A program made the translations under genes and the position numbers. Under the pieces are notes generated by a model. The model ran no database searches, was not told the origin of the DNA, and worked only from the letters and a program-made list of their open reading frames with translations. From the NCBI RefSeq assembly GCF_900155645.1, contig NZ_LT706985.1, forward strand, positions 1,660,051 through 1,724,050: 64,000 bases of DNA, written 5' to 3'. This document shows positions 1-64,000 of the stretch, piece by piece. The DNA is from Vaginimicrobium propionicum. Its GTDB lineage: Bacteria > Actinomycetota > Actinomycetes > Propionibacteriales > Propionibacteriaceae. The first letter of the stretch is position 1. Every line of letters starts with the position of its first letter.

Positions 1-1510
1 CAGGCGCGAGATTTCGTCCAGAGCGCTTGTCGTAGAGGGGAGCCAATTTGGTGTACCGCTCCAACAGTGGCGTCATGGAGGCTTTGATTTCCTCGTAGGC
101 ATTAACGTCTGCTGTAGAAACCTCGACTTGACGTGGCGGCTCATGGACGCGCAACATTTCGTAGCCAGCGTGCAGACTGTTCACGCGCCCAAGAGCGTAA
201 AGGCCGAGAATGGCGGCACCCAAAGCAGAACCCTCTTGAGCCGAAGTGATAACTAGAGGTCGGTTCAAGATACCAGCGGCAACGTCACACCAAATATGTG
301 ACTTGAACACCCCGCCAGTAGCGCGCACCTGAGAAATCTTGTCGATGGTACGCAGTCTGCGCAAGATCGTCCAAAGTTGCAGCGCCACACCCTCGATTCC
401 GGCACGAATGAAATGGTCGGGCGTGTGAGCTTTGCGCACATGCAGGAAAGCCCCTCTAATGCCGGAGTCCCACAGCGAGGCGCGCTCTGAAACCAGGTAG
501 GGAATCATGCGTAACCCTTCGGCGCCAATCGGCACTTGAGCAGCTCGTCGGCACGCTTCAGCATCATCGCTGCCGGGCGCGAAGGTTTCGGTCAGCCAGG
601 CTTGCACCATGCCGCCATTGGAAATTGCACCACCACTGACCCACATATCTTTCGTCAGCGTGTAGCAGAATAACCCAGGGACGACGTCTGGGGTTTCGAC
701 TGTCATGCGTAGCGCTCCAGAAGTGCCGATGCTCAACCCTGCTACCCCTGGATCAATGGCTCCAGTGCCGAGGTTACCTAGCGGCCCGTCCCCAGCACCC
801 AAAACTACTGGCAGGCCGGCCTTCAACCCAGTACGTTTTGCAGCTTCAGCGCTTAACGGAAGTTGAGCTGTGGTGTCTAGAATCTTCGGCAGCTGATCTT
901 CGCTCACTCCCGCGATTTCTAGGGCTTCTGGGTTCCAAATGCCTTTACGTAGATTAGCCATGCCCGAGCCAGAGGCCGAAGACATCTCGGTAACCAGCTG
1001 GCCGGTTAATTTTAGAATTATCCAATCTTTTAACCCCACCCAGTGCGGGGTTTTCGTCAAGAAATCAGCATAATTTTCGTCTATCCAACGCAACTTGACT
1101 AGGGGAGACATGGCGTGGATCGGGGTGCCGGAAATGCGGTGAATCCGATCCCCGACAGCCCCCACCGACAGCTCGTCGGCTTGTCTTACAGCACGTGAAT
1201 CCGCCCAAGTCAACAATTGGGTGACTGGACGCATATTCGCGTCCAAACCAACCAACCCATGCATGGCGGTGCTTATCGAAATGCCGATTACCTTGTCAGC
1301 ATCCACCCCGCTAAGCACCTCGGTTATCGCCTGGAGCACACCGGCAGCCATCTGTTCAGGGTCTTGTTCATGCCAGCCGGGACGAGGGCTGTTCAACGGG
1401 TAACCGGCAGCAGCTGTCAGACGGACTTCGCCGTCCAGCGAGAACATGGATGCCTTGGCGGCGGTGGTTCCAACATCAAGTCCAAGAAAAAGCTCACGCA
1501 CAGCAGACAT
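1..1510 (-). CDS. gntK: FGGY-family carbohydrate kinase, probably gluconokinase (C-terminus cut by window edge)
   Basis: Phosphorylates a sugar acid or sugar with ATP in the cytoplasm; the best match is gluconate to 6-phosphogluconate. Translation of the minus strand gives about 503 residues of a family that is usually slightly over 500, so only a few C-terminal residues are missing. It shows the first phosphate motif LGLDVGTT near the N-terminus, MHGLVGLD, TGTPIHAMSPL (typical of FGGY gluconate kinases), GAGDGPLGNLG and GGVFKS. The start is the ATG at 1510, with AGGAGAG upstream. It is divergent from the small gene and serC at its right. Xylulokinase or another FGGY kinase is the alternative; the TPIHAMSPL segment favours gluconate. 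Confidence 0.8.
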   Translation of the reverse strand, partial: MSAVRELFLGLDVGTTAAKASMFSLDGEVRLTAAAGYPLNSPRPGWHEQDPEQMAAGVLQAITEVLSGVDADKVIGISISTAMHGLVGLDANMRPVTQLLTWADSRAVRQADELSVGAVGDRIHRISGTPIHAMSPLVKLRWIDENYADFLTKTPHWVGLKDWIILKLTGQLVTEMSSASGSGMANLRKGIWNPEALEIAGVSEDQLPKILDTTAQLPLSAEAAKRTGLKAGLPVVLGAGDGPLGNLGTGAIDPGVAGLSIGTSGALRMTVETPDVVPGLFCYTLTKDMWVSGGAISNGGMVQAWLTETFAPGSDDAEACRRAAQVPIGAEGLRMIPYLVSERASLWDSGIRGAFLHVRKAHTPDHFIRAGIEGVALQLWTILRRLRTIDKISQVRATGGVFKSHIWCDVAAGILNRPLVITSAQEGSALGAAILGLYALGRVNSLHAGYEMLRVHEPPRQVEVSTADVNAYEEIKASMTPLLERYTKLAPLYDKRSGRNLAP

Positions 1511-1606
1511 AAAGGCTCTCCTAGGTTTGGGTAATATCTTGAGATTAGCTGGGTTATTTTGCTGGCGTGCCAATCCGATAACATAACAACTAAGTGTGAG
1601 GTAAAA

Positions 1607-1831
1607 ATGGCCGAAATTCGCAAGCACAATCCTAAACGCGACGAGATAAGCGACGCGATAAACCAATATTTAGGCGAGCCAATACGTCCTGTTGAGCCGG
1701 GCAGTTATCGTGACCGGCCAGACAATTATGACCCATTCGATAGTGGCGAGTTAGTGTCTAAGCCAGTTAAAGATACTGAGCTGGGGTGGCTTGGTGGCGA
1801 GCAATTCAGTGATTTTGAGATAACGGAGTGA
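1607..1831 (+). CDS. Small hypothetical protein upstream of serC (74 aa)
   Basis: I do not recognise this protein. The product is 74 residues, hydrophilic and acidic towards the C-terminus, rich in D, E, P and G, with no membrane segment or signal peptide. A start at 1607 fits the TGAGG ribosome-binding site at 1597-1601; a longer reading from 1559 lacks such support. Its stop lies 4 bases before the serC start, so the two are probably cotranscribed and translationally coupled. That coupling and an ordinary codon pattern are the only reasons to call it real. Confidence 0.55.
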   Translation: MAEIRKHNPKRDEISDAINQYLGEPIRPVEPGSYRDRPDNYDPFDSGELVSKPVKDTELGWLGGEQFSDFEITE

Positions 1832-1835
1832 CAAA

Positions 1836-2954
1836 GTGAGTCTGAAAATTCCTAGCGAGCTGCTGCCTAGAGATGGACGTTTCGGTTCTGGACCGAGCAA
1901 AATCCGTCCAGACGCATTAAATAGCCTGGTCACACGCGGAGACATTATGGGCACCTCGCATCGTAAACCGCCAGTGCGTAACCTAGTAAAGCGGGTGCAG
2001 GAATCGCTGGCCGAGCTGTACCACATTCCCGACTCTTATGAGGTTGTGCTGGGGTGTGGTGGTGCCACAATTTTTTGGGACGTGGCAGCTTTCTCCCTAG
2101 TTAAATCGCGCAGTGCTCACGGAATTTTCGGGGAATTCGGAGCTAAATTCGCCAAGGAAATAGCCGGCGCACCATTCTTAGCAGACCCGGTAATTTATGC
2201 TGCCGACAACGGCAAACTAGCGTTACCTGAGCCTTGCGAAGTGGACGTTGCAGCTTGGGCGCAAAACGAAACATCTACCGGAGTCGCCGCCCCTGTCAGG
2301 CGTCTGGACGGATTCGACTCGGATACTCTCTTCGTGATTGACGCCACTAGCTCAGCCGGCGGCATGGCAGCAGACTTGACGCAAAGTGATGTGTTCTTCT
2401 TTAGTCCTCAAAAGAATCTGAGCGCTGACGGTGGGCTATGGTTTGCTATTTGTTCGCCAGCAGCCGTCGAAAGGGCGCACGAAGTTTGCTCGTCGCGCTG
2501 GGTGCCGGCCGGATTAGACCTAGTAAAAGCCATAACCAACTCGCGAAAGAACCAAACTCTGAACACCCCAGCGATAGCCACCCTGCTATTAGTGGACGCT
2601 CAGTTGAGCTGGCTACTTGACAATGGTGGCCTAGATTTTGCTGCCGGTCGTACTGCCGAATCAAGCTCAGCCATATATTCGTGGGCAGAAGAGTCAACTA
2701 TCGCCACCCCATTCGTGGCAGAGAAAACGCACCGCTCGCCGGTAACATGCACCATAGATTTCGACGAATCAGTAGATGCCAACAAACTCATTGAAGTGCT
2801 CAATGACAACGGGATTCTCGACATTTCGCCCTATCGCAGTTTGGGACGCAACCAGTTGCGGATCGCTACTTTCGCCAGTATCGACCCGGCTGATGTTCAA
2901 GCTCTACTGGTGTGCATTGATTGGGTGTTAGATAGCGGGATAGCTAGCCGATAG
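1836..2954 (+). CDS. serC: Phosphoserine aminotransferase
   Basis: PLP-dependent transaminase that converts 3-phosphohydroxypyruvate and glutamate to phosphoserine, the second step of serine synthesis; cytoplasmic. The 372 residues begin with the family opening LPRDGRFGSGPSKIR, carry VVLGCGGATIFWD, and the PLP-lysine segment FFSPQKNLSADGG. Length and the N-terminal GSGPSK form match the actinobacterial SerC type. It starts with GTG at 1836, immediately after the stop of the small gene before it, suggesting coupling. Confidence 0.93.
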   Translation: MSLKIPSELLPRDGRFGSGPSKIRPDALNSLVTRGDIMGTSHRKPPVRNLVKRVQESLAELYHIPDSYEVVLGCGGATIFWDVAAFSLVKSRSAHGIFGEFGAKFAKEIAGAPFLADPVIYAADNGKLALPEPCEVDVAAWAQNETSTGVAAPVRRLDGFDSDTLFVIDATSSAGGMAADLTQSDVFFFSPQKNLSADGGLWFAICSPAAVERAHEVCSSRWVPAGLDLVKAITNSRKNQTLNTPAIATLLLVDAQLSWLLDNGGLDFAAGRTAESSSAIYSWAEESTIATPFVAEKTHRSPVTCTIDFDESVDANKLIEVLNDNGILDISPYRSLGRNQLRIATFASIDPADVQALLVCIDWVLDSGIASR

Positions 2955-3048
2955 ACAGTTGGTAACGAATACCCAAAGCAGCAACTAAAACCTCACTGCA
3001 CGCAGTTTGCAAGCTGGCGGAGGCTACCCTTTTAACATGAGGCTAACC

Positions 3049-3693
3049 ATGCTTTACGCGGTTGGTATCGAGGAAGTCCGGGAAATTTTTCGCGCATCAG
3101 ATAAGAATGCGGGACATCTGCGGTGGGTCTTCGACCAGAATTACCGCTTGTCTCCGACTAATCCAGCAGTGAAAAGTTCTCTTCTGTCGAAACTTGGGCC
3201 GTTAATGAAACGACACCCTGGCAATCGCCCGATACCCAAAGACCATCCACTACCCGTTGACGCTGAGGCGTTGCTGGCCGGTCGGGCGATTGCCCCAGCC
3301 CGTCTGCCCTACGCCTGGCAGATATTAGAAACTTGGCTAGCCGATTTGGCTTACGGGACGCTGACGTTAGAGATTGACCCGCGCGCCTTCGATTTTGATT
3401 TGGGGAAAGCGGGGCTGCCAGCAGAAAGCCAATTGACTCTATTGATTCGCGGTTCGGCCGAGCTGCCGATTCGTCCATTAGCAGGTATGAGGGTGGGGTA
3501 CGCAAAGAATGCGAGAGTCATCGCCGCCCGTGAACAATTGACGAATGTCATCGGCGATGTTTGCCCGGCCTCAGTTGAACCTGCCGGGCAGTTGCTGTCT
3601 TTTTTTAATAAGTTCCCTGGCTGGACGTGGGACGCCGCGCACTTCAAACGTCCAAAACCAGATTTATTGATTATTCGTACCGGCGAAAATTAG
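3049..3693 (+). CDS. Hypothetical protein, possibly DUF7691-like (214 aa)
   Basis: No enzyme motif is recognised. The protein is soluble, begins MLYAVGIEEVREIF and carries LLAGRAIAPARLPYAW, a pattern resembling the DUF7691 group of actinobacterial proteins of unknown function. That assignment is from memory of the family pattern and is tentative. The ATG at 3049 has GAGG 7 bases upstream; an ATG at 3037 with GGCGGAGG further away is a possible alternative. It stands alone between serC and a convergent permease, with a hairpin terminator after its stop. Confidence 0.65.
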   Translation: MLYAVGIEEVREIFRASDKNAGHLRWVFDQNYRLSPTNPAVKSSLLSKLGPLMKRHPGNRPIPKDHPLPVDAEALLAGRAIAPARLPYAWQILETWLADLAYGTLTLEIDPRAFDFDLGKAGLPAESQLTLLIRGSAELPIRPLAGMRVGYAKNARVIAAREQLTNVIGDVCPASVEPAGQLLSFFNKFPGWTWDAAHFKRPKPDLLIIRTGEN

Positions 3694-3707
3694 TTTCTTA
3701 GAATCTA

Positions 3708-3745
3708 AGTGCTCCCCGAAATCGTTTGTGACTTCGAGGAGCACT
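3708..3745. terminator. Bidirectional hairpin between convergent genes
   Basis: An imperfect inverted repeat of about 17 bases per arm (left arm starts AGTGCTCCCCGAA, right arm ends GAGGAGCACT) with a 4-base loop lies between the convergent hypothetical gene and the NCS2 permease. There is no long T run, so efficiency is uncertain. Confidence 0.6.
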
Positions 3746-3772
3746 ACGGATTTAACCAATATGCGTTATCCG

Positions 3773-5305
3773 CTAACTAAGTAACGGGGTAATCATGCCT
3801 TGCATGAAGTAAATCAAGAACAGCGCCGAAACTATCCACATCAAAGCGTGTAGCTGGCGAGCCTTGCCAGCGAAGGTCTTCATTACTGCGAACAGAATGA
3901 AGCCGACGCCGATACCGACAGTGATCGAGTAAGCCAACGGCATGAAAACGATAGTGAAGAATGCTGGAATAGCCATCTCAAGTTTCGAGAAGTCAATGTC
4001 GTTGATTTGGGCAAGCATCATGAAACCAACCAACAGCAGCACCGGAGACACCGCCTCGGCGGGAATCATGTTAACTAGTGGCGTTAAGAAACCAGCCACT
4101 AGGAAAGCTGCGCCAGTGATGACGGACGCTAAGCCAGTGCGCGCGCCCTCGGCAACACCCGAAGCAGATTCCACGAAGCTCGTGTTAGACGAGGTGGAAC
4201 CTAAACCACCAGCTACCGCAGACAGTGAGTCAATCAACAGGATCTCGCGCAGCAGCGGTGGTTCGCCGTCCTTGTTCAGTAGGTCGCCCTCGGTGCCGAT
4301 GGCAACGACGGTGCCCATAGTGTCGAAGAAGTCAGCCAGCAGCAGGCTGAATACCAGCAGGACGCCGGTTAGTACGGATGCAAAAGTGAACTGTCCGTCG
4401 CGAGCGAACCCGCCGATCATGTCAACTCGTCCAATTAGCCCGAAATCGGGGGAGACGAAAGCGTCCCAGCCGGGGAAAGACGGCACATTCGACGACCAAC
4501 CAGTCACCAATTCTTCGGACTGGGGGCCAATCTTTTTGACAGCTTCAACGATTACCGCAAGCAATGTGCCGAAGCCGATAGACCACAGCATCGCGCCCTT
4601 TACCTTGCGTAGATGTAGGAAAAGCAGCAGTGCAAGAGTGGCAACAAAAACGAAGATTGGCCAGCCTTGCAGGGTGCCACCGATGCCTAGAGTGGTCGGA
4701 GTGCCCTCGCCTGGACGGATAATTCCAGCGTTGGACAACCCTACGAAGGCAATAAACAGCCCGATGCCGACGCTAATCGCGGTGCGCAGGTCGTGGGGTA
4801 CAGCGCGGAAAACTGCTTCCCGGAATCCGGTAAGCACCAGGGCAGTAATGATGATGCCCTCCCAAACGATCAACCCCATAGTGGCTGACCAGGTCATCGT
4901 TGGAGCCAGCACGTAGGCGCACATCGCGTTTAAGCCCAGACCGGCAGCCATACCCATTGGGTAGCGGCCAACAACACCCATAAGTATGGTCATTACGCCT
5001 GCGACTAGGGCGGTTACTGTAGCAACCATGGCGATTGAGTGACTCATGGCGGCCGAGTCAACAATTGTTTGGGCGGCGTCAGTGAACTTCGGCTGGCCGC
5101 TAATGAGGTTGCCGTTAACGTCAGCTGCGGTACCAATAATCAGTGGGTTCAAAGCCAGGATATAGGCCATCGAGAAGAAGGTTACGAAGCCGCCGCGCAC
5201 CTCAGCAGAGGTGTTGGAGCCGCGCTTCGTGATCTCGAAAAACTTATCGATCCCCGACCCTTTCGTCTTATTATCCGTTTGTGTAGAGGACATCATGGCC
5301 ATCAT
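3773..5305 (-). CDS. NCS2-family purine permease (AzgA/PbuG type)
   Basis: Multi-pass membrane transporter, probably proton-coupled uptake of hypoxanthine, guanine, adenine or xanthine. The 510 residues show the AzgA/PbuG signature early in the protein (GFVTFFSMAYILALNPLI), the GMAAGLGLNA segment, LLADFFDTMGTVVAIG and the SSNTSFVESASGVAEGARTG region typical of this branch. About a dozen hydrophobic segments are visible. Two adjacent ATGs (5305, 5302) and two more at 5296 and 5293 make the exact start uncertain; none has a strong ribosome-binding site. It is monocistronic and convergent with the gene at 3049. Confidence 0.88.
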   Translation of the reverse strand: MMAMMSSTQTDNKTKGSGIDKFFEITKRGSNTSAEVRGGFVTFFSMAYILALNPLIIGTAADVNGNLISGQPKFTDAAQTIVDSAAMSHSIAMVATVTALVAGVMTILMGVVGRYPMGMAAGLGLNAMCAYVLAPTMTWSATMGLIVWEGIIITALVLTGFREAVFRAVPHDLRTAISVGIGLFIAFVGLSNAGIIRPGEGTPTTLGIGGTLQGWPIFVFVATLALLLFLHLRKVKGAMLWSIGFGTLLAVIVEAVKKIGPQSEELVTGWSSNVPSFPGWDAFVSPDFGLIGRVDMIGGFARDGQFTFASVLTGVLLVFSLLLADFFDTMGTVVAIGTEGDLLNKDGEPPLLREILLIDSLSAVAGGLGSTSSNTSFVESASGVAEGARTGLASVITGAAFLVAGFLTPLVNMIPAEAVSPVLLLVGFMMLAQINDIDFSKLEMAIPAFFTIVFMPLAYSITVGIGVGFILFAVMKTFAGKARQLHALMWIVSALFLIYFMQGMITPLLS

Positions 5306-5485
5306 GTTATGCCCAAAACACCCAAGACTAGAATCAGGTGCACCACGCAAGACGCCAAGTCTTACCAAGGTTAGTCGCTGCTAAAACGGGCAAATCATGT
5401 TGTGACTTAGAGATAATCGGGTGAAAGCGCTTACTGCCTGCACGGTTGCCATCGTTGTCGCTTGGACATCTAAAAAACTCGGCGG

Positions 5486-6283
5486 TCAGGCAGTTTTCGT
5501 CTTTTTGCGTGCTCGGTTGATGGACAGTATTACTACTGCGGCGACCAGGGCAATAGCCACCCAGTTGGCAACTTTGCTGTACCAAGTGAGCACTTGGACG
5601 GCTGGCTCGCCCACCGCCATTCCGAAAGCGAAATAGACCAGCAGCCACAACAAGGCTGAAATGAAATCTAAGGCAACAAATTTCTTCCAACTCATTCCGG
5701 ACGCTCCCGCAAGCACGAAAACGACCGGCATTATCGGTAACGGAATTGGGACGTAGGCGACGAACATTCCTACCCATCCCATCTTTTTAGCCCACCGTTC
5801 AGCGCGCTCGTAGTTACGGGTGGCACGTTCAGACTGGCCAGCCCAAACTTCGATCATGCCGCGTCCCCACAACTTGCCTGCCCACCAATATGTCCAGTCA
5901 AGTTTTATTGACATCAAGGTGCCAAGCAAGATTGGCCACACCCAAGGCAGTGAGCCGCCGGTAGAAACCACTGAGCCTAAAGCTGTAGTACCTGAACGAG
6001 AGCCGAGTAGCGCCACCAACCAAGGCAACCGTTCGGGGGCACCCAAAAGCCATGCCCGCAATGGCAGCATGGCTAGGGAGAACACCCCTAAGAAGCCGAT
6101 CCATGCCAGGCAAGCGATATCGGCTCGACCTGGCTCATGTTTCCATGGCATCGAGGGGTCATCCCACCAGGGGCGTTCCTCCTCTGCTGCGGCTTCCTCG
6201 GTTTCGGATAATTCAACATCGCCGTTTCCGTCCGAGGGCTCTTGTTGGGGTTTGTCCTCGCTAAACCGGCTATCTGTGCTCAC
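5486..6283 (-). CDS. DedA/VTT-domain membrane protein
   Basis: Integral membrane protein of the DedA (SNARE-associated, VTT) family, members of which are implicated in undecaprenyl-phosphate or lipid flipping and membrane homeostasis. An acidic cytoplasmic N-terminus of about 55 residues (E-rich, ending in WWDDPSMPWKHEPGR) precedes several hydrophobic segments. The motif GWVGMFVAYVPIPLPIMPVV corresponds to the conserved family region of a re-entrant helix with a proline pair. The GTG at 6283 is chosen because it begins the hydrophilic domain and has TAGG about 9 bases upstream. The gene is divergent from the ABC ATPase gene. Confidence 0.8.
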   Translation of the reverse strand: MSTDSRFSEDKPQQEPSDGNGDVELSETEEAAAEEERPWWDDPSMPWKHEPGRADIACLAWIGFLGVFSLAMLPLRAWLLGAPERLPWLVALLGSRSGTTALGSVVSTGGSLPWVWPILLGTLMSIKLDWTYWWAGKLWGRGMIEVWAGQSERATRNYERAERWAKKMGWVGMFVAYVPIPLPIMPVVFVLAGASGMSWKKFVALDFISALLWLLVYFAFGMAVGEPAVQVLTWYSKVANWVAIALVAAVVILSINRARKKTKTA

Positions 6284-6363
6284 CTTAGGAAGCCTACCCG
6301 CCGCCTGGATGTGTCGAAAACTTGCCAGACTCGGTGGATGAAAGCTGCCAGAGCTAGAAATAA

Positions 6364-6457
6364 TTGACAATAAAGATTCGTTTGGAGTACGCGCGGGCGA
6401 TATGTAACAATGATCTTGTCGATGTTCTATACGTCGAGCAGCCCCGAAAAATCGGGG
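6364..6457 (+). promoter_or_regulatory. Probable promoter and leader hairpin before the sugar ABC ATPase gene
   Basis: TTGACA at 6364-6369 is a consensus -35 element inside the 233-base divergent gap; no good -10 is obvious at 17 bases. Downstream, CCCCGA (6442-6447) pairs with TCGGGG (6452-6457) and is followed by a T/G-rich run, giving a short leader hairpin that could be an attenuator or only a chance structure. Confidence 0.3.
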
Positions 6458-6516
6458 TTGTGTTTCCACTACGGATCGTCGGGCACGTACCTGCCCGTGG
6501 AAGGATGGGTGGCACT

Positions 6517-7617
<1,101 letters not shown>

Positions 7618-7628
7618 CCTATTTATCT

Positions 7629-7675
7629 CATCCGGCCAGTTTGTGTTAATGCTCAAGCTGGCCGGATGTTTTTGT
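7629..7675 (+). terminator. Intrinsic terminator after the ABC ATPase gene
   Basis: CATCCGGCCAG (7629-7639) pairs with CTGGCCGGATG (7658-7668) and is followed by TTTTTGT: a classic rho-independent terminator just after the stop of the ATPase gene. Confidence 0.85.
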
Positions 7676-7699
7676 CACCGCTTGGGCTAAGGTTTTCTC

Positions 7700-8872
7700 A
7701 TGAGTTCAGATTTCAGCTATCTGGCAGGGTTGCGCCACGGCATCGGGGCTGATGAGCAATACCGTGCGGTGGTGCCGCCACTATATTCATCGGTTAACTA
7801 TCGTTTCGATGGTTTGGGGGCTGAGCCAATATACGATTATTCGCGCTCAAATAACCCCACCCGCGATGTGCTGAATGATGCCCTCGCCGAGTTGGAAGAG
7901 GGCGCCGGTTGCGCATATGTGGCCACCGGCTTGGCTGCCCTAACCCTAGTATTCTCGGTTTTCGTCCCCGTTGGTGGGCGGGTTGTTGCTTGTCACGACT
8001 GTTATGGTGGCACTTGGCGGCTGCTCGACCAACTATCGCAGCGTGGACGTTTTAGCTGCGATTTCGTCGATTTAACAGATCTTGATCAGGTTAGTAACGC
8101 CTTGGCGAAACCGGCCGATGTGGTTCTAATTGAAACCCCGTCTAATCCATTGCTGCGGGTAACAGATATCGCTGCGGTTTCGAAGCTGGCTCACCGGGCG
8201 GGTGCTTTAGCTGTGGCAGATAACACGTTCTGCTCCCCGATACTTCAGCAACCGTTACGGTTAGGGGCTGATCTCGTCGTCCATTCGACGACGAAGTTCA
8301 TCAATGGGCATTCTGACGTGGTTGGGGGTGCCGTAATTGCTAAGACTGCTGAGCTGTCAGAAAAACTTAGATTCTGGTCAAACGCCCTAGGGCTTACGGG
8401 CAGTCCGACGGACGCCTGGCTAACCTTGCGCGGTTTGCGTACGCTGCAAGTGCGCATGCGTGCCCACCAAGAAAATGCTGGGGCACTTGTGGAGTTGCTG
8501 GTTAACCATCCGGGGGTTGAGCGGGTTTATTATCCTGGTTTAGCCGATCATCCTGGCCACGAGTTAGCCGCTCATCAGCAATATGGTTTTGGTGCATTGT
8601 TTAGTTTTGACGTCGTAGGTGGCCGGGAAGGGGCTAAACGCCTAGTCAGCGGGTTGGAAGTGTTTAATCTAGCAGAATCGTTAGGCGGGGTAGAGTCGCT
8701 GATTTCGCATGCCGCAACCATGACTCATGCTGGGATGAGCCCGCAAGCTAGAGCTGCTGCAGGTTTAGGCGACGGGCTGTTGAGGGTTTCGGCTGGGATA
8801 GAGCCCGTACAAGATTTGCTAGCCGATCTCGGCGCGGGGCTAGATCGCGTCCTTGACTCCGTGAAAAGCTAG
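7700..8872 (+). CDS. metB: Trans-sulfuration enzyme, probably cystathionine gamma-synthase
   Basis: PLP enzyme of the Cys/Met metabolism family; in this branch it likely joins an activated homoserine with cysteine to cystathionine, or acts as gamma-lyase. The 390 residues include YDYSRSNNPTRDVL, DNTFCSPILQQPL and the PLP-lysine segment VVHSTTKFINGHSDVVGG, then GGVESLISHAATMTHA near the C-terminus. AAGG lies 6 bases before the ATG at 7700. It sits between an intrinsic terminator and the DUF4032 gene, from which it is separated by only 4 bases. Synthase versus lyase cannot be decided from the sequence alone. Confidence 0.85.
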   Translation: MSSDFSYLAGLRHGIGADEQYRAVVPPLYSSVNYRFDGLGAEPIYDYSRSNNPTRDVLNDALAELEEGAGCAYVATGLAALTLVFSVFVPVGGRVVACHDCYGGTWRLLDQLSQRGRFSCDFVDLTDLDQVSNALAKPADVVLIETPSNPLLRVTDIAAVSKLAHRAGALAVADNTFCSPILQQPLRLGADLVVHSTTKFINGHSDVVGGAVIAKTAELSEKLRFWSNALGLTGSPTDAWLTLRGLRTLQVRMRAHQENAGALVELLVNHPGVERVYYPGLADHPGHELAAHQQYGFGALFSFDVVGGREGAKRLVSGLEVFNLAESLGGVESLISHAATMTHAGMSPQARAAAGLGDGLLRVSAGIEPVQDLLADLGAGLDRVLDSVKS

Positions 8873-8876
8873 AGAC

Positions 8877-10265
8877 ATGCCAAGATTTTTATGCGCCAAA
8901 CCGGACTCTAGGTTGCTACCGCTTCCATGGGATGTTCCGCTAGCTGAGTGGCCGACAGAAAATCTAGTGGCGCTGCCTAGAGGTATTTCTCGCCATGTTG
9001 TGCGCTTTATCAAAATAGGTGGCGATGTCTATGCCGCTAAAGAGGTGGTCGAGCACCTGGCTATCCACGAATATCGGTTGTTACAAGATTTGCGCCGCCT
9101 AGGTGAGCCGTCCGTGGAACCGATTGGGGTAGTCACCGGTCGGCTAGATAAGGACGGTCAGCCCCTAGATCCGATACTGCTAACTCGACACCTAGAATTT
9201 GCTTTGCCTTATCGTTCCTTATTTACCCCCGGCATTAGACGTGATACTGCCATGCGGCTCATAGATGCCATGGTGGTGTTAATTGCCAGGCTGCATTTGG
9301 CTGGTTTCATGTGGGGGGATGTGTCCTTATCTAACGTTTTGTTTAGACGTGACGCTGGCGAGTTTGCTGCTTACCTAGTAGACGCAGAAACTGGCGAGTT
9401 GCATGACAAATTAACTGAAGGTCAACGTGAAAATGATCTTGAGGTTGGCCGGATAAACATATTTGGTGACTTCAATGACCTATCTGCGGGTGGAATGCTA
9501 GACCCCACCTGGGATCCAATGGAACTACTAAAACTGATTGACCAGAGATACAACGACCTATGGAATGAGTTGACCGGGGTAGAAGAGTTTTCCGGTTCAG
9601 AAGCTGACCGTATTGAGTCTAGGGTGCGGCGGTTGAATGCTTTAGGTTTTGACGTCGCAGAGCTTGATATCATCACTTCTCCTGATGGAGAAACTATCCA
9701 GATTCAGCCGAAAGTTGTTGATGCCGGCCACCACTCGCGCCGGCTATTGCGATTGACCGGTCTAGACGCTGAGGAAAATCAGGCCAGACGTTTACTCAAC
9801 GATATGGATACCTATATTGCCAGAAGAAATAAACAGCATGTAGATGAGGCTGTTATGGCTCACGAGTGGTTAACTCAGCAATTCGAGCCAGTTATCAACC
9901 GTATTCCATCGGAGTATCACGCTAAACGTGACCCTGCCCAGCTTTATCATGAGCTGCTGGAATACCGCTGGTATAAGTCGCAGAATGAGTTCCGCGAGGT
10001 GCCGATGACAGAGGCTATTGACGGTTATGTGCGTGATGTTTTAGCCAAACTGCCAGACGAGAAGATGACTGACATTGACTCCCCGGATCGGGCGCGCAAG
10101 CTCGTCAATCCCTATGACCCATCTTTGGGTTATGAGGACGATACCGACACTCTGCCGCCAGTGGTAGACCCTTGGGAGCAGGCTGCGGAGGAAGTTGATT
10201 TGCGTCGACTAAATCACCTGGACATTGACGCTTTACGGAAGAAAGCAAAGGGTTCGGAATCCTAG
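8877..10265 (+). CDS. DUF4032 protein with lipopolysaccharide-kinase-like fold
   Basis: Actinobacterial protein of unknown function, 462 residues. The N-terminal half resembles a Kdo/WaaP-type small-molecule kinase: it has an ATP-lysine candidate in VYAAKEVVEHLAIHEY, a catalytic-loop-like MWGDVSLSNVLF (aspartate and asparagine present, with no HRD histidine) and LVDAETGE in the place of the DFG motif. The C-terminal half is the DUF4032 region, ending in a charged tail. It follows metB by 4 bases and ends before a strong terminator. Substrate is unknown. Confidence 0.8.
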   Translation: MPRFLCAKPDSRLLPLPWDVPLAEWPTENLVALPRGISRHVVRFIKIGGDVYAAKEVVEHLAIHEYRLLQDLRRLGEPSVEPIGVVTGRLDKDGQPLDPILLTRHLEFALPYRSLFTPGIRRDTAMRLIDAMVVLIARLHLAGFMWGDVSLSNVLFRRDAGEFAAYLVDAETGELHDKLTEGQRENDLEVGRINIFGDFNDLSAGGMLDPTWDPMELLKLIDQRYNDLWNELTGVEEFSGSEADRIESRVRRLNALGFDVAELDIITSPDGETIQIQPKVVDAGHHSRRLLRLTGLDAEENQARRLLNDMDTYIARRNKQHVDEAVMAHEWLTQQFEPVINRIPSEYHAKRDPAQLYHELLEYRWYKSQNEFREVPMTEAIDGYVRDVLAKLPDEKMTDIDSPDRARKLVNPYDPSLGYEDDTDTLPPVVDPWEQAAEEVDLRRLNHLDIDALRKKAKGSES

Positions 10266-10310
10266 ATTTGTTGCGCGCAACACCTGTTAGCTCGGCGCCA
10301 GCAGACAAAT

Positions 10311-10347
10311 ATTTTTGGGGAGCCTGGAAACCAGACTCCCCAAAAAT
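10311..10347. terminator. Strong bidirectional terminator between DUF4032 gene and ino1
   Basis: A near-perfect 17-base stem (ATTTTTGGGGAG... with one mismatch) and an AAA loop is flanked by A and T runs on both sides, as expected of a terminator serving both convergent genes. Confidence 0.88.
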
Positions 10348-10364
10348 TATTTTGTTTTATTGCT

Positions 10365-11444
10365 TTAGCGCTCAATTTGGCCGCGAATGAATTGCTCCAC
10401 AGATTCGCGAGCATCCTCATCGTGGCGCTGCTCCATTGGGGACTTCATGAAATACGAAGACGGAGACAGCAGGTTGCCAGCGATATGACGATCCAAGCCA
10501 ATCTTGGCGGCGCGGATGGCGTCAATGACAACACCGGCAGAGTTCGGGGAGTCCCAAACCTCCAGTTTGTATTCCAGCGAAACCGGAATGTCGCCGAAGT
10601 TACGGCCCTCTAAACGGACGAATGCCCACTTACGGTCGTCCAACCATTGCACGTAGTCAGACGGTCCGACGTGAATATCGCGGGGATCTAGATGCTGGGC
10701 GATATTTGAGGTAACAGCTTGAGTCTTGGAAATCTTCTTAGACTTTAACCGTGAGCGCTCCAGCATGTTCTTGAAGTCCATGTTGCCGCCAACATTTAGC
10801 TGATAGGTGCGGTCAAGGTGAATGCCACGCTCCTCAAACAGCCTAGCCAGAACACGGTGGGTGATGGTTGCGCCAATCTGGCTCTTGATGTCGTCGCCAA
10901 TGATCGGCAAGCCAGCATCAGCGAATTTCTTTGCCCATTCAGGGTCAGAAGCGATGAATACCGGCAGACAGTTCACATAGGCGCAGCCCGCGTCAATGGC
11001 GCACTGGGCATAGAATTTATCGGCTTGCTCCGAGCCAACCGGCAGGTAGGTGACGACCACATCTACTTTGGCGTCTTTCAATGCCTGGACGACATCAACC
11101 GGCTCTTCCGTTGACTCTTCGATAGTCTCGCGATAGTACTGGCCGAGGCCGTCAAGAGTGTGGCCACGCTGAACGGTTACGCCAGTCTTGGCAACATCAG
11201 CAATCTTAATTGTGTTGTTCTCGGACGCATTAATGGCGTCGGCAAGATCTAGACCGACTTTCTTGGCGTCAACGTCAAAAGCAGCAACAAATTCAATGTC
11301 GCTAATGTGGTAATCACCAAATTGCACATGCATTAGCCCTGGAACTGTGTCTTCAGGCTTGGCATCGTGATAGTAGGTCACGCCTTGGACTAGGGATGAC
11401 GAACAATTCCCTACGCCGACAATGGCGACGCGAATCGAACCCAT
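10365..11444 (-). CDS. ino1: Inositol-1-phosphate synthase (myo-inositol-3-phosphate synthase)
   Basis: Converts glucose 6-phosphate to inositol phosphate using NAD; in actinobacteria this feeds phosphatidylinositol and mycothiol. The 359 residues open with the Rossmann motif [18 protein letters not shown] and contain [35 protein letters not shown] and [13 protein letters not shown], all characteristic of the short prokaryotic form. AGGAGAG lies 8 bases before the ATG at 11444. It is monocistronic, divergent from clpB, and ends at the shared terminator. Confidence 0.95.
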
Positions 11445-11665
11445 AGGTTTACTCTCCTGTATTTGCCTTACTCAACTCATCGTCAATATGTTAACGCCCG
11501 AGCTGATTTATAACTGCGAGTCTAAACCAGGCGGTGCAGAAGATGAAACGCGGCTTGATTCGCGGTTGCTTAAAATCAGGGACAAAGTCAGGGGAAAGTT
11601 AGCGAAAGATTATAAAACGAGCTGATTAATGGACGAAAGAAACGGGAATAACTCAGGCCTCGCAT

Positions 11666-11690
11666 AAGTTGAGTGAAGTAGACTCAACTT
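11666..11690. promoter_or_regulatory. HAIR element (HspR operator) before clpB
   Basis: AAGTTGAGT (11666-11674), a 7-base spacer and ACTCAACTT (11682-11690) form a perfect 9-base dyad matching the HspR-associated inverted repeat (CTTGAGT-N7-ACTCAAG) except at the outer base pair of the core. It lies 26 bases before the clpB start, consistent with heat-shock control by an HspR repressor encoded elsewhere. Confidence 0.88.
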
Positions 11691-11715
11691 TTGAAAATAG
11701 ATTTGTGAGGCAGTT

Positions 11716-14286
11716 ATGGATACCGAAAAATTAACTTCTTTGGCGCGAGACGGCGTCTCGGCAGGGGTTCGGCTTGCTCTCACGGGTGGCAACCCGCAGG
11801 CTGAGCCGGTGCATTTACTGCACGCCCTGTTGTTGACACCAAATAGTGCTGCTCGCTCATTGCTTGGAGCGGTCGCTGTCGACGCTGACCAGATTGACCA
11901 GCAAGCTGAGGCAGCCATCCGGTCGTTGCCGTCCAGTTCAGGATCGTCAGTGACGCAACCGCAATTGTCGGGAGCTTTCGCCAGGGTACTAGCGGACGCT
12001 GAAACCCGCGCTCAAAAAATGGGTGACCAATACGTTGCCACCGAGCATTTAATAATCTCTCTTGCGGCAGTGAGCTCGCAGGCTCAACAGATTCTAGTGC
12101 GTGCCGGAGCTAGCGCCACCAAGCTAGAGACAGCCTTTAGTCAGGCTCGCGGCGACAAACGAGTGACTAACCCTGAGGCTGAAGGCGGCGAATCTGCCCT
12201 AGATAAATACTCAGTGGATCTGACGAAAGCGGCTGCTGAGGGCAAACTCGACCCGGTTATTGGCCGAGATTCCGAGATTCGACGTGTAGTGCAGGTGCTT
12301 AGCCGGCGCACCAAAAATAATCCGGTACTTATTGGTGAGCCTGGTGTTGGTAAAACCGCTGTTGTTGAGGGGCTAGCGCAACGCGTTGTCGCCGGTGACG
12401 TGCCGGATTCTTTGAAAGGGCGGCGCGTTGTTTCCCTTGACCTAGCGTCAATGGTGGCTGGGGCGAAATATCGTGGCGAATTTGAGGAAAGACTCAAGGC
12501 CGTCCTTAATGAGATTAAAGAAGCTGAAGGCCAAATCATCACCTTTATCGACGAGCTGCACACCGTTGTTGGTGCGGGCGCCTCAGAAGGGGCGATGGAT
12601 GCGTCCAATATGCTTAAACCAATGTTGGCGCGTGGTGAATTGCGGATGATTGGCGCCACCACTTTGGACGAATACCGTGAGCGGATCGAAAAAGATCCAG
12701 CACTTGAGCGACGCTTCCAGCAGGTCTATGTTGGCGAGCCATCAGTCGAGGACACGGTGGCAATTCTGCGTGGCATTCGAGAACGCTACGAAGCCCATCA
12801 CAAGGTACGGATTACCGATGCTGCACTGGTGGCGGCCGCACAGCTATCGAATCGTTACATCACCAACCGGCAATTACCTGACAAGGCGATTGACCTAATT
12901 GATGAGGCAGCCTCCAGGTTGCGCATGGAAATCGATTCGTCGCCGATAGAGATTGACGAATTGCGTCGCTCAGTTGACCGGTTGACGATGGAGCAGTTCG
13001 CGCTGTCCAAAGAAGAGGATGCCGCCTCCAAAGAACGCCTTAGCACCTTGAATCAAGAGCTGGCAGATGAGAAAGAAAAGTTACGCACCCTAGAGGCGCA
13101 GTGGCAAGAAGAAAAACGCGGGCTTAACCGTGTTGGCGAGTTAAAGACTGAGATAGACGCGCTACGAACCGATGCCGAACGTTACCAGCGGGAAGGCAAC
13201 CTGGAGAAAAGTTCTCAACTACTCTATGGCGAGATTCCCGCGCTAGAACGCGAAATGGCTGAGGCCTCGGCCGCGGAATCAGCTTCCATGGTCTCTGAAG
13301 AAGTCAATTCCGCTGACATTGCTGAGGTGGTTAGTTCTTGGACGGGTATTCCCGTTGGGAAAATGCTGGAAGGTGAATCCGAAAAACTCTTAGAGATGGA
13401 AGACCGGATCGGCAAACGCTTGATTGGTCAACAGGACGCCGTCAAGGCCGTGTCGGACGCGGTGCGCCGCTCGCGCGCCGGAATATCTGACCCTAACCGG
13501 CCGATAGGTTCATTCCTTTTCCTAGGACCGACTGGCGTCGGTAAAACCGAGTTAGCTAAATCCTTGGCGGATTTCCTCTTCGACGACGAGACCGCGATGG
13601 TTCGCATCGACATGAGTGAATATATGGAGAAATACAGTGTTTCTAGGCTCGTCGGTGCGCCTCCCGGCTACGTCGGATATGAGGAAGGCGGGCAGTTAAC
13701 TGAGGCAGTGCGCCGCCGTCCTTATTCGGTGATTCTGCTGGACGAAGTCGAGAAAGCCCACCCCGATGTATTCAACATCTTGCTGCAAGTACTCGATGAT
13801 GGACGTCTGACTGACGGGCAGGGTCGTACTGTCGATTTTAGAAACACCATTTTGATTATGACTTCTAACTTGGGCAGTCAATTCTTAGCCGATCAAACCC
13901 TTGATGACAAGGAAAAAAACGAGTCGGTTATGGGTGTGGTACGGCAGAAGTTCCGTCCAGAGTTCCTAAACCGGTTAGACGAAATCGTGATGTTTACTCC
14001 GCTTAGCCGTGAGGATCTGAAGAAGATTGTCGATATCAACCTGGAGCGGTTGAATCATCGCCTAGCATCTCGGCGTATAGAGGTGACTCTTAGCGATGAT
14101 GCCTTGGCGTGGTTGGCCAACACTGGTTATGACCCGGTTTACGGGGCACGTCCACTGCGTCGCCTGATTCAATCCAGTATCGAAGATCTGCTAGCCAAAC
14201 GACTGCTTTCCGGCGGCATCCCTGATGGTGCCACCGTCCACATGGGGGTCAAAGACGCTGGTCTAGCGATTGAGTCGATCAACTAA
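11716..14286 (+). CDS. clpB: ATP-dependent disaggregase ClpB
   Basis: Hsp104/ClpB AAA+ chaperone that extracts proteins from aggregates together with DnaK. The 856 residues show the N-terminal Clp repeat domain, first Walker [14 protein letters not shown], the long middle coiled coil ([20 protein letters not shown] onward), second Walker [14 protein letters not shown], the pore loop GYVGYEEGG and the C-terminal D2 domain. The coiled-coil middle domain and the absence of a ClpC-type tail distinguish it from ClpC/ClpA. It is controlled by the HAIR element directly upstream, and the AGG before the ATG at 11716 is a reasonable ribosome-binding site. Confidence 0.96.
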
Positions 14287-14290
14287 ACTG

Positions 14291-14327
14291 TGGCCGGCTA
14301 TGGTGGCTAAACTGCCAAAGCCGGCCA
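14291..14327 (+). terminator. GC-rich hairpin after clpB
   Basis: TGGCCGGCT (14291-14299) pairs with AGCCGGCCA (14319-14327) around a 19-base loop. It starts 5 bases after the clpB stop. No U-tract follows, so it may be an imperfect terminator. Confidence 0.5.
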
Positions 14328-14370
14328 TTACCTGACTTGGTAGACAGTCCCTACGGCTAGGGTAGAGAGC

Positions 14371-15189
14371 GTGGCTACGACATCCAGACAGCAGGCGAAA
14401 ATTGAATTCGTCAGCGAAGAAGGTGGTGTTGTAGTCGAAATAGACGGCGTGGGACAGTCCTATATCAACCTTGAAAACCCAACTTTTTTGGCTTTCGACT
14501 ACCTGGAACGAATAGCCGATTTCTTAGACGCAATCGATGAACCAGGCTGGCGCTACCGTACTATCCACGTTGGGGGTGCCGGGATGTCATTAGCCCGCTA
14601 TCAAGCTGCTACCCGTCCAACCTCGCCGCAGATAGTGCTAGAACCTAATGAACAATTAACTGCTCTAGTGCGCGAAAAATTGCCGCTACCGCCCAGATCG
14701 GGAATAAAAGTGCGCGCCCAGGATGGCCGCAGTGGGCTGTCCGCAATGCGCGACGATTTCGCCAAAGCTATCGTGATTGACGCTTTCGCAGGCGCTAGCG
14801 TCCCAAAAGAGCTAGCCACTGTGGAGTTTTACACTATCTGTCGGCGCGTTTGTCTACCCGATGGCGTGGTGCTGGTTAATCTCATTGATCAGCGGCCATT
14901 CAACTGGGCGAGACGAACCATTGCTGCCATTGCCAAAGTTTTCAGTGAAGTTGCGGTGGTAGCGGAAACCAGAATCCTAAATCAACCAAGATTCGGCAAT
15001 CTAGTGGTGGCGGCCAGTAACGTCGAGCTGCCGATAGCTGAGGTTAATAGAATGTCTCGACGTGCCATCTTCCCGCACCGGGTTATAACGAATGTTGAGC
15101 ATTTCATTGCTGGAGCAAAACCTTTCTATGATGCTGACTCCGAGGACTCGCCAGTTGGCAGTGCCGCCGGTGCTCTGAGATTCACCTAG
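14371..15189 (+). CDS. Spermidine synthase-like SAM-fold protein
   Basis: Cytoplasmic protein of 272 residues with the class I methyltransferase/spermidine synthase fold: TIHVGGAGMSLARYQ for the glycine-rich loop, PQIVLEPNEQLTAL for the acidic loop, and AIVIDAFAGASVPKELATVEF for the active-site aspartate region. Such single-domain homologues are common in actinobacteria, often annotated as spermidine synthase, but polyamine activity is unproven for many. The GTG start at 14371 begins directly after a GGTAGAGAG run. It lies upstream of the sortase-like gene in the same direction. Function beyond the fold is not assigned. Confidence 0.75.
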   Translation: MATTSRQQAKIEFVSEEGGVVVEIDGVGQSYINLENPTFLAFDYLERIADFLDAIDEPGWRYRTIHVGGAGMSLARYQAATRPTSPQIVLEPNEQLTALVREKLPLPPRSGIKVRAQDGRSGLSAMRDDFAKAIVIDAFAGASVPKELATVEFYTICRRVCLPDGVVLVNLIDQRPFNWARRTIAAIAKVFSEVAVVAETRILNQPRFGNLVVAASNVELPIAEVNRMSRRAIFPHRVITNVEHFIAGAKPFYDADSEDSPVGSAAGALRFT

Positions 15190-15234
15190 CTAATTAATGG
15201 CTAAGCTCATAAGGCCAGCGGTTAGACTAGGCGG

Positions 15235-15840
15235 GTGAGTCAAAAGCAGCGGTCATGGGGGCTGGCTATCGCCTGGATAGCGTTAGTTGTTATCGTCCTA
15301 GGCGCGGCTGGATTCGCCTTTTGGCAATTGGTGGGCACTAACCAACTAGCTGCTAACCGTAGCGCCAAAGCTGTGCGAGAATTTCATGGCTCGTGCAGCC
15401 AGGGGAGCCAAACTGATGTGATTGGCTTGTTGACTCTGCCCGGTAAGGACGCTGTTCCCGTCCTTAATGGTGTAGCCAAAAAGCAATTAGAAACAGGGGT
15501 CGGCTGGTATCCAAATAGCGCCAAACCCGGTGAAAACGGCAACCTGGCCATAGCTGGGTATCGGCTAACTAACGGTCAACCGTTCCACGATTTGCTGGAC
15601 TTGGCCGAGGGTGACCAAATCACTCTAGCCACCTGCGCATCAACGTACACCTATGAGGTTGAGGTTGCGCCAGCAGAATTGAGTGTCGATGTTAGCGACG
15701 ATTGGGTCTTAGATGCGGTGCCTGGCGATTCTGGAAAAGTCGCTAACGCGAAAATGCTAACCCTAACCACCAGCCAAGATCTGCTACCCACCAGGGATCG
15801 GTCAGTAGCATTCGCTAAATTCGTTGCTGAAAGTGATTGA
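15235..15840 (+). CDS. Class E sortase-fold protein lacking catalytic His and Cys (sortase pseudoenzyme)
   Basis: Membrane-anchored protein of 201 residues: an N-terminal transmembrane helix at about 10-33 and an extracytoplasmic domain with the sortase beta-barrel pattern. In class E sortases the conserved segments read IAGHR and TLTTC; here they read LAIAGYR (Tyr109 for His) and MLTLTTS (Ser180 for Cys). The arginine region TRDRS (187/189) remains. The flanking family pattern GWYPNSAKPGENGNLAIAGYR-type and EGDQI is otherwise intact, with no frameshift or stop. Transpeptidation by the normal mechanism is therefore not expected. The start is GTG at 15235; pyrE follows 37 bases after its stop. 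A scaffold or regulatory role is possible. Confidence 0.78.
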   Translation: MSQKQRSWGLAIAWIALVVIVLGAAGFAFWQLVGTNQLAANRSAKAVREFHGSCSQGSQTDVIGLLTLPGKDAVPVLNGVAKKQLETGVGWYPNSAKPGENGNLAIAGYRLTNGQPFHDLLDLAEGDQITLATCASTYTYEVEVAPAELSVDVSDDWVLDAVPGDSGKVANAKMLTLTTSQDLLPTRDRSVAFAKFVAESD

Positions 15841-15877
15841 GCTGGCATCACCTATCCAACACCATTACGCTTTTGCT

Positions 15878-16420
15878 ATGGACAACAGCCGAGAAACCCT
15901 ATTGTCAGCGATAAACACTAAAGCCATTATTCGCGGCAAATTCACCCTAGCCAGCGGACGCGAAGCCGACTATTACGTCGATATGCGACGGGTGACCCTA
16001 GACGGTGAAGCTGGCCCGCTAGTTGGCAAGGTGATGCTTGATTTAGTGTCTGACTTGGACTTTGACGCAGTGGGCGGGCTGACGATGGGCGCTGATCCGG
16101 TGGCGTTCTCGGTGATGCTGGCCGCTCATGCCACCGGACGCCACCTGGACGCATTCGTGGTACGCAAAGAAGCGAAATCGCATGGCACTCAACGACGTAT
16201 TGAAGGCCCAGACGTTGCTGGACGCAAAGTCTTAGTGGTTGAGGACACCTCAACCACGGGTGGTTCTGCGTTAACCGCCGTCGAAGCTTTGCGTCAGGCC
16301 GGTGCGGAGCCAGTGGCAGTAGCTGTTGTCGTAGATCGAGACACTGGCGCTAGCCAACGCATTAGAGAGGCTGGTCTGGACTACCGCTATGCTTTTGGTT
16401 TGGATGAACTGGCCATCTAA
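15878..16420 (+). CDS. pyrE: Orotate phosphoribosyltransferase
   Basis: Makes orotidine monophosphate from orotate and PRPP in pyrimidine synthesis; cytoplasmic. The 180 residues show FTLASGREADYYVDMR, GGLTMGADPVAF, the flexible catalytic loop VRKEAKSHGTQRRIEG and the PRPP motif VLVVEDTSTTGGSAL. The ATG at 15878 (MDNSRETLLSAI) gives the normal length; a longer frame upstream overlaps the preceding gene and is unlikely. It may be cotranscribed with the sortase-like gene. Confidence 0.95.
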   Translation: MDNSRETLLSAINTKAIIRGKFTLASGREADYYVDMRRVTLDGEAGPLVGKVMLDLVSDLDFDAVGGLTMGADPVAFSVMLAAHATGRHLDAFVVRKEAKSHGTQRRIEGPDVAGRKVLVVEDTSTTGGSALTAVEALRQAGAEPVAVAVVVDRDTGASQRIREAGLDYRYAFGLDELAI

Positions 16421-16483
16421 ATAATTATTTTTAACGGTATTAGCGCTAGCTAATGCCGGATTATGGAGAAGCGGAGAGCTGGA

Positions 16484-17254
16484 ATGGGTGCACTGATTAT
16501 CGCCCTCATCGTGATCGTCGCCGTCGTGGTGTTAATCGGGGCTTGGGCTATTGGCGTTTACAACCAATTGGTGAAATTACGCAATAAAGTGCAAGAGTCC
16601 TGGCGTCAGATTGATGTGGAATTAAACCGTCGATATGAATTGATCCCTAACCTCGTCGAAACCGTTAAAGGCTATGCCAGCCACGAGACGAAAACTTTAG
16701 AGAATGTTATTCGGCTACGTAATCAAGCCTATGGTGCCGCGTCTCAAGGCGCGGGGGCGCCGTCCCAAGGGCGCATCGAGGCTGAAACAGGGCTTACCCA
16801 AGCGCTGCACCAAATAGTCGCTACCGCAGAGGCCTATCCTGAGTTGAAAGCCGACGCAGGCTTTAGGCAATTAGCCAGTGAGCTATCCGCTACTGAGGAT
16901 CGGATTGCCAATGGGCGACGCTACTACAACGCTGTGGTAGGTAGCTATAACACTAAAATTCAGTCTTTCCCTCAAAGTTTCATCGCGTCGATGGGTGGGT
17001 TTAGCCCGGCAGGCTATTTCGCCACCTCAACCCCCCAGGCGCGCCAAGCCCCAACCGTCGATTTTGGTAACCGTTCCGTCCAAGATCATGTCGTCACGGA
17101 CGGGGATAGCGATGCTGGCCAGCTACCTAGGTACAATGAGGGCGAACTGCGGCAACCAGGTCTTAACCAGCCGCTTACACAAGCTGACCCGTACCCTAAT
17201 ACCTACCGTCAGCCAGATAATCTCGATCAAAATCCGCCAACGGGTGGCCAGTAA
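16484..17254 (+). CDS. lemA: LemA family membrane protein
   Basis: LemA proteins are single-pass membrane proteins of unclear function with a helical domain. The 256 residues start with a hydrophobic segment (LIIALIVIVAVVVLIGAWAI, residues 4-23), then the family signature YNQLVKLRNKVQESW and LNRRYELIPNLVETVKGYA. The C-terminal 80 residues are low-complexity, rich in P, Q and N. The start at 16484 follows GGAGAG by 5 bases; an in-frame ATG at 16463 is the alternative. It is followed 4 bases later by the methyltransferase gene, so the two form an operon. Confidence 0.9.
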   Translation: MGALIIALIVIVAVVVLIGAWAIGVYNQLVKLRNKVQESWRQIDVELNRRYELIPNLVETVKGYASHETKTLENVIRLRNQAYGAASQGAGAPSQGRIEAETGLTQALHQIVATAEAYPELKADAGFRQLASELSATEDRIANGRRYYNAVVGSYNTKIQSFPQSFIASMGGFSPAGYFATSTPQARQAPTVDFGNRSVQDHVVTDGDSDAGQLPRYNEGELRQPGLNQPLTQADPYPNTYRQPDNLDQNPPTGGQ

Positions 17255-17258
17255 TTAA

Positions 17259-17912
17259 ATGGCTGAATTCGAAGATCCAACAGCACCAAAAGTGGGGGTA
17301 GGGCCACACCCTAAACCTTGGCCTAGTGACGATCGCTTAGACCCCGAGCTGCTAGCTAACGGCGATACCCGAAATGTAGTTGACTGCTATCGGTATTGGA
17401 AGATGGATGCCATCGTCGCCGATCTAGACGCGCGTCGTCAGTTGTGGGCGCCAGCTTGTCTACATGTTGCTATCCAAAATTGGACGCACGATTTTAATAT
17501 TGGCTCGATGGTGCGCACTGCGAATGCCTTCAGTGCGTCCGGTGTGCATGTGGTTGGACGGCGCCGCTGGAATCGACGCGGAGCCATGGTCACTGACCGT
17601 TACCTGCACGTCTATCACCAACCCGACGAAGCTGCGTTAGTAGCTTTCTGTCGCGAAAACGATCTGACAATGATTGGGGTAGACAACCTTCCTGGCAGTG
17701 TTTCCTTAGAGACAACTGAACTGCCGGCACGCTGTATGCTCGTTTTTGGTTCTGAAGGGCCAGGGCTAACCGACGCTATGGTGGCAAATTGTGAAAAACT
17801 GGTAGCCATAACGCAGTACGGCTCCACACGTTCATTGAATGCGGGAGCTGCGGCAGCTATTGCGCTACACACCTGGTCCATAGCACACCAGCGTGGGCTA
17901 GGCGCACAGTGA
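17259..17912 (+). CDS. SpoU/TrmH-family RNA 2'-O-methyltransferase
   Basis: Trefoil-knot SAM methyltransferase acting on tRNA or rRNA ribose. The 217 residues contain the three SpoU motifs: NWTHDFNIGSMVRTANAF, MLVFGSEGPGLTD and YGSTRSLNAGAAAAIALH. The target base cannot be told from the sequence. It starts 4 bases after lemA and its stop codon is 12 bases before the chosen start of the next gene, with in-frame GTG/ATG codons closer, so coupling is likely. Confidence 0.9.
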   Translation: MAEFEDPTAPKVGVGPHPKPWPSDDRLDPELLANGDTRNVVDCYRYWKMDAIVADLDARRQLWAPACLHVAIQNWTHDFNIGSMVRTANAFSASGVHVVGRRRWNRRGAMVTDRYLHVYHQPDEAALVAFCRENDLTMIGVDNLPGSVSLETTELPARCMLVFGSEGPGLTDAMVANCEKLVAITQYGSTRSLNAGAAAAIALHTWSIAHQRGLGAQ

Positions 17913-17923
17913 TGGAGGCGGAA

Positions 17924-19084
17924 ATGAATTCAAACCACTTCGTTGCAGACGTGGAGGCGCGCACCCCAGCCGATCTAGTTGCTGCTGGCAGCCTTAAATG
18001 GACGGCCTTCCCCGGCGCATACGGGGCGTGGGTGGCTGAAATGGATTTCGGTTTAGCCCCGGCGGTGCGTTCTGCAGTCATGGACTATCTGTCCAAAGAG
18101 CAGACCGGCTATGCGCCGGTGTGGTTGCGGGAAGAGCTTAAAACCGCCACCGTCGAATGGTTAGCTGACCGCTTCGATTGGCAGGTGGCGCCTGAGCGCG
18201 TCCACTGGCTGCCGGATGTGTTAACTGGCTTGACCATGACGCTGTCCTATCTTGCACGCCCAGGCAAGGTCATTGTTCCCACGCCGTGCTACATGCCATT
18301 CGTTGATATTCCCGCCACTTGTGGGCGTGGCATTATTCAAGTGCCAATGATTCGTACCGAAACTGGCTGGGAATTTGATTTTGCTGCTCTCGATGAGGCT
18401 TTCACTGACGGCGGGGTGGTGTTGGTACTGTGTAACCCGCACAATCCGATTGGCAAGGTTGTGACCCCTGACGAAATGGCGGAAATAACTCGGATTGTTG
18501 ACCGTCACGATGGCCTAGTCTTTAGTGATGAAATTCATGCCCCGCTAGTTTTGGATGGCAAACACACCAGTTATGCTGCTACCTCGCCAGCCGCCGCAAA
18601 CCACACGGTGACCGCCGTCGCGGCGTCAAAATCTTTTAATATCGCCGGGCTGAAATGCGCGCAGCTAATCGTAACTAATGACGCCCAACAGCATTGGTTT
18701 GAAAGTCGTGGCCACGGGCTAGTTCATGAATCTTCGCCGGTTGGTATGGTGGCCACTTTGGCGGCCTATCGCGAGGGCAAGGAATGGCTAGGTCAGGTTG
18801 TCGATTATTTGCGTGGCAACCGCGACTTAGTAACTGAGCTAGTGGAATCAAAATTGCCGGGCGTAAAGATGATTCCTGCCGAAGCTACCTACTTGGCCTG
18901 GTTGGACGTGCGCGGATTGAACCTAGCTGACCCGCGTCAGCATTTCCTCGATCACGGCGTTGCATTAACGGACGGGCGTGAGTGTGGGGATGCGGGCAAA
19001 GGCCACATCAGGCTGTGCTTCGCTACGGCGCGTCCAGTATTGCGGGCAATTTTTGATCGCATGGCCGCTAGCCTAAAGAATTAG
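17924..19084 (+). CDS. MalY/PatB-type C-S lyase (cystathionine beta-lyase-like aminotransferase)
   Basis: PLP fold-type I enzyme; MalY/PatB members split cystathionine or related thioethers to homocysteine or thiols, pyruvate and ammonia. The 386 residues include WVAEMDFGLAP (the WVADMDF family motif), VLCNPHNPIGKV, FSDEIHAPLVL and the PLP-lysine SKSFNIAGLKCAQ. GGAGG lies 5 bases before the ATG at 17924, which is preferred to the GTG at 17909. Together with metB at 7700 it could complete trans-sulfuration towards methionine, though they are not in one operon. It is convergent with dnaB. Confidence 0.88.
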   Translation: MNSNHFVADVEARTPADLVAAGSLKWTAFPGAYGAWVAEMDFGLAPAVRSAVMDYLSKEQTGYAPVWLREELKTATVEWLADRFDWQVAPERVHWLPDVLTGLTMTLSYLARPGKVIVPTPCYMPFVDIPATCGRGIIQVPMIRTETGWEFDFAALDEAFTDGGVVLVLCNPHNPIGKVVTPDEMAEITRIVDRHDGLVFSDEIHAPLVLDGKHTSYAATSPAAANHTVTAVAASKSFNIAGLKCAQLIVTNDAQQHWFESRGHGLVHESSPVGMVATLAAYREGKEWLGQVVDYLRGNRDLVTELVESKLPGVKMIPAEATYLAWLDVRGLNLADPRQHFLDHGVALTDGRECGDAGKGHIRLCFATARPVLRAIFDRMAASLKN

Positions 19085-19087
19085 AGC

Positions 19088-19108
19088 CTGGGTAGGTGTT
19101 TTACCCAG
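19088..19108. terminator. Short hairpin between convergent malY-like gene and dnaB
   Basis: CTGGGTA (19088-19094) pairs with TACCCAG (19102-19108) over a 7-base loop containing a T run. It overlaps the dnaB stop. The stem is short, so this is a modest candidate for a shared terminator. Confidence 0.4.
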
Positions 19109-20462
19109 TCGATAGATTGGTGAATCGGCTGTAGTGTCCTTGGAAAACGGTGACTATCGTGCGGGTGGGGCCATTACGATTCTTGGCCACTATTAGGTCG
19201 GCTTCACCGGCACGCTTGGAGTCAGTCTCATAAAAGTCTGGGCGGTTAAGCAAGATGACGATGTCGGCGTCTTGTTCCAGGGAGCCAGATTCTCTTAAAT
19301 CAGCAAGCATTGGTTTCTTGTCTTGCCGCATCTCTGGGCTTCTATTCAACTGGCTTAATGCCACGATGGGGATGTCAAGCTCTTTGGCCAACAGTTTTAT
19401 TTGACGAGAAAACTCTGACACTTCAAGCTGCCTGGATTCTACGCGGCGTCCGGAAGTCATCAACTGCATATAGTCGACAATCATCAGCTTTAACTGGTGG
19501 TGTTGTTTTAGTCTCCTGGCTTTGGCGCGAATTTCCATCATGGTCAGGTTTGGAGAGTCGTCGATGAACAGTGGGGCAGTAGTGATATCTGTGACTTTAG
19601 ATTTCAGCCTGTCCCAATCATTTTCGGTCATGCCACCGTTTCGGATGTGATTAAGTTTCACCGTGCATTCAGCTGAGAGTAGACGCATGACAATCTCTGT
19701 CTTACTCATCTCCAAACTGAAGAAAGCCGTAGCTAAATTGTTTTTTATAGCGGCTTGACGAGCGAAGTCTAAAGCTAAGGTTGATTTGCCCATCGATGGC
19801 CTGGCAGCCACGATCACCATCTGGCCAGCGTGTAAACCGTTTGTTAAATCGTCTAAATCACTGAATCCGGTCTTGACTCCGGTCATATTCGACTTCGCGG
19901 CTTCGATTTCGTCGAAAGTCGATTGCAGCAATTCGCCGATCGGCACATAATCTTGGGCGCTGTTGCGTTCGGTGATGGAGTAAATAGTTTGTTGAGCCTC
20001 GTCAACAAGGTCATCAACCTCGCCGGTGCCGTCGTAACCTAGTTGAGAAATTTTTACGGACGCATCAACTAAGCGTCTAAGTACTGCCTTGTCTCGAACG
20101 ATTCGAGCATAGTATTCGGCGTTGGCGGCAACCGAGACTAAGCCGACTAAATCCGCAATATAGACGCGCCCACCGACTTTTTCGAGCTGTCCGCGCCGGT
20201 CAAGCTCGGCAGCTACCATCACGGCGTCCGCCGGCTCGCCACGTCCGAATAGGTCAAGTATTGCGTTGAAAATAAGCTCATGATTGGGCCGGTAGAAATC
20301 CTCGGCTTTTATTATCTCTAGGACGTCAGCGATGGCGTCCTTGGAAAGCAGCATGGCGCCCAATACATTTTGTTCAGCAGCGACATCTTGGGGAGGAGTG
20401 CGTGCCAGTGGATCTTCGGATCCTTCTGGATAAGACGTGTCTGGTGGTGGCTCGTCAAACAC
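19101..20462 (-). CDS. dnaB: Replicative DNA helicase DnaB
   Basis: Hexameric 5'-3' helicase of the replisome. The 453 residues have the N-terminal domain (PPQDVAAEQNVLGAMLLS), then the RecA-like domain with Walker A AARPSMGKSTLALDFARQ, ATAFFSLEMSKTEIVMR, Walker B LMIVDYMQLM and LSQLNRSPEMRQDKKP. There is no intein, which many actinobacterial dnaB genes carry at the Walker A or nearby sites. The start is GTG at 20462. The unusually DnaA-box-rich gap lies directly upstream. Confidence 0.95.
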   Translation of the reverse strand: MFDEPPPDTSYPEGSEDPLARTPPQDVAAEQNVLGAMLLSKDAIADVLEIIKAEDFYRPNHELIFNAILDLFGRGEPADAVMVAAELDRRGQLEKVGGRVYIADLVGLVSVAANAEYYARIVRDKAVLRRLVDASVKISQLGYDGTGEVDDLVDEAQQTIYSITERNSAQDYVPIGELLQSTFDEIEAAKSNMTGVKTGFSDLDDLTNGLHAGQMVIVAARPSMGKSTLALDFARQAAIKNNLATAFFSLEMSKTEIVMRLLSAECTVKLNHIRNGGMTENDWDRLKSKVTDITTAPLFIDDSPNLTMMEIRAKARRLKQHHQLKLMIVDYMQLMTSGRRVESRQLEVSEFSRQIKLLAKELDIPIVALSQLNRSPEMRQDKKPMLADLRESGSLEQDADIVILLNRPDFYETDSKRAGEADLIVAKNRNGPTRTIVTVFQGHYSRFTNLSTG

Positions 20463-20544
20463 TTCGTCCCCTCTCCTTGAAATTAGGCAGAAGCTAGAGC
20501 GTGGAAGAACAGATTAGTGCTCCGGTGACTATCGCGCAAATGGG

Positions 20545-20792
20545 TTATCCACAGGCGGTGTTGGTGATTGTGGAAAACAGTGGACGACACGCCGGTGGGG
20601 CGTGGATAACTTTTTGAAAGGTCGGTTCATAAGAGTCACATAGGCGCAATAAATGGCGTCCGACTAGCTATTTAACTGCTTATTTTGGTTGTGTTAAAAA
20701 ATTTTCCTCAGCGTTTCTCTTGGCTGTGGACGGGTTGGGCACTTGCTCTTTGCTGGTGTATAAGGAAGCGTTTTTCATCCACCTGTGGAAAA
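20545..20792. promoter_or_regulatory. Cluster of DnaA-box-like sites in the 394-base gap between dnaB and copZ
   Basis: The divergent gap 20463-20856 has no gene. It contains TTATCCACA at 20545-20553 (a perfect DnaA box), TGTGGAAAA at 20569-20577 and again at 20784-20792, and CGTGGATAA at 20601-20609 (one mismatch to a reverse-strand box). Weaker matches lie near 20725 and 20775. Between them, about 20660-20715 is AT-rich. The sites could let DnaA regulate dnaB or titrate DnaA; dnaA and dnaN are not in the window, so calling it an origin is not justified. Confidence 0.55.
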
Positions 20793-20856
20793 CTTCTCGA
20801 ATTGGGGCACTAGGGTTTTTGATTAAAGACAGTATCCTTGGCTATGAGGTGAAGAG

Positions 20857-21066
20857 ATGATTTCTAACTACCGAATTTCAGGAATGACTTGTGGTCACTG
20901 TGTCAAGGCGGTGACCGAAGAGGTATCAGATTTAGCTGGCGTCGAAAAGGTTGAAGTAGAGCTAGCCGATGGCAAAATGACGGTCTATTCGCAACAGCCG
21001 TTAACCATAGACGAGATTAAGGCTGCCGTCGCAGAAGCCGGGGATTACACCGTAGTGCCGGCCTAG
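20857..21066 (+). CDS. copZ: Copper chaperone CopZ (heavy-metal-associated domain)
   Basis: Small cytoplasmic protein of 69 residues, a single HMA domain with the metal site MTCGHC (residues 10-15) and the usual length of CopZ. It is expected to carry Cu(I) to the ATPase encoded 8 bases downstream, so the two form a copper-efflux operon. The ATG at 20857 follows GAGGTGAAGAG. No clear CsoR or CopY operator was recognised upstream. Confidence 0.93.
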   Translation: MISNYRISGMTCGHCVKAVTEEVSDLAGVEKVEVELADGKMTVYSQQPLTIDEIKAAVAEAGDYTVVPA

Positions 21067-21074
21067 CGTTCCCA

Positions 21075-23246
21075 ATGTCTGCTGATTATCAAGTAATCGA
21101 TTTAGAGGTTCAGGGCATGACCTGTGCCTCTTGTGCGGCGCGGATTCAAAAGAAACTGAATAAGCTGGACGGCGTCCAAGCCAGCGTGAACTATGCCACC
21201 CAGCGTGCTCATGCGGTGGCCGGCTCGGGGATCAGCTCGGCAGATCTCATCGAGGTAATCCGCAATACCGGCTACGACGCTAATTTGCCCAACCCCGAAA
21301 AGCCGCCTATTGATCGCGTGGCTAAGATACGTAGAAAGCTTATTTTCGCCGTCATCTTTGGTGCTCCGCTAGTAGTGATTTCGATGATTCCGGCCTTGCA
21401 ATTCCCCGCCTGGCAATGGGTCGGGCTTGTGCTAGCTACCCCGGTGGTATTTTGGTGCGGTGCTGGTTTCCATCGCTCAGCGATAGTTAACCTAAAACAC
21501 CTAGCCACAACCATGGACACGCTGATTTCGATGGGGACTTTGGCATCCTATCTATTCTCGGTCTATGCCCTACTATTTGGTGGTGCAGGTTATGTCGGTT
21601 ACCGTCACACCTGGCATTGGTCATTAACCAGCGATCACGCTGAGGCTGGCATCTATTTTGAGGCCTCAGCGGCCATTATCATCTTTATTTTGGTTGGGCG
21701 CCTCATCGAGGCAAAGTCGCGTCAAGACGCCAGCGCTGCATTGAAAGCTCTACTTGAAGTGGGGGCGAAAACTGTCACCGTCATTAAGGACGGTACCCCA
21801 GTCGTCATCCCGATTGAAGCCTTGAATGTTGACGATGAATTCGTTGTGGCGGCTGGCGAGAAAATCGGCACTGACGCGGTAGTAGTTTCAGGGCAATCTA
21901 GCGTAGATAACTCCGTGATTACTGGCGAATCTATGCCCGTTGAAGTGGGGCCAGGATCACGCGTTTTTGGTGGCGGCATCAACGCTAACGGGTTGCTCGT
22001 TTTGCGTGCCACAGCAGTGGGGGCAGATACTCAAATAGCCCAAATCGCTCACTTAGTAGAACTTGCTCAAACCGGCAAGTCGCAAACCCAAGATCTAGCC
22101 GACAAGATATCGGCAGTTTTCGTCCCGATAGTTATTGTGTTGGCGCTGGTGACATTCGTGGTTTGGCTGACCAGCGGGGCAGGAATGAATATGGCGGTCA
22201 CCGCCGGGGTGTCGGTGCTGATAATTTCTTGCCCGTGCGCCCTAGGGCTAGCCACCCCAACCGCGTTATTAGCAGGGTCGCTGGCCGGTTCAAAAATGGG
22301 GGTATTAATACGCGGGCCACAAGCTTTGGAGGCGGCACGGAAAATCAAAATTATCGTCATGGACAAGACTGGCACCATAACCAAAGGGGTGATGACGGTT
22401 GTTGGGGCAAGTGGCATGCCTCAGGCGCAGCTGCTGGGCCTGGCTGCCAGTATCGAACAGGGTTCTAAACACCCGATTGCCAAGGCGATAACCGCTACCG
22501 CTAGCGCAACTACCACAGCCGATAACATCACTATTATTCCTGGACGCGGCGTCAAAGGCGCGGTAGCCGGGCAAGAGGTAGTCGTCGGCAATCTAGCGCT
22601 GATGGATGGCCTAGAAATCAGTGAGCAGATAAGACTTGATGCCGAAAACTTTGCTGCTCAAGGTGCGTCCTTGGTTTATGTTGCCGCTGGTCAGCGGGTA
22701 CTTGGGGTCATAGCGGTAGCGGACGAGGTTGCTGACGGATCCAAGCAGGCCGTGCGTGAATTAGAGCGTATGGGGCTGGCTACGGTCATGTTGACCGGTG
22801 ATAACCGTGAAGCTGCCGAAATTGTGGCCAAATCGGTAGGTGTTAGGCAAGTGCGAGCCGAAACCATGCCTAGCGACAAATTCGCTGTCATAAAAGAGCT
22901 ACAACAACAAGGACCGACAGCGATGATCGGTGACGGGGTAAACGATGCTGCCGCGCTAGCACAAGCAGATTTAGGGATTTCTATGGGCGGGGGCACCGAC
23001 GCTGCCATCGCCGCTAGCGACCTAACATTGATGCGTCACGACTTGGGGTTAGCCGTGCAGGCGATAAAACTGTCGCGGCGCACTCAACGCACCATCATCA
23101 CAAATCTGGTGTGGGCTTTCGGATACAACGTGTTAGCTATCCCTATCGCCGCCCTCGGGTTGCTTAACCCCATGATCGCCGGAGGTGCCATGGCATTGAG
23201 CTCAATCTTCGTGGTCACCAACAGTTTACGGTTGCGCTGGTTCTAG
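21075..23246 (+). CDS. copA: Copper-exporting P1B-type ATPase
   Basis: Membrane pump that exports Cu(I) at the cost of ATP. The 723 residues have one N-terminal HMA domain (MTCASCAARI), eight expected transmembrane segments, the actuator motif TGESMPV, the intramembrane metal site SCPCALGLATPTAL, the phosphorylation motif MDKTGTITKG, the nucleotide-binding HP dipeptide in GSKHPIAKA, and GDGVNDAAALAQADLGI. The CPC site and HMA domain point to Cu(I) or Ag(I). It ends overlapping the stop of convergent larB by 4 bases. Confidence 0.95.
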   Translation: MSADYQVIDLEVQGMTCASCAARIQKKLNKLDGVQASVNYATQRAHAVAGSGISSADLIEVIRNTGYDANLPNPEKPPIDRVAKIRRKLIFAVIFGAPLVVISMIPALQFPAWQWVGLVLATPVVFWCGAGFHRSAIVNLKHLATTMDTLISMGTLASYLFSVYALLFGGAGYVGYRHTWHWSLTSDHAEAGIYFEASAAIIIFILVGRLIEAKSRQDASAALKALLEVGAKTVTVIKDGTPVVIPIEALNVDDEFVVAAGEKIGTDAVVVSGQSSVDNSVITGESMPVEVGPGSRVFGGGINANGLLVLRATAVGADTQIAQIAHLVELAQTGKSQTQDLADKISAVFVPIVIVLALVTFVVWLTSGAGMNMAVTAGVSVLIISCPCALGLATPTALLAGSLAGSKMGVLIRGPQALEAARKIKIIVMDKTGTITKGVMTVVGASGMPQAQLLGLAASIEQGSKHPIAKAITATASATTTADNITIIPGRGVKGAVAGQEVVVGNLALMDGLEISEQIRLDAENFAAQGASLVYVAAGQRVLGVIAVADEVADGSKQAVRELERMGLATVMLTGDNREAAEIVAKSVGVRQVRAETMPSDKFAVIKELQQQGPTAMIGDGVNDAAALAQADLGISMGGGTDAAIAASDLTLMRHDLGLAVQAIKLSRRTQRTIITNLVWAFGYNVLAIPIAALGLLNPMIAGGAMALSSIFVVTNSLRLRWF

Positions 23247-23911
23247 CGCGGGGCGGCGATTTGGGCGGCCAGATGGCCAGCCCCGTAGCCGTTGTCGATA
23301 TTGACGACGCCCACGCCTGGCGCACAAGCATTCAACATGGTCAGCAGAGCTGCTACCCCCTCGAAGGACGCCCCGTAACCCACAGAAGTTGGCACCGCTA
23401 TCACTGGGCAGGACACTAGGCCAGCAATCAATCCTGGCAGGGCACCATCCATTCCGGCAGCGACCACTATCACGCCGGCGCGACGGAAAATATCCAGCTT
23501 TGACAAGGTGCGATGCAAGCCAGCTATACCAACATCAACAACTAATTCAGCATGCCGGCCAAGATGGCGGGCAGTCAACAAAGCTTCGCGAGCTACTGGT
23601 AGGTCAGAAGTTCCAGCGCAAGCCACCACAACTAACTCGCCGCTAGGTGTTGGACGAATAGGTGGCCAAGCCAAAAAATGCGCGGTTTCGTCGTAGAAAG
23701 CGTCGGGAGCAATATCCAAAATAACTTTGGCGTGAGCCTCGTCTGCCCTAGTGAAGATGGTTACCACGTCAGGACGAGAAATTACACGCCGAACAATCTC
23801 ACCAAGCTGAGCTAAAGACTTTCCCTCGCAGTAAACAGCCTCCGGGTAGCCGCGACGCGCATTGCGTTGCCAATCTAAGTCGGCTATTTCATCGTCTTTT
23901 AGTTCAGCCAT
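23243..23911 (-). CDS. larB: Nickel-pincer cofactor synthesis protein LarB (pyridinium dicarboxylate synthase)
   Basis: LarB carboxylates and hydrolyses nicotinic acid adenine dinucleotide at the start of nickel-pincer nucleotide (NPN) synthesis. The 222 residues show the AIR-carboxylase-like C-terminal domain: VACAGTSDLPVAREA, DVGIAGLHRTL, VVAAGMDGALPGLIAGL and VPTSVGYGASFEG. The ATG at 23911 is preceded by GAGG at a spacing of 5, which fixes the start 57 bases inside the longest open frame. It overlaps the end of larE by 8 bases, so it is the last gene of a larC-larE-larB operon. Confidence 0.92.
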   Translation of the reverse strand: MAELKDDEIADLDWQRNARRGYPEAVYCEGKSLAQLGEIVRRVISRPDVVTIFTRADEAHAKVILDIAPDAFYDETAHFLAWPPIRPTPSGELVVVACAGTSDLPVAREALLTARHLGRHAELVVDVGIAGLHRTLSKLDIFRRAGVIVVAAGMDGALPGLIAGLVSCPVIAVPTSVGYGASFEGVAALLTMLNACAPGVGVVNIDNGYGAGHLAAQIAAPR

Positions 23912-24752
23912 GTTTCCTCGAAAGAATTTGCAGGGTGAAAGTGCCAGACTGCATTCCGGCAAGGTCAATCGTCACATATTTGAAGCCGGCGCCGCGCAGC
24001 CCGGCAATAACCTTTTCTCGCACCCCAGGCTTTGCCCAGGTGTCAAACTCTGCCAACGGCACTTCGATACGGGCAATTTCTCCGTGGTGACGGACGCGGG
24101 TATCGCTAAAGAATTGGCGCACTACTTCTTCGCTGGCCTCTATCTGGCGAAGTTTCTCTGCGGTCACCGGCTGGTTGTGGGGGATACGGCTAGCCAAACA
24201 GGGTGAGGCTGGTTTATCAGCAACTGTTAAGCCAAAATCCCTAGCCAGTTGGCGTACCTCAGCTTTCGTCAAACCTGCCTCAGCCAGCGGACGCAACACC
24301 TTGTGGTTGGTGGCGGCTTGCGCTCCCGGCCGATCGCTAGCTTTAGCGTCGTCAGCATTTTCGCCGTATGCGATGGCCTCCAAGCCGTATTTCTTCACCA
24401 AGTCATCACCTATGACTGTGAATAGCTCGTTCTTGCAGAAGAAACAACGGTCAACACCGTTTCGTTGATAATTAGGGTCGTTAAGTTCGTTAGTTTCAAA
24501 TTCTATGACGGTAGCACCAATTTCGGCAGCAGTGCCGTGTGCTAGTTCGCGTTCTTTGCGGGCAAGAGAGGGGGAAACCGCTAACAGACCTAAGGCATTG
24601 TCCGAGCCTAACGTCAACACTGCCACTGCTAGCAGCACGGCGGAATCCACTCCACCGGAGTAGGCGATGCCAACTTTGTGGTAGCCGTTAAAGGCGGCTG
24701 CCACGCGCTCAACTTTCGCACGTGTACTTATCGGTAGGCTCTCGAATATCAA
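23904..24752 (-). CDS. larE: Sulfur transferase LarE for nickel-pincer cofactor, three-cysteine form
   Basis: LarE activates the pyridinium dicarboxylate intermediate with ATP and installs sulfur. The 282 residues contain the PP-loop YSGGVDSAVLL (SGGVDS at 32-37) and the family segment DKPASPCLASRIP with Cys185, the position of the sacrificial cysteine. A second pair, Cys103 and Cys106 in DRCFFCKNEL, makes a three-cysteine set like LarE variants reported to hold an iron-sulfur cluster rather than to sacrifice their own cysteine. It overlaps larC by 4 bases (ATGA) and larB by 8. Confidence 0.92.
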   Translation of the reverse strand: MIFESLPISTRAKVERVAAAFNGYHKVGIAYSGGVDSAVLLAVAVLTLGSDNALGLLAVSPSLARKERELAHGTAAEIGATVIEFETNELNDPNYQRNGVDRCFFCKNELFTVIGDDLVKKYGLEAIAYGENADDAKASDRPGAQAATNHKVLRPLAEAGLTKAEVRQLARDFGLTVADKPASPCLASRIPHNQPVTAEKLRQIEASEEVVRQFFSDTRVRHHGEIARIEVPLAEFDTWAKPGVREKVIAGLRGAGFKYVTIDLAGMQSGTFTLQILSRKHG

Positions 24753-26053
24753 AGTTTCCTCGCTAGGTCTGGGTTAAGTTTTGCTCCTGGTGTTAAGCCA
24801 GCCGCGACAATGGCCGCGTTGGCGCGTTGAGCAGCGTCAGTGACCCCCAAGCCAGCACGTTCGGCTGCCTGAGCTAGTGAATCGAATTCAGCCATGGCAT
24901 GGACGATCACCCCATTGCGGGAACCAATCTTGACGGTTACAGTTTCGCCGGCCACGGTAACGTCCTGCCAGCAGCGATCTAAAATCATTCTGGTTTTCAC
25001 GCTGGCACGCACACCCAAAGTGGTGGTGCTAGTCAGGATGGCTTCGCTGACTTTCTGGGCGTCGTCCGGATGCGTCAAAGCATACAAGGTGTAGGCGGGG
25101 CGTCCCTTTTTCATGAAAGCCGGGCTAAGCCAAGCATCTAAGGCGCCCGCCTGTAACAAGCTATCTATAACCCCTGGCCACAGGCGTGGCTCCAGATCAT
25201 CGATATTGGCAGCTAACTCGACAACGTGATCACTTCGACCCTCAGCGCTGTCCCCGATAACGACGCGCACCACATTCGCGTGGGTTGAGAAATCTTTTCC
25301 GCCAGCCCCGATGCCGATAGCTGTTGCAGTGAAATTAGGGAAGGACTCGCATTTCTTGGCTAGCGCGCGTATGAACGCCAAACCTGTCGGGGTAGCCAAT
25401 TCGCCAGGCTCGCCGGGGGTAGTAACCGGTGTTGGACCCTCATAATGAACATGCTCATGACTATGAGGCATCGGTGGTGTTTCGGTAATAGCTTGGTCAG
25501 CCGGCCCGGCAGAGGAAGGCCAACCAATCGTTAATTCCGCCACCGCTGGAGCTGGTACTGGAATATCTCCGTGCGCTGCACGGATACGCCCACTTCCTAA
25601 CGCTACTGAGCTAGCCGAAACTGAGCTAACCCCAAGCAGTCTTAGCCCCTCGCAGGCACCTACCACGTCGGCTATGGAATCCAACGCACCAACCTCGTGG
25701 AAATGCACATCGCCAGGTTGGACGCCATGCACGCGCGCCTCAGCAGCGGCTAGCCGCGAAAACACAGCTATCGACCAATCTCGGGTTTGATTAGGAATAT
25801 CGGCGCTAGTTAGCAGATCTTTTATCGATGCCCAAGTGCGTTCGTTACTCTTATCAGCAGCCATGAGCACATTAGCTTTCCTCGCGCGCTGGCCGCAGCG
25901 AGAAACTGTCTCAGCCTCTAAGGTTATGGCCCCTGGCACCAACCGATCTAGGACGTCGCGAATAGCGGGTACGCTAGCGCCAGCATCAATTAGAGCACCT
26001 AGCAGCATATCGCCAGCTACTCCGGCGGATATGTCGAACCACGCGTGAGTCAT
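24749..26053 (-). CDS. larC: Nickel-inserting protein LarC (single uninterrupted frame)
   Basis: LarC inserts nickel into the pincer cofactor (CTP-dependent cyclometallase). The 434 residues start WFDISAGVAGDMLLGALIDAGA and contain FHEVGALDSIADVVG, ETPPMPHSHEHVHYEG (histidine-rich, plausible nickel handling), TPTGLAFIRAL and LAANIDDLEPRLWPGV. In Lactiplantibacillus plantarum larC is split and needs a programmed frameshift; here one frame covers both parts. It is the first gene of the operon. No larA-type racemase is in the window, so the client enzyme is encoded elsewhere. Confidence 0.93.
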   Translation of the reverse strand: MTHAWFDISAGVAGDMLLGALIDAGASVPAIRDVLDRLVPGAITLEAETVSRCGQRARKANVLMAADKSNERTWASIKDLLTSADIPNQTRDWSIAVFSRLAAAEARVHGVQPGDVHFHEVGALDSIADVVGACEGLRLLGVSSVSASSVALGSGRIRAAHGDIPVPAPAVAELTIGWPSSAGPADQAITETPPMPHSHEHVHYEGPTPVTTPGEPGELATPTGLAFIRALAKKCESFPNFTATAIGIGAGGKDFSTHANVVRVVIGDSAEGRSDHVVELAANIDDLEPRLWPGVIDSLLQAGALDAWLSPAFMKKGRPAYTLYALTHPDDAQKVSEAILTSTTTLGVRASVKTRMILDRCWQDVTVAGETVTVKIGSRNGVIVHAMAEFDSLAQAAERAGLGVTDAAQRANAAIVAAGLTPGAKLNPDLARKL

Positions 26054-26173
26054 GCCTCTATTGTGCCCATCGTGAGCTTAAAGAACCTCGCTAAGACTAC
26101 TTTTTCATACCGAGTTTCATACCCTTGTCACCGTAGCGATTCCTAGTGTCTCCAAGGACTCGTTGCAGCTAAC

Positions 26174-27193
26174 TTATTTTTTATTATCTGCTTCCCTGGC
26201 CAACACTTCGGGTAGTTTCTTCGCCCAAGTCATCGAATCTCGCACCCCGTCAGCAATCGACAGTTCGGCTTTCCAACCTAAGAGTTTGGCTGCTTTAGCG
26301 GTACGCGAAGCGCAACCCACAACGTCACCTAGTCGAGGGCCAGCAGTTTTTACTGATAGTGGGCTGCCGGTGGCTTTTCCGAAAGCGTCAGCTAATTCGA
26401 AAACGGTCGTGCCGGTGCCGGTGCCAAGATTAATGACCTCATAACCGGGGGCGGCAGCCTGGTTCATCACCTTGTCAAAAGCGTGCAAAGTATCGACGTG
26501 AGCCCGAGCTAAATCCCAGACGTGAATATAGTCGCGCAGCCCAGACCCGTCACGGGTTGGCCACTCAACGCCAGTTACCGTGAACGCGGAATTGTTATTG
26601 TGAGCCTCAATCATCTTGCCTAGCGCATGAGTGGGGTGTGGGTCTTGCAGACCAGAGCGCATTTTAGGGTCAGCACCAATCGGGTTGAAATAGCGCAGGG
26701 CGATAACCTCCATAGCTCCGGTCGCGGCGAAATCGCGTAGCACGCATTCCAACATCCACTTCGAAGTGGCGTAAGGGCTTTGCGGATTTAACTGAGAGTT
26801 TTCATCAACCATATAGTCGTCGTCAGGCTCGTACATGGATGCCGTCGAGCTGAGAATGAAACGGTGAACGCCTAATCGGGCTAGCGTGCGCAACAACGTG
26901 ATGGGTTTGGCGACATTATTCTCGTAATAATCGAGCGGAATCTCCACTGATTCCGGGACGACAATCTTTGCTGCACAGTGAATAACAGCGTCTATGTCGG
27001 GATGCTCAGCCAAAACTTTCTCAAGAAGAGCAACATCAGCCACGTCACCTTCATAGTGGGGATACGGTTTCGCGAATTCGCGCAGCCCCTTGGAGTAGTC
27101 ATCCAGAATAACGGGGGTTATCTCGTTATCAGAGCAGCAAGCAGCGATAGTTGACCCGATATATCCGGCACCGCCAGTGATAAGAACCTTCAT
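26174..27193 (-). CDS. galE: UDP-glucose 4-epimerase
   Basis: NAD-dependent short-chain dehydrogenase/reductase that interconverts UDP-glucose and UDP-galactose (or the N-acetyl forms) for galactose use and envelope glycans. The 339 residues begin MKVLITGGAGYIGSTIAACC, with the catalytic region SSTASMY and YATSKWMLE (the YxxxK pair) and LRYFNPIGADP. It is a single gene; the gap of 120 bases to larC downstream contains only a possible promoter for larC. An inverted repeat lies upstream of it towards the redox operon. Confidence 0.93.
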   Translation of the reverse strand: MKVLITGGAGYIGSTIAACCSDNEITPVILDDYSKGLREFAKPYPHYEGDVADVALLEKVLAEHPDIDAVIHCAAKIVVPESVEIPLDYYENNVAKPITLLRTLARLGVHRFILSSTASMYEPDDDYMVDENSQLNPQSPYATSKWMLECVLRDFAATGAMEVIALRYFNPIGADPKMRSGLQDPHPTHALGKMIEAHNNNSAFTVTGVEWPTRDGSGLRDYIHVWDLARAHVDTLHAFDKVMNQAAAPGYEVINLGTGTGTTVFELADAFGKATGSPLSVKTAGPRLGDVVGCASRTAKAAKLLGWKAELSIADGVRDSMTWAKKLPEVLAREADNKK

Positions 27194-27279
27194 AGTTAAT
27201 GCCTCCAGTCGCGTTTATGAGAGTCTATCGGTAGCGCCTAAGGATAACTAGTATTTGGGTTGCTATGTCGTAGAGCAAC

Positions 27280-27330
27280 ATTACGCCTGGCAGGTAAGAT
27301 GCTGCCGCGGGTAGCCCTGCCAGGCGTAAT
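27280..27330. terminator. Long-stem hairpin between the redox operon and galE
   Basis: A perfect 15-base inverted repeat (ATTACGCCTGGCAGG at 27280-27294 and its complement at 27316-27330) with a 21-base loop lies after the stop of the dihydroorotate dehydrogenase-like gene. U-tracts are weak, but position and strength suggest termination of the redox operon. Confidence 0.7.
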
Positions 27331-27346
27331 TTAGGGAGCTTAGAAG

Positions 27347-28483
27347 TTAGGCACGTCCGTAGACTCGTTTGGCTTGTTCAAGACCAGAGACGTAACCCGA
27401 ACGGGCATAAAGATCTGCCTCTTTGCCGTGTGGGGAGGCCAACATGCCGCGAGCCTTATCCAGCGTCAACTGGTTGCGCTCCAGCCAGCTGCCTAAACCA
27501 TCAACCAGCTCACGCGCGTAGGCGCTGCCGTGACGTACCAGGGCAGCAGTCGTCATGACGACATCTGCGCCGGACAAAATATATTTGACGACATCCTCAT
27601 AGGTTTCTACCCCGCCAGTGCCAGCAAGCGAGCATTTCACTCCGTCACGTAGCGCAGAAATCCAGGTGCGCGGCAGTTTACCCTCGGCTGGGGTACTCAA
27701 ATCGAACCCAGGCATATAACGCATCTCGTTAAGGTCAATATCAGGCTGCAACCAACGGTTGAATAACACCAATGCATCTGCCCCAGCCATGTCGAAAGCT
27801 TTAGCCATTTGGCCGAAACTCGAGAAATATGGTGATAGTTTCAATGCCACTGGAATCGAAATACTTTCTTTAACGGACTGGACGATCTCCAGATAACGTT
27901 CTTCGATTTCACGGCCATCGTGAGATAAATCACCGGCAACAAAGTAGATATTTAATTCGATACCTGCTGCTCCAGCCTCTGCCATCTGTTTAGTGGTTTT
28001 CGTCCAATCGCCGTTTACTGACGAGTTCAAGCTTGCGATGAGCGGAATGTTTACGGATTTTGCCCCGTATTCAACTAGTCGAAGGTAATTCGTCACCAAG
28101 CCAGAATCATTGGACGGGACGGTCGGGAAATAGCTGAGAGCCTCAGCAAAACTTTCCGCATGCATCTCCATCTCGGCGGCAGCTTTAGCCTGCTCAAGAC
28201 GAATCTGCTCTTCAAAGAGCGAAAACATCACGATAGCGCCAACGCCGGCATCTTCTAACGACTTAATACCCTCAACTGTTTGGCTAAGTGGCCCGGCAGA
28301 AGCAACGATCGGGCTAGGCAGCGTCAAACCCATGTATTTGGTAGTCAAATCAACCTGTGGGTGTGCCGCCTGCTCGTCTACCTGTTCTGGGGGTAGAACC
28401 ATATCCGTGGTATTCGAGCCTGTCGTCGATTTTTGGCGAGCCGACTCCATGGCTGCCCTAAGTGCATTAGCATCAAACGCCAT
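27347..28483 (-). CDS. Dihydroorotate dehydrogenase-like flavoprotein
   Basis: FMN TIM-barrel protein of 378 residues in the dihydroorotate/dihydropyrimidine dehydrogenase superfamily: LTTKYMGLTLPSPIVASAGPL, FNRWLQPDIDL and SLAGTGGVETYEDVVKYILSGADVV (phosphate-binding end). It has an N-terminal extension with a glutamine-valine linker. The usual NCPN-type catalytic loop is replaced by ELNIYFVAGD, so ordinary dihydroorotate oxidation is not assured. It is the third gene of an operon after the FAD oxidoreductase and PFOR genes. Its substrate is unknown. Confidence 0.82.
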   Translation of the reverse strand: MAFDANALRAAMESARQKSTTGSNTTDMVLPPEQVDEQAAHPQVDLTTKYMGLTLPSPIVASAGPLSQTVEGIKSLEDAGVGAIVMFSLFEEQIRLEQAKAAAEMEMHAESFAEALSYFPTVPSNDSGLVTNYLRLVEYGAKSVNIPLIASLNSSVNGDWTKTTKQMAEAGAAGIELNIYFVAGDLSHDGREIEERYLEIVQSVKESISIPVALKLSPYFSSFGQMAKAFDMAGADALVLFNRWLQPDIDLNEMRYMPGFDLSTPAEGKLPRTWISALRDGVKCSLAGTGGVETYEDVVKYILSGADVVMTTAALVRHGSAYARELVDGLGSWLERNQLTLDKARGMLASPHGKEADLYARSGYVSGLEQAKRVYGRA

Positions 28484-28494
28484 TTTGGTTCTCC

Positions 28495-31400
28495 TTATTT
28501 TCCGCTCTTAGCCGGATCAGCCGGTGTCTCACTTGGAAGCTTGTTAGCGTCGATGGTGGTGAATTTACGGGCGTCAGGGGCGAACATTTCTGGTGGACGA
28601 TTCGCTGCCGCCTCATATTCAGCGTAGCGGCGAGTCACCTGCTCTTGACCCAAGGCCATCAATCGGTCAGCCTCTTCAGGGTCAGAGGCGGCCAACATCT
28701 TAAAGCGCAGCTCCGACTTGCGATATTCGCTCAGCGGAATCCGTGGACGCATCGAATCAAGCAAGAACGGGTTCTTACCTTCCTCGCGCAGCACTGGATT
28801 AAACCGGATGAGTGGCCAGTATCCGCTAGCCACTGCCTTGTACTGCTGTTCCAATCCTTTACGTAGGTTGTAGCCGTGGGAAATGCAGTGAGCATATGCG
28901 ATAATCAGCGACGGGCCATCATAGGCTTCCGCCTCACGGAATGCTTTCAGGGTCTGCTCTGGATCAGCGCCCATCGCCACCCGCGCAACATAGACGTGAC
29001 CATAAGCAATAGCTTGAGAAGCCATATCTTTCTTATTGGTGGTCTTGCCGGCGGTAGCGAATTTAGCAACCGCACCCAACGGGGTGGACTTCGATGACTG
29101 GCCGCCGGTATTGGAGTAGACCTCAGTATCTAGCACCAAGATGTTGACATTACGTCCGCTGGCCAGCACGTGATCCACACCTGCTGAGCCAATGTCATAA
29201 GCCCAGCCGTCACCGCCAACTATCCAAACCGAACGACGTAACAAGTTGTCAGCTACTGAAAGCAAGTCTTTAGCTTTTCTGGCAGCAATATCGTCCAGGC
29301 TTTCCTCGGCCAGCAACAGGTTTAGTTTTTCAACCAAGGCTTGTTCACGACGGTACTGGCGACGTAAATCATGCATAGTCGCCTGAGGAGCGTTGAGTAA
29401 CTCGTCAACCAGATTGTCGTCGTCAATGTATTCCCGCATCTGCTCTAGTCGGGTGCGTGCCAGATTAGTATGCAGGTCAGCGGCTAACCGCATACCTAAA
29501 CCAAATTCGGCATTGTCCTCGAATAGTGAATTAGACCAGGCTGGTCCGCGTCCGTCATCACCCTTAGCCCATGGGGTAGTCGGGAGGTTGCCGCCATAGA
29601 TAGACGAGCAGCCGGTAGCGTTCGCAACCTGTAGTCGGTCACCGAAAAGCTGGGTTAGCAGTTTCAGATAAGGAGTTTCACCACAACCAGAACAAGCGCC
29701 GGAGAACTCGAATAGTGGGGGCAAGAACTGGGTGCCACGTACCGTACCGAAATTGACGCGCGAACGCCTTGGACGAGGCAATGTTTCGAAGAACTCCACA
29801 TTGGCTCGTTGCTCGTCGCGTTCCAAAACCGTTTCCAGGTTGATGGCTTTCTTATCTGGTTTGCCTATCGGATGGACGGGGCAAGCCTCAACGCACAACC
29901 CGCAGCCCGTGCAGTCTTCAGCAAAAACCTGTAGGGTGTAGCGCGAATCAGGCAGACCCGCAGCATTCAACGGAATTGACTCAAATGACTGTGGGGCGCC
30001 CTCTAATAGTTGCGGCTCGTAATACTTAGCGCGCAACACGGCGTGCGGGCAGACGAAAGAGCAGTTGCCGCACTGAATGCAGGCATCTTTATCCCACACC
30101 GCGATGATGTCGGAGACATTACGTTTTTCATATTGGGTAGTGCCAGACGGGTAGGTGCCATCAACCGGCAGCATCGAGACCGGTAGGCCATCGCCCTCGT
30201 CTACTAGCATCTTTGCGGTAACTGTCTTGACGAAATCAGGAGCTGAATCCGGCACCGGCTTCAAGTAGCCCTTGGTGCCGGTGGCCGTGGCTGGCACCTC
30301 AATCTTGTGTAGGTGCTCAACCGCTTTATCCACCGCAGCGTGGTTCATATCCACAATCTTCTGCGACTTCTTAAGGTAAGTCTTAGTGATCGATTCCTTA
30401 ATTTTCTTAATCGCCACATCTGGCTCTAGCACTCCCGAGATGGCGAAGTAGCAGGTTTGCAGCACCGTATTAGTGCGCCCACCAAGACCGACCGAACGAG
30501 CCACCTCATTGGCGTTGATGGCGTATAGCTCAATCCCTAAGTCGATAATCTTTTGCTGCATTGGTGCTGGCAAATGATCCCAAACCTGGTTGGTGTTGAA
30601 AGGTGAATTCAGTAGCAGGATGGTGCCAGGGCGGGCGAACTGCAACACATCGATGCGCTCCAAAATCGACCAATGGTGGCAGCCAATAAACCCAGCCTGG
30701 TTAACCAAATAAGGTGCTTTGATTGGGTTTGGCCCGAAACGCAGGTGGCTGGTGGTACGCGAACCAGATTTCTTAGAGTCATAGACGAAATAGCCCTGAG
30801 CGTAAGTGCCCGGCTCGGAGCCAAGAATCTTGATGGTGTTCTTGTTTGCGCCTACAGTGCCGTCTGAACCCATACCGTAGAAAACAGCGCGTTTGGTTTC
30901 CGTATCCTCCAGATCTACCGACGGGTCATAATCGAGTGAGAGCATGGTTACGTCATCGTTTATACCGACAGTAAACCGCGGACGCGGATTTTCTTTCGCC
31001 AATTCGTCGAAAATGCCCACCGCCATTGCGGGCGTGAAATCCTTCGATGACAAGCCGTAACGACCGCCGATAACTCTAGGCATCTGCTTACGTTTGCCGG
31101 TCGTTACACCTTCAGAAAGAGCGGCTACGACGTCTAGGAATAGCGGCTCGCCGTTCGAGCCGGGTTCCTTCGTCCGATCCAGGACGGCGATCTTGCGTAC
31201 GGTTTCCGGAATTGCGGCTAGCAACTGTTCAGCAGGGAACGGCCTAAACAGTCTGATGATCACTAAGCCAGTCTTTCGGCCATTAGCGTTTAGCCTGGTG
31301 ACAGCCTGCTGGACGACCTCGTTGCCAGAGCCCATCGCTACCACAACCTCTTCGGCTTGGGGATCACCGAAATAATCCACCACGTGATATTGACGGCCAG

Positions 31401-32229
31401 TGTATTTAGCGAATTCGTCCATCATTTCTTGGACGATTCCCGGAACCGCTAGGTAATACTTGTTGGAGGCTTCGCGTCCTTGGAAATAAACGTCTCCATT
31501 TTGGGCGGTACCACGAATGAATGGGTGTGCGGGGCTGAGTGCGCGCCCACGATGAGCCTGAATCAGCTCGTCAGGAATCATCTTCGCCAAAATCTCGTCC
31601 GAGATTTTTTCGCAAGTATTCAATTCGTGAGAGGTGCGGAACCCATCAAAGAAATGGACGAACGGCACCCTGGACCGCATTGCTGAAGCCTGAGAAATCA
31701 AGGCATTATCGTGACATTCCTGAATGGAATTAGAGGCCAGCATAGCCCAGCCTGTTTGCCTGACCGCCATTACATCCTGGTGGTCACCGAAAATAGACAA
31801 CCCTTGTGCGGCCAGCGATCTGGCGGCCACATGCATGACTGTTGACGTCAACTCGCCCGCAATCTTGTACATGTTGGGGATCATCAACAGCAGGCCTTGG
31901 GAAGCTGTGAAAGTGGTAGCTAAAGCGCCAGATTGCAAGGCGCCGTGGTAGGCGCCGGCAGCGCCACCCTCAGACTGCATTTCAATCACCGAAGGCACTT
32001 GACCCCAAATGTTGACTCGACGATGAGCCGACCATTCATCAGCCAATTCCGCCATTGGTGATGACGGGGTAATCGGGTAGATGGAGCACAACTCGTTGAT
32101 GCGGAAAGCGACATCTGCAGTGGCGGTATTGCCGTCCATAATCACCCGGCTGGCCGCCTCGGTTGCAGCTTCCGGCTGGCCGGTATCAGGGTTTTCTTGA
32201 CCGAGGGAATTCTTAACGGTTTCGCTCAT
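28495..32229 (-). CDS. nifJ: Pyruvate:ferredoxin (flavodoxin) oxidoreductase
   Basis: Oxidises pyruvate and CoA to acetyl-CoA and CO2, passing electrons to ferredoxin or flavodoxin; oxygen-sensitive and typical of anaerobes. The single 1244-residue chain carries the pyruvate-binding domain (YPITPSSPMAELADEW), the CoA-binding gamma domain, two [4Fe-4S] sets (CIQCGNCSFVCPH and CTGCGLCVEACPVHPIG), the proximal cluster CSGCGETPYLKLL and the thiamine diphosphate region GGDGWAYDIGSAGVDH with NTGGQSSKSTP. It lies 2 bases after the stop of the upstream oxidoreductase and is followed 11 bases later by the flavoprotein gene. Confidence 0.96.
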   Translation of the reverse strand: MSETVKNSLGQENPDTGQPEAATEAASRVIMDGNTATADVAFRINELCSIYPITPSSPMAELADEWSAHRRVNIWGQVPSVIEMQSEGGAAGAYHGALQSGALATTFTASQGLLLMIPNMYKIAGELTSTVMHVAARSLAAQGLSIFGDHQDVMAVRQTGWAMLASNSIQECHDNALISQASAMRSRVPFVHFFDGFRTSHELNTCEKISDEILAKMIPDELIQAHRGRALSPAHPFIRGTAQNGDVYFQGREASNKYYLAVPGIVQEMMDEFAKYTGRQYHVVDYFGDPQAEEVVVAMGSGNEVVQQAVTRLNANGRKTGLVIIRLFRPFPAEQLLAAIPETVRKIAVLDRTKEPGSNGEPLFLDVVAALSEGVTTGKRKQMPRVIGGRYGLSSKDFTPAMAVGIFDELAKENPRPRFTVGINDDVTMLSLDYDPSVDLEDTETKRAVFYGMGSDGTVGANKNTIKILGSEPGTYAQGYFVYDSKKSGSRTTSHLRFGPNPIKAPYLVNQAGFIGCHHWSILERIDVLQFARPGTILLLNSPFNTNQVWDHLPAPMQQKIIDLGIELYAINANEVARSVGLGGRTNTVLQTCYFAISGVLEPDVAIKKIKESITKTYLKKSQKIVDMNHAAVDKAVEHLHKIEVPATATGTKGYLKPVPDSAPDFVKTVTAKMLVDEGDGLPVSMLPVDGTYPSGTTQYEKRNVSDIIAVWDKDACIQCGNCSFVCPHAVLRAKYYEPQLLEGAPQSFESIPLNAAGLPDSRYTLQVFAEDCTGCGLCVEACPVHPIGKPDKKAINLETVLERDEQRANVEFFETLPRPRRSRVNFGTVRGTQFLPPLFEFSGACSGCGETPYLKLLTQLFGDRLQVANATGCSSIYGGNLPTTPWAKGDDGRGPAWSNSLFEDNAEFGLGMRLAADLHTNLARTRLEQMREYIDDDNLVDELLNAPQATMHDLRRQYRREQALVEKLNLLLAEESLDDIAARKAKDLLSVADNLLRRSVWIVGGDGWAYDIGSAGVDHVLASGRNVNILVLDTEVYSNTGGQSSKSTPLGAVAKFATAGKTTNKKDMASQAIAYGHVYVARVAMGADPEQTLKAFREAEAYDGPSLIIAYAHCISHGYNLRKGLEQQYKAVASGYWPLIRFNPVLREEGKNPFLLDSMRPRIPLSEYRKSELRFKMLAASDPEEADRLMALGQEQVTRRYAEYEAAANRPPEMFAPDARKFTTIDANKLPSETPADPAKSGK

Positions 32230-32231
32230 TG

Positions 32232-33857
32232 TCAGTTCTCCGGAATCATCTCAATCGCGTGTACCGGGCACTGCTCGTAGCAGGTCGCGCACCCGGTGCA
32301 TTTGGTGTAGTCAAAGCGGTATCTGTGGCCTTTGCCAAGTTTAATAATGGCGTCTTCAGGGCAAGAGCCTAAGCAACCGTCACATTCGAAGCAGTTGCCG
32401 CACGATAGGCATCGACGGGCTTCGAAATGTGCCTGATCTGGGTCGAGGCCGCTAACGATCTCGCCGAAGCCAGTTCTTTCGTTGATGCTTAATTCTGGCT
32501 GGATCGAACGTGGATGATCACCCATGTACCACAGGTGAAGGTCGTCGAAATCTACCACTGGGTGCTTGATTTTCTGTTCGGCTTCTTTGTCTTTCAGCCA
32601 GCAATCAATCATGCGGGCGGCCTTCTTGCCGTGGCCAGTGCCAACAGTTACCGTCCGCTCGGACGGGACGGCGTCACCACCGGCGAAAATGCCAGGTACC
32701 GCCGACATTAAGGTGCGCGGGTTGACTTTCAGTACGTCATTGACGAACTCAAGACCTTCAATCTTGTGTAGGAAGCCAGTGTCAGCAACCTGCCCGACTG
32801 CCATAATCACAGTGTCAGCAGGAAGTTTCTCGAACTTCCCAGTGCCTCGCGGAGAGCCATTTTCGTCCAATTCCATGATCTCAACCATCAAATCGTCCTC
32901 GACGGCATTGATGGTGCGCAGCCAGTGAACCTTAACGCCCTCACGCTCGGCTTCTTCGAGCTCTTCCAGGTGAGCTGGCATCTGGTCTTGGGTGCGTCGA
33001 TAAATAATGATTGCCTCTTCGGCGCCCATCCGTCGTGCGGTACGGGCGGCGTCCATTGCCGTGTTGCCGCCACCGTAAACCGCGACTCGGCGGCCAATCT
33101 TTGGTTTGTCGCCGGAGGCAACATCGCGTAAGAAGTCGACGGCGTCAACCATCTTTTCGGCGTCCATGCTGGGGATTTCCACTCGACGAGATAGATGTGC
33201 GCCGATAGCGATAAAGACAGCATCAAATTTGCCGGCATGCTGCTCTGCTTGAAGGTCGGTGACTGGGTGGTTTAGGTGGATTTTCACGCCCAATTCCTCA
33301 ACGCGGGCAATCTCAGCGTCCACCACGTCTCTAGGTAGCCGATATTCTGGGATGCCGTAACGCATCATTCCGCCGGCTTTCTCGCCTGCGTCATAAATCT
33401 CGACTTCGTGGCCTAGCCTGGCCAGATGGTAGGCGGCTGACAAGCCAGAAGGCCCGGCGCCAATAACCAAAACCCGCTTGCCAGTGTGCTTTGCTGGCGG
33501 TTGGAACTTCCAGCCGCGTTCTATCGCCAAGTCACCCAGATAGCGTTCTACAGAGTGAATCGAGACGGCAGAGTCTAAATCTTTGCGGTTGCAGGCTACC
33601 TCGCAAGGGTGGTAGCAGACGCGGCCATGAATAGCGGGGAAGGGATTATCGCGCACTAGCTGACGCCAAGCTGCCTCTTCCTTACCCTCTTTTATTAGTC
33701 GTAACCACTCTTGGATATTCTCGCCGGCCGGGCAAGCGTTATTGCAAGGTGGCAAAAGATCAACGTAGATGGGGATGTGGGTGCGGACGGGTCCGATGCG
33801 TGCAGACCCTGTCGCTAAATCTGGTACAGAAGTAATATCTGTGCGTTCGACAGTCAT
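32232..33857 (-). CDS. FAD/NAD(P)-binding iron-sulfur oxidoreductase (GltD/PreT/NfnB-like)
   Basis: Soluble flavoprotein of 541 residues. Order of parts: an N-terminal GltD-type cluster domain (CNNACPAGENIQEWL ... CYHPCEVACNRKDL), a first nucleotide fold VLVIGAGPSGLSAAYHLARL for FAD, a second one RVAVYGGGNTAMDAARTA for NAD(P)H, GIFAGGDAV, and a C-terminal segment with three cysteine runs (CLSCGNCFECDGCLGSCPEDA and CTGCATCYEQCPVHAIEM). The last two can bind two [4Fe-4S] clusters. It is first in the operon with PFOR, so a role as ferredoxin:NAD(P) oxidoreductase is inferred. No glutamate synthase large subunit is adjacent. Confidence 0.85.
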   Translation of the reverse strand: MTVERTDITSVPDLATGSARIGPVRTHIPIYVDLLPPCNNACPAGENIQEWLRLIKEGKEEAAWRQLVRDNPFPAIHGRVCYHPCEVACNRKDLDSAVSIHSVERYLGDLAIERGWKFQPPAKHTGKRVLVIGAGPSGLSAAYHLARLGHEVEIYDAGEKAGGMMRYGIPEYRLPRDVVDAEIARVEELGVKIHLNHPVTDLQAEQHAGKFDAVFIAIGAHLSRRVEIPSMDAEKMVDAVDFLRDVASGDKPKIGRRVAVYGGGNTAMDAARTARRMGAEEAIIIYRRTQDQMPAHLEELEEAEREGVKVHWLRTINAVEDDLMVEIMELDENGSPRGTGKFEKLPADTVIMAVGQVADTGFLHKIEGLEFVNDVLKVNPRTLMSAVPGIFAGGDAVPSERTVTVGTGHGKKAARMIDCWLKDKEAEQKIKHPVVDFDDLHLWYMGDHPRSIQPELSINERTGFGEIVSGLDPDQAHFEARRCLSCGNCFECDGCLGSCPEDAIIKLGKGHRYRFDYTKCTGCATCYEQCPVHAIEMIPEN

Positions 33858-33955
33858 TTTCGCTCCGCTCGACTAAACCTTTAGGCACTGCGCTGACTAC
33901 AACCCTAGTGCTATAAAACATTGTTGCCACTGCATCGGCAGACCTACACAAAAAC

Positions 33956-33974
33956 TTACTTTAGGCTTACCTTA
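33956..33974 (-). promoter_or_regulatory. DtxR/IdeR-like iron box upstream of the Fe-S redox operon
   Basis: Read on the minus strand, TAAGGTAAGCCTAAAGTAA matches the 19-base DtxR/IdeR consensus TWAGGTTAGSCTAACCTWA at most positions by eye, with the inner AGGT-AGCCTAA core kept. It is about 100 bases upstream of the oxidoreductase start, where it could repress the iron-rich operon when iron is sufficient or scarce. Confidence 0.65.
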
Positions 33975-34029
33975 GTAGTTTTTGGGGAAGTTGGTTAATT
34001 TCTTAGGTGGATAGTTGGGCTGACAAATA

Positions 34030-34072
34030 AACCGCTCGGCCTAACCAAAACACTTGGTTAGGCCGAGCGGTT
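34030..34072. terminator. Long perfect hairpin downstream of the quinone oxidoreductase gene
   Basis: An 18-base perfect stem (AACCGCTCGGCCTAACCA at 34030-34047 and its complement at 34055-34072) with a 7-base loop follows the stop of the minus-strand oxidoreductase and is bordered by A and T runs. Confidence 0.85.
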
Positions 34073-34085
34073 CAATGTTGAGTGA

Positions 34086-35054
34086 TTAGATAGTGAGAAT
34101 GATTTTCCCTCGTGAGTTGCCGGAATCGAGTAGCTCGTGGGCTTTTTCAGCTTCAGTCATCGGGAAGATCGTGATGTCTGGTAGAGAAATGACACCGTCT
34201 TCATAGAGTGGCCAGATTTTCGTTTTAACTGCCTGGGTGATAGCGGCTTTTTGTGCTAACGGCCGCATTCTTAGGCTGGTAGCGGTGATAGTGGCTCTCT
34301 TGTTTAAGAGCTTTCCGATATTTAATTCGCCTTTGACACCCTTTTGCATGCCGATAATCACCATGCGGCCATCATCAGCCAATGCGGAAATGTTTTGATC
34401 TAGATATTTGGCTCCAATGATGTCCAAGATGACATCTACGCCTTTGCCGTTCGTCTCTTTCATGACCGCCGCTAGCCAGTCACTCGTGTAGTCGATTGCT
34501 GCATCAGCGCCGCGTTCTAGGCAATATTCCAATTTGGAGGCAGAAGCCGTAGTCAGCACCGTGCATCCTAATGATTTAGCGTACGGGATGGCTAGTGAGC
34601 CGATGCCGCCAGCGCCGCCATGCACTAAGAAGGTTTCGCCTTCGCTTAGCTTGACGCGTTCCAGATTACTGAGCACTGTCGCTGCCACTTCGATTAACGC
34701 TGCCGATTCCACTAGCTCCACATTGTCTGGCGGTGAAATTATTTGGCCGGCCGGGACAGTGAAGAACTCGGCGTAGGCGCCGCCAGCCAGCAAGGCCACT
34801 ACCGGATCGCCGGGCAGCCAACCGTCAACGTCAGGGCCGACTTTCTCAATAATTCCGGACGCCTCCAGCCCGATTATCTCTGTTATTCCAGGTGGGGGCG
34901 GATAGTAGCCGCGCCGCTGCAGCGAATCAGCGCGATTGACGCCTGCCGCAACAGTACGTACCAGCACTTCTCCTGGGCCAGGTTCAGGGGTTGGTACCTC
35001 GGTCCATTTTAAGGTTTCTGGCCCGCCGGGCTCGGTTTGAGTGATAGCAAACAT
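34086..35054 (-). CDS. NAD(P)H:quinone oxidoreductase, zeta-crystallin type (MDR family)
   Basis: Zinc-free medium-chain dehydrogenase that reduces quinones or enones with NADPH; cytoplasmic. The 322 residues include the family motif NRADSLQRRGYYPPPPG, GHGAGGIG-type binding loop VHGGAGGIGSLAIPYAKSLG, and the C-terminal FPMTEAEKAHELLDSGNSRGKIIL. No structural zinc cysteines are seen, as in the QOR subfamily. It is monocistronic and ends at a strong terminator. Substrate range cannot be read from the sequence. Confidence 0.88.
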   Translation of the reverse strand: MFAITQTEPGGPETLKWTEVPTPEPGPGEVLVRTVAAGVNRADSLQRRGYYPPPPGITEIIGLEASGIIEKVGPDVDGWLPGDPVVALLAGGAYAEFFTVPAGQIISPPDNVELVESAALIEVAATVLSNLERVKLSEGETFLVHGGAGGIGSLAIPYAKSLGCTVLTTASASKLEYCLERGADAAIDYTSDWLAAVMKETNGKGVDVILDIIGAKYLDQNISALADDGRMVIIGMQKGVKGELNIGKLLNKRATITATSLRMRPLAQKAAITQAVKTKIWPLYEDGVISLPDITIFPMTEAEKAHELLDSGNSRGKIILTI

Positions 35055-35130
35055 AGTTAATAGGGTGCCATTAAGAGGTCTAAGATTCTTCCGGTACCAT
35101 GAAATATGCTTCCTTTATAAAGGAAAGTTT

Positions 35131-35213
35131 GGCGAGATCGCATAGTGGACGAGTGCAGCCGCCTTGAAAGCGGCCGAGCGAAAGCTCCGTGGGTTCGAAT
35201 CCCACTCTCGCCG
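35131..35213 (+). tRNA. tRNA-Ser, anticodon UGA
   Basis: The acceptor stem GGCGAGA pairs with TCTCGCC, the anticodon stem GCCGC/GCGGC encloses loop CTTGAAA with anticodon TGA, a long variable arm GAGC-GAAA-GCTC is present, and the T loop GTTCGAATC is normal. The long variable arm identifies serine. A complete 3' CCA is not encoded. Confidence 0.92.
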
Positions 35214-35232
35214 CCGTCTGAAAGGGGACGAC

Positions 35233-35661
35233 ATGCCTGAACAGTCTGGTCAAACTAGGTACGTGTTCGCCCAACGCTTGCCGATCTGGACGTTTGTGGT
35301 CGTCGGTTTGCTGGTGTTAGGCGGAGTTGCTTCACTTATCTTTGGTAAAGCTACCGTCTGGACAGTGCTTGGTGTGGTGCTAATCGTCTTGGGTGTAGTG
35401 GTCGTGGTGTTGCTGGTGATGGCTTTGCGTGCCACTCGGCTAGAAGTGCGGTTGGATTCGTCCGGATACACGGTAATAAATGGCTCAGCAACTACTTCTG
35501 GAAAATGGTCTGAGGTGAGCGAAGTGTCCGCCACTCCAGATGGGACGCGCGTCGTAATCCGCTCTGGGAAGATAAAGCGCACCTATATTTCTGCCCCACG
35601 CGGCCAATGGAAGAGTCTAATGGATGAGCTAGTTGCCGACCTGCGCGCCCGGTTAGCCTGA
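35233..35661 (+). CDS. Small two-helix membrane protein with cytoplasmic domain (142 aa)
   Basis: Unrecognised membrane protein. Two hydrophobic segments (IWTFVVVGLLVLGGVASLIF at about 18-37 and VWTVLGVVLIVLGVVVVVLL at about 42-61) are followed by a 75-residue soluble domain with beta-strand character (ATRLEVRLDSSGYTVI, VVIRSGKIKRTYI), resembling small PH-like bacterial domains. The ATG at 35233 has AGGGG upstream. It starts 20 bases after tRNA-Ser and is convergent with the LytR_C gene. Confidence 0.75.
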   Translation: MPEQSGQTRYVFAQRLPIWTFVVVGLLVLGGVASLIFGKATVWTVLGVVLIVLGVVVVVLLVMALRATRLEVRLDSSGYTVINGSATTSGKWSEVSEVSATPDGTRVVIRSGKIKRTYISAPRGQWKSLMDELVADLRARLA

Positions 35662-35713
35662 TTTCATGCTCAGGCTAGGGCTTTGGTCTGCAGTAAATTC
35701 GGAAAGCACCAAG

Positions 35714-36328
35714 CTATCCGATTAGGTAAACCTCAATATCTGTGTCGCCCATGATGTAGCCATCTTCGGCGTTCTGAACGTTATAGATGCCAGTGACTCG
35801 TGAAACTTCTTGGGCAGCCGCTTCAAACTCTTTGCCTCGGTAAAGAATTATGGAGCTGGTCAAACCATTTGGTGTCGAATTCTCGGCAACTGGATTCGGG
35901 AAACCGGCGTTGGCAAGGCTTTGGGCAACCTGGCCTGCCCAGCCGTTGCGGGTAGAGGCATTCAGCACCCAAACTCTGGTGTTAGCTTTATCGACGCTAC
36001 TAATATCCGCCCCTGATCCTTCAGTTGAGCTGGGCTCATCGGTTTGTTGAGGTTTAGTAGTGAGTGTCGCCGGGCCAGCACTGGGGGTTTCAATGGTTGG
36101 TGTAGGGGTTGGACTTGGGGTGAAAGTAATAGAGGGGGTTACGTGGGGTGTCGTCCCGGTGCTCTTCATCACTAAGAACGCTATCCCCGCCAAACCCGAT
36201 CCGAGGACAGCCGAAATAAGCACTGCGATCAGTGTGCGCCAGCCTTGGGACGGGCGAAGTTCAGCCCGAGCTGGCGCAACAGAGTCAGTTTCGATGGTTT
36301 CTTCGGGCAAATATCCTCTTTTGCTCAT
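35714..36328 (-). CDS. LytR C-terminal domain membrane protein
   Basis: Single-pass membrane protein of 204 residues: cytoplasmic N-terminus, transmembrane segment at about 30-55 (TLIAVLISAVLGSGLAGIAF), a Pro/Thr/Ser-rich linker and a C-terminal LytR_C domain with the motif VWVLNASTRNGWAGQVAQSL and GF/NP. Such proteins often accompany LCP ligases that attach glycopolymers to peptidoglycan; an LCP gene lies divergent 233 bases away. The linker contains many threonines and prolines, as in cell-wall spanning regions. Confidence 0.82.
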   Translation of the reverse strand: MSKRGYLPEETIETDSVAPARAELRPSQGWRTLIAVLISAVLGSGLAGIAFLVMKSTGTTPHVTPSITFTPSPTPTPTIETPSAGPATLTTKPQQTDEPSSTEGSGADISSVDKANTRVWVLNASTRNGWAGQVAQSLANAGFPNPVAENSTPNGLTSSIILYRGKEFEAAAQEVSRVTGIYNVQNAEDGYIMGDTDIEVYLIG

Positions 36329-36561
36329 GTGCTAAGAGTAGCTGTAAGCCAAAGTTGCAGCATGCCCTACCACGCCGAGAAGTGCCTCATCTAAGGCCAT
36401 GTCGCAGTATTGTTGCTTTTTTTGCGTCCAAAAGTTCGGCTGATTTGCTAGGCGGTGTGCACGTTTGAAGGTTTTGTCTACCGGTTTTCGTGTTGACAAC
36501 TACCGCCAAGAATGCCTCAGATGTTTTACATTGCAGTTTTCTGCTAGATAGAATTGCGCCC

Positions 36562-37872
36562 ATGGATTCGCGCATTAAGGGTGTAGAGGGAAGAAATCTC
36601 CACGCCAAAGGTTCTTCTCGCAATGCCAGGGTGCGTCGAATAATACTCAGCGTGCTGGCTTTTGTGGTCTCTTTCGTGGTTACCGCCGCCGCCTTAATTT
36701 ATTTTGATTTGGCTGGACACGTGAACAACCTAGGTTCTCCGACCTTGCCTAGCCGCTCATCTGAGCCGTCTGATTCTTTTGACGGTCGAGCGCTCAATAT
36801 TTTGATAATTGGTTCTGATACTCGAGTGGGGGAAGGCAACCAAGTCTTAACTGGTGACGAAGACTCTGCCAGATCTGACACGACGATGGTCATGCATATT
36901 TCCCAAGACCGCAGCCAAGTAAATGTTGTGTCTATTCCGCGCGATCTGATTGTCAACATTCCCGCTTGTGAGAGGCAGGATGGCAGCTTTTCTGAGCCTC
37001 AGCAAGCCCAATTTAACTGGGCGTTTTCAATCGGTGGTCAGGACGGCAATCTAGCTTCCGCAGTTTTCTGCACGTGGAAAACTGTGGAGCAACTTTCTGG
37101 AATACACATTGACGAGTCAATAGTGGTGGACTTTAACGGTTTCGCCTCGATGATTGATGCTCTCGGTGGAATAAATGTTTACGTCCCTAATGCCGTTCAA
37201 GACGAGGTGAACTCCGGTTTGGTGCTGGATCCAGGTTGTCACCATTTTGACGGTGCACAGGCGTTGGCTTATGCACGGGTGCGCCACGGTGTTGAAGGCT
37301 CGGATGGTTCGGATCTGCAACGAATCGAGCGCCAGCAGTCGGTGATGAGCATTATGATGCGCACAGCTATGCGAAAGAATCTGCTCACTTCGATGAACCA
37401 GCTCTACAGTTTCGTGGGTAACGGCCTGGCTAATCTGACAATGTCTGAGGGTTTATCCTCAGTGCCTAGGTTAGTTGGGTTGGGTTGGTCACTGCAGTCG
37501 CTACAGCCGGAGAATCTGCGCTTTGTTAACTTGCCTGTTTATCCGTCACCCTATGACACGAACCGCGTCATGCTTTATGAAGATGAGGCGCAACCTATTT
37601 GGGCGTCATTTATGTCCGATACTGCCTTACCAGCGGGCACTCAAGTACGTGACGGTAGCGGCAAAATTTACGTTATCTCCGTTGAAGAGATTAGCCCCGA
37701 AGTTCCAGCTGCTCAGCCTGAGGGTGAAGCTAGTGCCGGGGCTGGGGAGAAATCTGCGCCTGAGGGCGAAGCTATCGAGCAGGTTCCCGCCGAAGCTGAG
37801 AATGACCCCTATGCCCCGCTTACAGATGAACAGTTGGCTCAATTGCAGCGGGAATGCGAGATTAACGGCTAA
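36562..37872 (+). CDS. LytR-CpsA-Psr (LCP) family cell-envelope glycopolymer ligase
   Basis: Transfers lipid-linked glycopolymers to cell-wall peptidoglycan or related acceptors; anchored in the membrane with the catalytic domain outside. The 436 residues have an N-terminal transmembrane helix (about 32-52), then LCP motifs: LIIGSDTR, DTTMVMHI, SIPRDLIVNIP, GGINVYVP and FDGAQALAYARVRHG with the conserved arginines. The tail of about 70 residues is acidic and low-complexity, ending PLTDEQLAQLQ. The ATG at 36562 is preferred; GTG at 36490 is an upstream in-frame alternative without better support. Divergent from the LytR_C gene. Confidence 0.9.
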   Translation: MDSRIKGVEGRNLHAKGSSRNARVRRIILSVLAFVVSFVVTAAALIYFDLAGHVNNLGSPTLPSRSSEPSDSFDGRALNILIIGSDTRVGEGNQVLTGDEDSARSDTTMVMHISQDRSQVNVVSIPRDLIVNIPACERQDGSFSEPQQAQFNWAFSIGGQDGNLASAVFCTWKTVEQLSGIHIDESIVVDFNGFASMIDALGGINVYVPNAVQDEVNSGLVLDPGCHHFDGAQALAYARVRHGVEGSDGSDLQRIERQQSVMSIMMRTAMRKNLLTSMNQLYSFVGNGLANLTMSEGLSSVPRLVGLGWSLQSLQPENLRFVNLPVYPSPYDTNRVMLYEDEAQPIWASFMSDTALPAGTQVRDGSGKIYVISVEEISPEVPAAQPEGEASAGAGEKSAPEGEAIEQVPAEAENDPYAPLTDEQLAQLQRECEING

Positions 37873-37893
37873 AACGTCTCGGCTCTTTAAGTA

Positions 37894-37923
37894 TTGACAA
37901 AATGTTGTGGACAACAATTTAGT
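37894..37923 (+). promoter_or_regulatory. Promoter with internal dyad before tRNA-Ser(GCU)
   Basis: TTGACA at 37894-37899 is a consensus -35; TTTAGT at 37918-37923, 18 bases further, is a possible -10. The spacer holds the dyad TGTTGT-GG-ACAACA at 37903-37916, an imperfect palindrome that might be an operator. The regulator is unknown. Confidence 0.4.
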
Positions 37924-37993
37924 GACGACATTTTTGCCTACCTGGCATTGAGCCAGTAATCTAAGTTGGACGTGCCGCGCAAGCGGTAGTCGT

Positions 37994-38084
37994 GGAGGTG
38001 TCGCCTAGTCCGGTCTATGGCGCCCGCCTGCTAAGCGGGTTTGGGGCTTAAACCCCATCGCGGGTTCAAATCCCGCCACCTCCG
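37994..38084 (+). tRNA. tRNA-Ser, anticodon GCU
   Basis: The acceptor stem GGAGGTG pairs with CACCTCC, the anticodon stem CCCGC/GCGGG encloses loop CTGCTAA with GCT, a long variable arm GGGGCTTAAACCCC is present and the T loop GTTCAAATC is normal. Length is 91 bases. Confidence 0.95.
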
Positions 38085-38150
38085 CGCTGGTCGTTGCGGC
38101 AGTAATTTGGAGAACTATTTTGCTGGCGCTAAACTAAACGATCGGGTTAA

Positions 38151-38226
38151 GCGCCCGTAGCTTAACGGATAGAGCATCTGACTACGGATCAGAAGGTTGG
38201 GGGTTCGAATCCCTCCGGGCGCGCCA
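38151..38226 (+). tRNA. tRNA-Arg, anticodon ACG
   Basis: The acceptor stem GCGCCCG pairs with CGGGCGC, anticodon loop CTACGGA gives ACG, with normal D and T arms. A 3' CCA is encoded at 38224-38226. The 3' half of the gene overlaps the end of the convergent aroE frame. Confidence 0.95.
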
Positions 38227-39064
38227 AACCAGGCTCCGGCTCAGCCGGAGCTTTTTTAGTTTTTAGCGCCGTTAAGCCGGCTTCTAGTAGGGGTGTAATG
38301 TCAGGGCGGCGTCCTGTCATCAGTTCGATTTGGTCGATAGCTTGCCAAACCAGCATGTCTATCCCGCCCAAAGTGTTTTTGTTTGCTCGTCGACTAACCT
38401 GTTCCAGGGTAGTGGGGTAATGGTTGTAGGTCACTTCAAAAACGTTTTGGGTGCTATTTGCCAAAGCTTCTGCCAGTGATTTAGGCAGCTGGATGGGAAC
38501 GGTGTTCACCACCAAATCAACCGACTTTTCAGGCAAAGAATCGAAAGGAGCGTAGGTGATCTTTAACCCAAGGTTTTCGGCCAATTGGGCTAAGCCCGCC
38601 TTAGCACGCTCGCGGTTGCGGGCTTTTATCTCCACGTTGTTAGCGCCTAGCTGAGACAGTCCAGATAGGACGGCTCGCGCTGTGGCTCCGGCACCCAATA
38701 CCCGCGCACAGGCTAGATCTTCAACCCCCGAGTGTTTTAGAGCTGCTACGAAACCGGTGACGTCTGTGTTGTAAACCCGATTGTCGCCCGCGTCAAAGAT
38801 GATCGTATTTGCTGCTCTAAGTTCGCTAGCTATTGCGTCAGGATGGCCGTAGTTTGTCAGTGCTTCTTTGTTTGGGGCGGTAACGGAAAGTCCCACCCAA
38901 TCATCGGTTAGCGAGTTGATGAAAGTGCCGAGTTGAGCAGGTTTGACTTCGATTGCGTCGTAGGTGAAATCGGTTATCCCTAAAACCTGGTAGGCCGTGC
39001 GGTGCAGCAGTGGCGAGAGGGAGTGGGAAATTGGCGAACCAATCACTGCGCAACGTTTTGTCAT
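38189..39064 (-). CDS. aroE: Shikimate dehydrogenase whose 3' end runs into tRNA-Arg and its terminator
   Basis: Reduces 3-dehydroshikimate to shikimate with NADPH in aromatic amino acid synthesis. The 291 residues include VIGSPISHSLSPLLHRTAY, LSVTAPNKEAL, YNTDVTGFVAAL and the nucleotide loop VLGAGATARAVL. The motif GGIDMLVWQAIDQIELMTG is normal for the C-terminal helix. The last 20-odd residues (PAEPEPGLARPEGFEPPTF) are the antisense of the tRNA-Arg terminator and tRNA; the catalytic core ends before them. The start at 39064 is 23 bases from the divergent menB start. Confidence 0.88.
   Translation of the reverse strand: MTKRCAVIGSPISHSLSPLLHRTAYQVLGITDFTYDAIEVKPAQLGTFINSLTDDWVGLSVTAPNKEALTNYGHPDAIASELRAANTIIFDAGDNRVYNTDVTGFVAALKHSGVEDLACARVLGAGATARAVLSGLSQLGANNVEIKARNRERAKAGLAQLAENLGLKITYAPFDSLPEKSVDLVVNTVPIQLPKSLAEALANSTQNVFEVTYNHYPTTLEQVSRRANKNTLGGIDMLVWQAIDQIELMTGRRPDITPLLEAGLTALKTKKAPAEPEPGLARPEGFEPPTF
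38233..38257 (+). terminator. Intrinsic terminator of tRNA-Arg inside the aroE frame
   Basis: GCTCCGGC-TCA-GCCGGAGC followed by six T residues, immediately after the tRNA-Arg CCA end: a textbook rho-independent terminator on the plus strand. Confidence 0.93.
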
Positions 39065-39087
39065 ATCTTCACGCTAGCGTTAGCTCT

Positions 39088-39984
39088 ATGACTAATCCGT
39101 TTAAGCCTGACAAATGGCACCCCGTGCCGGGGTTCAATTTCACTGATATTACCTATCACCAGGCCAATGATGTGCCAGCGGTGCGGATCGCATTCAATCG
39201 GCCTGAGGTACGTAATGCTTTTCGTCCGCATACCGTTGACGAATTGATTACCGCCTTGGAGCATGCCAGAACAAGCGCCGATGTTGGAGCAGTGTTGTTG
39301 ACTGGCAATGGCCCGTCCCTAAAAGACGGGGGTTGGGCGTTTTGCTCAGGTGGGGATCAACGAGTGCGTGGCAAAACCGGCTATCAATATGCCCAAAGCG
39401 ATAGTCCCACGGCTAGTGAGCGGGCGCGCGCTGGCCGGCTGCACATTCTAGAAGCTCAGCGGTTAATCCGTTTCATGCCGAAAGTGGTTATCGCCCTAGT
39501 AAACGGGTGGGCAGCTGGCGGCGGCCACAGTTTGCACGTGGTGTGCGATTTAACTATCGCTTCAGCTGAACATGCCAAGTTCAAACAAACGGATGCCGAT
39601 GTGGCAAGTTTTGACGGTGGTTTTGGTAGCGCCTATCTGGCTCGCCAAGTTGGTCAAAAGTTCGCTCGCGAGATTTTCTTCTTAGGCGAAACCTATGACG
39701 CGAATCAGGCCTACCAAATGGGCATGGTGAACAAAGTCGTCCCACATGGTGAACTGGAAGACGTCGGTTTGGGGTGGGCTAAAAAAATCTGTGGGAAATC
39801 TCCAACAGCTCAGCGAATGCTGAAATTTGCCTTCAATCTGGTTGACGATGGCCTAGTCGGGCAACAAATTTTCGCTGGTGAGACGACCCGGCTCGCCTAT
39901 ATGAGTGATGAGGCTATCGAAGGACGCGATTCTTTCCTTAATAAGCGGGAGCCTAACTGGTCAGACTATCCTTACTATTACTAA
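39088..39984 (+). CDS. menB: 1,4-Dihydroxy-2-naphthoyl-CoA synthase
   Basis: Crotonase-fold enzyme of menaquinone synthesis that closes the second ring of the naphthoquinone. The 298 residues contain VRIAFNRPEVRNAFRPHTVD, WAFCSGGDQRVRG, GWAAGGGHSLHVVCDLTIA and SFDGGFGSAYLARQVGQKFA, all typical of MenB rather than of general enoyl-CoA hydratases. The ATG at 39088 gives the normal length; there is no clear ribosome-binding site, and leaderless translation is possible because the divergent aroE start is only 23 bases away. Other men genes are not in the window. Confidence 0.93.
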   Translation: MTNPFKPDKWHPVPGFNFTDITYHQANDVPAVRIAFNRPEVRNAFRPHTVDELITALEHARTSADVGAVLLTGNGPSLKDGGWAFCSGGDQRVRGKTGYQYAQSDSPTASERARAGRLHILEAQRLIRFMPKVVIALVNGWAAGGGHSLHVVCDLTIASAEHAKFKQTDADVASFDGGFGSAYLARQVGQKFAREIFFLGETYDANQAYQMGMVNKVVPHGELEDVGLGWAKKICGKSPTAQRMLKFAFNLVDDGLVGQQIFAGETTRLAYMSDEAIEGRDSFLNKREPNWSDYPYYY

Positions 39985-40027
39985 CCTGGACTAAGCGCGG
40001 TTCACGCCGGGGGTGCGAGGATAAGCT

Positions 40028-41431
40028 ATGGTTGACAATGACATTGCGTCACAGATGGACTTGCGCGCGGGCGCCATCCTGTCTATGGCGCAGAATATGG
40101 CCGACCAGATCCGTCATGAAGCTGAAGAGTATGGCGCCAAATGCCGAAAAGAAGCTGACGAGCTAGCCACTGATATCCAGGCTCAGCATCAAGCGGCATT
40201 GGCCTTTCGCAGCGAGTCGGAAGCTTTGCGTAAGACGGCAGCACGGGTACTAGAGGATGCTAAATCTGATGCTCATCGCATCATTTCCGACGCTACCGAG
40301 CAAGCATTCGTCGTAACTTCAGGGGCAGAAGAACAAGCCAATCTTACCGTCCAGCAGGCAGCAAATGATGCCAACGATAACGCTGATAAAATTTGCGCTA
40401 ATGCCACATTGGAAGCTGAAGAAATTATTAACGCGGCGAAGGCCAAAGCTGAGCAGTTAGATAAAGCTGCTAAAGAATCAGCCGAGTGGCTACGTGCCAG
40501 AAGTCAGCTGGCTTTAGAGCGAGCCGAGCTTTCGGTTAACGCCATAAAAGCCAATAATGAGCGCGATATTTCGCGGAAATTAGCTGAAGCGACACAAGTT
40601 AGTGAGCGGCTACTTGCGGAGGCTAGAACCTACTCAGATGAGCTGTGCTCAAGAGCTGCTGAGACCTTAGAGGATGCCGAAGAAACCGCTATCAAAACTG
40701 TTAGTCAAGCAGAGAAGAAGGCTGCTGAATTAACCGAAACCGCGCGGGCTGAAGCTGAAGCATTGGTTAGTGGGGCGCAGTCGCAGCTTGATTGGGTGAA
40801 CGAAAATGTTGAGAAGCTACTTACTGAAAGCCGAGAACAAGCGAATAACACCATTGCCGAAGCTGACCGGAAAGCCGCAGAACATACGAAACGTACCCAT
40901 CAGCAGTTAGGTGTTTTGCTGGCGAGAGAAGCCCAGGCCATGCGGGACAGGATAAGCAAAGCTAACGATCGGGCTAAGGAACTGCATTTGTTGGCTGAAA
41001 CTACTTTGACGGCAGCCAAGAAAGACGCAGAAAATACTCGCGCCGAAGCTGAAAAATATGCTCGCACCATAGAAGAATCTGCTCGTGTGCAGCTAATCGA
41101 GACAGAACGTCGGGCTCAGGATCGAGTAGACGAAGCCAACGCTTTGGCGGAACGAATCCGTCGTAAAACTAGCGAAGATTTAGCCAAAATCAGAACTCAA
41201 ACCTTCGAATCAACCAAAGCAACCAGAGATGAAGCGGTAAGGCTACTTACTCAAGCCCGAAAAGATGCTGACGAGGTGCGCGAAGAAGCAGCTCAGATGT
41301 TGCAGCGTGCTCGAGTCGAGGTTGCAGAACTTGTTGCTAGACGAAATAACATTCAAACTGAATTAGGGCAGCTATCTGGGGTTATTGAAGCCCTAGCAGC
41401 ACCCGAGTCAACAAAGGAGCCCAAGCAATGA
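40028..41431 (+). CDS. Long alpha-helical coiled-coil protein, Scy/FilP-like
   Basis: A 467-residue soluble protein that is almost entirely alanine-, glutamate- and lysine-rich heptad repeat, with no membrane segment. It resembles actinobacterial cytoskeletal coiled-coil proteins such as Streptomyces Scy and FilP that organise polar growth, though this rests on composition and not on a specific motif. GAGGA precedes the ATG at 40028. It overlaps the next coiled-coil gene by 4 bases (ATGA), so the two products are likely made together and may interact. Confidence 0.7.
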   Translation: MVDNDIASQMDLRAGAILSMAQNMADQIRHEAEEYGAKCRKEADELATDIQAQHQAALAFRSESEALRKTAARVLEDAKSDAHRIISDATEQAFVVTSGAEEQANLTVQQAANDANDNADKICANATLEAEEIINAAKAKAEQLDKAAKESAEWLRARSQLALERAELSVNAIKANNERDISRKLAEATQVSERLLAEARTYSDELCSRAAETLEDAEETAIKTVSQAEKKAAELTETARAEAEALVSGAQSQLDWVNENVEKLLTESREQANNTIAEADRKAAEHTKRTHQQLGVLLAREAQAMRDRISKANDRAKELHLLAETTLTAAKKDAENTRAEAEKYARTIEESARVQLIETERRAQDRVDEANALAERIRRKTSEDLAKIRTQTFESTKATRDEAVRLLTQARKDADEVREEAAQMLQRARVEVAELVARRNNIQTELGQLSGVIEALAAPESTKEPKQ

Positions 41432-42462
41432 CCGATAGCCCACAATTTCGAATCGTGCGCCGAGGGTACGAACAAGAAGCGGTTAATAGTGCTCTGGCAA
41501 CCCTAAACAATGAAGTTTCGGGTTTGCAGACGAACCTGGAGCATGCCCGCAAACAAGCCGCAAACCTGGATGTGGAAGCTACCAAGCTAAAGCAACAGGT
41601 TAGTGAGCTAAATAGTAAAACAGCCGATTTAGAAACCAAATTAAAGCAGGCTGAGGAAGAAAAAATTCATGGGATGACGGCTGATTACTCGTCCCTAGGT
41701 GAGCGGGTTGGCCAGATTTTGACGCTGGCTAGTGAAGAAGCAGATGACATGGTGGCCAAAGCTAAGGCTGAAGTGGCAGAGCTAACCACGCGCACGGAAG
41801 CTGAAATAGAAGCTAAAATCACCCAGGCCGAACAGGACGCCACTCTGACCCGATCGCAAGCTGAGGCGCAGGCGGCGAAACTCATTTCAGACGCCCAACG
41901 TAAAGCCGATCAATTGGTTGAAGACGCCGATTCTAAGGCTACTGTGCGGCGTGAGGAAGCAGAGAACCTCTATGAAACGCAGCGTGCTCAAGTGGCTAAA
42001 GCAGCGGCAGATTTTGAAAAGACCCTCGCTGAGCGGCGTGATGACGCCATGCGAGAGCTAAATGCTGACGTCGAAAAACGTCAGGCGGAGCTTAGTCGAG
42101 TGATTGAGCAGTTGGAGGCCGCCCACATCGAGGCTCAGCGGGTTGCCGACGAGGCTAAACGTAGTGCTGAAGAGACACTAGCTAACGCTGACCGCAAGGC
42201 TAACGATTTGTTGTCCGAAGCTAAGCGGCGCGCCGAGAACATCCGGCAGAACTCTGAACGGGAATTGGCGGCTGCCGCCGCTCGTCGAGATTCGATAACC
42301 GCCCAACTGGCTAATGTGCGCCAAATGTTATCCACCTTAGGTGCAGGCAGTCAGGCGTCAACACCATTGACTGCCGAGCAGTGGGCGCATAGCGAAGAAA
42401 CCATTGCTCAGGCCGCTGAGCGTGAGTTGGAAACTGAAGAGGCTAGCGAAAAGGATTCTTAA
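41428..42462 (+). CDS. DivIVA-like N-terminus plus coiled coil protein
   Basis: A 344-residue protein beginning PQFRIVRRGYEQEAVNSAL, which resembles the membrane-binding N-terminal segment of the DivIVA/Wag31 family, followed by a continuous coiled coil rich in E, A, K and R to the end. DivIVA-type proteins mark curved membrane at poles and septa. With the upstream coiled-coil gene it forms a two-gene operon; an attractive guess is one polar complex of a tip-anchored and a cytosolic filament protein. Convergent upp follows after only 6 bases. Confidence 0.75.
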   Translation: MTDSPQFRIVRRGYEQEAVNSALATLNNEVSGLQTNLEHARKQAANLDVEATKLKQQVSELNSKTADLETKLKQAEEEKIHGMTADYSSLGERVGQILTLASEEADDMVAKAKAEVAELTTRTEAEIEAKITQAEQDATLTRSQAEAQAAKLISDAQRKADQLVEDADSKATVRREEAENLYETQRAQVAKAAADFEKTLAERRDDAMRELNADVEKRQAELSRVIEQLEAAHIEAQRVADEAKRSAEETLANADRKANDLLSEAKRRAENIRQNSERELAAAAARRDSITAQLANVRQMLSTLGAGSQASTPLTAEQWAHSEETIAQAAERELETEEASEKDS

Positions 42463-42468
42463 CCCTAG

Positions 42469-43110
42469 CTAGTCGACCATTCCATATAGCCGGTCGCCGG
42501 CGTCTCCTAGGCCAGGCACGATAAAACCATGCTCATTTAGGTGATCGTCCACTGCGGCAACTACGAGGGTTGTTTTGACGTGCAGACTATCAACGAGCTT
42601 CGAGAAATTCTCGATGCCTTCTGGTGCTGCGATCAGGCAGATGCAAGTCACATCGTCTGCGTGACGGTTCGTTAAGAAGTGTACGCATCCACCTAGGGAG
42701 CCACCGGTAGCCAGCATCGGGTCGAGTACGTAACATTGCCGACCAGACAAATCGTGTGGTAGACGTTCGGCATAAGTTGTTGGCTTTAGTGTTTGTTCAT
42801 CGCGGCTCATACCAACAAAACCAACTTCTACCGCCGGCATGAGTCGGGTCATTCCGCCTAACATACCTAGCCCAGCACGCAGAATAGGCACTACCAAGGG
42901 GCGGGGTTCAGCAATTTTAACCCCTTTCGTCACTGTCAGCGGGGTTTCGACATGGCAGGGTGCCACGCGCATATCGCGGGTTGCCTCATAGGCGAGCAGA
43001 GTAACCAATTCATCGACTAACTGACGAAAAGTTGTGCTATCAGTGTTTTTGTCGCGAAGCAGCGTCATTTTAGAAGAGACCAGAGGGTGATCAAGCACTT
43101 TAAGTTCCAC
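42469..43110 (-). CDS. upp: Uracil phosphoribosyltransferase
   Basis: Salvages uracil to UMP with PRPP. The 213 residues show [34 protein letters not shown] (PRPP site) and [15 protein letters not shown], ending [13 protein letters not shown]-like. It ends 6 bases from the convergent coiled-coil gene, and its start faces away from the tRNA deaminase-partner gene with a 110-base divergent promoter region. Confidence 0.95.
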
Positions 43111-43220
43111 GTTGTTAACTCTGTCACAATCTGGCCGTTTCAGTCAGCTTTTGGGCTGGCCGATGCGGTCATTATCTGAGAACATAGTTATCTACGGTGG
43201 TTAGAGCGGAGAATCGAAAA

Positions 43221-43862
43221 ATGAGCACGGATGACTACGACAATGATGACGCAGGCGCGGACGAGCTGATCGATGACAGTCTCGACGACGACATTGAGCT
43301 AGATGGCGGTGTCATCGCTGACGACTATGACGATTTCGACGACGATGACTCCGATGATGACGAATATGGCGAATACGATGACGACTATGAGGATGCCACT
43401 GCAGACGATATCGATTTTGCGGTAGCTCTTTACCGCGAGGATGGCTCCCCGACCGCCTACGAGTTGCCGCTAGCAGTCGCCAATGATTTGGACGAGATGA
43501 TTTCCCAATTGCGTCGACTGCCGGGCGATGCTGGGGCGCTTGGTGTGGTATCGGTAGCCGGCGAGTTTTTCGTGCTGTGTCGCGTGCGTGGGCGGATCGT
43601 CCAAGTACTGTTAAACGATTCCATTTCAGCCAACGATTGGCCATTGGCTCGCGACGTAATGGACTACCTTGGTATTGATTTACCTAATGAGGACGATGAA
43701 GACGAGGTCATTGGTGACCTAGCCATGCTTGAGGATCAAGGGGTCAGCGAATTTGAGCTGGAACAAATCGCTGGCGATCTAGACGAGGATTCTGATCAGT
43801 TAGTGCGCCAACTCGTCGGCCAAATGGGCTTTGGCGAACAATTTGATAGGACAGTCAACTGA
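43221..43862 (+). CDS. tRNA adenosine deaminase-associated protein
   Basis: Acidic protein of 213 residues typical of actinobacteria: an N-terminal stretch of about 60 residues almost purely D, E, G and Y, then a folded domain (IDFAVALYREDGSPTAYELP, EFFVLCRVRGRIVQVLLNDS) and an acidic C-terminus. Such proteins are encoded just before tadA, and the name comes from that linkage; the activity is not known. The ATG at 43221 with GGAGA upstream is chosen over an earlier GTG at 43197. It ends 17 bases before the tadA start. Confidence 0.85.
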   Translation: MSTDDYDNDDAGADELIDDSLDDDIELDGGVIADDYDDFDDDDSDDDEYGEYDDDYEDATADDIDFAVALYREDGSPTAYELPLAVANDLDEMISQLRRLPGDAGALGVVSVAGEFFVLCRVRGRIVQVLLNDSISANDWPLARDVMDYLGIDLPNEDDEDEVIGDLAMLEDQGVSEFELEQIAGDLDEDSDQLVRQLVGQMGFGEQFDRTVN

Positions 43863-43879
43863 CCCGCTGGTCGGCGCCG

Positions 43880-44314
43880 ATGGCGCTTGCTCTAGGTGAG
43901 GCGCGAGCTGCACTAGCTCATTATGATGTGCCGGTTGGGGCGATAGTGCTCAACCCTGACGGTGTTGAGTTGGCGCGCGCCCACAATCGCCGTGAAGAAT
44001 TAGGGCGGGTAAGCGCGCATGCCGAGATTCTAGCCATTGAAGCGGCTTGTCAGCGGCTTGGTCAAGGTTGGCGGCTGGATGGCTGCACCATGGTTGTCAC
44101 TTTGGAACCGTGCCCGATGTGCGCTGGTGCAATCGTCCAATCTCGGTTGGCGCGGCTTGTTTTTGGAGCCTTTGATGACAAGGCTGGTGCTGTCTCGTCA
44201 TTGTGGGATCTAGTGCGTGACCCCAGATTGAATCACCGCATGAGCGTGATCGCCGGTGTCGAGGCCGAAGAATCCAGCGCATTACTTAAAGCCTTCTTCG
44301 TCAATCGCCGCTGA
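43880..44314 (+). CDS. tadA: tRNA adenosine-34 deaminase
   Basis: Zinc enzyme that converts A34 of tRNA-Arg(ACG) to inosine; the matching substrate tRNA-Arg(ACG) lies about 5.7 kb upstream in this window. The 144 residues show DVPVGAIVLNPDG, the zinc ligand and proton-shuttle segment HAEILAIEAA and LEPCPMCAGAIVQSR. The ATG at 43880 is chosen because the preceding frame has no other usable start. The gene is followed by a hairpin and tRNA-Ser(CGA). Confidence 0.94.
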   Translation: MALALGEARAALAHYDVPVGAIVLNPDGVELARAHNRREELGRVSAHAEILAIEAACQRLGQGWRLDGCTMVVTLEPCPMCAGAIVQSRLARLVFGAFDDKAGAVSSLWDLVRDPRLNHRMSVIAGVEAEESSALLKAFFVNRR

Positions 44315-44325
44315 TTAGCCTAAAA

Positions 44326-44348
44326 GTTTAGTTTTTCGTAAACTAAAC
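44326..44348. terminator. AT-rich hairpin between tadA and tRNA-Ser(CGA)
   Basis: GTTTAGTTT (44326-44334) pairs with AAACTAAAC (44340-44348) over a TTCGT loop. It could terminate tadA or hold the tRNA promoter: its right arm contains TAAACTAAACGA, also found before tRNA-Arg at 38130-38141. Confidence 0.45.
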
Positions 44349-44351
44349 GAC

Positions 44352-44439
44352 GGTGACGTGTCTGAGCGGCCGAAAGAGCTCGCCTCGAAAGCGAGTGTGG
44401 TGCAAGCCACCGAGGGTTCAAATCCCTCCGTCACCGCCA
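44352..44439 (+). tRNA. tRNA-Ser, anticodon CGA
   Basis: The acceptor stem GGTGACG pairs with CGTCACC, the anticodon loop CTCGAAA gives CGA, a long variable arm is present and the T loop GTTCAAATC is normal. A 3' CCA is encoded at 44437-44439. Insertion-sequence remnants begin immediately after it. Confidence 0.95.
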
Positions 44440-44444
44440 TGTGA

Positions 44445-44464
44445 TGTTTCGGGACATGTGTCCG
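44445..44464. repeat. First copy of an IS481-type element end
   Basis: TGTTTCGGGACATGTGTCCG here and TGTTTCGGGTCATGTGTCCG at 44502-44521 are direct repeats with one mismatch. The second forms the terminal end of the transposase remnant next to it, so this copy is probably the end of another, lost element of the same kind. Confidence 0.55.
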
Positions 44465-44501
44465 TTTTTGTGGCGTGGTTTTTGGTTTTTTGGCTTTGGG
44501 G

Positions 44502-44764
44502 TGTTTCGGGTCATGTGTCCGGTGTTGGTTGGTTTTTTGTTTGGTAGTTTTTGTTTGGGTTGATGGTGAATTCGGTGATGATTTCGCCGGTTGTTTTGTT
44601 GATTATGGTGACGTTTGGCCCGTGTGCTAGGGCTATGACTGGTGTGCGTTTGTGGGTTCTTCCGATTCCTAGGTGGCGTAGTTTTCCTGCATAGCGGATG
44701 GTGATTGCGCCGGTGGTGTCGACTATGTCGTGTCTGACTCGCCAGTCTGTGGTTGACCGCAAGT
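44502..44764 (-). pseudogene. C-terminal remnant of an IS481-type (integrase-core) transposase
   Basis: On the minus strand an open frame of about 85 residues reads WRVRHDIVDTTGAITIRYAG, LRHLGIGRTHKRTPVIALA and GEIITEFTINPNKNYQ. This is the C-terminal tail typical of IS481-type actinobacterial transposases, lying downstream of the DDE core. The DDE residues and the start are absent: the frame is cut at the left end of the IS3 element at 44765. The stop overlaps an element-end sequence (GGACACATGA on the minus strand), as in complete elements. It is a non-functional fragment. Confidence 0.7.
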
Positions 44765-44780
44765 TGTGGACACGTCCCGC

Positions 44781-45674
44781 TTATGCTGCTTGTGGTTGTT
44801 GGTGTGTTTGTTCTTGTTTTTCCAGGTTGGTTTCGTATTCGACTGGGCGGAGGTAGCCGATTGATGAGTGTCGACGTGTGCGATTGTAGGTGACTTCGAT
44901 CCAGCGGGCGACGCCTTGTCTGGCATCGGCTCGTGTCGGCCATGTGAAACGGTTGTAGAACTCGTTTTTCAGCGTTGACCAGAAGGATTCTGCCATCGCG
45001 TTGTCGTAGCACACGCCAGTGCGGCCCATCGATTGATCGATGCTAAGTCGCTTAGTGGCTTTGTGTAACTGCTCGGAGGTGTATTGAGTGCCGCGATCAG
45101 CATGGAAGATGACGCGGCCGGGGAAATCGCCGCGTAAAGTTTTGGCCATCACCAATGCGCGTTCAACCAGGTCGGCATCTTGGTGGCTGTCCATGGCCCA
45201 TCCCAAGACGCGACGTGAACAGCCATCACGAACGACACACAGGTAGAGCCAGCCCTCGCCAGTACGTAAATAGGTGATGTCCGAGATCCACACTGTGTTG
45301 AGTTTTCCGGTATCCCACACCCGTTTGACACGGTCAAAAATCGCATGAGTCGGGATCCCAGGAATTGTCGTCACTGGGGTGAATCCGCGTGGTGAAATGC
45401 CTTCAAGGCCTTGTCGGCGCATGGATGCCGCCACTGTTTTCACATTCACCTGCGTGCCTTCAGCGTGAAAATCAGCCGTGATCCTGGGTGCCCCGTAAAC
45501 ACCATCGGAATCGGCATGAAACTCGCGGACTTTCTGGTCAAGTATGGCCTGTTTCTGCGCTCGTGGAGACGGCCCCGTTTTCCGTCGCTTGACCCAGGCG
45601 TAATAGCCTGACCGTGACACCTCTAACAGCCGAGCCATGCGTGTGATCTCGAAGTTTGCCTTCTCCTGTTCCAT
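44781..45674 (-). CDS. IS3-family transposase OrfB (DDE catalytic part)
   Basis: The 297 residues begin MEQEKANFEITRMARLLEVS, have the HTH_21 region (SGYYAWVKRR, YGAPRITADFH) and the rve core with the DDE triad: WISDITYLRTGEGW, VIFHADRGTQYTS and YDNAMAESFWSTLKNEF, then WIEVTYNRTRRHSSIGYLRP. The start codon overlaps the OrfA stop (TAATG). It is probably made mainly as an OrfAB fusion through a frameshift at the slippery site, as usual in the IS3 family. Confidence 0.95.
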   Translation of the reverse strand: MEQEKANFEITRMARLLEVSRSGYYAWVKRRKTGPSPRAQKQAILDQKVREFHADSDGVYGAPRITADFHAEGTQVNVKTVAASMRRQGLEGISPRGFTPVTTIPGIPTHAIFDRVKRVWDTGKLNTVWISDITYLRTGEGWLYLCVVRDGCSRRVLGWAMDSHQDADLVERALVMAKTLRGDFPGRVIFHADRGTQYTSEQLHKATKRLSIDQSMGRTGVCYDNAMAESFWSTLKNEFYNRFTWPTRADARQGVARWIEVTYNRTRRHSSIGYLRPVEYETNLEKQEQTHQQPQAA

Positions 45675-45994
45675 TAGCTCAAACCGTTCGCAGGTGGTTG
45701 CTTCGACGCGAAGAAGGCTGCTGCTTTTCCCAAAAACGCGTTGTCCTTTTTCAGCTCTTGAACCTCACGCCGTAACCGTTTGAGCTCAACCCGCTCATCC
45801 ACAGACAACTCGCCAGTCGGCTCGTTTCCCTGTTCCTGCCGGTACTTGCGCACCCATTTACCCAAGAGCTGTTCACCCAAACCGAGCTCTCGTGCGACAT
45901 GCGCGATCGGTCTTCCAGTGTCGACGACCAAACGAGCGGCCTCTTCACGATATTCCGGCGTGAACCTACGCCGGGTCTTTCCTACTCCTGCCAT
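45674..45994 (-). CDS. IS3-family transposase OrfA (DNA-binding part)
   Basis: The 106-residue protein has an N-terminal helix-turn-helix (RRRFTPEYREEAARLV, GLGEQLLGKWVRKYRQEQG) and a leucine-zipper-like C-terminal helix (LKRLRREVQELKKDNAFLGK). It binds the element ends and, as OrfAB after frameshift, provides the complete transposase. The end overlaps the OrfB start by one base. Confidence 0.93.
   Translation of the reverse strand: MAGVGKTRRRFTPEYREEAARLVVDTGRPIAHVARELGLGEQLLGKWVRKYRQEQGNEPTGELSVDERVELKRLRREVQELKKDNAFLGKAAAFFASKQPPANGLS
45725..45731 (-). promoter_or_regulatory. Programmed -1 frameshift slippery site in IS3 orfA
   Basis: On the minus strand the zero-frame codons are G-GGA-AAA-GCA, an X-XXY-YYZ heptamer. 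Slippage by -1 there continues as GGG AAA AGC AGC AGC CTT and stays open through the OrfB ATG, which is in that same frame. A downstream stem-loop was not tested. Confidence 0.75.
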
Positions 45995-46044
45995 AACGGC
46001 ACCCTTTCACGCGGGAACCAATCCCGCTAACTCAGGTGTCCACA

Positions 46045-46314
46045 AATGCAGGGTAACCTCACCTGCCCACCAGAACAAACCACAGACGAACGCCGACCAG
46101 CCCCGCTATAGCAATACCCAGCCTCCTCAACCCGACCACCACTATCTCGCCTACTAGAAGAAAGCTGGCCAGCCTCATCATAAAAGAACCCAGTAGTAGC
46201 TACTACACCAAGGCGAGAACAAGAAACCCCCACAACACGACCACAAAAGTCATAGCTGAGAGTGTTTTGGTCGAACTTAAAGCGTCTTATCTCATACCTC
46301 CCATCTGGCTTCGA
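46045..46314 (-). pseudogene. Truncated, inverted Rhs/YD-repeat fragment
   Basis: On the minus strand the frame after the stop at 46315-46317 reads SKPDGRYEIRRFKFDQ..., LSYDFCGRVVGVSCSRLGV, FFYDEAGQLSSSRRDSGG and YCYSGAGRRSSVVCSGG, matching the end of the YD-repeat core of the neighbouring rhs protein. It diverges after the last glycine-glycine and is cut by the IS3 end at 46044. It is a relic of a second rhs gene or of a displaced rhs tip, in opposite orientation to the intact one. Confidence 0.85.
46062..46188 (-). repeat. Inverted repeat copy 1 (127 bases, partner at 50569-50695)
   Basis: Read on the minus strand, these 127 bases match 50569-50695 of the intact rhs gene with a single mismatch by eye (encoding Gly versus Arg). 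The two copies are in opposite orientation, about 4.4 kb apart, and enclose the first three quarters of the rhs gene. Confidence 0.9.
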
Positions 46315-46446
46315 TTAAACATCTGTTAAACGGCCTCGTTGTTTATTCGCAGACTTCAGTCAGCTGCCGATTTATTGTTGCAAATTATTCTGTTCTAGCT
46401 ATTGGATTATGTGCTAGCTTTAACCCTGGTTTCTCTGTGAAATCTT

Positions 46447-49400
46447 ATGTTAAAGCAGTCGTCACAGGCTGTTGGGGTAGGGGCGATAGTGATTAGTTTT
46501 CGGGCAGTTGATAAAGATGTTTATAGGTCGCGTCAGCCTGGTGCCAGTAGTGATCTGATTAGTAAGTGTTCTTCTCTGGTTTCTGCCCTTAATGATGTTC
46601 GTTTCAGAATTAACTCGGGTGCTGGTAGAGCTAAAGCAGAATTTCGTGGCTATTTCCGGCAGCTTTTCGACAATAACCTTAATGTTCTGAATGCAGATGC
46701 AGATAACCTAATCGACGCCCTGCAAAGACTATCTCAGGGTTTGCGTAACGCCAAGAGAGCCGCAAAGGCCGAACAAGAACGCATAGATCGAGCCTTAGAT
46801 TGGCAAAGACGCCATGATGATTGGCAGCGTCAAACCGAACAAGGCGGTATTGGCGAATTATGGTATGACCTTTGGCATAGCGAACCGGAGATACCAGACG
46901 CTGACATAATTCCGGGTGACCCACCGGTGATTTCTGCCAGTACTTGCCCCGTTGGTAGTCGTGATGTTCCACCGCCTGGCTCCACTGCAGGAACGTGTGG
47001 AGTTTCTTCGGCTTGCCCCAATGATCTTGATAACTTTGTCACGCTAATTTCTGGTTCTTCCGACACCATGGTGTCGGCCATTAATAGATTCATCCATTCA
47101 TACGAGCAGTTCGAGAGTGCCTGGACTTGGAAGTCGGGGCCAACGGCCATAAGCGGTATGGAAGGCCTTATCGGCGTACTTAGACGCTTTAATGAAAACA
47201 ACGTTAACGATGGGCGTTGGCTAGGTTTGATAGCCGGAGCTTTCCGGGCTGCTGGTGGCGGTGGATCGATTGTTTCGCTTTCGGATCAGGCCCTTAGCCT
47301 TGTGCTACAAAACGCTGGGGTGAGCGCCAGCCGTCAGGCGCTTGAAGTGCCACCCTTAGCCCTCGTCGGTATGGCTCCCACTACGGGATTTGCTGATGAT
47401 CCAATAAATACTTCGACGGGTAATTTTGTCGAACCAGAAACGGATATAGCTTTCCCTTCCTCGGCTTCAGCTTTGGCCGTAACAAGAACGTATAACTCGA
47501 TAATCGCTGTATCGCAGTTCGGGTCGAGTGAAGATGCCCCCTCTGTAGGGGTTTTCGGACTTGGCTGGTCTTCGATACTCGATCAGCGCTTGATCGTTAG
47601 TGACAACGAGATCGAATGGGTGCAAGACGATGGCCATCATGTTTTATTCAGCATGCCAGATAGCCAGAATTACGGGCCGATAAGAGCGGTAGACGAAAAC
47701 TTCTGGATTGCTAAATCTTCGCTTGCCGCGACTAGTTTCGCGGAAAGCCTTGGTAAAGGTCTGGCTGACGATGTGTGGCTGGTCTCTAACAATGAGGGCT
47801 GCCGATGGGCATTTAGCGTTGATGGTTCCTGGCTAGGTTTCTGGCGTTGCGTAGGTGATTCTGTAGGCGTTGAGAGATCTAGCAACGGCTTGGTTAAGAG
47901 CCTCATTCACTGCCGTGGCCGCCGTATCGATGTGGAATATGACGGTGCTTTGGTCTCCGCTATCCACTCAAGCGATGGCCGTAAGGTTGATTATCAATAT
48001 AGCGAAACTCAACAGCTAATCTCTGCGCAGGGCCTGGGCGGTGTTAAGCGTTATTATGTTCTTGATGACCAAGGGCTAATTGAACAGGTTGTTGGTGCTG
48101 GCGGTGTTGTTGAGTGCGTAAACACTTACGACAAAAGCGGACGTATCACCTCGCAGGTTTCCCAGTTTGGCCGCAAAAGCAGGTATGTGTATCTGCCAGG
48201 ACACGTCGCGTGTGTTAGCGATGAGGATGGCAGCCGAGCAAATACGTGGATATCTGATAATAAAGGCCGAATTGTAGGAATTATCGATGCTTTCGATCAG
48301 CGTCAATCCATGTCGTATGACAGATTCGGAAATCTTGTTACTGCCCGAGACCGTTGCGGCAAGCTAACGGTTAACTTCTATGACGATCGTGGCAGGCTTA
48401 CTCGAACCGTTCTGCCCACGAAAGCTGAAGTTAATTATTGCTGGGACGAGCAGGACCGGCTGGAACTATTGGTTGGGGCAAACGGCGCTACGGTCTCATA
48501 CCGCTATGCCAACAGCGTCGATCGTTTTCCAAGCCAGATAGTAGATCCATGTGGTGGGCTGACCACTCTTCATTGGGTCGATGGTCTGCTGCTAGAAGCC
48601 GTAGATCCAGAAGGCGTGAAAGTTTCTCTTGGCTACAACGATTTTGGTGAGCTTGTTTCGGTCACTAACGGCGTAGGTGATGTTTTTCGGTTGGTGCGTG
48701 ACGAGGCAGGCCGTGTAATTCAGGCGATAACTCCTCTAGGAAATACCACGCAGTTTATCTACGGCTCAGACGATCAACTTTCAGCACGCATCGATCCGGA
48801 CGGGGCAAGGTGGGGATACGAGCACGATAGCGATGGGCGTCTTATATCGACAACTGATCCGGCAGGCGCAACTACCCGTGTCGAATATGGTTCGCACGGT
48901 CAAGCTGAGAAAACCACAGACCCACTCGGGCGGGTTGTGGAGCGCGAGTTCGATGATTTAGGCAATGTATCTAGTCTGACACTTCCCGATGACAGCCAGT
49001 GGGCCTTTGAACATGATGGCCTATCCAGACTAAAAGCAGTAATCGACCCTGCCGGCGGAAAATGGCATTGGGGATACGACGCTGATGGGCGCCTAACCTC
49101 GGTTAGCGACCCCACAGGAATCAAAACTCAGACCGTCGGAGACAACCTCTCGGGGGCTATTCGGCAAATAACCGGCGACGGTTCCATCAACGAGACGGTT
49201 GAATTTGACGATTACGGTCGGCCAGTAAAGGCCGTAGACGCAGCTGGTGGGTCAGAGCTAATCGAATACGATGCCTGTGGCCGCGTTGTCGAAATCACAG
49301 ATGCAGCCGGCGGGCGGACAAGGCTTAAGCACGATCTTGCTGGAAGAATCGTCGAGAAGATTTCGCCAGAAAACCACAGCACGTGTTTTTCCTACGATAG

Positions 49401-52167
49401 CTGCGGAAGGCAATCTTCAATTGTTGCTCCCGACGATGGAGTAACCCGATTCTTCTATGACGCTGATTCACGTTTAATCAAACGAGTCGATGCGTGTGGC
49501 GATCAAGCAACATATGCCTACGATTCTTGTGGACGTCTTGTATCAGCAACGGTTCCGGGGCTAGGCAAGCTGGAACGCAAATACGATTCTTGCGGGCGGC
49601 TGACACATAGCCGCGATCTGGTCACAGGTGTTCGTCATTTCTCTTACGATGCTGCCGGACAGCTTGTGAAAGTCACCAATGGTCTTGGTGGAACAACTCG
49701 TTATACCTACGACGAACGAGGCAGACTATCTACTGTTACGGATCCGGCCGGAGGGCTAACAAAACGCCAATACAACGGTCTAGATAAAATTACCTCCCTT
49801 ACTGATCCCTTAGGACGCATCACTGCAGCAACCTACGATGAGGCGGGTCGGCAGCTTTCACAGACCGATCCGGACGATGTGACTTTGTCTTTCACCTACG
49901 ACTCAAATGGTGATGTACAGGCCACTTACGCTAACGGCAAACTGCTGACGAAGATTGAGCGTAATCTGGCTGATCGAACTCTTAGCGTCATCGATAACAC
50001 CGACGCAAGCGGCGATTCGGTGTGCCATAGATTGCGTTTTGACGAGCTTGGCAGATTAATCGAGAAGGTTGTTGAAAAAACTGACAGTAAAGAACTTGTT
50101 GAAACTTCGAAGTGGGCTTTCAACAGGGACGGGCAGCCAACCGATTTCGTGACATCAGACGGCCAAACAGTTGCTTATAACTATGATGTCAGCGGAAACC
50201 TCACCGAGGTTAACCACACTGAACTCGGTCAAGCCGAATTCGGCTATGATGCTTGTGGACGACTGCTCGAGAGTACCCACGACGGATTACTCCAGCAGTG
50301 GTCCTACAGCAATGGGTTCATTACCCGGTGCAAGGAAACAGCGCTTGCAGATGGTGAGGAAACCGTAACGGTTATCGAACGCAATGCTTTCGGGTTGCCG
50401 ACTAATGTCAACAGTTCAAAAGAATCTATTTCTTACTCCTACGACGATGCTTTCCAGCTAACAGGCCTTAAAACTAGCGACAGCCTGGAACGATCCTGGA
50501 GCTATGATCCCTGTGGTCGTGTTTTGGAAACTTCTCATGCTCGCCTTGGTGTTAGGGCTTCTACCAGTTTCTTTTATGATGAGGCTGGCCAGCTTTCTTC
50601 TAGTAGGCGAGATAGTGGTGGTCGGGTTGAGGAGGCTAGGTATTGCTATAGCGGGGCTGGTCGGCGTTCGTCTGTGGTTTGTTCTGGTGGGCAGGCTGTT
50701 GGTTTTGGTTGGGATGAGCGTGGTTGGTTGTCTCGTGTGGCTGTGCGGGTGCCGGGACAGGATGTTGAAGAGGTTGGTGTTCATGTTGACGGGTTAGGCC
50801 AGCTTGGGTCTGTTGGTGGTGTTGGCCTGTCATGGAATGTTGGGGTTTCTGGTCGTTTGCTTGCCGGGGTTGGTGGCCGGCCGGTGTGCCTGTTACCTGA
50901 TGGCACCTATCTAGGGCGGCCACAAAACAACGCTGGGGCGGGTTGGCGCCCAGGTGTGCTAGCGGCTGATCCGTTCGAGGTTACCGCAGACGGTATAGCC
51001 GACAGTAATGTGTCTGGTGTTTTGTCTGGGCTTGTCGGGTTGGGGGCTTGTGGCCTGGTTGTGGCTGGTATGGCGTGGTTGGGTGCCAGGGTTTATGATC
51101 CCGACACGTTTTCTTTCTTGTCGCCTGATCCGCTTGCTGATCCGCCGGCTGGGGTGTTGTGGGCTTCTAACCCATATGGTTATGCGGCTAATAATCCCCT
51201 AGTCTTTAGTGACCCTGCAGGATACAAGCCGGTAACTGATGCACAGTTGCTGGTCTATAACCAAAACCGTACCCGCTCGGGCATGGCAGTGGCTGGTGAT
51301 TTTGTTGCCGATAACTGGGAGTATGTGGCAGCTGCGGCAGCGATAGCCGGTGGTGTGGCGTTGATGGCTACCGGGGTTGGCGGGCCAGCAGGAATAGCGC
51401 TTATGGCAGCATCGGGAGCTTTGCTTAGTGGAGGTGTCTCGATCGGAGTGCAAAAATACTCCACCGGAAACGTGGACTGGACAAAAGTAGGCCAAGATAG
51501 CGCTGTGGGTGCTGTTACTGGCCTGATCGGCGGATCAGGTTTTGCTGCAGGTAAAGCCGCGTATGTGGCGAATAGTGCTGCAGGCAATACTTCGAAAGCT
51601 TTGTTGACTAGTTTTTCTATTAATGCGGCATCCGGTGCTGCTTCTTCGGAGGCAGCGTATTTGTTGAACAGTAGGATTTATGGCACACCGATTACTGCGT
51701 CTGGGATGCTGGGTGCTGCGGCAGGTGGCTCTGTAGCGAATGGGCTTGGTGGTTTTGCTGGCCCCGCAGGAAATACTCTGGCGAAGGATCTTGGGGGTGT
51801 TAGTTCTAGAGTTTATTCGACTGGATTATCGACGGGAAGTGATTTTTTGGGTAGCGCTGTTGATGACTATATTTCAGAGGGCCAGGTAGATATTAGGCGT
51901 GCAGCAACAACCTCACTTATTGGAACCGCGATTGATAACACAGGTCAGTACTTTGCTCGAAATGCTGGGTTGGCGAACAAAATAGAATTGCGGGGATTAA
52001 ATTCTATGAGTCAGTACGGGATAGCTCACCCACGTACGCTCAAAGGGATTACAAATTTCTCGGCACCAAACACCCAACGCTTGTGGTATGGCACAGCCTA
52101 TGATTCCTTAATTGGTTTTGGTGCAGACATAGCTACAGGGGTAATTGATAATGTACTCTCGAAATAA
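46447..52167 (+). CDS. Large Rhs/YD-repeat polymorphic toxin with helical N-terminus and hydrophobic C-terminal tip
   Basis: A 1906-residue protein. Order of parts: a charged helical N-terminus of about 120 residues with WXG/LXG-like character (from FRAVDKDVYRSRQPG to AKAEQERIDRALDWQ); a second helical part; a DUF6531-like entry from about 317 (DPINTSTGNFVEPETDIAFP); YD repeats at about 480-1420 (for example YDACGRVVEITDAAGGRTRL); the core end ARVYDPDTFSFLSPDPLADP and NPYGYAANNPLVFSDPAGY at about 1575-1593. The last 314 residues, after this DPxG cleavage-type motif, form the variable tip: glycine- and alanine-rich hydrophobic stretches at about 1625-1765, then a soluble end. No known catalytic motif is seen in the tip. 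An in-frame GTG at 46489 with GGGG upstream is an alternative start. Its immunity gene overlaps the stop. Confidence 0.88.
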   Translation: MLKQSSQAVGVGAIVISFRAVDKDVYRSRQPGASSDLISKCSSLVSALNDVRFRINSGAGRAKAEFRGYFRQLFDNNLNVLNADADNLIDALQRLSQGLRNAKRAAKAEQERIDRALDWQRRHDDWQRQTEQGGIGELWYDLWHSEPEIPDADIIPGDPPVISASTCPVGSRDVPPPGSTAGTCGVSSACPNDLDNFVTLISGSSDTMVSAINRFIHSYEQFESAWTWKSGPTAISGMEGLIGVLRRFNENNVNDGRWLGLIAGAFRAAGGGGSIVSLSDQALSLVLQNAGVSASRQALEVPPLALVGMAPTTGFADDPINTSTGNFVEPETDIAFPSSASALAVTRTYNSIIAVSQFGSSEDAPSVGVFGLGWSSILDQRLIVSDNEIEWVQDDGHHVLFSMPDSQNYGPIRAVDENFWIAKSSLAATSFAESLGKGLADDVWLVSNNEGCRWAFSVDGSWLGFWRCVGDSVGVERSSNGLVKSLIHCRGRRIDVEYDGALVSAIHSSDGRKVDYQYSETQQLISAQGLGGVKRYYVLDDQGLIEQVVGAGGVVECVNTYDKSGRITSQVSQFGRKSRYVYLPGHVACVSDEDGSRANTWISDNKGRIVGIIDAFDQRQSMSYDRFGNLVTARDRCGKLTVNFYDDRGRLTRTVLPTKAEVNYCWDEQDRLELLVGANGATVSYRYANSVDRFPSQIVDPCGGLTTLHWVDGLLLEAVDPEGVKVSLGYNDFGELVSVTNGVGDVFRLVRDEAGRVIQAITPLGNTTQFIYGSDDQLSARIDPDGARWGYEHDSDGRLISTTDPAGATTRVEYGSHGQAEKTTDPLGRVVEREFDDLGNVSSLTLPDDSQWAFEHDGLSRLKAVIDPAGGKWHWGYDADGRLTSVSDPTGIKTQTVGDNLSGAIRQITGDGSINETVEFDDYGRPVKAVDAAGGSELIEYDACGRVVEITDAAGGRTRLKHDLAGRIVEKISPENHSTCFSYDSCGRQSSIVAPDDGVTRFFYDADSRLIKRVDACGDQATYAYDSCGRLVSATVPGLGKLERKYDSCGRLTHSRDLVTGVRHFSYDAAGQLVKVTNGLGGTTRYTYDERGRLSTVTDPAGGLTKRQYNGLDKITSLTDPLGRITAATYDEAGRQLSQTDPDDVTLSFTYDSNGDVQATYANGKLLTKIERNLADRTLSVIDNTDASGDSVCHRLRFDELGRLIEKVVEKTDSKELVETSKWAFNRDGQPTDFVTSDGQTVAYNYDVSGNLTEVNHTELGQAEFGYDACGRLLESTHDGLLQQWSYSNGFITRCKETALADGEETVTVIERNAFGLPTNVNSSKESISYSYDDAFQLTGLKTSDSLERSWSYDPCGRVLETSHARLGVRASTSFFYDEAGQLSSSRRDSGGRVEEARYCYSGAGRRSSVVCSGGQAVGFGWDERGWLSRVAVRVPGQDVEEVGVHVDGLGQLGSVGGVGLSWNVGVSGRLLAGVGGRPVCLLPDGTYLGRPQNNAGAGWRPGVLAADPFEVTADGIADSNVSGVLSGLVGLGACGLVVAGMAWLGARVYDPDTFSFLSPDPLADPPAGVLWASNPYGYAANNPLVFSDPAGYKPVTDAQLLVYNQNRTRSGMAVAGDFVADNWEYVAAAAAIAGGVALMATGVGGPAGIALMAASGALLSGGVSIGVQKYSTGNVDWTKVGQDSAVGAVTGLIGGSGFAAGKAAYVANSAAGNTSKALLTSFSINAASGAASSEAAYLLNSRIYGTPITASGMLGAAAGGSVANGLGGFAGPAGNTLAKDLGGVSSRVYSTGLSTGSDFLGSAVDDYISEGQVDIRRAATTSLIGTAIDNTGQYFARNAGLANKIELRGLNSMSQYGIAHPRTLKGITNFSAPNTQRLWYGTAYDSLIGFGADIATGVIDNVLSK
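50569..50695 (+). repeat. Inverted repeat copy 2, within the rhs core
   Basis: Partner of 46062-46188. It encodes FFYDEAGQLSSSRRDSGGR through VVCSGGQ near residues 1375-1417. It marks a change to G/T-rich codon use that continues to about 51200. Confidence 0.9.
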
Positions 52168-53032
52168 GAAAATAGAGCCTGTAGACTTACTGAAAAACAT
52201 AATTACAACTTTTCTCTATCCTGCTTTTTTTATTATTTTTCCCTGGTTTGGAAATTTGCATAGAGCTGTAATATCTGTTGGGGGTGCCATCTTATTCACT
52301 CTTGCTGGGACAGTTATTTCTGTTTTTCTTCTCCGGACTAAGAAATGGTATTTCATTTGGATTTTACGTCTTATTCAGTTCGCAGGATTTGCCGCTATCG
52401 GCTTTTCGACTCCTCGTAAATATGACTTGGGTGTCATTTGGTTTTTCTCGATGTGGTATGGATTGTGGATTGCTGGCCATCTGCCTGATTCTTGGCTTTC
52501 TTCGAAGCCGGATCGTGAGCTTTTGCACATTAAAGAGTTTTCTTTTATTCATGGTGTGAGGTTGCGTGCTTGGGTTAAGAGTGGGAATTTGGATCGGCCT
52601 CAGGCGCGTTTTACGTACCGGGCGCTCAATAAGTTAGATGGTAAAGACCTTCAGTTCTTGGAATACACGATAAACGGTACAGCCCTTCGAGTAGGCGGGG
52701 GCACAAACGGTTACGTAATGGTGCAGTATTCCGATAATCCTAGTGACTGGTGGTCTTGGAGATCCCTGTGCCGGGTACCACCCAGCAACAAAAAATTTAA
52801 CAAAGAAACACAAGACATCACCGTTTGCGAATGGGTCTACAGCGCCCCATACGAAATCTTGTTCAACACCCAAGAAATTAAACACATAGTCAAAGCATTC
52901 GAAAACGAAGGCAACCTTGACCCATCCCCCTACCATTGGCTATCGAAGCGAGCCTCAGAAGCATTCAACCTGATACTCCCAGACGCCCTACAAACAACCA
53001 ATCCTCTCGAAGATGGCAAGAAGAACTCCTGA
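52151..53032 (+). CDS. Putative membrane immunity protein for the Rhs toxin (four-helix, 293 aa)
   Basis: Not a recognised family. Four hydrophobic segments (about 15-34, 38-61, 66-85, 95-112) precede a soluble C-terminal domain of about 180 residues with strands (VRLRAWVKSGNL, YMVMQYS-type GYVMVQYSDNP) and a helical end. The ATG at 52151 lies 17 bases inside the rhs gene, with AGGGG at 52137-52141, so translation is coupled to the toxin. This placement is typical of immunity genes. A membrane-bound immunity protein would suit a toxin acting at or in the membrane. Codon use is AT-richer than the core genome. Confidence 0.7.
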   Translation: MYSRNKKIEPVDLLKNIITTFLYPAFFIIFPWFGNLHRAVISVGGAILFTLAGTVISVFLLRTKKWYFIWILRLIQFAGFAAIGFSTPRKYDLGVIWFFSMWYGLWIAGHLPDSWLSSKPDRELLHIKEFSFIHGVRLRAWVKSGNLDRPQARFTYRALNKLDGKDLQFLEYTINGTALRVGGGTNGYVMVQYSDNPSDWWSWRSLCRVPPSNKKFNKETQDITVCEWVYSAPYEILFNTQEIKHIVKAFENEGNLDPSPYHWLSKRASEAFNLILPDALQTTNPLEDGKKNS

Positions 53033-53083
53033 AACACCACCGATAGTGCTGCCGAAGGGCAAAGCAATACCGTGGTAAAAATA

Positions 53084-53110
53084 ATATCGGCCTGTTGTTA
53101 GGCCGGATAT
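53084..53110 (+). terminator. Weak hairpin after the putative immunity gene
   Basis: ATATCGGCC (53084-53092) and GGCCGGATAT (53101-53110) can pair with one bulged base. Lack of a T run makes terminator function doubtful. Confidence 0.25.
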
Positions 53111-53155
53111 CTGATTATCGAATATAGGGTTCAAATAACTTTAGTGGGTGTCGCG

Positions 53156-53569
53156 ATGGTTGATTCTTTTAGCGAGTGGCGTTACGGATCCTTGGCGGTA
53201 TTCGTTTCTTCGGAAATTCGGAACAGCAAAATTCTGTTCGGCCTATTGAAAGGTCGAAGAGAGATCGTTGTTCTTGAGGTAGGTGGAGAAAAAGCTGTTT
53301 TTTTGCGTGAAGAACTGCTTGATTTTGTCGATGGAAAAATATTTGTCGCGGAATCTAGTGATTCTGATAGTACGCATTTCTTATTGTCTCCGCGTGAGGT
53401 AGAACCTGACTCCGCCATGGGTGATTTCATTAAAAAAGAAAATAATCGATCCTCAAGTTTATGCCTGGTTAAATGTAGCAGAGGCGAAATAAATTTGGTC
53501 GTTGACTGGGATTTTGAATCCTATCAATCTTTCTTAAGCTTTCTTAAAGAGTTCTTGAAAACTGCGTGA
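53156..53569 (+). CDS. Hypothetical protein, possible second immunity or partner protein (137 aa)
   Basis: Unrecognised, soluble, 137 residues: YGSLAVFVSSEIRNSKILFG, REIVVLEVGGEKAVFLREEL, then a glutamate-rich stretch and a C-terminal helix (SYQSFLSFLKEFLKTA). The ATG at 53156 begins MVDSFSEWRYG; a GTG at 53144 is in frame. It follows the immunity gene by 124 bases in the same direction and is convergent with the kinase. Its small size, low-GC codon use and position fit an accessory immunity or chaperone gene, but nothing in the sequence proves it. Confidence 0.6.
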   Translation: MVDSFSEWRYGSLAVFVSSEIRNSKILFGLLKGRREIVVLEVGGEKAVFLREELLDFVDGKIFVAESSDSDSTHFLLSPREVEPDSAMGDFIKKENNRSSSLCLVKCSRGEINLVVDWDFESYQSFLSFLKEFLKTA

Positions 53570-53593
53570 TTTTCATTTTTCGTCGTCTGGCTT

Positions 53594-55582
53594 TCAGGAA
53601 CCCTTCTGGGCTATGGTCAAAGAAGCTTCATCTATCTCATAATTTCCTGCTGTGGCCGCGATGCTGCAGCTAGCCGGAAAAAGGGCTGCTGCGTCATGTC
53701 CATCTGGGCTGATCGCAACTGCGCCAGAGCAGCGGTCGATCAGGCGCAAACGAGAAGCATCTTTGCCAGTTATATCGTCAAGGATGCTTGTCGGTTCACC
53801 GTTTTTTGGACTGGTGTAAATCGGGGTTAGCTTGTTCTCGCCACCAGGCCATACACCAAATATCGTTAAAGGCACCGGATCTCCCTGTTCGACCCTGGAA
53901 GGAATATCGATTCTCATCGATTGCAGCCTTTGTAGCGGGTAAGCAGTCGAGACGGATTTCGTACTAGATAGTGCTTGGTGAGTGTTTTCGCTGATTTTAG
54001 TAAGCCAAGCATCAAGTTCTTCGCGATTTTCAATCGGATGTGGGGGAGTGATTCTGGCGTGGATCTGGGTTGGATCGGTCGTTATTTCTTGCATGCTTAT
54101 AGTCCAGGCGCAGCTTGCGTTCAGAGCAGTAACAGCCTGACTATGTGGCTTTACGCTAACGCTCTCATCGTCGACTTTCCATGCTGGTTCAAGGCAAGCA
54201 TTTTCTTGGTCTGAGATGACCTCTAACACCTGGCCAGATATCGGCTTCTGATTTGTTGAATAGCTCACCGTGTAATCAATTATCGATTCTTTCGGATTCC
54301 AGGTGGCTGTTCGGTTAACGACTAGTCCTGAGGGAAGAGTCTTGTCTTCCAGCGACGCGTCTATTTCTTCATGGCTGCCAGAAGAAACTCCACGATTGAA
54401 CAAAAACACAGATAAACCTGCGACAACTAAAAGCACGGCTATTGTGCAAGCAATTAACGCGATGCGGTGGCGCGGGTGTTTCCACCAAGCGGTGCTTTCC
54501 TCATGTCTTTCTGGCTCAGCGAGGAAAGTGTGGGTATCGGAATTTTGTAACTGAGGTTTTAGAACAGTTGCCGTTGTGGAAGGCTCTATAGGCGCCAGAA
54601 CGGGTCTAGAAATCTTAAGTTTTTGATCCGACAGAGCAGCAGAAGCAGCCTCCTTTTCAGCTGACAGTTTTTCAGGTTTTAAGACGGTGGCAGCATGAAA
54701 GGCGTTAGTGGGTGACGCAGTTTGTAAGGCGGGCAGACCGGATACATTCGGTATCGCATCTTTTAGTAAAGCAATTGCCTGTGCAGAATCGTTTCTTTTG
54801 GAGGGGTCCTTTGAAAGCAATGTTGCTAAGAGAATCCAGGTTTTTTCATCAAGCCCAGGAATCCCCGGAGGAGCCATCGTAAGATGCCGATTTGCTATCA
54901 AGAATGGGTTATCTTCCTGCCCATCATCAAATGGGGAGTAGCCGGCAATCAACTGATAACAAATAATTCCGGCAGCATAAATGTCCACGCTTGGCGCTAT
55001 CGTCCCGTCTCTAATTAATTCCGGTGCCATGTAGGAAGGGGTGCCGACCATGCGGGTAGTAGACCTAACAGATTTCCCGAGGATGCTGGCAATGCCGAAG
55101 TCCGTAATCACGACTCCCGGATCGTTTTGATCCCTGTGATTAGTCAAAATGACATTTTCCGGCTTCAGATCTCGGTGAACAATTCCATTCTCGTGGGCAT
55201 ACTGGATTCCCTCTAAGAGCTGTTCTGTTATCGTGAGAGCCAATTTTGGAGGCAATGTGCCCCTAGCATCCAGATACTGTTTAAGTGTTGGTCCGGAGGC
55301 ATAATCCATCACGATGCCGAGTTTTCCGCCGTCGGCAATCAAATCTTTCGTCCGAATTATTCTTTTATGCGACAGCCCTATCAGGCTGGTTCGTTCGGTG
55401 ATGAACCTTCTAACGATGTCTTCATCTTCCCGGTATTCCTCACGCAGGAACTTAATAGCAACATCTTCTGAGGTATCTTTCTGAACGCCTTTGTAGACGA
55501 TGCCAGATGCTCCAGAACCGATTTTCTCCAAAACAGTGTAGTTAGAGCCAAAATCGATGCCTTTTAATTCTGCATTGCTCAT
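53594..55582 (-). CDS. Transmembrane Ser/Thr protein kinase with extracytoplasmic domain
   Basis: PknB-type kinase of 662 residues. The N-terminal kinase domain (about 15-275) has IGSGASGIVY, the ATP lysine VAIKFL (Lys44), HRDLKPENVIL (137-147 region), DFGIAS (161-166) and MAPE (185-188), all complete. A juxtamembrane linker (about 280-370) contains two copies of ATVLKP (299 and 339 regions), a transmembrane helix at about 373-396, and an extracytoplasmic part of about 265 residues with no PASTA repeats recognised. It overlaps the ATPase gene by 4 bases (ATGA). A regulatory role for the FHA-containing ATPase is the natural inference. Confidence 0.9.
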   Translation of the reverse strand: MSNAELKGIDFGSNYTVLEKIGSGASGIVYKGVQKDTSEDVAIKFLREEYREDEDIVRRFITERTSLIGLSHKRIIRTKDLIADGGKLGIVMDYASGPTLKQYLDARGTLPPKLALTITEQLLEGIQYAHENGIVHRDLKPENVILTNHRDQNDPGVVITDFGIASILGKSVRSTTRMVGTPSYMAPELIRDGTIAPSVDIYAAGIICYQLIAGYSPFDDGQEDNPFLIANRHLTMAPPGIPGLDEKTWILLATLLSKDPSKRNDSAQAIALLKDAIPNVSGLPALQTASPTNAFHAATVLKPEKLSAEKEAASAALSDQKLKISRPVLAPIEPSTTATVLKPQLQNSDTHTFLAEPERHEESTAWWKHPRHRIALIACTIAVLLVVAGLSVFLFNRGVSSGSHEEIDASLEDKTLPSGLVVNRTATWNPKESIIDYTVSYSTNQKPISGQVLEVISDQENACLEPAWKVDDESVSVKPHSQAVTALNASCAWTISMQEITTDPTQIHARITPPHPIENREELDAWLTKISENTHQALSSTKSVSTAYPLQRLQSMRIDIPSRVEQGDPVPLTIFGVWPGGENKLTPIYTSPKNGEPTSILDDITGKDASRLRLIDRCSGAVAISPDGHDAAALFPASCSIAATAGNYEIDEASLTIAQKGS

Positions 55583-58500
55583 AAATCAGTTCCCACCGCT
55601 TGAATTAAAATCGGGGTGCCCGCCTGGCAAGCGTAGCCACGCCCAGGAGAAAGCTCCACGGGTGCCCGCCTAGGCAAAGTAAGTGACATAAGTTCCCCGT
55701 CCCTATCTTTGTCGGGCTGCAGGAGAATACCAATCCGCGACTTGCGTAAATCATTCGTCCACTTTCCATACTGGGTGCGAAGATCATCGCTGCGACCAGC
55801 AGCTATAACAAGCAAATTCGGTTTTGATGAAGATAAGAGCGCTGCTAACTGCCCGGTCTCATCAGCAAACAAGTGTGCGTCATCCACCAGAACCAACGTC
55901 GGACAAGTAGCGACCAAGGCCTCTGCCAAAATGCTGGTGGCATCATCGAAAGAGACGAAACGGCCCAGATCGCTGCCTAACAGGGGAGAACGTTTTGAGC
56001 CTATGCCTACCACTTGGAGGATTTGTCCACTTTCCAGAGCCCTAAGCGACAAAGCTTGAGCAATTCCTGCCAGAACGCTCGACTTGCCGCTTCGGGAGGG
56101 GCCAGCAATCAACAAGTGCTCGCCGGGCCAAGCCTCTAGGCAAAAAGTCTGCAAATCATGTTCAGCAATTCCAACCGGAACCAGCCACGGCTCAGCAGCC
56201 ACAGCTGCAACGCCACTTATGGACGCCGGCGAGACGCTCTTCGGCAGCTTAGAAATAAGCGGTGGTTTGTCCGTGCAGCCCCGACGCTGCTGAATAGCTG
56301 AAATTGCCGAGTCTAGGCTACTCGGGGTAGCAACATGCGCGTGGTGCCCGCTCAAAGAGTCAACGAAGCGTCCTGGAACTTTGGCGGGAATATTGTCTTT
56401 AGGAACGTTGGCTAGCGAGTAATCGTATGGGTCAGCCAAGTCGAACAACCATTTCTGGGTCGTGACCTCCGAGACAACCGACGGAATCGCGCGAAGACCA
56501 GAGCTCGATGCAGCGAAAAATATTCCAACGGCAGGCCCCTTAAGCCAAACCTGATAAAACTTTTGCAGTAATTCGATACCTTCGTAGTCGTCGTATTCTT
56601 CGCGCAAGACCAATAGGCTGTCGATGAAAACAAATAGTTTCGGATAGCGACCGGGGGACGCCACCCGTCTATCCAACTCGGCTATGAGATAGCGCAGAGT
56701 TCTCGTTTGGAGCTCACGATTAATGGACCCGGCACCTGCGTATCCACGTGAATGGGGCAATGCATCGAGCGGTTTCAGCCCCTGATTGCCAAGATCAAGG
56801 AAAAGGAAATTTGTGTCTGCCGGATCGTGAGTAGACGCGATGCGCAAAGCGAGACTGCATAGGGCTGTTGTTGTTCCAGAACCTGGTATACCCACCAGCA
56901 ACAAGTTCCCCTCAGCCGTGTCCCAGCCCGTCAGGTACTGTCGCTGCTTATCGGGATCATCAGCAAGCGCAATCAGAATCGAATCCGTGCTAGCCGATTG
57001 TGTCGTTGTATCTGTATCAAGAGTTAGCTCTACCGAATCGCCTAGTGGTTCGGGCCATACGGGCCTGGGAGCATCGCAGCCGAGATCTTTCGCAGCCTCG
57101 CGAATTGCCTCTATTAGAAGATCCATATCGCTTAAATCTTCATCGCTTGCGGTAATAGTATGCTCGGGAGGTGCCTGCCCGAGGCTAATTTCGTCGACGT
57201 ACAAAGAAGCCGCATCATCGTTGCCGCTGATACCAGTAACTAGCGCAGTCTGGATAGCAGAAATATCGTTTTCGCCTAGCTTTATGTAGGCTCGGCCCTT
57301 TTGCTCTCGACCAATGGCTGCCGCATCAGGCACAGAAATGACGTTTGCAGAATCTTCGCGAGACTGAACGCGCAGGGCAACACGCATATTAGTGTTTGCA
57401 AGAATATCGTCATTGACCACGCCTGCGGGGCGCTGTGTAGCCAAAATCATGTGAACGCCAAGAGTGCGTCCGACAGCCCCGATCGATACAAGAGCGGAAA
57501 GAACATCGGGGAACTCTTTAGCGAGCTGAGCAAATTCATCCACGACCACCAATAAGCGTGGCATCGGTTCTTTGGGGTTTGTGGCCAGGTAAGCCTCGAG
57601 GTTATCTATTCCCTCACCTGCTTGAGCAAAACATTCCTGGCGATAACGCATCTCGGCTTCCAGCGCCTTCAACGCACGATAGGCAAGGGGAGCTTCAAGA
57701 TTGGAAAGAGTGCCGATAGTGTGTGGAAGTTTGTCGAGGCTAGCGAATGCTGCGCCGCCCTTAAAATCGACCAGAACAAAAGTTAATTCTTTTGGGCTTA
57801 CCCTTGCAGCCAGCCCAGCAATTAAAGAGCGTAGCAATTCTGATTTTCCTGAACCCGTAGTGCCGCCCACTAGCCCGTGCGGGCCGTCCTTGACCAGATC
57901 GAAGACGAACTGTCCACCCTCGCACACACCAAGCGGAACCGAGAAACTGTTATTACGTTGCCAATTATCTACAATGTCGGTTGGACTCAGGCTAGATCGA
58001 GTTATGCCAAGTAGATCAAAAAGATGCACCAGAGACGGTAAAGCCGCACCTGCCTCTCGTAGCTCCAGATCCTCGAATTTCGCCAGGCCACGCGCCCATT
58101 TTGAAGCGGTAGGCAGACTGATTTGGCAAGTATTCACGTTGCTGATGGAGTCGGATAAAGACGGGATTAGCAGGTTAGCGGTGCTGTCTGTCTTAGCCTC
58201 GATGACGGTATGGCAGCTTGCGGGAAGCATGTCTTGGCTAGTCGCGATGACTAAACCAGTAACTCGGCATGCGGCTTTATCTCTGCTATCTGCTTGATAC
58301 GCCAAGAGATCACGAACTGGAGAATCTTTGCTTTCGAGAAGCGCTATGTCATCCAAAAGAATAAATAGGTTTTGACCAGATCTGGAATCGATATCTGCAT
58401 AAAAGCTACGCGCTAATGATTCGGCCTGAGAAGTGTTTGTGGCAAATAACCAATTATTAGGGTTTGTGCCGCTCTGCATCGTATGAGGTGCCCAAGTCAA

Positions 58501-59790
58501 CCACGACCATTGCTCTGCACGGGCTTTGTCAGTTAGAACAATCACTGTTGTATCGGCAGGCCCAGATCGTGTGATGGTCTGGCATAAAAGCGATCTAGCA
58601 ATGCCTAGAGCATGAGCCCGTTCTCCCCATATGCCTACAGGGCCAGACGAGAAGTCAATGCCAACTGGAGCAGCCTTTAGCGCAGCAGAGTCAAGAACTT
58701 TAGATGTACGTTCTTGGGGTTTGCTGTTTCCCTCTAAAGGAGCTTGCCATGGCCGAGAAGCCGTGCCTAGGTTGGCCTGCCAAAAATCGCTATGGCTTAC
58801 GCGAACCTGCCAAAGCCGAGGTGCAGCTTCTTTAACGTCGGTAATGTAACTGTCTGGATAAGGAATCATCGTGGTTAAACGATCACGCTCTTTGTCCGCA
58901 GCTGATTCGATATCTTTACGCAATTTATCCAAAGCGACTAAATAGGTTTCTTCAGATTCCTTGACGTCAGTTTTAGCTCGCCTCTTTTGCTCTGCCCAGG
59001 AGCCGACAGCCATCATTGGAGAAAGCAAAGCGATGAGGGCATATCTAACTGAGTCCATCACCACGACCATCGCTACAGCCATTAGAAGGGGAGCGATAAC
59101 GGCAACCCAAGAAAACCTTGAAGATGTGCTGGGCTCCTTCTTTAAAGGTACTTCAAGCGGTCTAGGTGGTTTAGGAAGAGCAGGTCTTGGCGGCCGGTTG
59201 AATGCTACGACTCCCGAGAGCGAACGAGTCGTGTGAAAGCTAGGAAGTTTTGAGGACTCAATTTTAGATACCCGAAGAGTAACTCCACCAATGTTAATTG
59301 CGTCTCCTGCAGAAAGCTCTAATGAGGCACAATCTGATCCGATCCTGTCACCGTTAACCCAAGTTCCGTTAGACGAGTGATCGTCGACAATCCAGACTCC
59401 AGAATCATTCACGCTGAGAAGAGCATGAGACCATGAAGCTGATTCGGAATCGAGGGTAATTTCTGCCTCGTCACTTCGGCCAAGGCGTAAGTCTCCGTTG
59501 TTAGGAAGGCGGTAAGAAATGCCAGTATCCTTGCCGCCGATGACGGTTAGAGCCCATCGGCTATCGCGGTTCGGTTCAGGCCGTACATTAGAAATCAGGC
59601 TGCCTTCGAGTAATGGAATATCGGCGCATAGGGTATGTGGTGAATACTCATTTTCATCAACCCAGATTCGATTCCAGTCACGCTTGTCCAGTCTAGCGGC
59701 AGATATCAGATCATCTAGGGTAATAAAATCGCTTAAATTCGTCACAGCAAATAAGCGTTGAACCTGATTATTTTCAATAACGATCCGCAC
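55579..59790 (-). CDS. FHA-FtsK/SpoIIIE ATPase of type VII secretion (EssC/EccC-like)
   Basis: A 1403-residue membrane ATPase. Order: an N-terminal small domain (1-75); an FHA domain (about 95-175) with LRLGRSDEAE, SHALLSVNDSG and SSNGTWVNGDRIG; a proline-rich linker; two transmembrane helices (about 227-265); and three FtsK/SpoIIIE ATPase domains. Domain 1 has GGTTGSGKS (642-650) and LLVVVDEF (746-753). Domain 2 has GIPGSGTTT (967-975), in which the Walker lysine is missing. Domain 3 has GPSRSGKSS (1230-1238) and LVLVDDAHL (1299-1307). This architecture is that of EssC (FHA first, then helices and ATPases). It is the central gene of the secretion operon. Confidence 0.9.
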   Translation of the reverse strand: MRIVIENNQVQRLFAVTNLSDFITLDDLISAARLDKRDWNRIWVDENEYSPHTLCADIPLLEGSLISNVRPEPNRDSRWALTVIGGKDTGISYRLPNNGDLRLGRSDEAEITLDSESASWSHALLSVNDSGVWIVDDHSSNGTWVNGDRIGSDCASLELSAGDAINIGGVTLRVSKIESSKLPSFHTTRSLSGVVAFNRPPRPALPKPPRPLEVPLKKEPSTSSRFSWVAVIAPLLMAVAMVVVMDSVRYALIALLSPMMAVGSWAEQKRRAKTDVKESEETYLVALDKLRKDIESAADKERDRLTTMIPYPDSYITDVKEAAPRLWQVRVSHSDFWQANLGTASRPWQAPLEGNSKPQERTSKVLDSAALKAAPVGIDFSSGPVGIWGERAHALGIARSLLCQTITRSGPADTTVIVLTDKARAEQWSWLTWAPHTMQSGTNPNNWLFATNTSQAESLARSFYADIDSRSGQNLFILLDDIALLESKDSPVRDLLAYQADSRDKAACRVTGLVIATSQDMLPASCHTVIEAKTDSTANLLIPSLSDSISNVNTCQISLPTASKWARGLAKFEDLELREAGAALPSLVHLFDLLGITRSSLSPTDIVDNWQRNNSFSVPLGVCEGGQFVFDLVKDGPHGLVGGTTGSGKSELLRSLIAGLAARVSPKELTFVLVDFKGGAAFASLDKLPHTIGTLSNLEAPLAYRALKALEAEMRYRQECFAQAGEGIDNLEAYLATNPKEPMPRLLVVVDEFAQLAKEFPDVLSALVSIGAVGRTLGVHMILATQRPAGVVNDDILANTNMRVALRVQSREDSANVISVPDAAAIGREQKGRAYIKLGENDISAIQTALVTGISGNDDAASLYVDEISLGQAPPEHTITASDEDLSDMDLLIEAIREAAKDLGCDAPRPVWPEPLGDSVELTLDTDTTTQSASTDSILIALADDPDKQRQYLTGWDTAEGNLLLVGIPGSGTTTALCSLALRIASTHDPADTNFLFLDLGNQGLKPLDALPHSRGYAGAGSINRELQTRTLRYLIAELDRRVASPGRYPKLFVFIDSLLVLREEYDDYEGIELLQKFYQVWLKGPAVGIFFAASSSGLRAIPSVVSEVTTQKWLFDLADPYDYSLANVPKDNIPAKVPGRFVDSLSGHHAHVATPSSLDSAISAIQQRRGCTDKPPLISKLPKSVSPASISGVAAVAAEPWLVPVGIAEHDLQTFCLEAWPGEHLLIAGPSRSGKSSVLAGIAQALSLRALESGQILQVVGIGSKRSPLLGSDLGRFVSFDDATSILAEALVATCPTLVLVDDAHLFADETGQLAALLSSSKPNLLVIAAGRSDDLRTQYGKWTNDLRKSRIGILLQPDKDRDGELMSLTLPRRAPVELSPGRGYACQAGTPILIQAVGTDL

Positions 59791-59836
59791 GAATTTATCC
59801 CCCAGTTACTTAGAGAATTAAGAACAGTGAAAAGCT

Positions 59837-61096
59837 TTAACGTTTTTCTGCGCTGACCCAGGTCGGATTCCCATCTAACGAAACGATTTGGGCGAGCTCT
59901 ACATTCTGATAGACCCGATTAGAGAAATCACGCGATACTCCGTCGACGCTTTCAGCGTCTTTCTGGACCAGTTTTGAAATCTCATTTTGCACGTGCTGAG
60001 GATCGTAAGATTTAGCTCTCGCGATTGATCTGGCCACAGCCATGAACGCTTCATAGCTTGAGGTGTCACTAAGAGTGGCACGTTCAGAGAAAATGGCATC
60101 ATCTCGAAGCGCTTTTTCTGTGTTGCCTTGCTGCATCAAAGAACGAGCCTCGGCGAATCCTAAAGATTCGGTGTCAGACATCGCTGTTTTTGCAGGAGCA
60201 AGAGTGAAGATGCTTAATCCACTTAGGCTGGAACTCGCCAGTTCTTCCTGGAATTGTGAATTCGTGCCATAACGACCAGCTATAAACTTCGCGTTGATCT
60301 GGTGAGACTGCAAATCACTAATGGTTTGGGCCATTTGTGCAGGCGGCTGATCGATAAAGATGCAGCCAGTTCGGGAGTCTTTAATAATTTTCTTTAGCTC
60401 CTGTGCCCGCTGTTCCTCATCAGTTGAGTTAACTATGATTAGCGAATCCAGGCCAGCGGGAGCCTTGTCTAAAACTATGAATGGCGAGCAAGAAAGCGCT
60501 TTTGCTGAATCCTCGAGCTTTTTAGCTAGCGAATCGGGATCGGGGAACCCGTACCATGTGGCATCTCCGTAATCGGATAGTGCGCTTTCGTAAGGAAAAA
60601 CTATAGGCAGGCCTGCGGCAGATGCCTCTTTAGCAAGACGATTCGTGTGGTTCCCGCTAGTCAGAGCTACTACCGCAGATACGTTTTGTTCCTTCAACTG
60701 GTTGATCGCATCTGCTGCGCCTTCTGAAGTTCCCTGATCAGAAACCACTACGGTATCGATACGCGTACCGTTTTGGGCTAGGCGCCATTTAGCAATGGTT
60801 ATTCCTTCTCCGTTGCCATCCCAGCCAGCGCCTTGAGTTGGGTCTTCAGTATAGGAGACGACAACACCTATCTTGGCTCCGCTAGGGATTCCGTCCAGTG
60901 CTTGTTCAACTTGGGGCCCAGGATAGGGCGCGTGATTACTCGAACCATTCGGGAACACCATCTTCCAGATCCCAATAATTGCCAATATGAGCGTGACAAA
61001 TATGATTGCGACTACAAAAATTGCTTTTTTGCTCGCCTTGCCGGTGTGGGCATAGCCTTCGGCGTCGGCTTTAAGCTCTGTTGATGAATCATTCAT
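59837..61096 (-). CDS. Membrane-anchored periplasmic-binding-fold (type 1) protein
   Basis: A 419-residue protein with a short cytoplasmic N-terminus, a signal anchor (about 25-47, FVVAIIFVTLILAIIGIWKM) and an extracytoplasmic region that resembles the leucine/isoleucine/valine or sugar-receptor family: GAKIGVVVSYTEDPTQG, AADAINQLKEQNVSAVVALT, GLPIVFPYES and IFIDQPPAQMAQTI. There is no ABC permease nearby, so it may sense or gate rather than import. It is 46 bases upstream of the ATPase gene and 5 bases downstream of the coiled-coil gene stop. Confidence 0.75.
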   Translation of the reverse strand: MNDSSTELKADAEGYAHTGKASKKAIFVVAIIFVTLILAIIGIWKMVFPNGSSNHAPYPGPQVEQALDGIPSGAKIGVVVSYTEDPTQGAGWDGNGEGITIAKWRLAQNGTRIDTVVVSDQGTSEGAADAINQLKEQNVSAVVALTSGNHTNRLAKEASAAGLPIVFPYESALSDYGDATWYGFPDPDSLAKKLEDSAKALSCSPFIVLDKAPAGLDSLIIVNSTDEEQRAQELKKIIKDSRTGCIFIDQPPAQMAQTISDLQSHQINAKFIAGRYGTNSQFQEELASSSLSGLSIFTLAPAKTAMSDTESLGFAEARSLMQQGNTEKALRDDAIFSERATLSDTSSYEAFMAVARSIARAKSYDPQHVQNEISKLVQKDAESVDGVSRDFSNRVYQNVELAQIVSLDGNPTWVSAEKR

Positions 61097-61101
61097 ATTT
61101 T

Positions 61102-63834
61102 TTACTTCGCTTTGTCCGTGCTCAAGTGGAAAGAGAACCAGCCCGTTGCTGTGCTGCCCGAAGGATTTGGGAAGCTAAATGGCCGCTCAAGTCTAGCCAG
61201 GCAACTACGTAGGGCGACTGAGTCCAGCACCGATTCTGTTTGTGAACGTCGCTGAGTCGACTGCGTTCGGTTCATCTGGCTTGTGGAATCAGACAGCTTG
61301 GAATCTGCTAGTCCTAGATGAGCCTGAGACGTAGCCATGGCTCCAAGTAGGCCGGTGCCCTTATCTGAGTTGGTGCCGATATCTGCCAAGACGCGAGCTA
61401 TGTCTTCAGCAAGCAAACTAGAGGTGGCACCCGCATCAGTGATGGCCAAGCTGGTTGCTTTTTCTAGTTCAGACGAGTTTTTGTTGAACAATTTAGACGC
61501 CGAAGTCGCAAGATTATCGTTAGTTTCTTTAACGCCTTGGTTACTAGCATTCACGGCATTCGTGCCTTTTTCTAGTAGCTGTTGAGACTGACCTGAGAGC
61601 TGATCTGAGATGCCATTAAACAAGTCGTCACTGGTTTGAGTGATTCTTGTTTTTGCTGATCTTATATTTAGCTGGGTAGCCGCACGGTCTGCGTTCAGAA
61701 TCTTCTGAGAATTATTATTCGACAGCGTGGCGAAGTTGCGCAGTTCTTCTGCATAAGAGTCGATCTTCTTGTCTAGATCGCCTGTTGTTTGAGAGACCTT
61801 TTTCGCAGCTTCTTGCAGGTTAGTTTGAGCCTTGCTTAGGTCGGCAAGCTTCTCCTGCAGCAAAGAAGCGTCAGATGATTCAGCCGCTATAGCGTCGTTT
61901 GTCTTTGCGGATATCTCACTTATTGCGCTTCGTAGATCAGATAATGCCCTTTTGGCTGCGGGCTGATAGCTTTCAACCTCTGGATCTGCTGTGATTTCAC
62001 TAATCGCACTGACATTTTCACGAATGTTCTGACCAAGAACTTCTACAGAAGGTTCACGATTTTCCGTTAGTGGCTTTCCATCGTGTTCTGGCCTGCCAGA
62101 TGCATCTTCGTCTTCAGCAGGGCAGTCCGTTTCGCTTAAGACTTTCAGTAAAAGATCTGCAGTGTCAGGGCTTATTTTCTGGGCTTGGCTGGGGTCTGTT
62201 ATGTATTTACTTTTGGTCTTTCCCGAAGACGTGCAGATAAGCCACTTGGCTGCACGAATCGATTTATCTTGCTGCTCACTATCTCCACCGATTTCTCTAG
62301 CTTGAAAAGCGATAGTTTCGAGATTCTCGTCGAGACGCGTAAGCGGCTCATCAATTTCCCTCAGAGAATCGCTAACAGCATTAAGCTTTTCTTTGACGGT
62401 TTTATCGGTTTTCTTGACGTTATTTAGAGAAGCGTCTAGTTCTTCGACTTTTCGCGTTAGATCCTGCGAAGCAGATACAGCATTTTTCTGAGACCCATTC
62501 GCGATCTTATCGCTGATATCGATGCTGTTTTTCAAATTCTGCTCAGCAAACTCGGAAAGAGACTGATTTGTTTGCCACAGTTTACAAGTCAGGCTGTCAG
62601 CTTTTTCACATAATGACTGGTCAGGTTCTTCTGGGCCAATAATGGCATTGAGGTCAACAAGTAGCTTTTTCTGGCAGCTTCTGTTTGTGTCTGCCAAAGC
62701 TTCCAGGCTGGCTGAAAGGCTGCGAACCACGCTTAGAACGTTTGGCTCGTTCTCCTGATCTTCCGCGCTAGTATCAGGGGTATCAGCTTCGCGGGGAACG
62801 AAAGCGCATGTCGCCTCGTCTATTTTTATAGCTGGCTCCACCTGACTGGGGTCGCCAAGCAAATTCTTGACGGAAGCGGTTGTCGCCAACAATTGCTGAC
62901 CGAGGGTTGCGTTAGTTGACGAAAAAGCTGAAGAAACCTGAGAGTTGATGCCGTTTAGAGCCGAAACGGTCTGAGACGCGGAAGACGCAATTCGAGAATT
63001 GGACGCGTTGAGGTCGGCGATAGTCTTCTGTCCGATATGATCGCCGGCGTTGCCTAGAACATTTCGAGCTTTTCCTAGCGCATCGCCGGAATCTGCCAGC
63101 ACGTCTTCTGCTTTACTAAGAGTTTCGAGTGTGGCAGCGACAAGATCAGACTGCACTTTTTGCTCTTTGGTGTTGGTGTTTATGCCGAATCCTGGCTGGG
63201 CTAGCACGTCAATTGTGGGTACCTTGAAATCTTTAGTGTTCAAGACCAATGAAAAGCGGGCGACGGATTTATCTACGCCAGTTAAACCTGCCCACTGGAC
63301 AGTAGGGACACCTTTATTATCTAGACCGACCACGCCGTTCGTTACAGGAGAGTTATCTTCTCCCAACTTGGTAGACATACCGGGGGTAACAATTTCTTCG
63401 GCAGCTAATCCAGGCAATCGGACGGAAGCTGCAGCTGATATTGGAGTTAAGACCCAGCGATTTTGCCTAACAGAACTTCCATCAACGTCCGCTGAGACCT
63501 TTTCAAGTCGACCCGTTGTGTTGTAAACGGAAACGTCTATTCGGATTAGGCCACTTTTGCCAGCTACGATGCTGGGATCGCTCGTAGATATATTTTCGTG
63601 CGTGTAAGTGGTCACAACGCGAATGGGTATATCCGGGCCTGCTTGTAGCGGATCGATTTGTCCATTTTTGGTCGTAACAGTTTCGATTGAGCCTTTTTCT
63701 CCGATTCGGATATCTATTATTCCGGTTGAGGATGCGTTGGCCTGAGAAACTATTAAGCCGCCACTTGCTAGTAGTCCAGTTAGGCTTAGCGCGATAGCCA
63801 GATTACGAATACCGTTCTTGCCGTTAGCTTTCAT
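61102..63834 (-). CDS. Secreted 910-residue coiled-coil protein of the secretion operon
   Basis: It starts with a signal peptide (AIALSLTGLLASGGLIVSQA, probable cleavage near residue 34 at ANA-SS), then a beta-rich part of about 200 residues (TYTHENISTSDPSIVAGKSG, RFSLVLNTKDF) and about 650 residues of low-complexity, Ser/Asn/Gln-rich coiled coil, ending with a globular tail (LERPFSFPNPSGSTATGWFS). No C-terminal membrane helix is seen, which separates it from EsaA/YueB and YhgE/Pip proteins, although the long outer coiled coil recalls them. It is the first known gene of the operon. Its role is not assigned. Confidence 0.75.
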   Translation of the reverse strand: MKANGKNGIRNLAIALSLTGLLASGGLIVSQANASSTGIIDIRIGEKGSIETVTTKNGQIDPLQAGPDIPIRVVTTYTHENISTSDPSIVAGKSGLIRIDVSVYNTTGRLEKVSADVDGSSVRQNRWVLTPISAAASVRLPGLAAEEIVTPGMSTKLGEDNSPVTNGVVGLDNKGVPTVQWAGLTGVDKSVARFSLVLNTKDFKVPTIDVLAQPGFGINTNTKEQKVQSDLVAATLETLSKAEDVLADSGDALGKARNVLGNAGDHIGQKTIADLNASNSRIASSASQTVSALNGINSQVSSAFSSTNATLGQQLLATTASVKNLLGDPSQVEPAIKIDEATCAFVPREADTPDTSAEDQENEPNVLSVVRSLSASLEALADTNRSCQKKLLVDLNAIIGPEEPDQSLCEKADSLTCKLWQTNQSLSEFAEQNLKNSIDISDKIANGSQKNAVSASQDLTRKVEELDASLNNVKKTDKTVKEKLNAVSDSLREIDEPLTRLDENLETIAFQAREIGGDSEQQDKSIRAAKWLICTSSGKTKSKYITDPSQAQKISPDTADLLLKVLSETDCPAEDEDASGRPEHDGKPLTENREPSVEVLGQNIRENVSAISEITADPEVESYQPAAKRALSDLRSAISEISAKTNDAIAAESSDASLLQEKLADLSKAQTNLQEAAKKVSQTTGDLDKKIDSYAEELRNFATLSNNNSQKILNADRAATQLNIRSAKTRITQTSDDLFNGISDQLSGQSQQLLEKGTNAVNASNQGVKETNDNLATSASKLFNKNSSELEKATSLAITDAGATSSLLAEDIARVLADIGTNSDKGTGLLGAMATSQAHLGLADSKLSDSTSQMNRTQSTQRRSQTESVLDSVALRSCLARLERPFSFPNPSGSTATGWFSFHLSTDKAK

Positions 63835-64000
63835 GAAAGTCCCATGAGTTCTCTAAAGATTCGACTGTATGAATTGCTGTAAAAATACCAGCCGGGGCCG
63901 GGTAAGGTTAATTTTTCTGTTGAATAATTAGGCAACAAGGCATGTCCTATCGGTGTTGTGTTGTGCTATTTTGCTTGAAGCGCAGGTTTCATTGCGTGTA
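63835..64000. other. Right edge, no gene seen
   Basis: This 166-base stretch lies upstream of the secreted coiled-coil gene. It is AT-rich and probably holds the operon promoter, but no element is convincing. No coding frame continues to the edge. Confidence 0.4.

Follow-up and report, generated by a model that had tools for sequence, protein, structure and literature searches.

Genetic organization of the rhs locus

The window, that is the whole stretch of 64,000 nucleotides that was analysed, belongs to the 2.01-Mb, single-contig genome of Vaginimicrobium propionicum, a member of the Propionibacteriaceae, the family that also includes the genus Propionimicrobium. Inspection of the open reading frames along with searches of the Pfam and NCBIfam databases identified a gene for a Rhs/YD-repeat polymorphic toxin of 1906 amino acids at positions 46447-52167 of the forward strand. 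The RHS_repeat model of Pfam matched the deduced protein in 15 stretches (E 5e-107), and the start of the Rhs shell is marked by DUF6531 (PF20148; E 1.6e-17; amino acids 318-401; 47398-47649, forward strand). The NCBIfam model Rhs_assc_core was detected at amino acids 1541-1592 with 39.1 bits (cut-off 32.5). The core terminus reads SPDP...DPAG, in which DPAG (amino acids 1589-1592; 51211-51222, forward strand) represents a putative self-cleavage site of the Rhs aspartyl-protease type, a motif described previously (PMC10684867), and is followed by a tip of 314 amino acids. PAAR, VgrG, LXG or named toxin domains were not found in the protein by Pfam and NCBIfam. The many YD repeats and the core-end domain with its DPxG motif are those of a Rhs/YD polymorphic toxin, and the architecture given in the original prediction, namely a 1906-residue YD-repeat protein without PAAR or VgrG, with a DPxG end and a 314-residue tip, was confirmed by the domain searches and the sequence itself.

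The 3' end of the rhs gene is overlapped by the putative immunity gene (52151-53032, forward strand), which starts with an ATG codon at position 52151, is preceded by GGGG nine bases upstream and shares 17 nucleotides with rhs up to the rhs stop. The deduced protein of 293 amino acids is composed of a membrane half and a soluble C-terminal domain. About four hydrophobic helices are confined to amino acids ~10-110, and amino acids ~120-293 are predicted by the structural model to form a soluble, strand-rich domain, so that the earlier description as a four-helix membrane protein holds for the membrane half but not for the entire protein. The model is weak in the membrane part (pLDDT about 63-80), where it places helices at amino acids 10-63, 66-85 and 91-110, the first being long enough for two passes, and just two segments exceeded the hydropathy threshold. 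A Foldseek search with the model returned no match with an E-value below 0.001, and Pfam Imm1 (PF14430) did not match the protein. The immunity protein encoded beside a sister tip in genome G187 scored above the Pfam Imm1 cut-off (22.9 versus 22.4 bits); the 293-amino-acid protein is collinear with it, and homology to an Imm1 fusion was rejected as the similarity is weak only (pairwise E 0.025, hhalign probability 2%). Immunity proteins consisting of three hydrophobic helices fused to an Imm1 or Imm1-like domain are encoded at L068:1674-2495 (reverse strand) and in L067.

Four genes in the vicinity are located on the reverse strand. The first of them (53594-55582) encodes a membrane Ser/Thr kinase with the motif HRDLKPEN that resembles TsdD according to domain match, hydropathy and motif. 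It is adjoined by a gene (55579-59790) for a secretion ATPase with FHA and FtsK/SpoIIIE domains of the EssC/EccC/TsdC kind, as deduced from Pfam, NCBIfam and motifs; its match to TIGR03928 reached an E-value of 4e-151 and remained under the equivalog cut-off. The motifs of both proteins are intact. Two further proteins are possible parts of the machine: a single-helix protein (59837-61096; domain search and hydropathy), on which weak periplasmic-binding-like matches fall within this type VII-like operon, and a protein of 910 amino acids with an N-terminal hydrophobic segment and coiled-coil regions (61102-63834), for which an EsaA/TsdI-like role is unproven. A WXG100 gene of 93 codons is located just beyond the edge of the window (G000:C1:1724085). 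It was recognized by TIGR03930 (E 2.3e-5) and PF06013 (E 2.9e-4), both under the cut-off, and was missed by a whole-genome scan with PF06013 at E 0.001, which consequently is of limited sensitivity.

Fragments of a second gene with about 30% identity to the Rhs N-terminus come after this WXG100 gene, and the two together form a second, decayed Rhs unit beyond the machine (L041:1085-2368, corresponding to G000:C1:1724085-1725368). Additionally, the secretion locus is bracketed by two 99.9% identical IS3-type copies of the same orientation (44748-46061 and L041:2223-3536), the latter interrupting the second Rhs-like gene.

The tip domain and its neighbouring genes

The tip can be divided into two parts. 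The Gly/Ala-rich pre-toxin region (amino acids 1619-1793; 51301-51825, forward strand) has counterparts with roughly 35-60% identity in many Rhs proteins of the family, where it continues into a HINT domain or into other tips. Both tip segments that exceeded the hydropathy threshold are located in this region. The original prediction had taken the glycine/alanine-rich hydrophobic stretches as evidence for a pore. This argument was not borne out and had to be rejected, since the region is common to Rhs proteins ending in HINT and in other tips and hence is not diagnostic of the poison.

The second part is the tip-specific C-terminal domain of about 113 amino acids (1794-1906; 51826-52164, forward strand), with a signature around S-x-F-G-x-R-T ... 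N-[TA]-x-x-[LI]-W-x-G. Further members of this family were detected in Propionimicrobium lymphophilum (two tips), in genomes G134, G141, G187 and G105, in G191 (two tips) and in G058/G117. No additional member outside the order was found among 346 genomes of the class at E 1e-10, which is a thin sample, and none on plasmids. The ~113-amino-acid domain had no match among the Pfam, NCBIfam, PHROGs, PADLOC and PDB profiles. A catalytic domain was not recognized with Pfam and NCBIfam, nor did any helix in these 113 amino acids exceed the hydropathy threshold. Homology to pore-forming or ionophore tips, the group of Tse5 and the CDI ionophores, was not apparent via families or the PDB. The AlphaFold model of the tip was unusable (pLDDT 31), and therefore no fold backs a pore.

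The tip is followed by a gene for a multi-helix membrane protein in nine of ten members of the ~113-amino-acid family, as opposed to two of 23 other tips (Fisher p 1.3e-5; the classes were assigned by hand, and the value is optimistic, as the genomes are related, with G058 and G117 being near twins). The nine comprise the V. propionicum tip, P. lymphophilum tip B, G134, G141, G187, the L067 tip of G191, G105, G058 and G117; the exception is the L066 tip of G191. In G134, G141 and P. lymphophilum tip B, the next gene encodes a purely membrane protein devoid of a soluble domain. Most of the membrane partners show little or no mutual similarity, from which it can be argued that the membrane is what these tips have in common. 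A hydrophobic membrane immunity partner, as present in nine of ten family members, is the feature expected beside a pore-forming or ionophore tip, and ionophore toxins of other systems come with immunity proteins that form hairpins in the membrane (PMC11630599). The pattern of neighbours supports the view that the tip would be a membrane-acting toxin.

Two other tips in a sister family (L114 and L125 of G594) are followed by genes of 292-300 codons whose products have four helices; they possibly constitute a second group of membrane-acting tips.

A tip/immunity cassette common to two genera

The region 51327-53079 (forward strand) is 99.0% identical to positions 9997-11749 of contig L042 of P. 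lymphophilum DSM 4903, with 17 substitutions and no indel, whereas the clpB DNA of the two genomes is only 73% identical. The common block extends from the Ala-rich codons with which the pre-toxin region starts to a point 47 nucleotides past the stop codon of the immunity gene. Tip and immunity gene are thus shown to form one mobile cassette that is common to two genera owing to recent transfer. This result supports the toxin-immunity pair that had been postulated, as the same tip is accompanied by the same immunity gene in another genus. It likewise reveals the feature of Rhs polymorphic toxins that a variable tip and the adjacent immunity gene are exchanged without the core, as neither a RHS_repeat match nor a Rhs core was found in P. 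lymphophilum. From its borders, the cassette is inferred to have been swapped onto conserved rhs cores.

The codon changes between the two copies comprise ten synonymous and five non-synonymous ones. With 75% non-synonymous sites assumed, the neutral expectation is about 11 of 15 non-synonymous changes (binomial p 0.0008). The excess of synonymous changes suggests that selection has acted on both genes, tip and immunity. The occurrence of the almost unchanged tip and immunity gene in another genus, one that seems devoid of such a machine, suggests a weapon or shield that can be passed on.

The P. lymphophilum copy of the cassette faces a second tip in a head-to-head arrangement; this second tip bears an internal stop codon and is followed by an intact membrane gene of 238 codons. 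A third tip remnant nearby (L042:7459-8400) with the glycine-zipper-like sequence GGLIGGLVGGFVGG and one in-frame stop likewise precedes an intact membrane gene, in this case of 155 codons. EccC matches in this genome did not exceed the level of the housekeeping FtsK, and no WXG100 protein was detected at E 0.001 by the search that also missed the WXG100 gene of V. propionicum. A tentative interpretation, to which we give less than even odds, is that P. lymphophilum keeps an archive of cassettes from relatives armed with type VII systems, which would serve as a cross-genus island of acquired immunity against membrane-acting type VII Rhs toxins. Such an archive would fit the data because broken tips stand beside intact membrane genes. 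Acquired immunity in this species is nevertheless a guess, drawn from three pairs in one strain.

Orphan immunity arrays of the Vibrio cholerae type VI secretion system (PMC5361080) provide a parallel, as in them, too, immunity genes matching the module of another strain were retained next to toxins that had been displaced. The present case differs in being cross-genus and in that the array-bearing P. lymphophilum shows no such machine and no Rhs core.

Predicted delivery, mode of action and relation to known systems

The N-terminal region of the Rhs protein contains a putative helical export domain (46540-46806, forward strand) that can be aligned with some 30 related loci and that carries the motif F-x-G at amino acids 66-68, which is invariant across the nine N-terminal homologues aligned. 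The domain appears to be distantly WXG100-like, as deduced from the alignment of homologues, from the location of homologues behind a WXG100 gene and from a match to Pfam WXG100 that is weak (E 0.0056; 17.4 bits, under the cut-off of 27.3; one of nine homologues). A profile comparison of the Rhs N-terminus with the WXG100 partner family by hhalign was negative. With respect to the WXG/LXG-type helical N-terminus that had been proposed, the N-terminus may be weakly WXG100-like, and no match to LXG was obtained.

The genomic neighbourhood of the homologues provided the link to a type VII-like machine. Of 32 related Rhs loci, 12 have a WXG100 gene with at least 60% identity to that of V. propionicum in the 1.5 kb upstream, and an EccC/EssC gene is present about 0.1-13 kb from the Rhs gene in nine relatives (distances read off the listed coordinates). 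Both a WXG100 partner gene and EssC/EccC in the vicinity are attributes of type VII effectors, and the proposed link of the toxin to the adjacent secretion machine was supported in this respect. The rhs copy at 46447-52167 itself has no WXG100 gene immediately upstream, the one in V. propionicum being separated from it by the machine operon. Type VII delivery of the 1906-amino-acid Rhs protein is the best inference from these arrangements.

Combining the data, we favour, at a probability of roughly 0.6, a type VII Rhs toxin directed against other bacteria, with a YD shell, a membrane-damaging tip, an overlapping membrane immunity gene and an exchangeable cassette. The helical N-terminus would pair with the WXG100 protein and be exported by the adjacent FHA-ATPase/kinase machine, and the YD shell would hold the tip until cleavage at DPAG. 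The Gly/Ala-rich part of the tip might then help to reach or cross the target membrane, the last ~113 amino acids would most likely damage the cytoplasmic membrane, and the overlapping membrane gene would protect the producer.

The membrane-acting tip of the original prediction is supported by the membrane neighbours and not by the Gly/Ala stretches, and the soluble immunity domain and the Imm1 match in G187 leave room for an enzyme. According to this alternative, which we consider rather unlikely, the tip would be an enzyme active within the target cell or on its inner side, and the immunity protein would be an Imm1-like, soluble inhibitor whose helices anchor it in the membrane. Such a role is consistent with the Imm1 score of the G187 partner, with the collinearity of the 293-amino-acid protein and with the positive-inside rule, by which an N-terminal RNKK and an RTKK loop, assessed by eye, would place the soluble half in the cytoplasm; it is opposed by the missing Imm1 match of the V. 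propionicum protein itself, by the purely membrane partners in G134, G141 and P. lymphophilum tip B and by the lack of a recognized catalytic domain in the tip. Decay of the locus, in which a Rhs protein without WXG100 partner, hemmed in by insertion sequences, would have lost its export, is improbable. In favour of decay, the region just upstream contains an element of the IS3 type and a 196-bp piece of rhs in inverted orientation, a near-identical IS3 interrupts the second Rhs-like gene beside the WXG100 gene, and the extreme N-terminus (amino acids 1-27) diverges from the relatives; however, the frame of 1906 codons and the ATPase and kinase motifs are intact, and synonymous changes outnumber non-synonymous ones in the comparison with P. 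lymphophilum. A surface-anchored or Sec-exported Rhs protein of the WapA kind is highly improbable. The Sec pathway can be used by Gram-positive Rhs proteins (PMC10327511), but the protein lacks an N-terminal hydrophobic segment and shares its N-terminal domain with Rhs proteins encoded behind WXG100 genes.

Overall, the locus belongs to a known kind, the Rhs toxin-immunity loci linked to a T7SS, and has a new and uncharacterized tip family. It resembles LrhA/LrhI of Listeria monocytogenes essC8 (PMC10327511), in which DUF6531 and 16 repeats are encoded beside an EssC gene, a WXG100 gene and a membrane immunity protein, and orphan copies of the LrhI gene were reported in other strains (PMC10327511). 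The L. monocytogenes system belongs to another phylum and another machine, and the likeness is one of description. Moreover, a single N-terminal helix and a globular, presumably extracellular part make up LrhI, whereas the 293-amino-acid protein has several helices and a soluble part that is probably inside. The combination of WXG100 protein, FHA-ATPase and membrane Ser/Thr kinase with a conserved active site, together with a linked Rhs gene, resembles the T7SSd of Actinomycetota (Garrett et al. 2024, PMC11217815), described in a paper whose main text does not name the Propionibacteriaceae. The T7SSd differs by TsdH and a 1654-amino-acid, Ig-like TsdI, neither of which was recognized at the locus when judged against the published descriptions; the locus has the periplasmic-binding-like protein of 419 amino acids and the 910-amino-acid coiled-coil protein. 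With Tse5 of Pseudomonas aeruginosa (PMC10684867) the protein shares the Rhs shell, the DPxG-type cleavage and, if our reading is right, a membrane-acting tip. Tse5 is delivered by a T6SS and its pores were shown experimentally (PMC10684867), whereas the present tip is known from its sequence and has no match in the libraries searched.

Documented type VII Rhs toxins come from a few Bacillota, whereas those of Actinomycetota have only been noted, and the locus adds to them an uncharacterized family of tips with membrane proteins as immunity partners. Together, the armed genus and the seemingly unarmed holder of the same cassette represent a natural pair for a direct test of cross-genus protection against a type VII toxin.

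Two small features border the toxin and immunity genes. Just upstream of rhs, a 196-bp segment (46062-46257) cut by the IS3-type element repeats positions 50500-50695 of the rhs core in inverted orientation (89%). It may have been left by an rhs 3' end that was displaced and had stood head to head, comparable to the arrangement in P. lymphophilum. Directly after the cassette, a gene of 141 codons (53144-53569) encodes a protein without predicted membrane helices and without relatives in 198 genomes of the family; it might have served as immunity gene for an earlier tip that was displaced.
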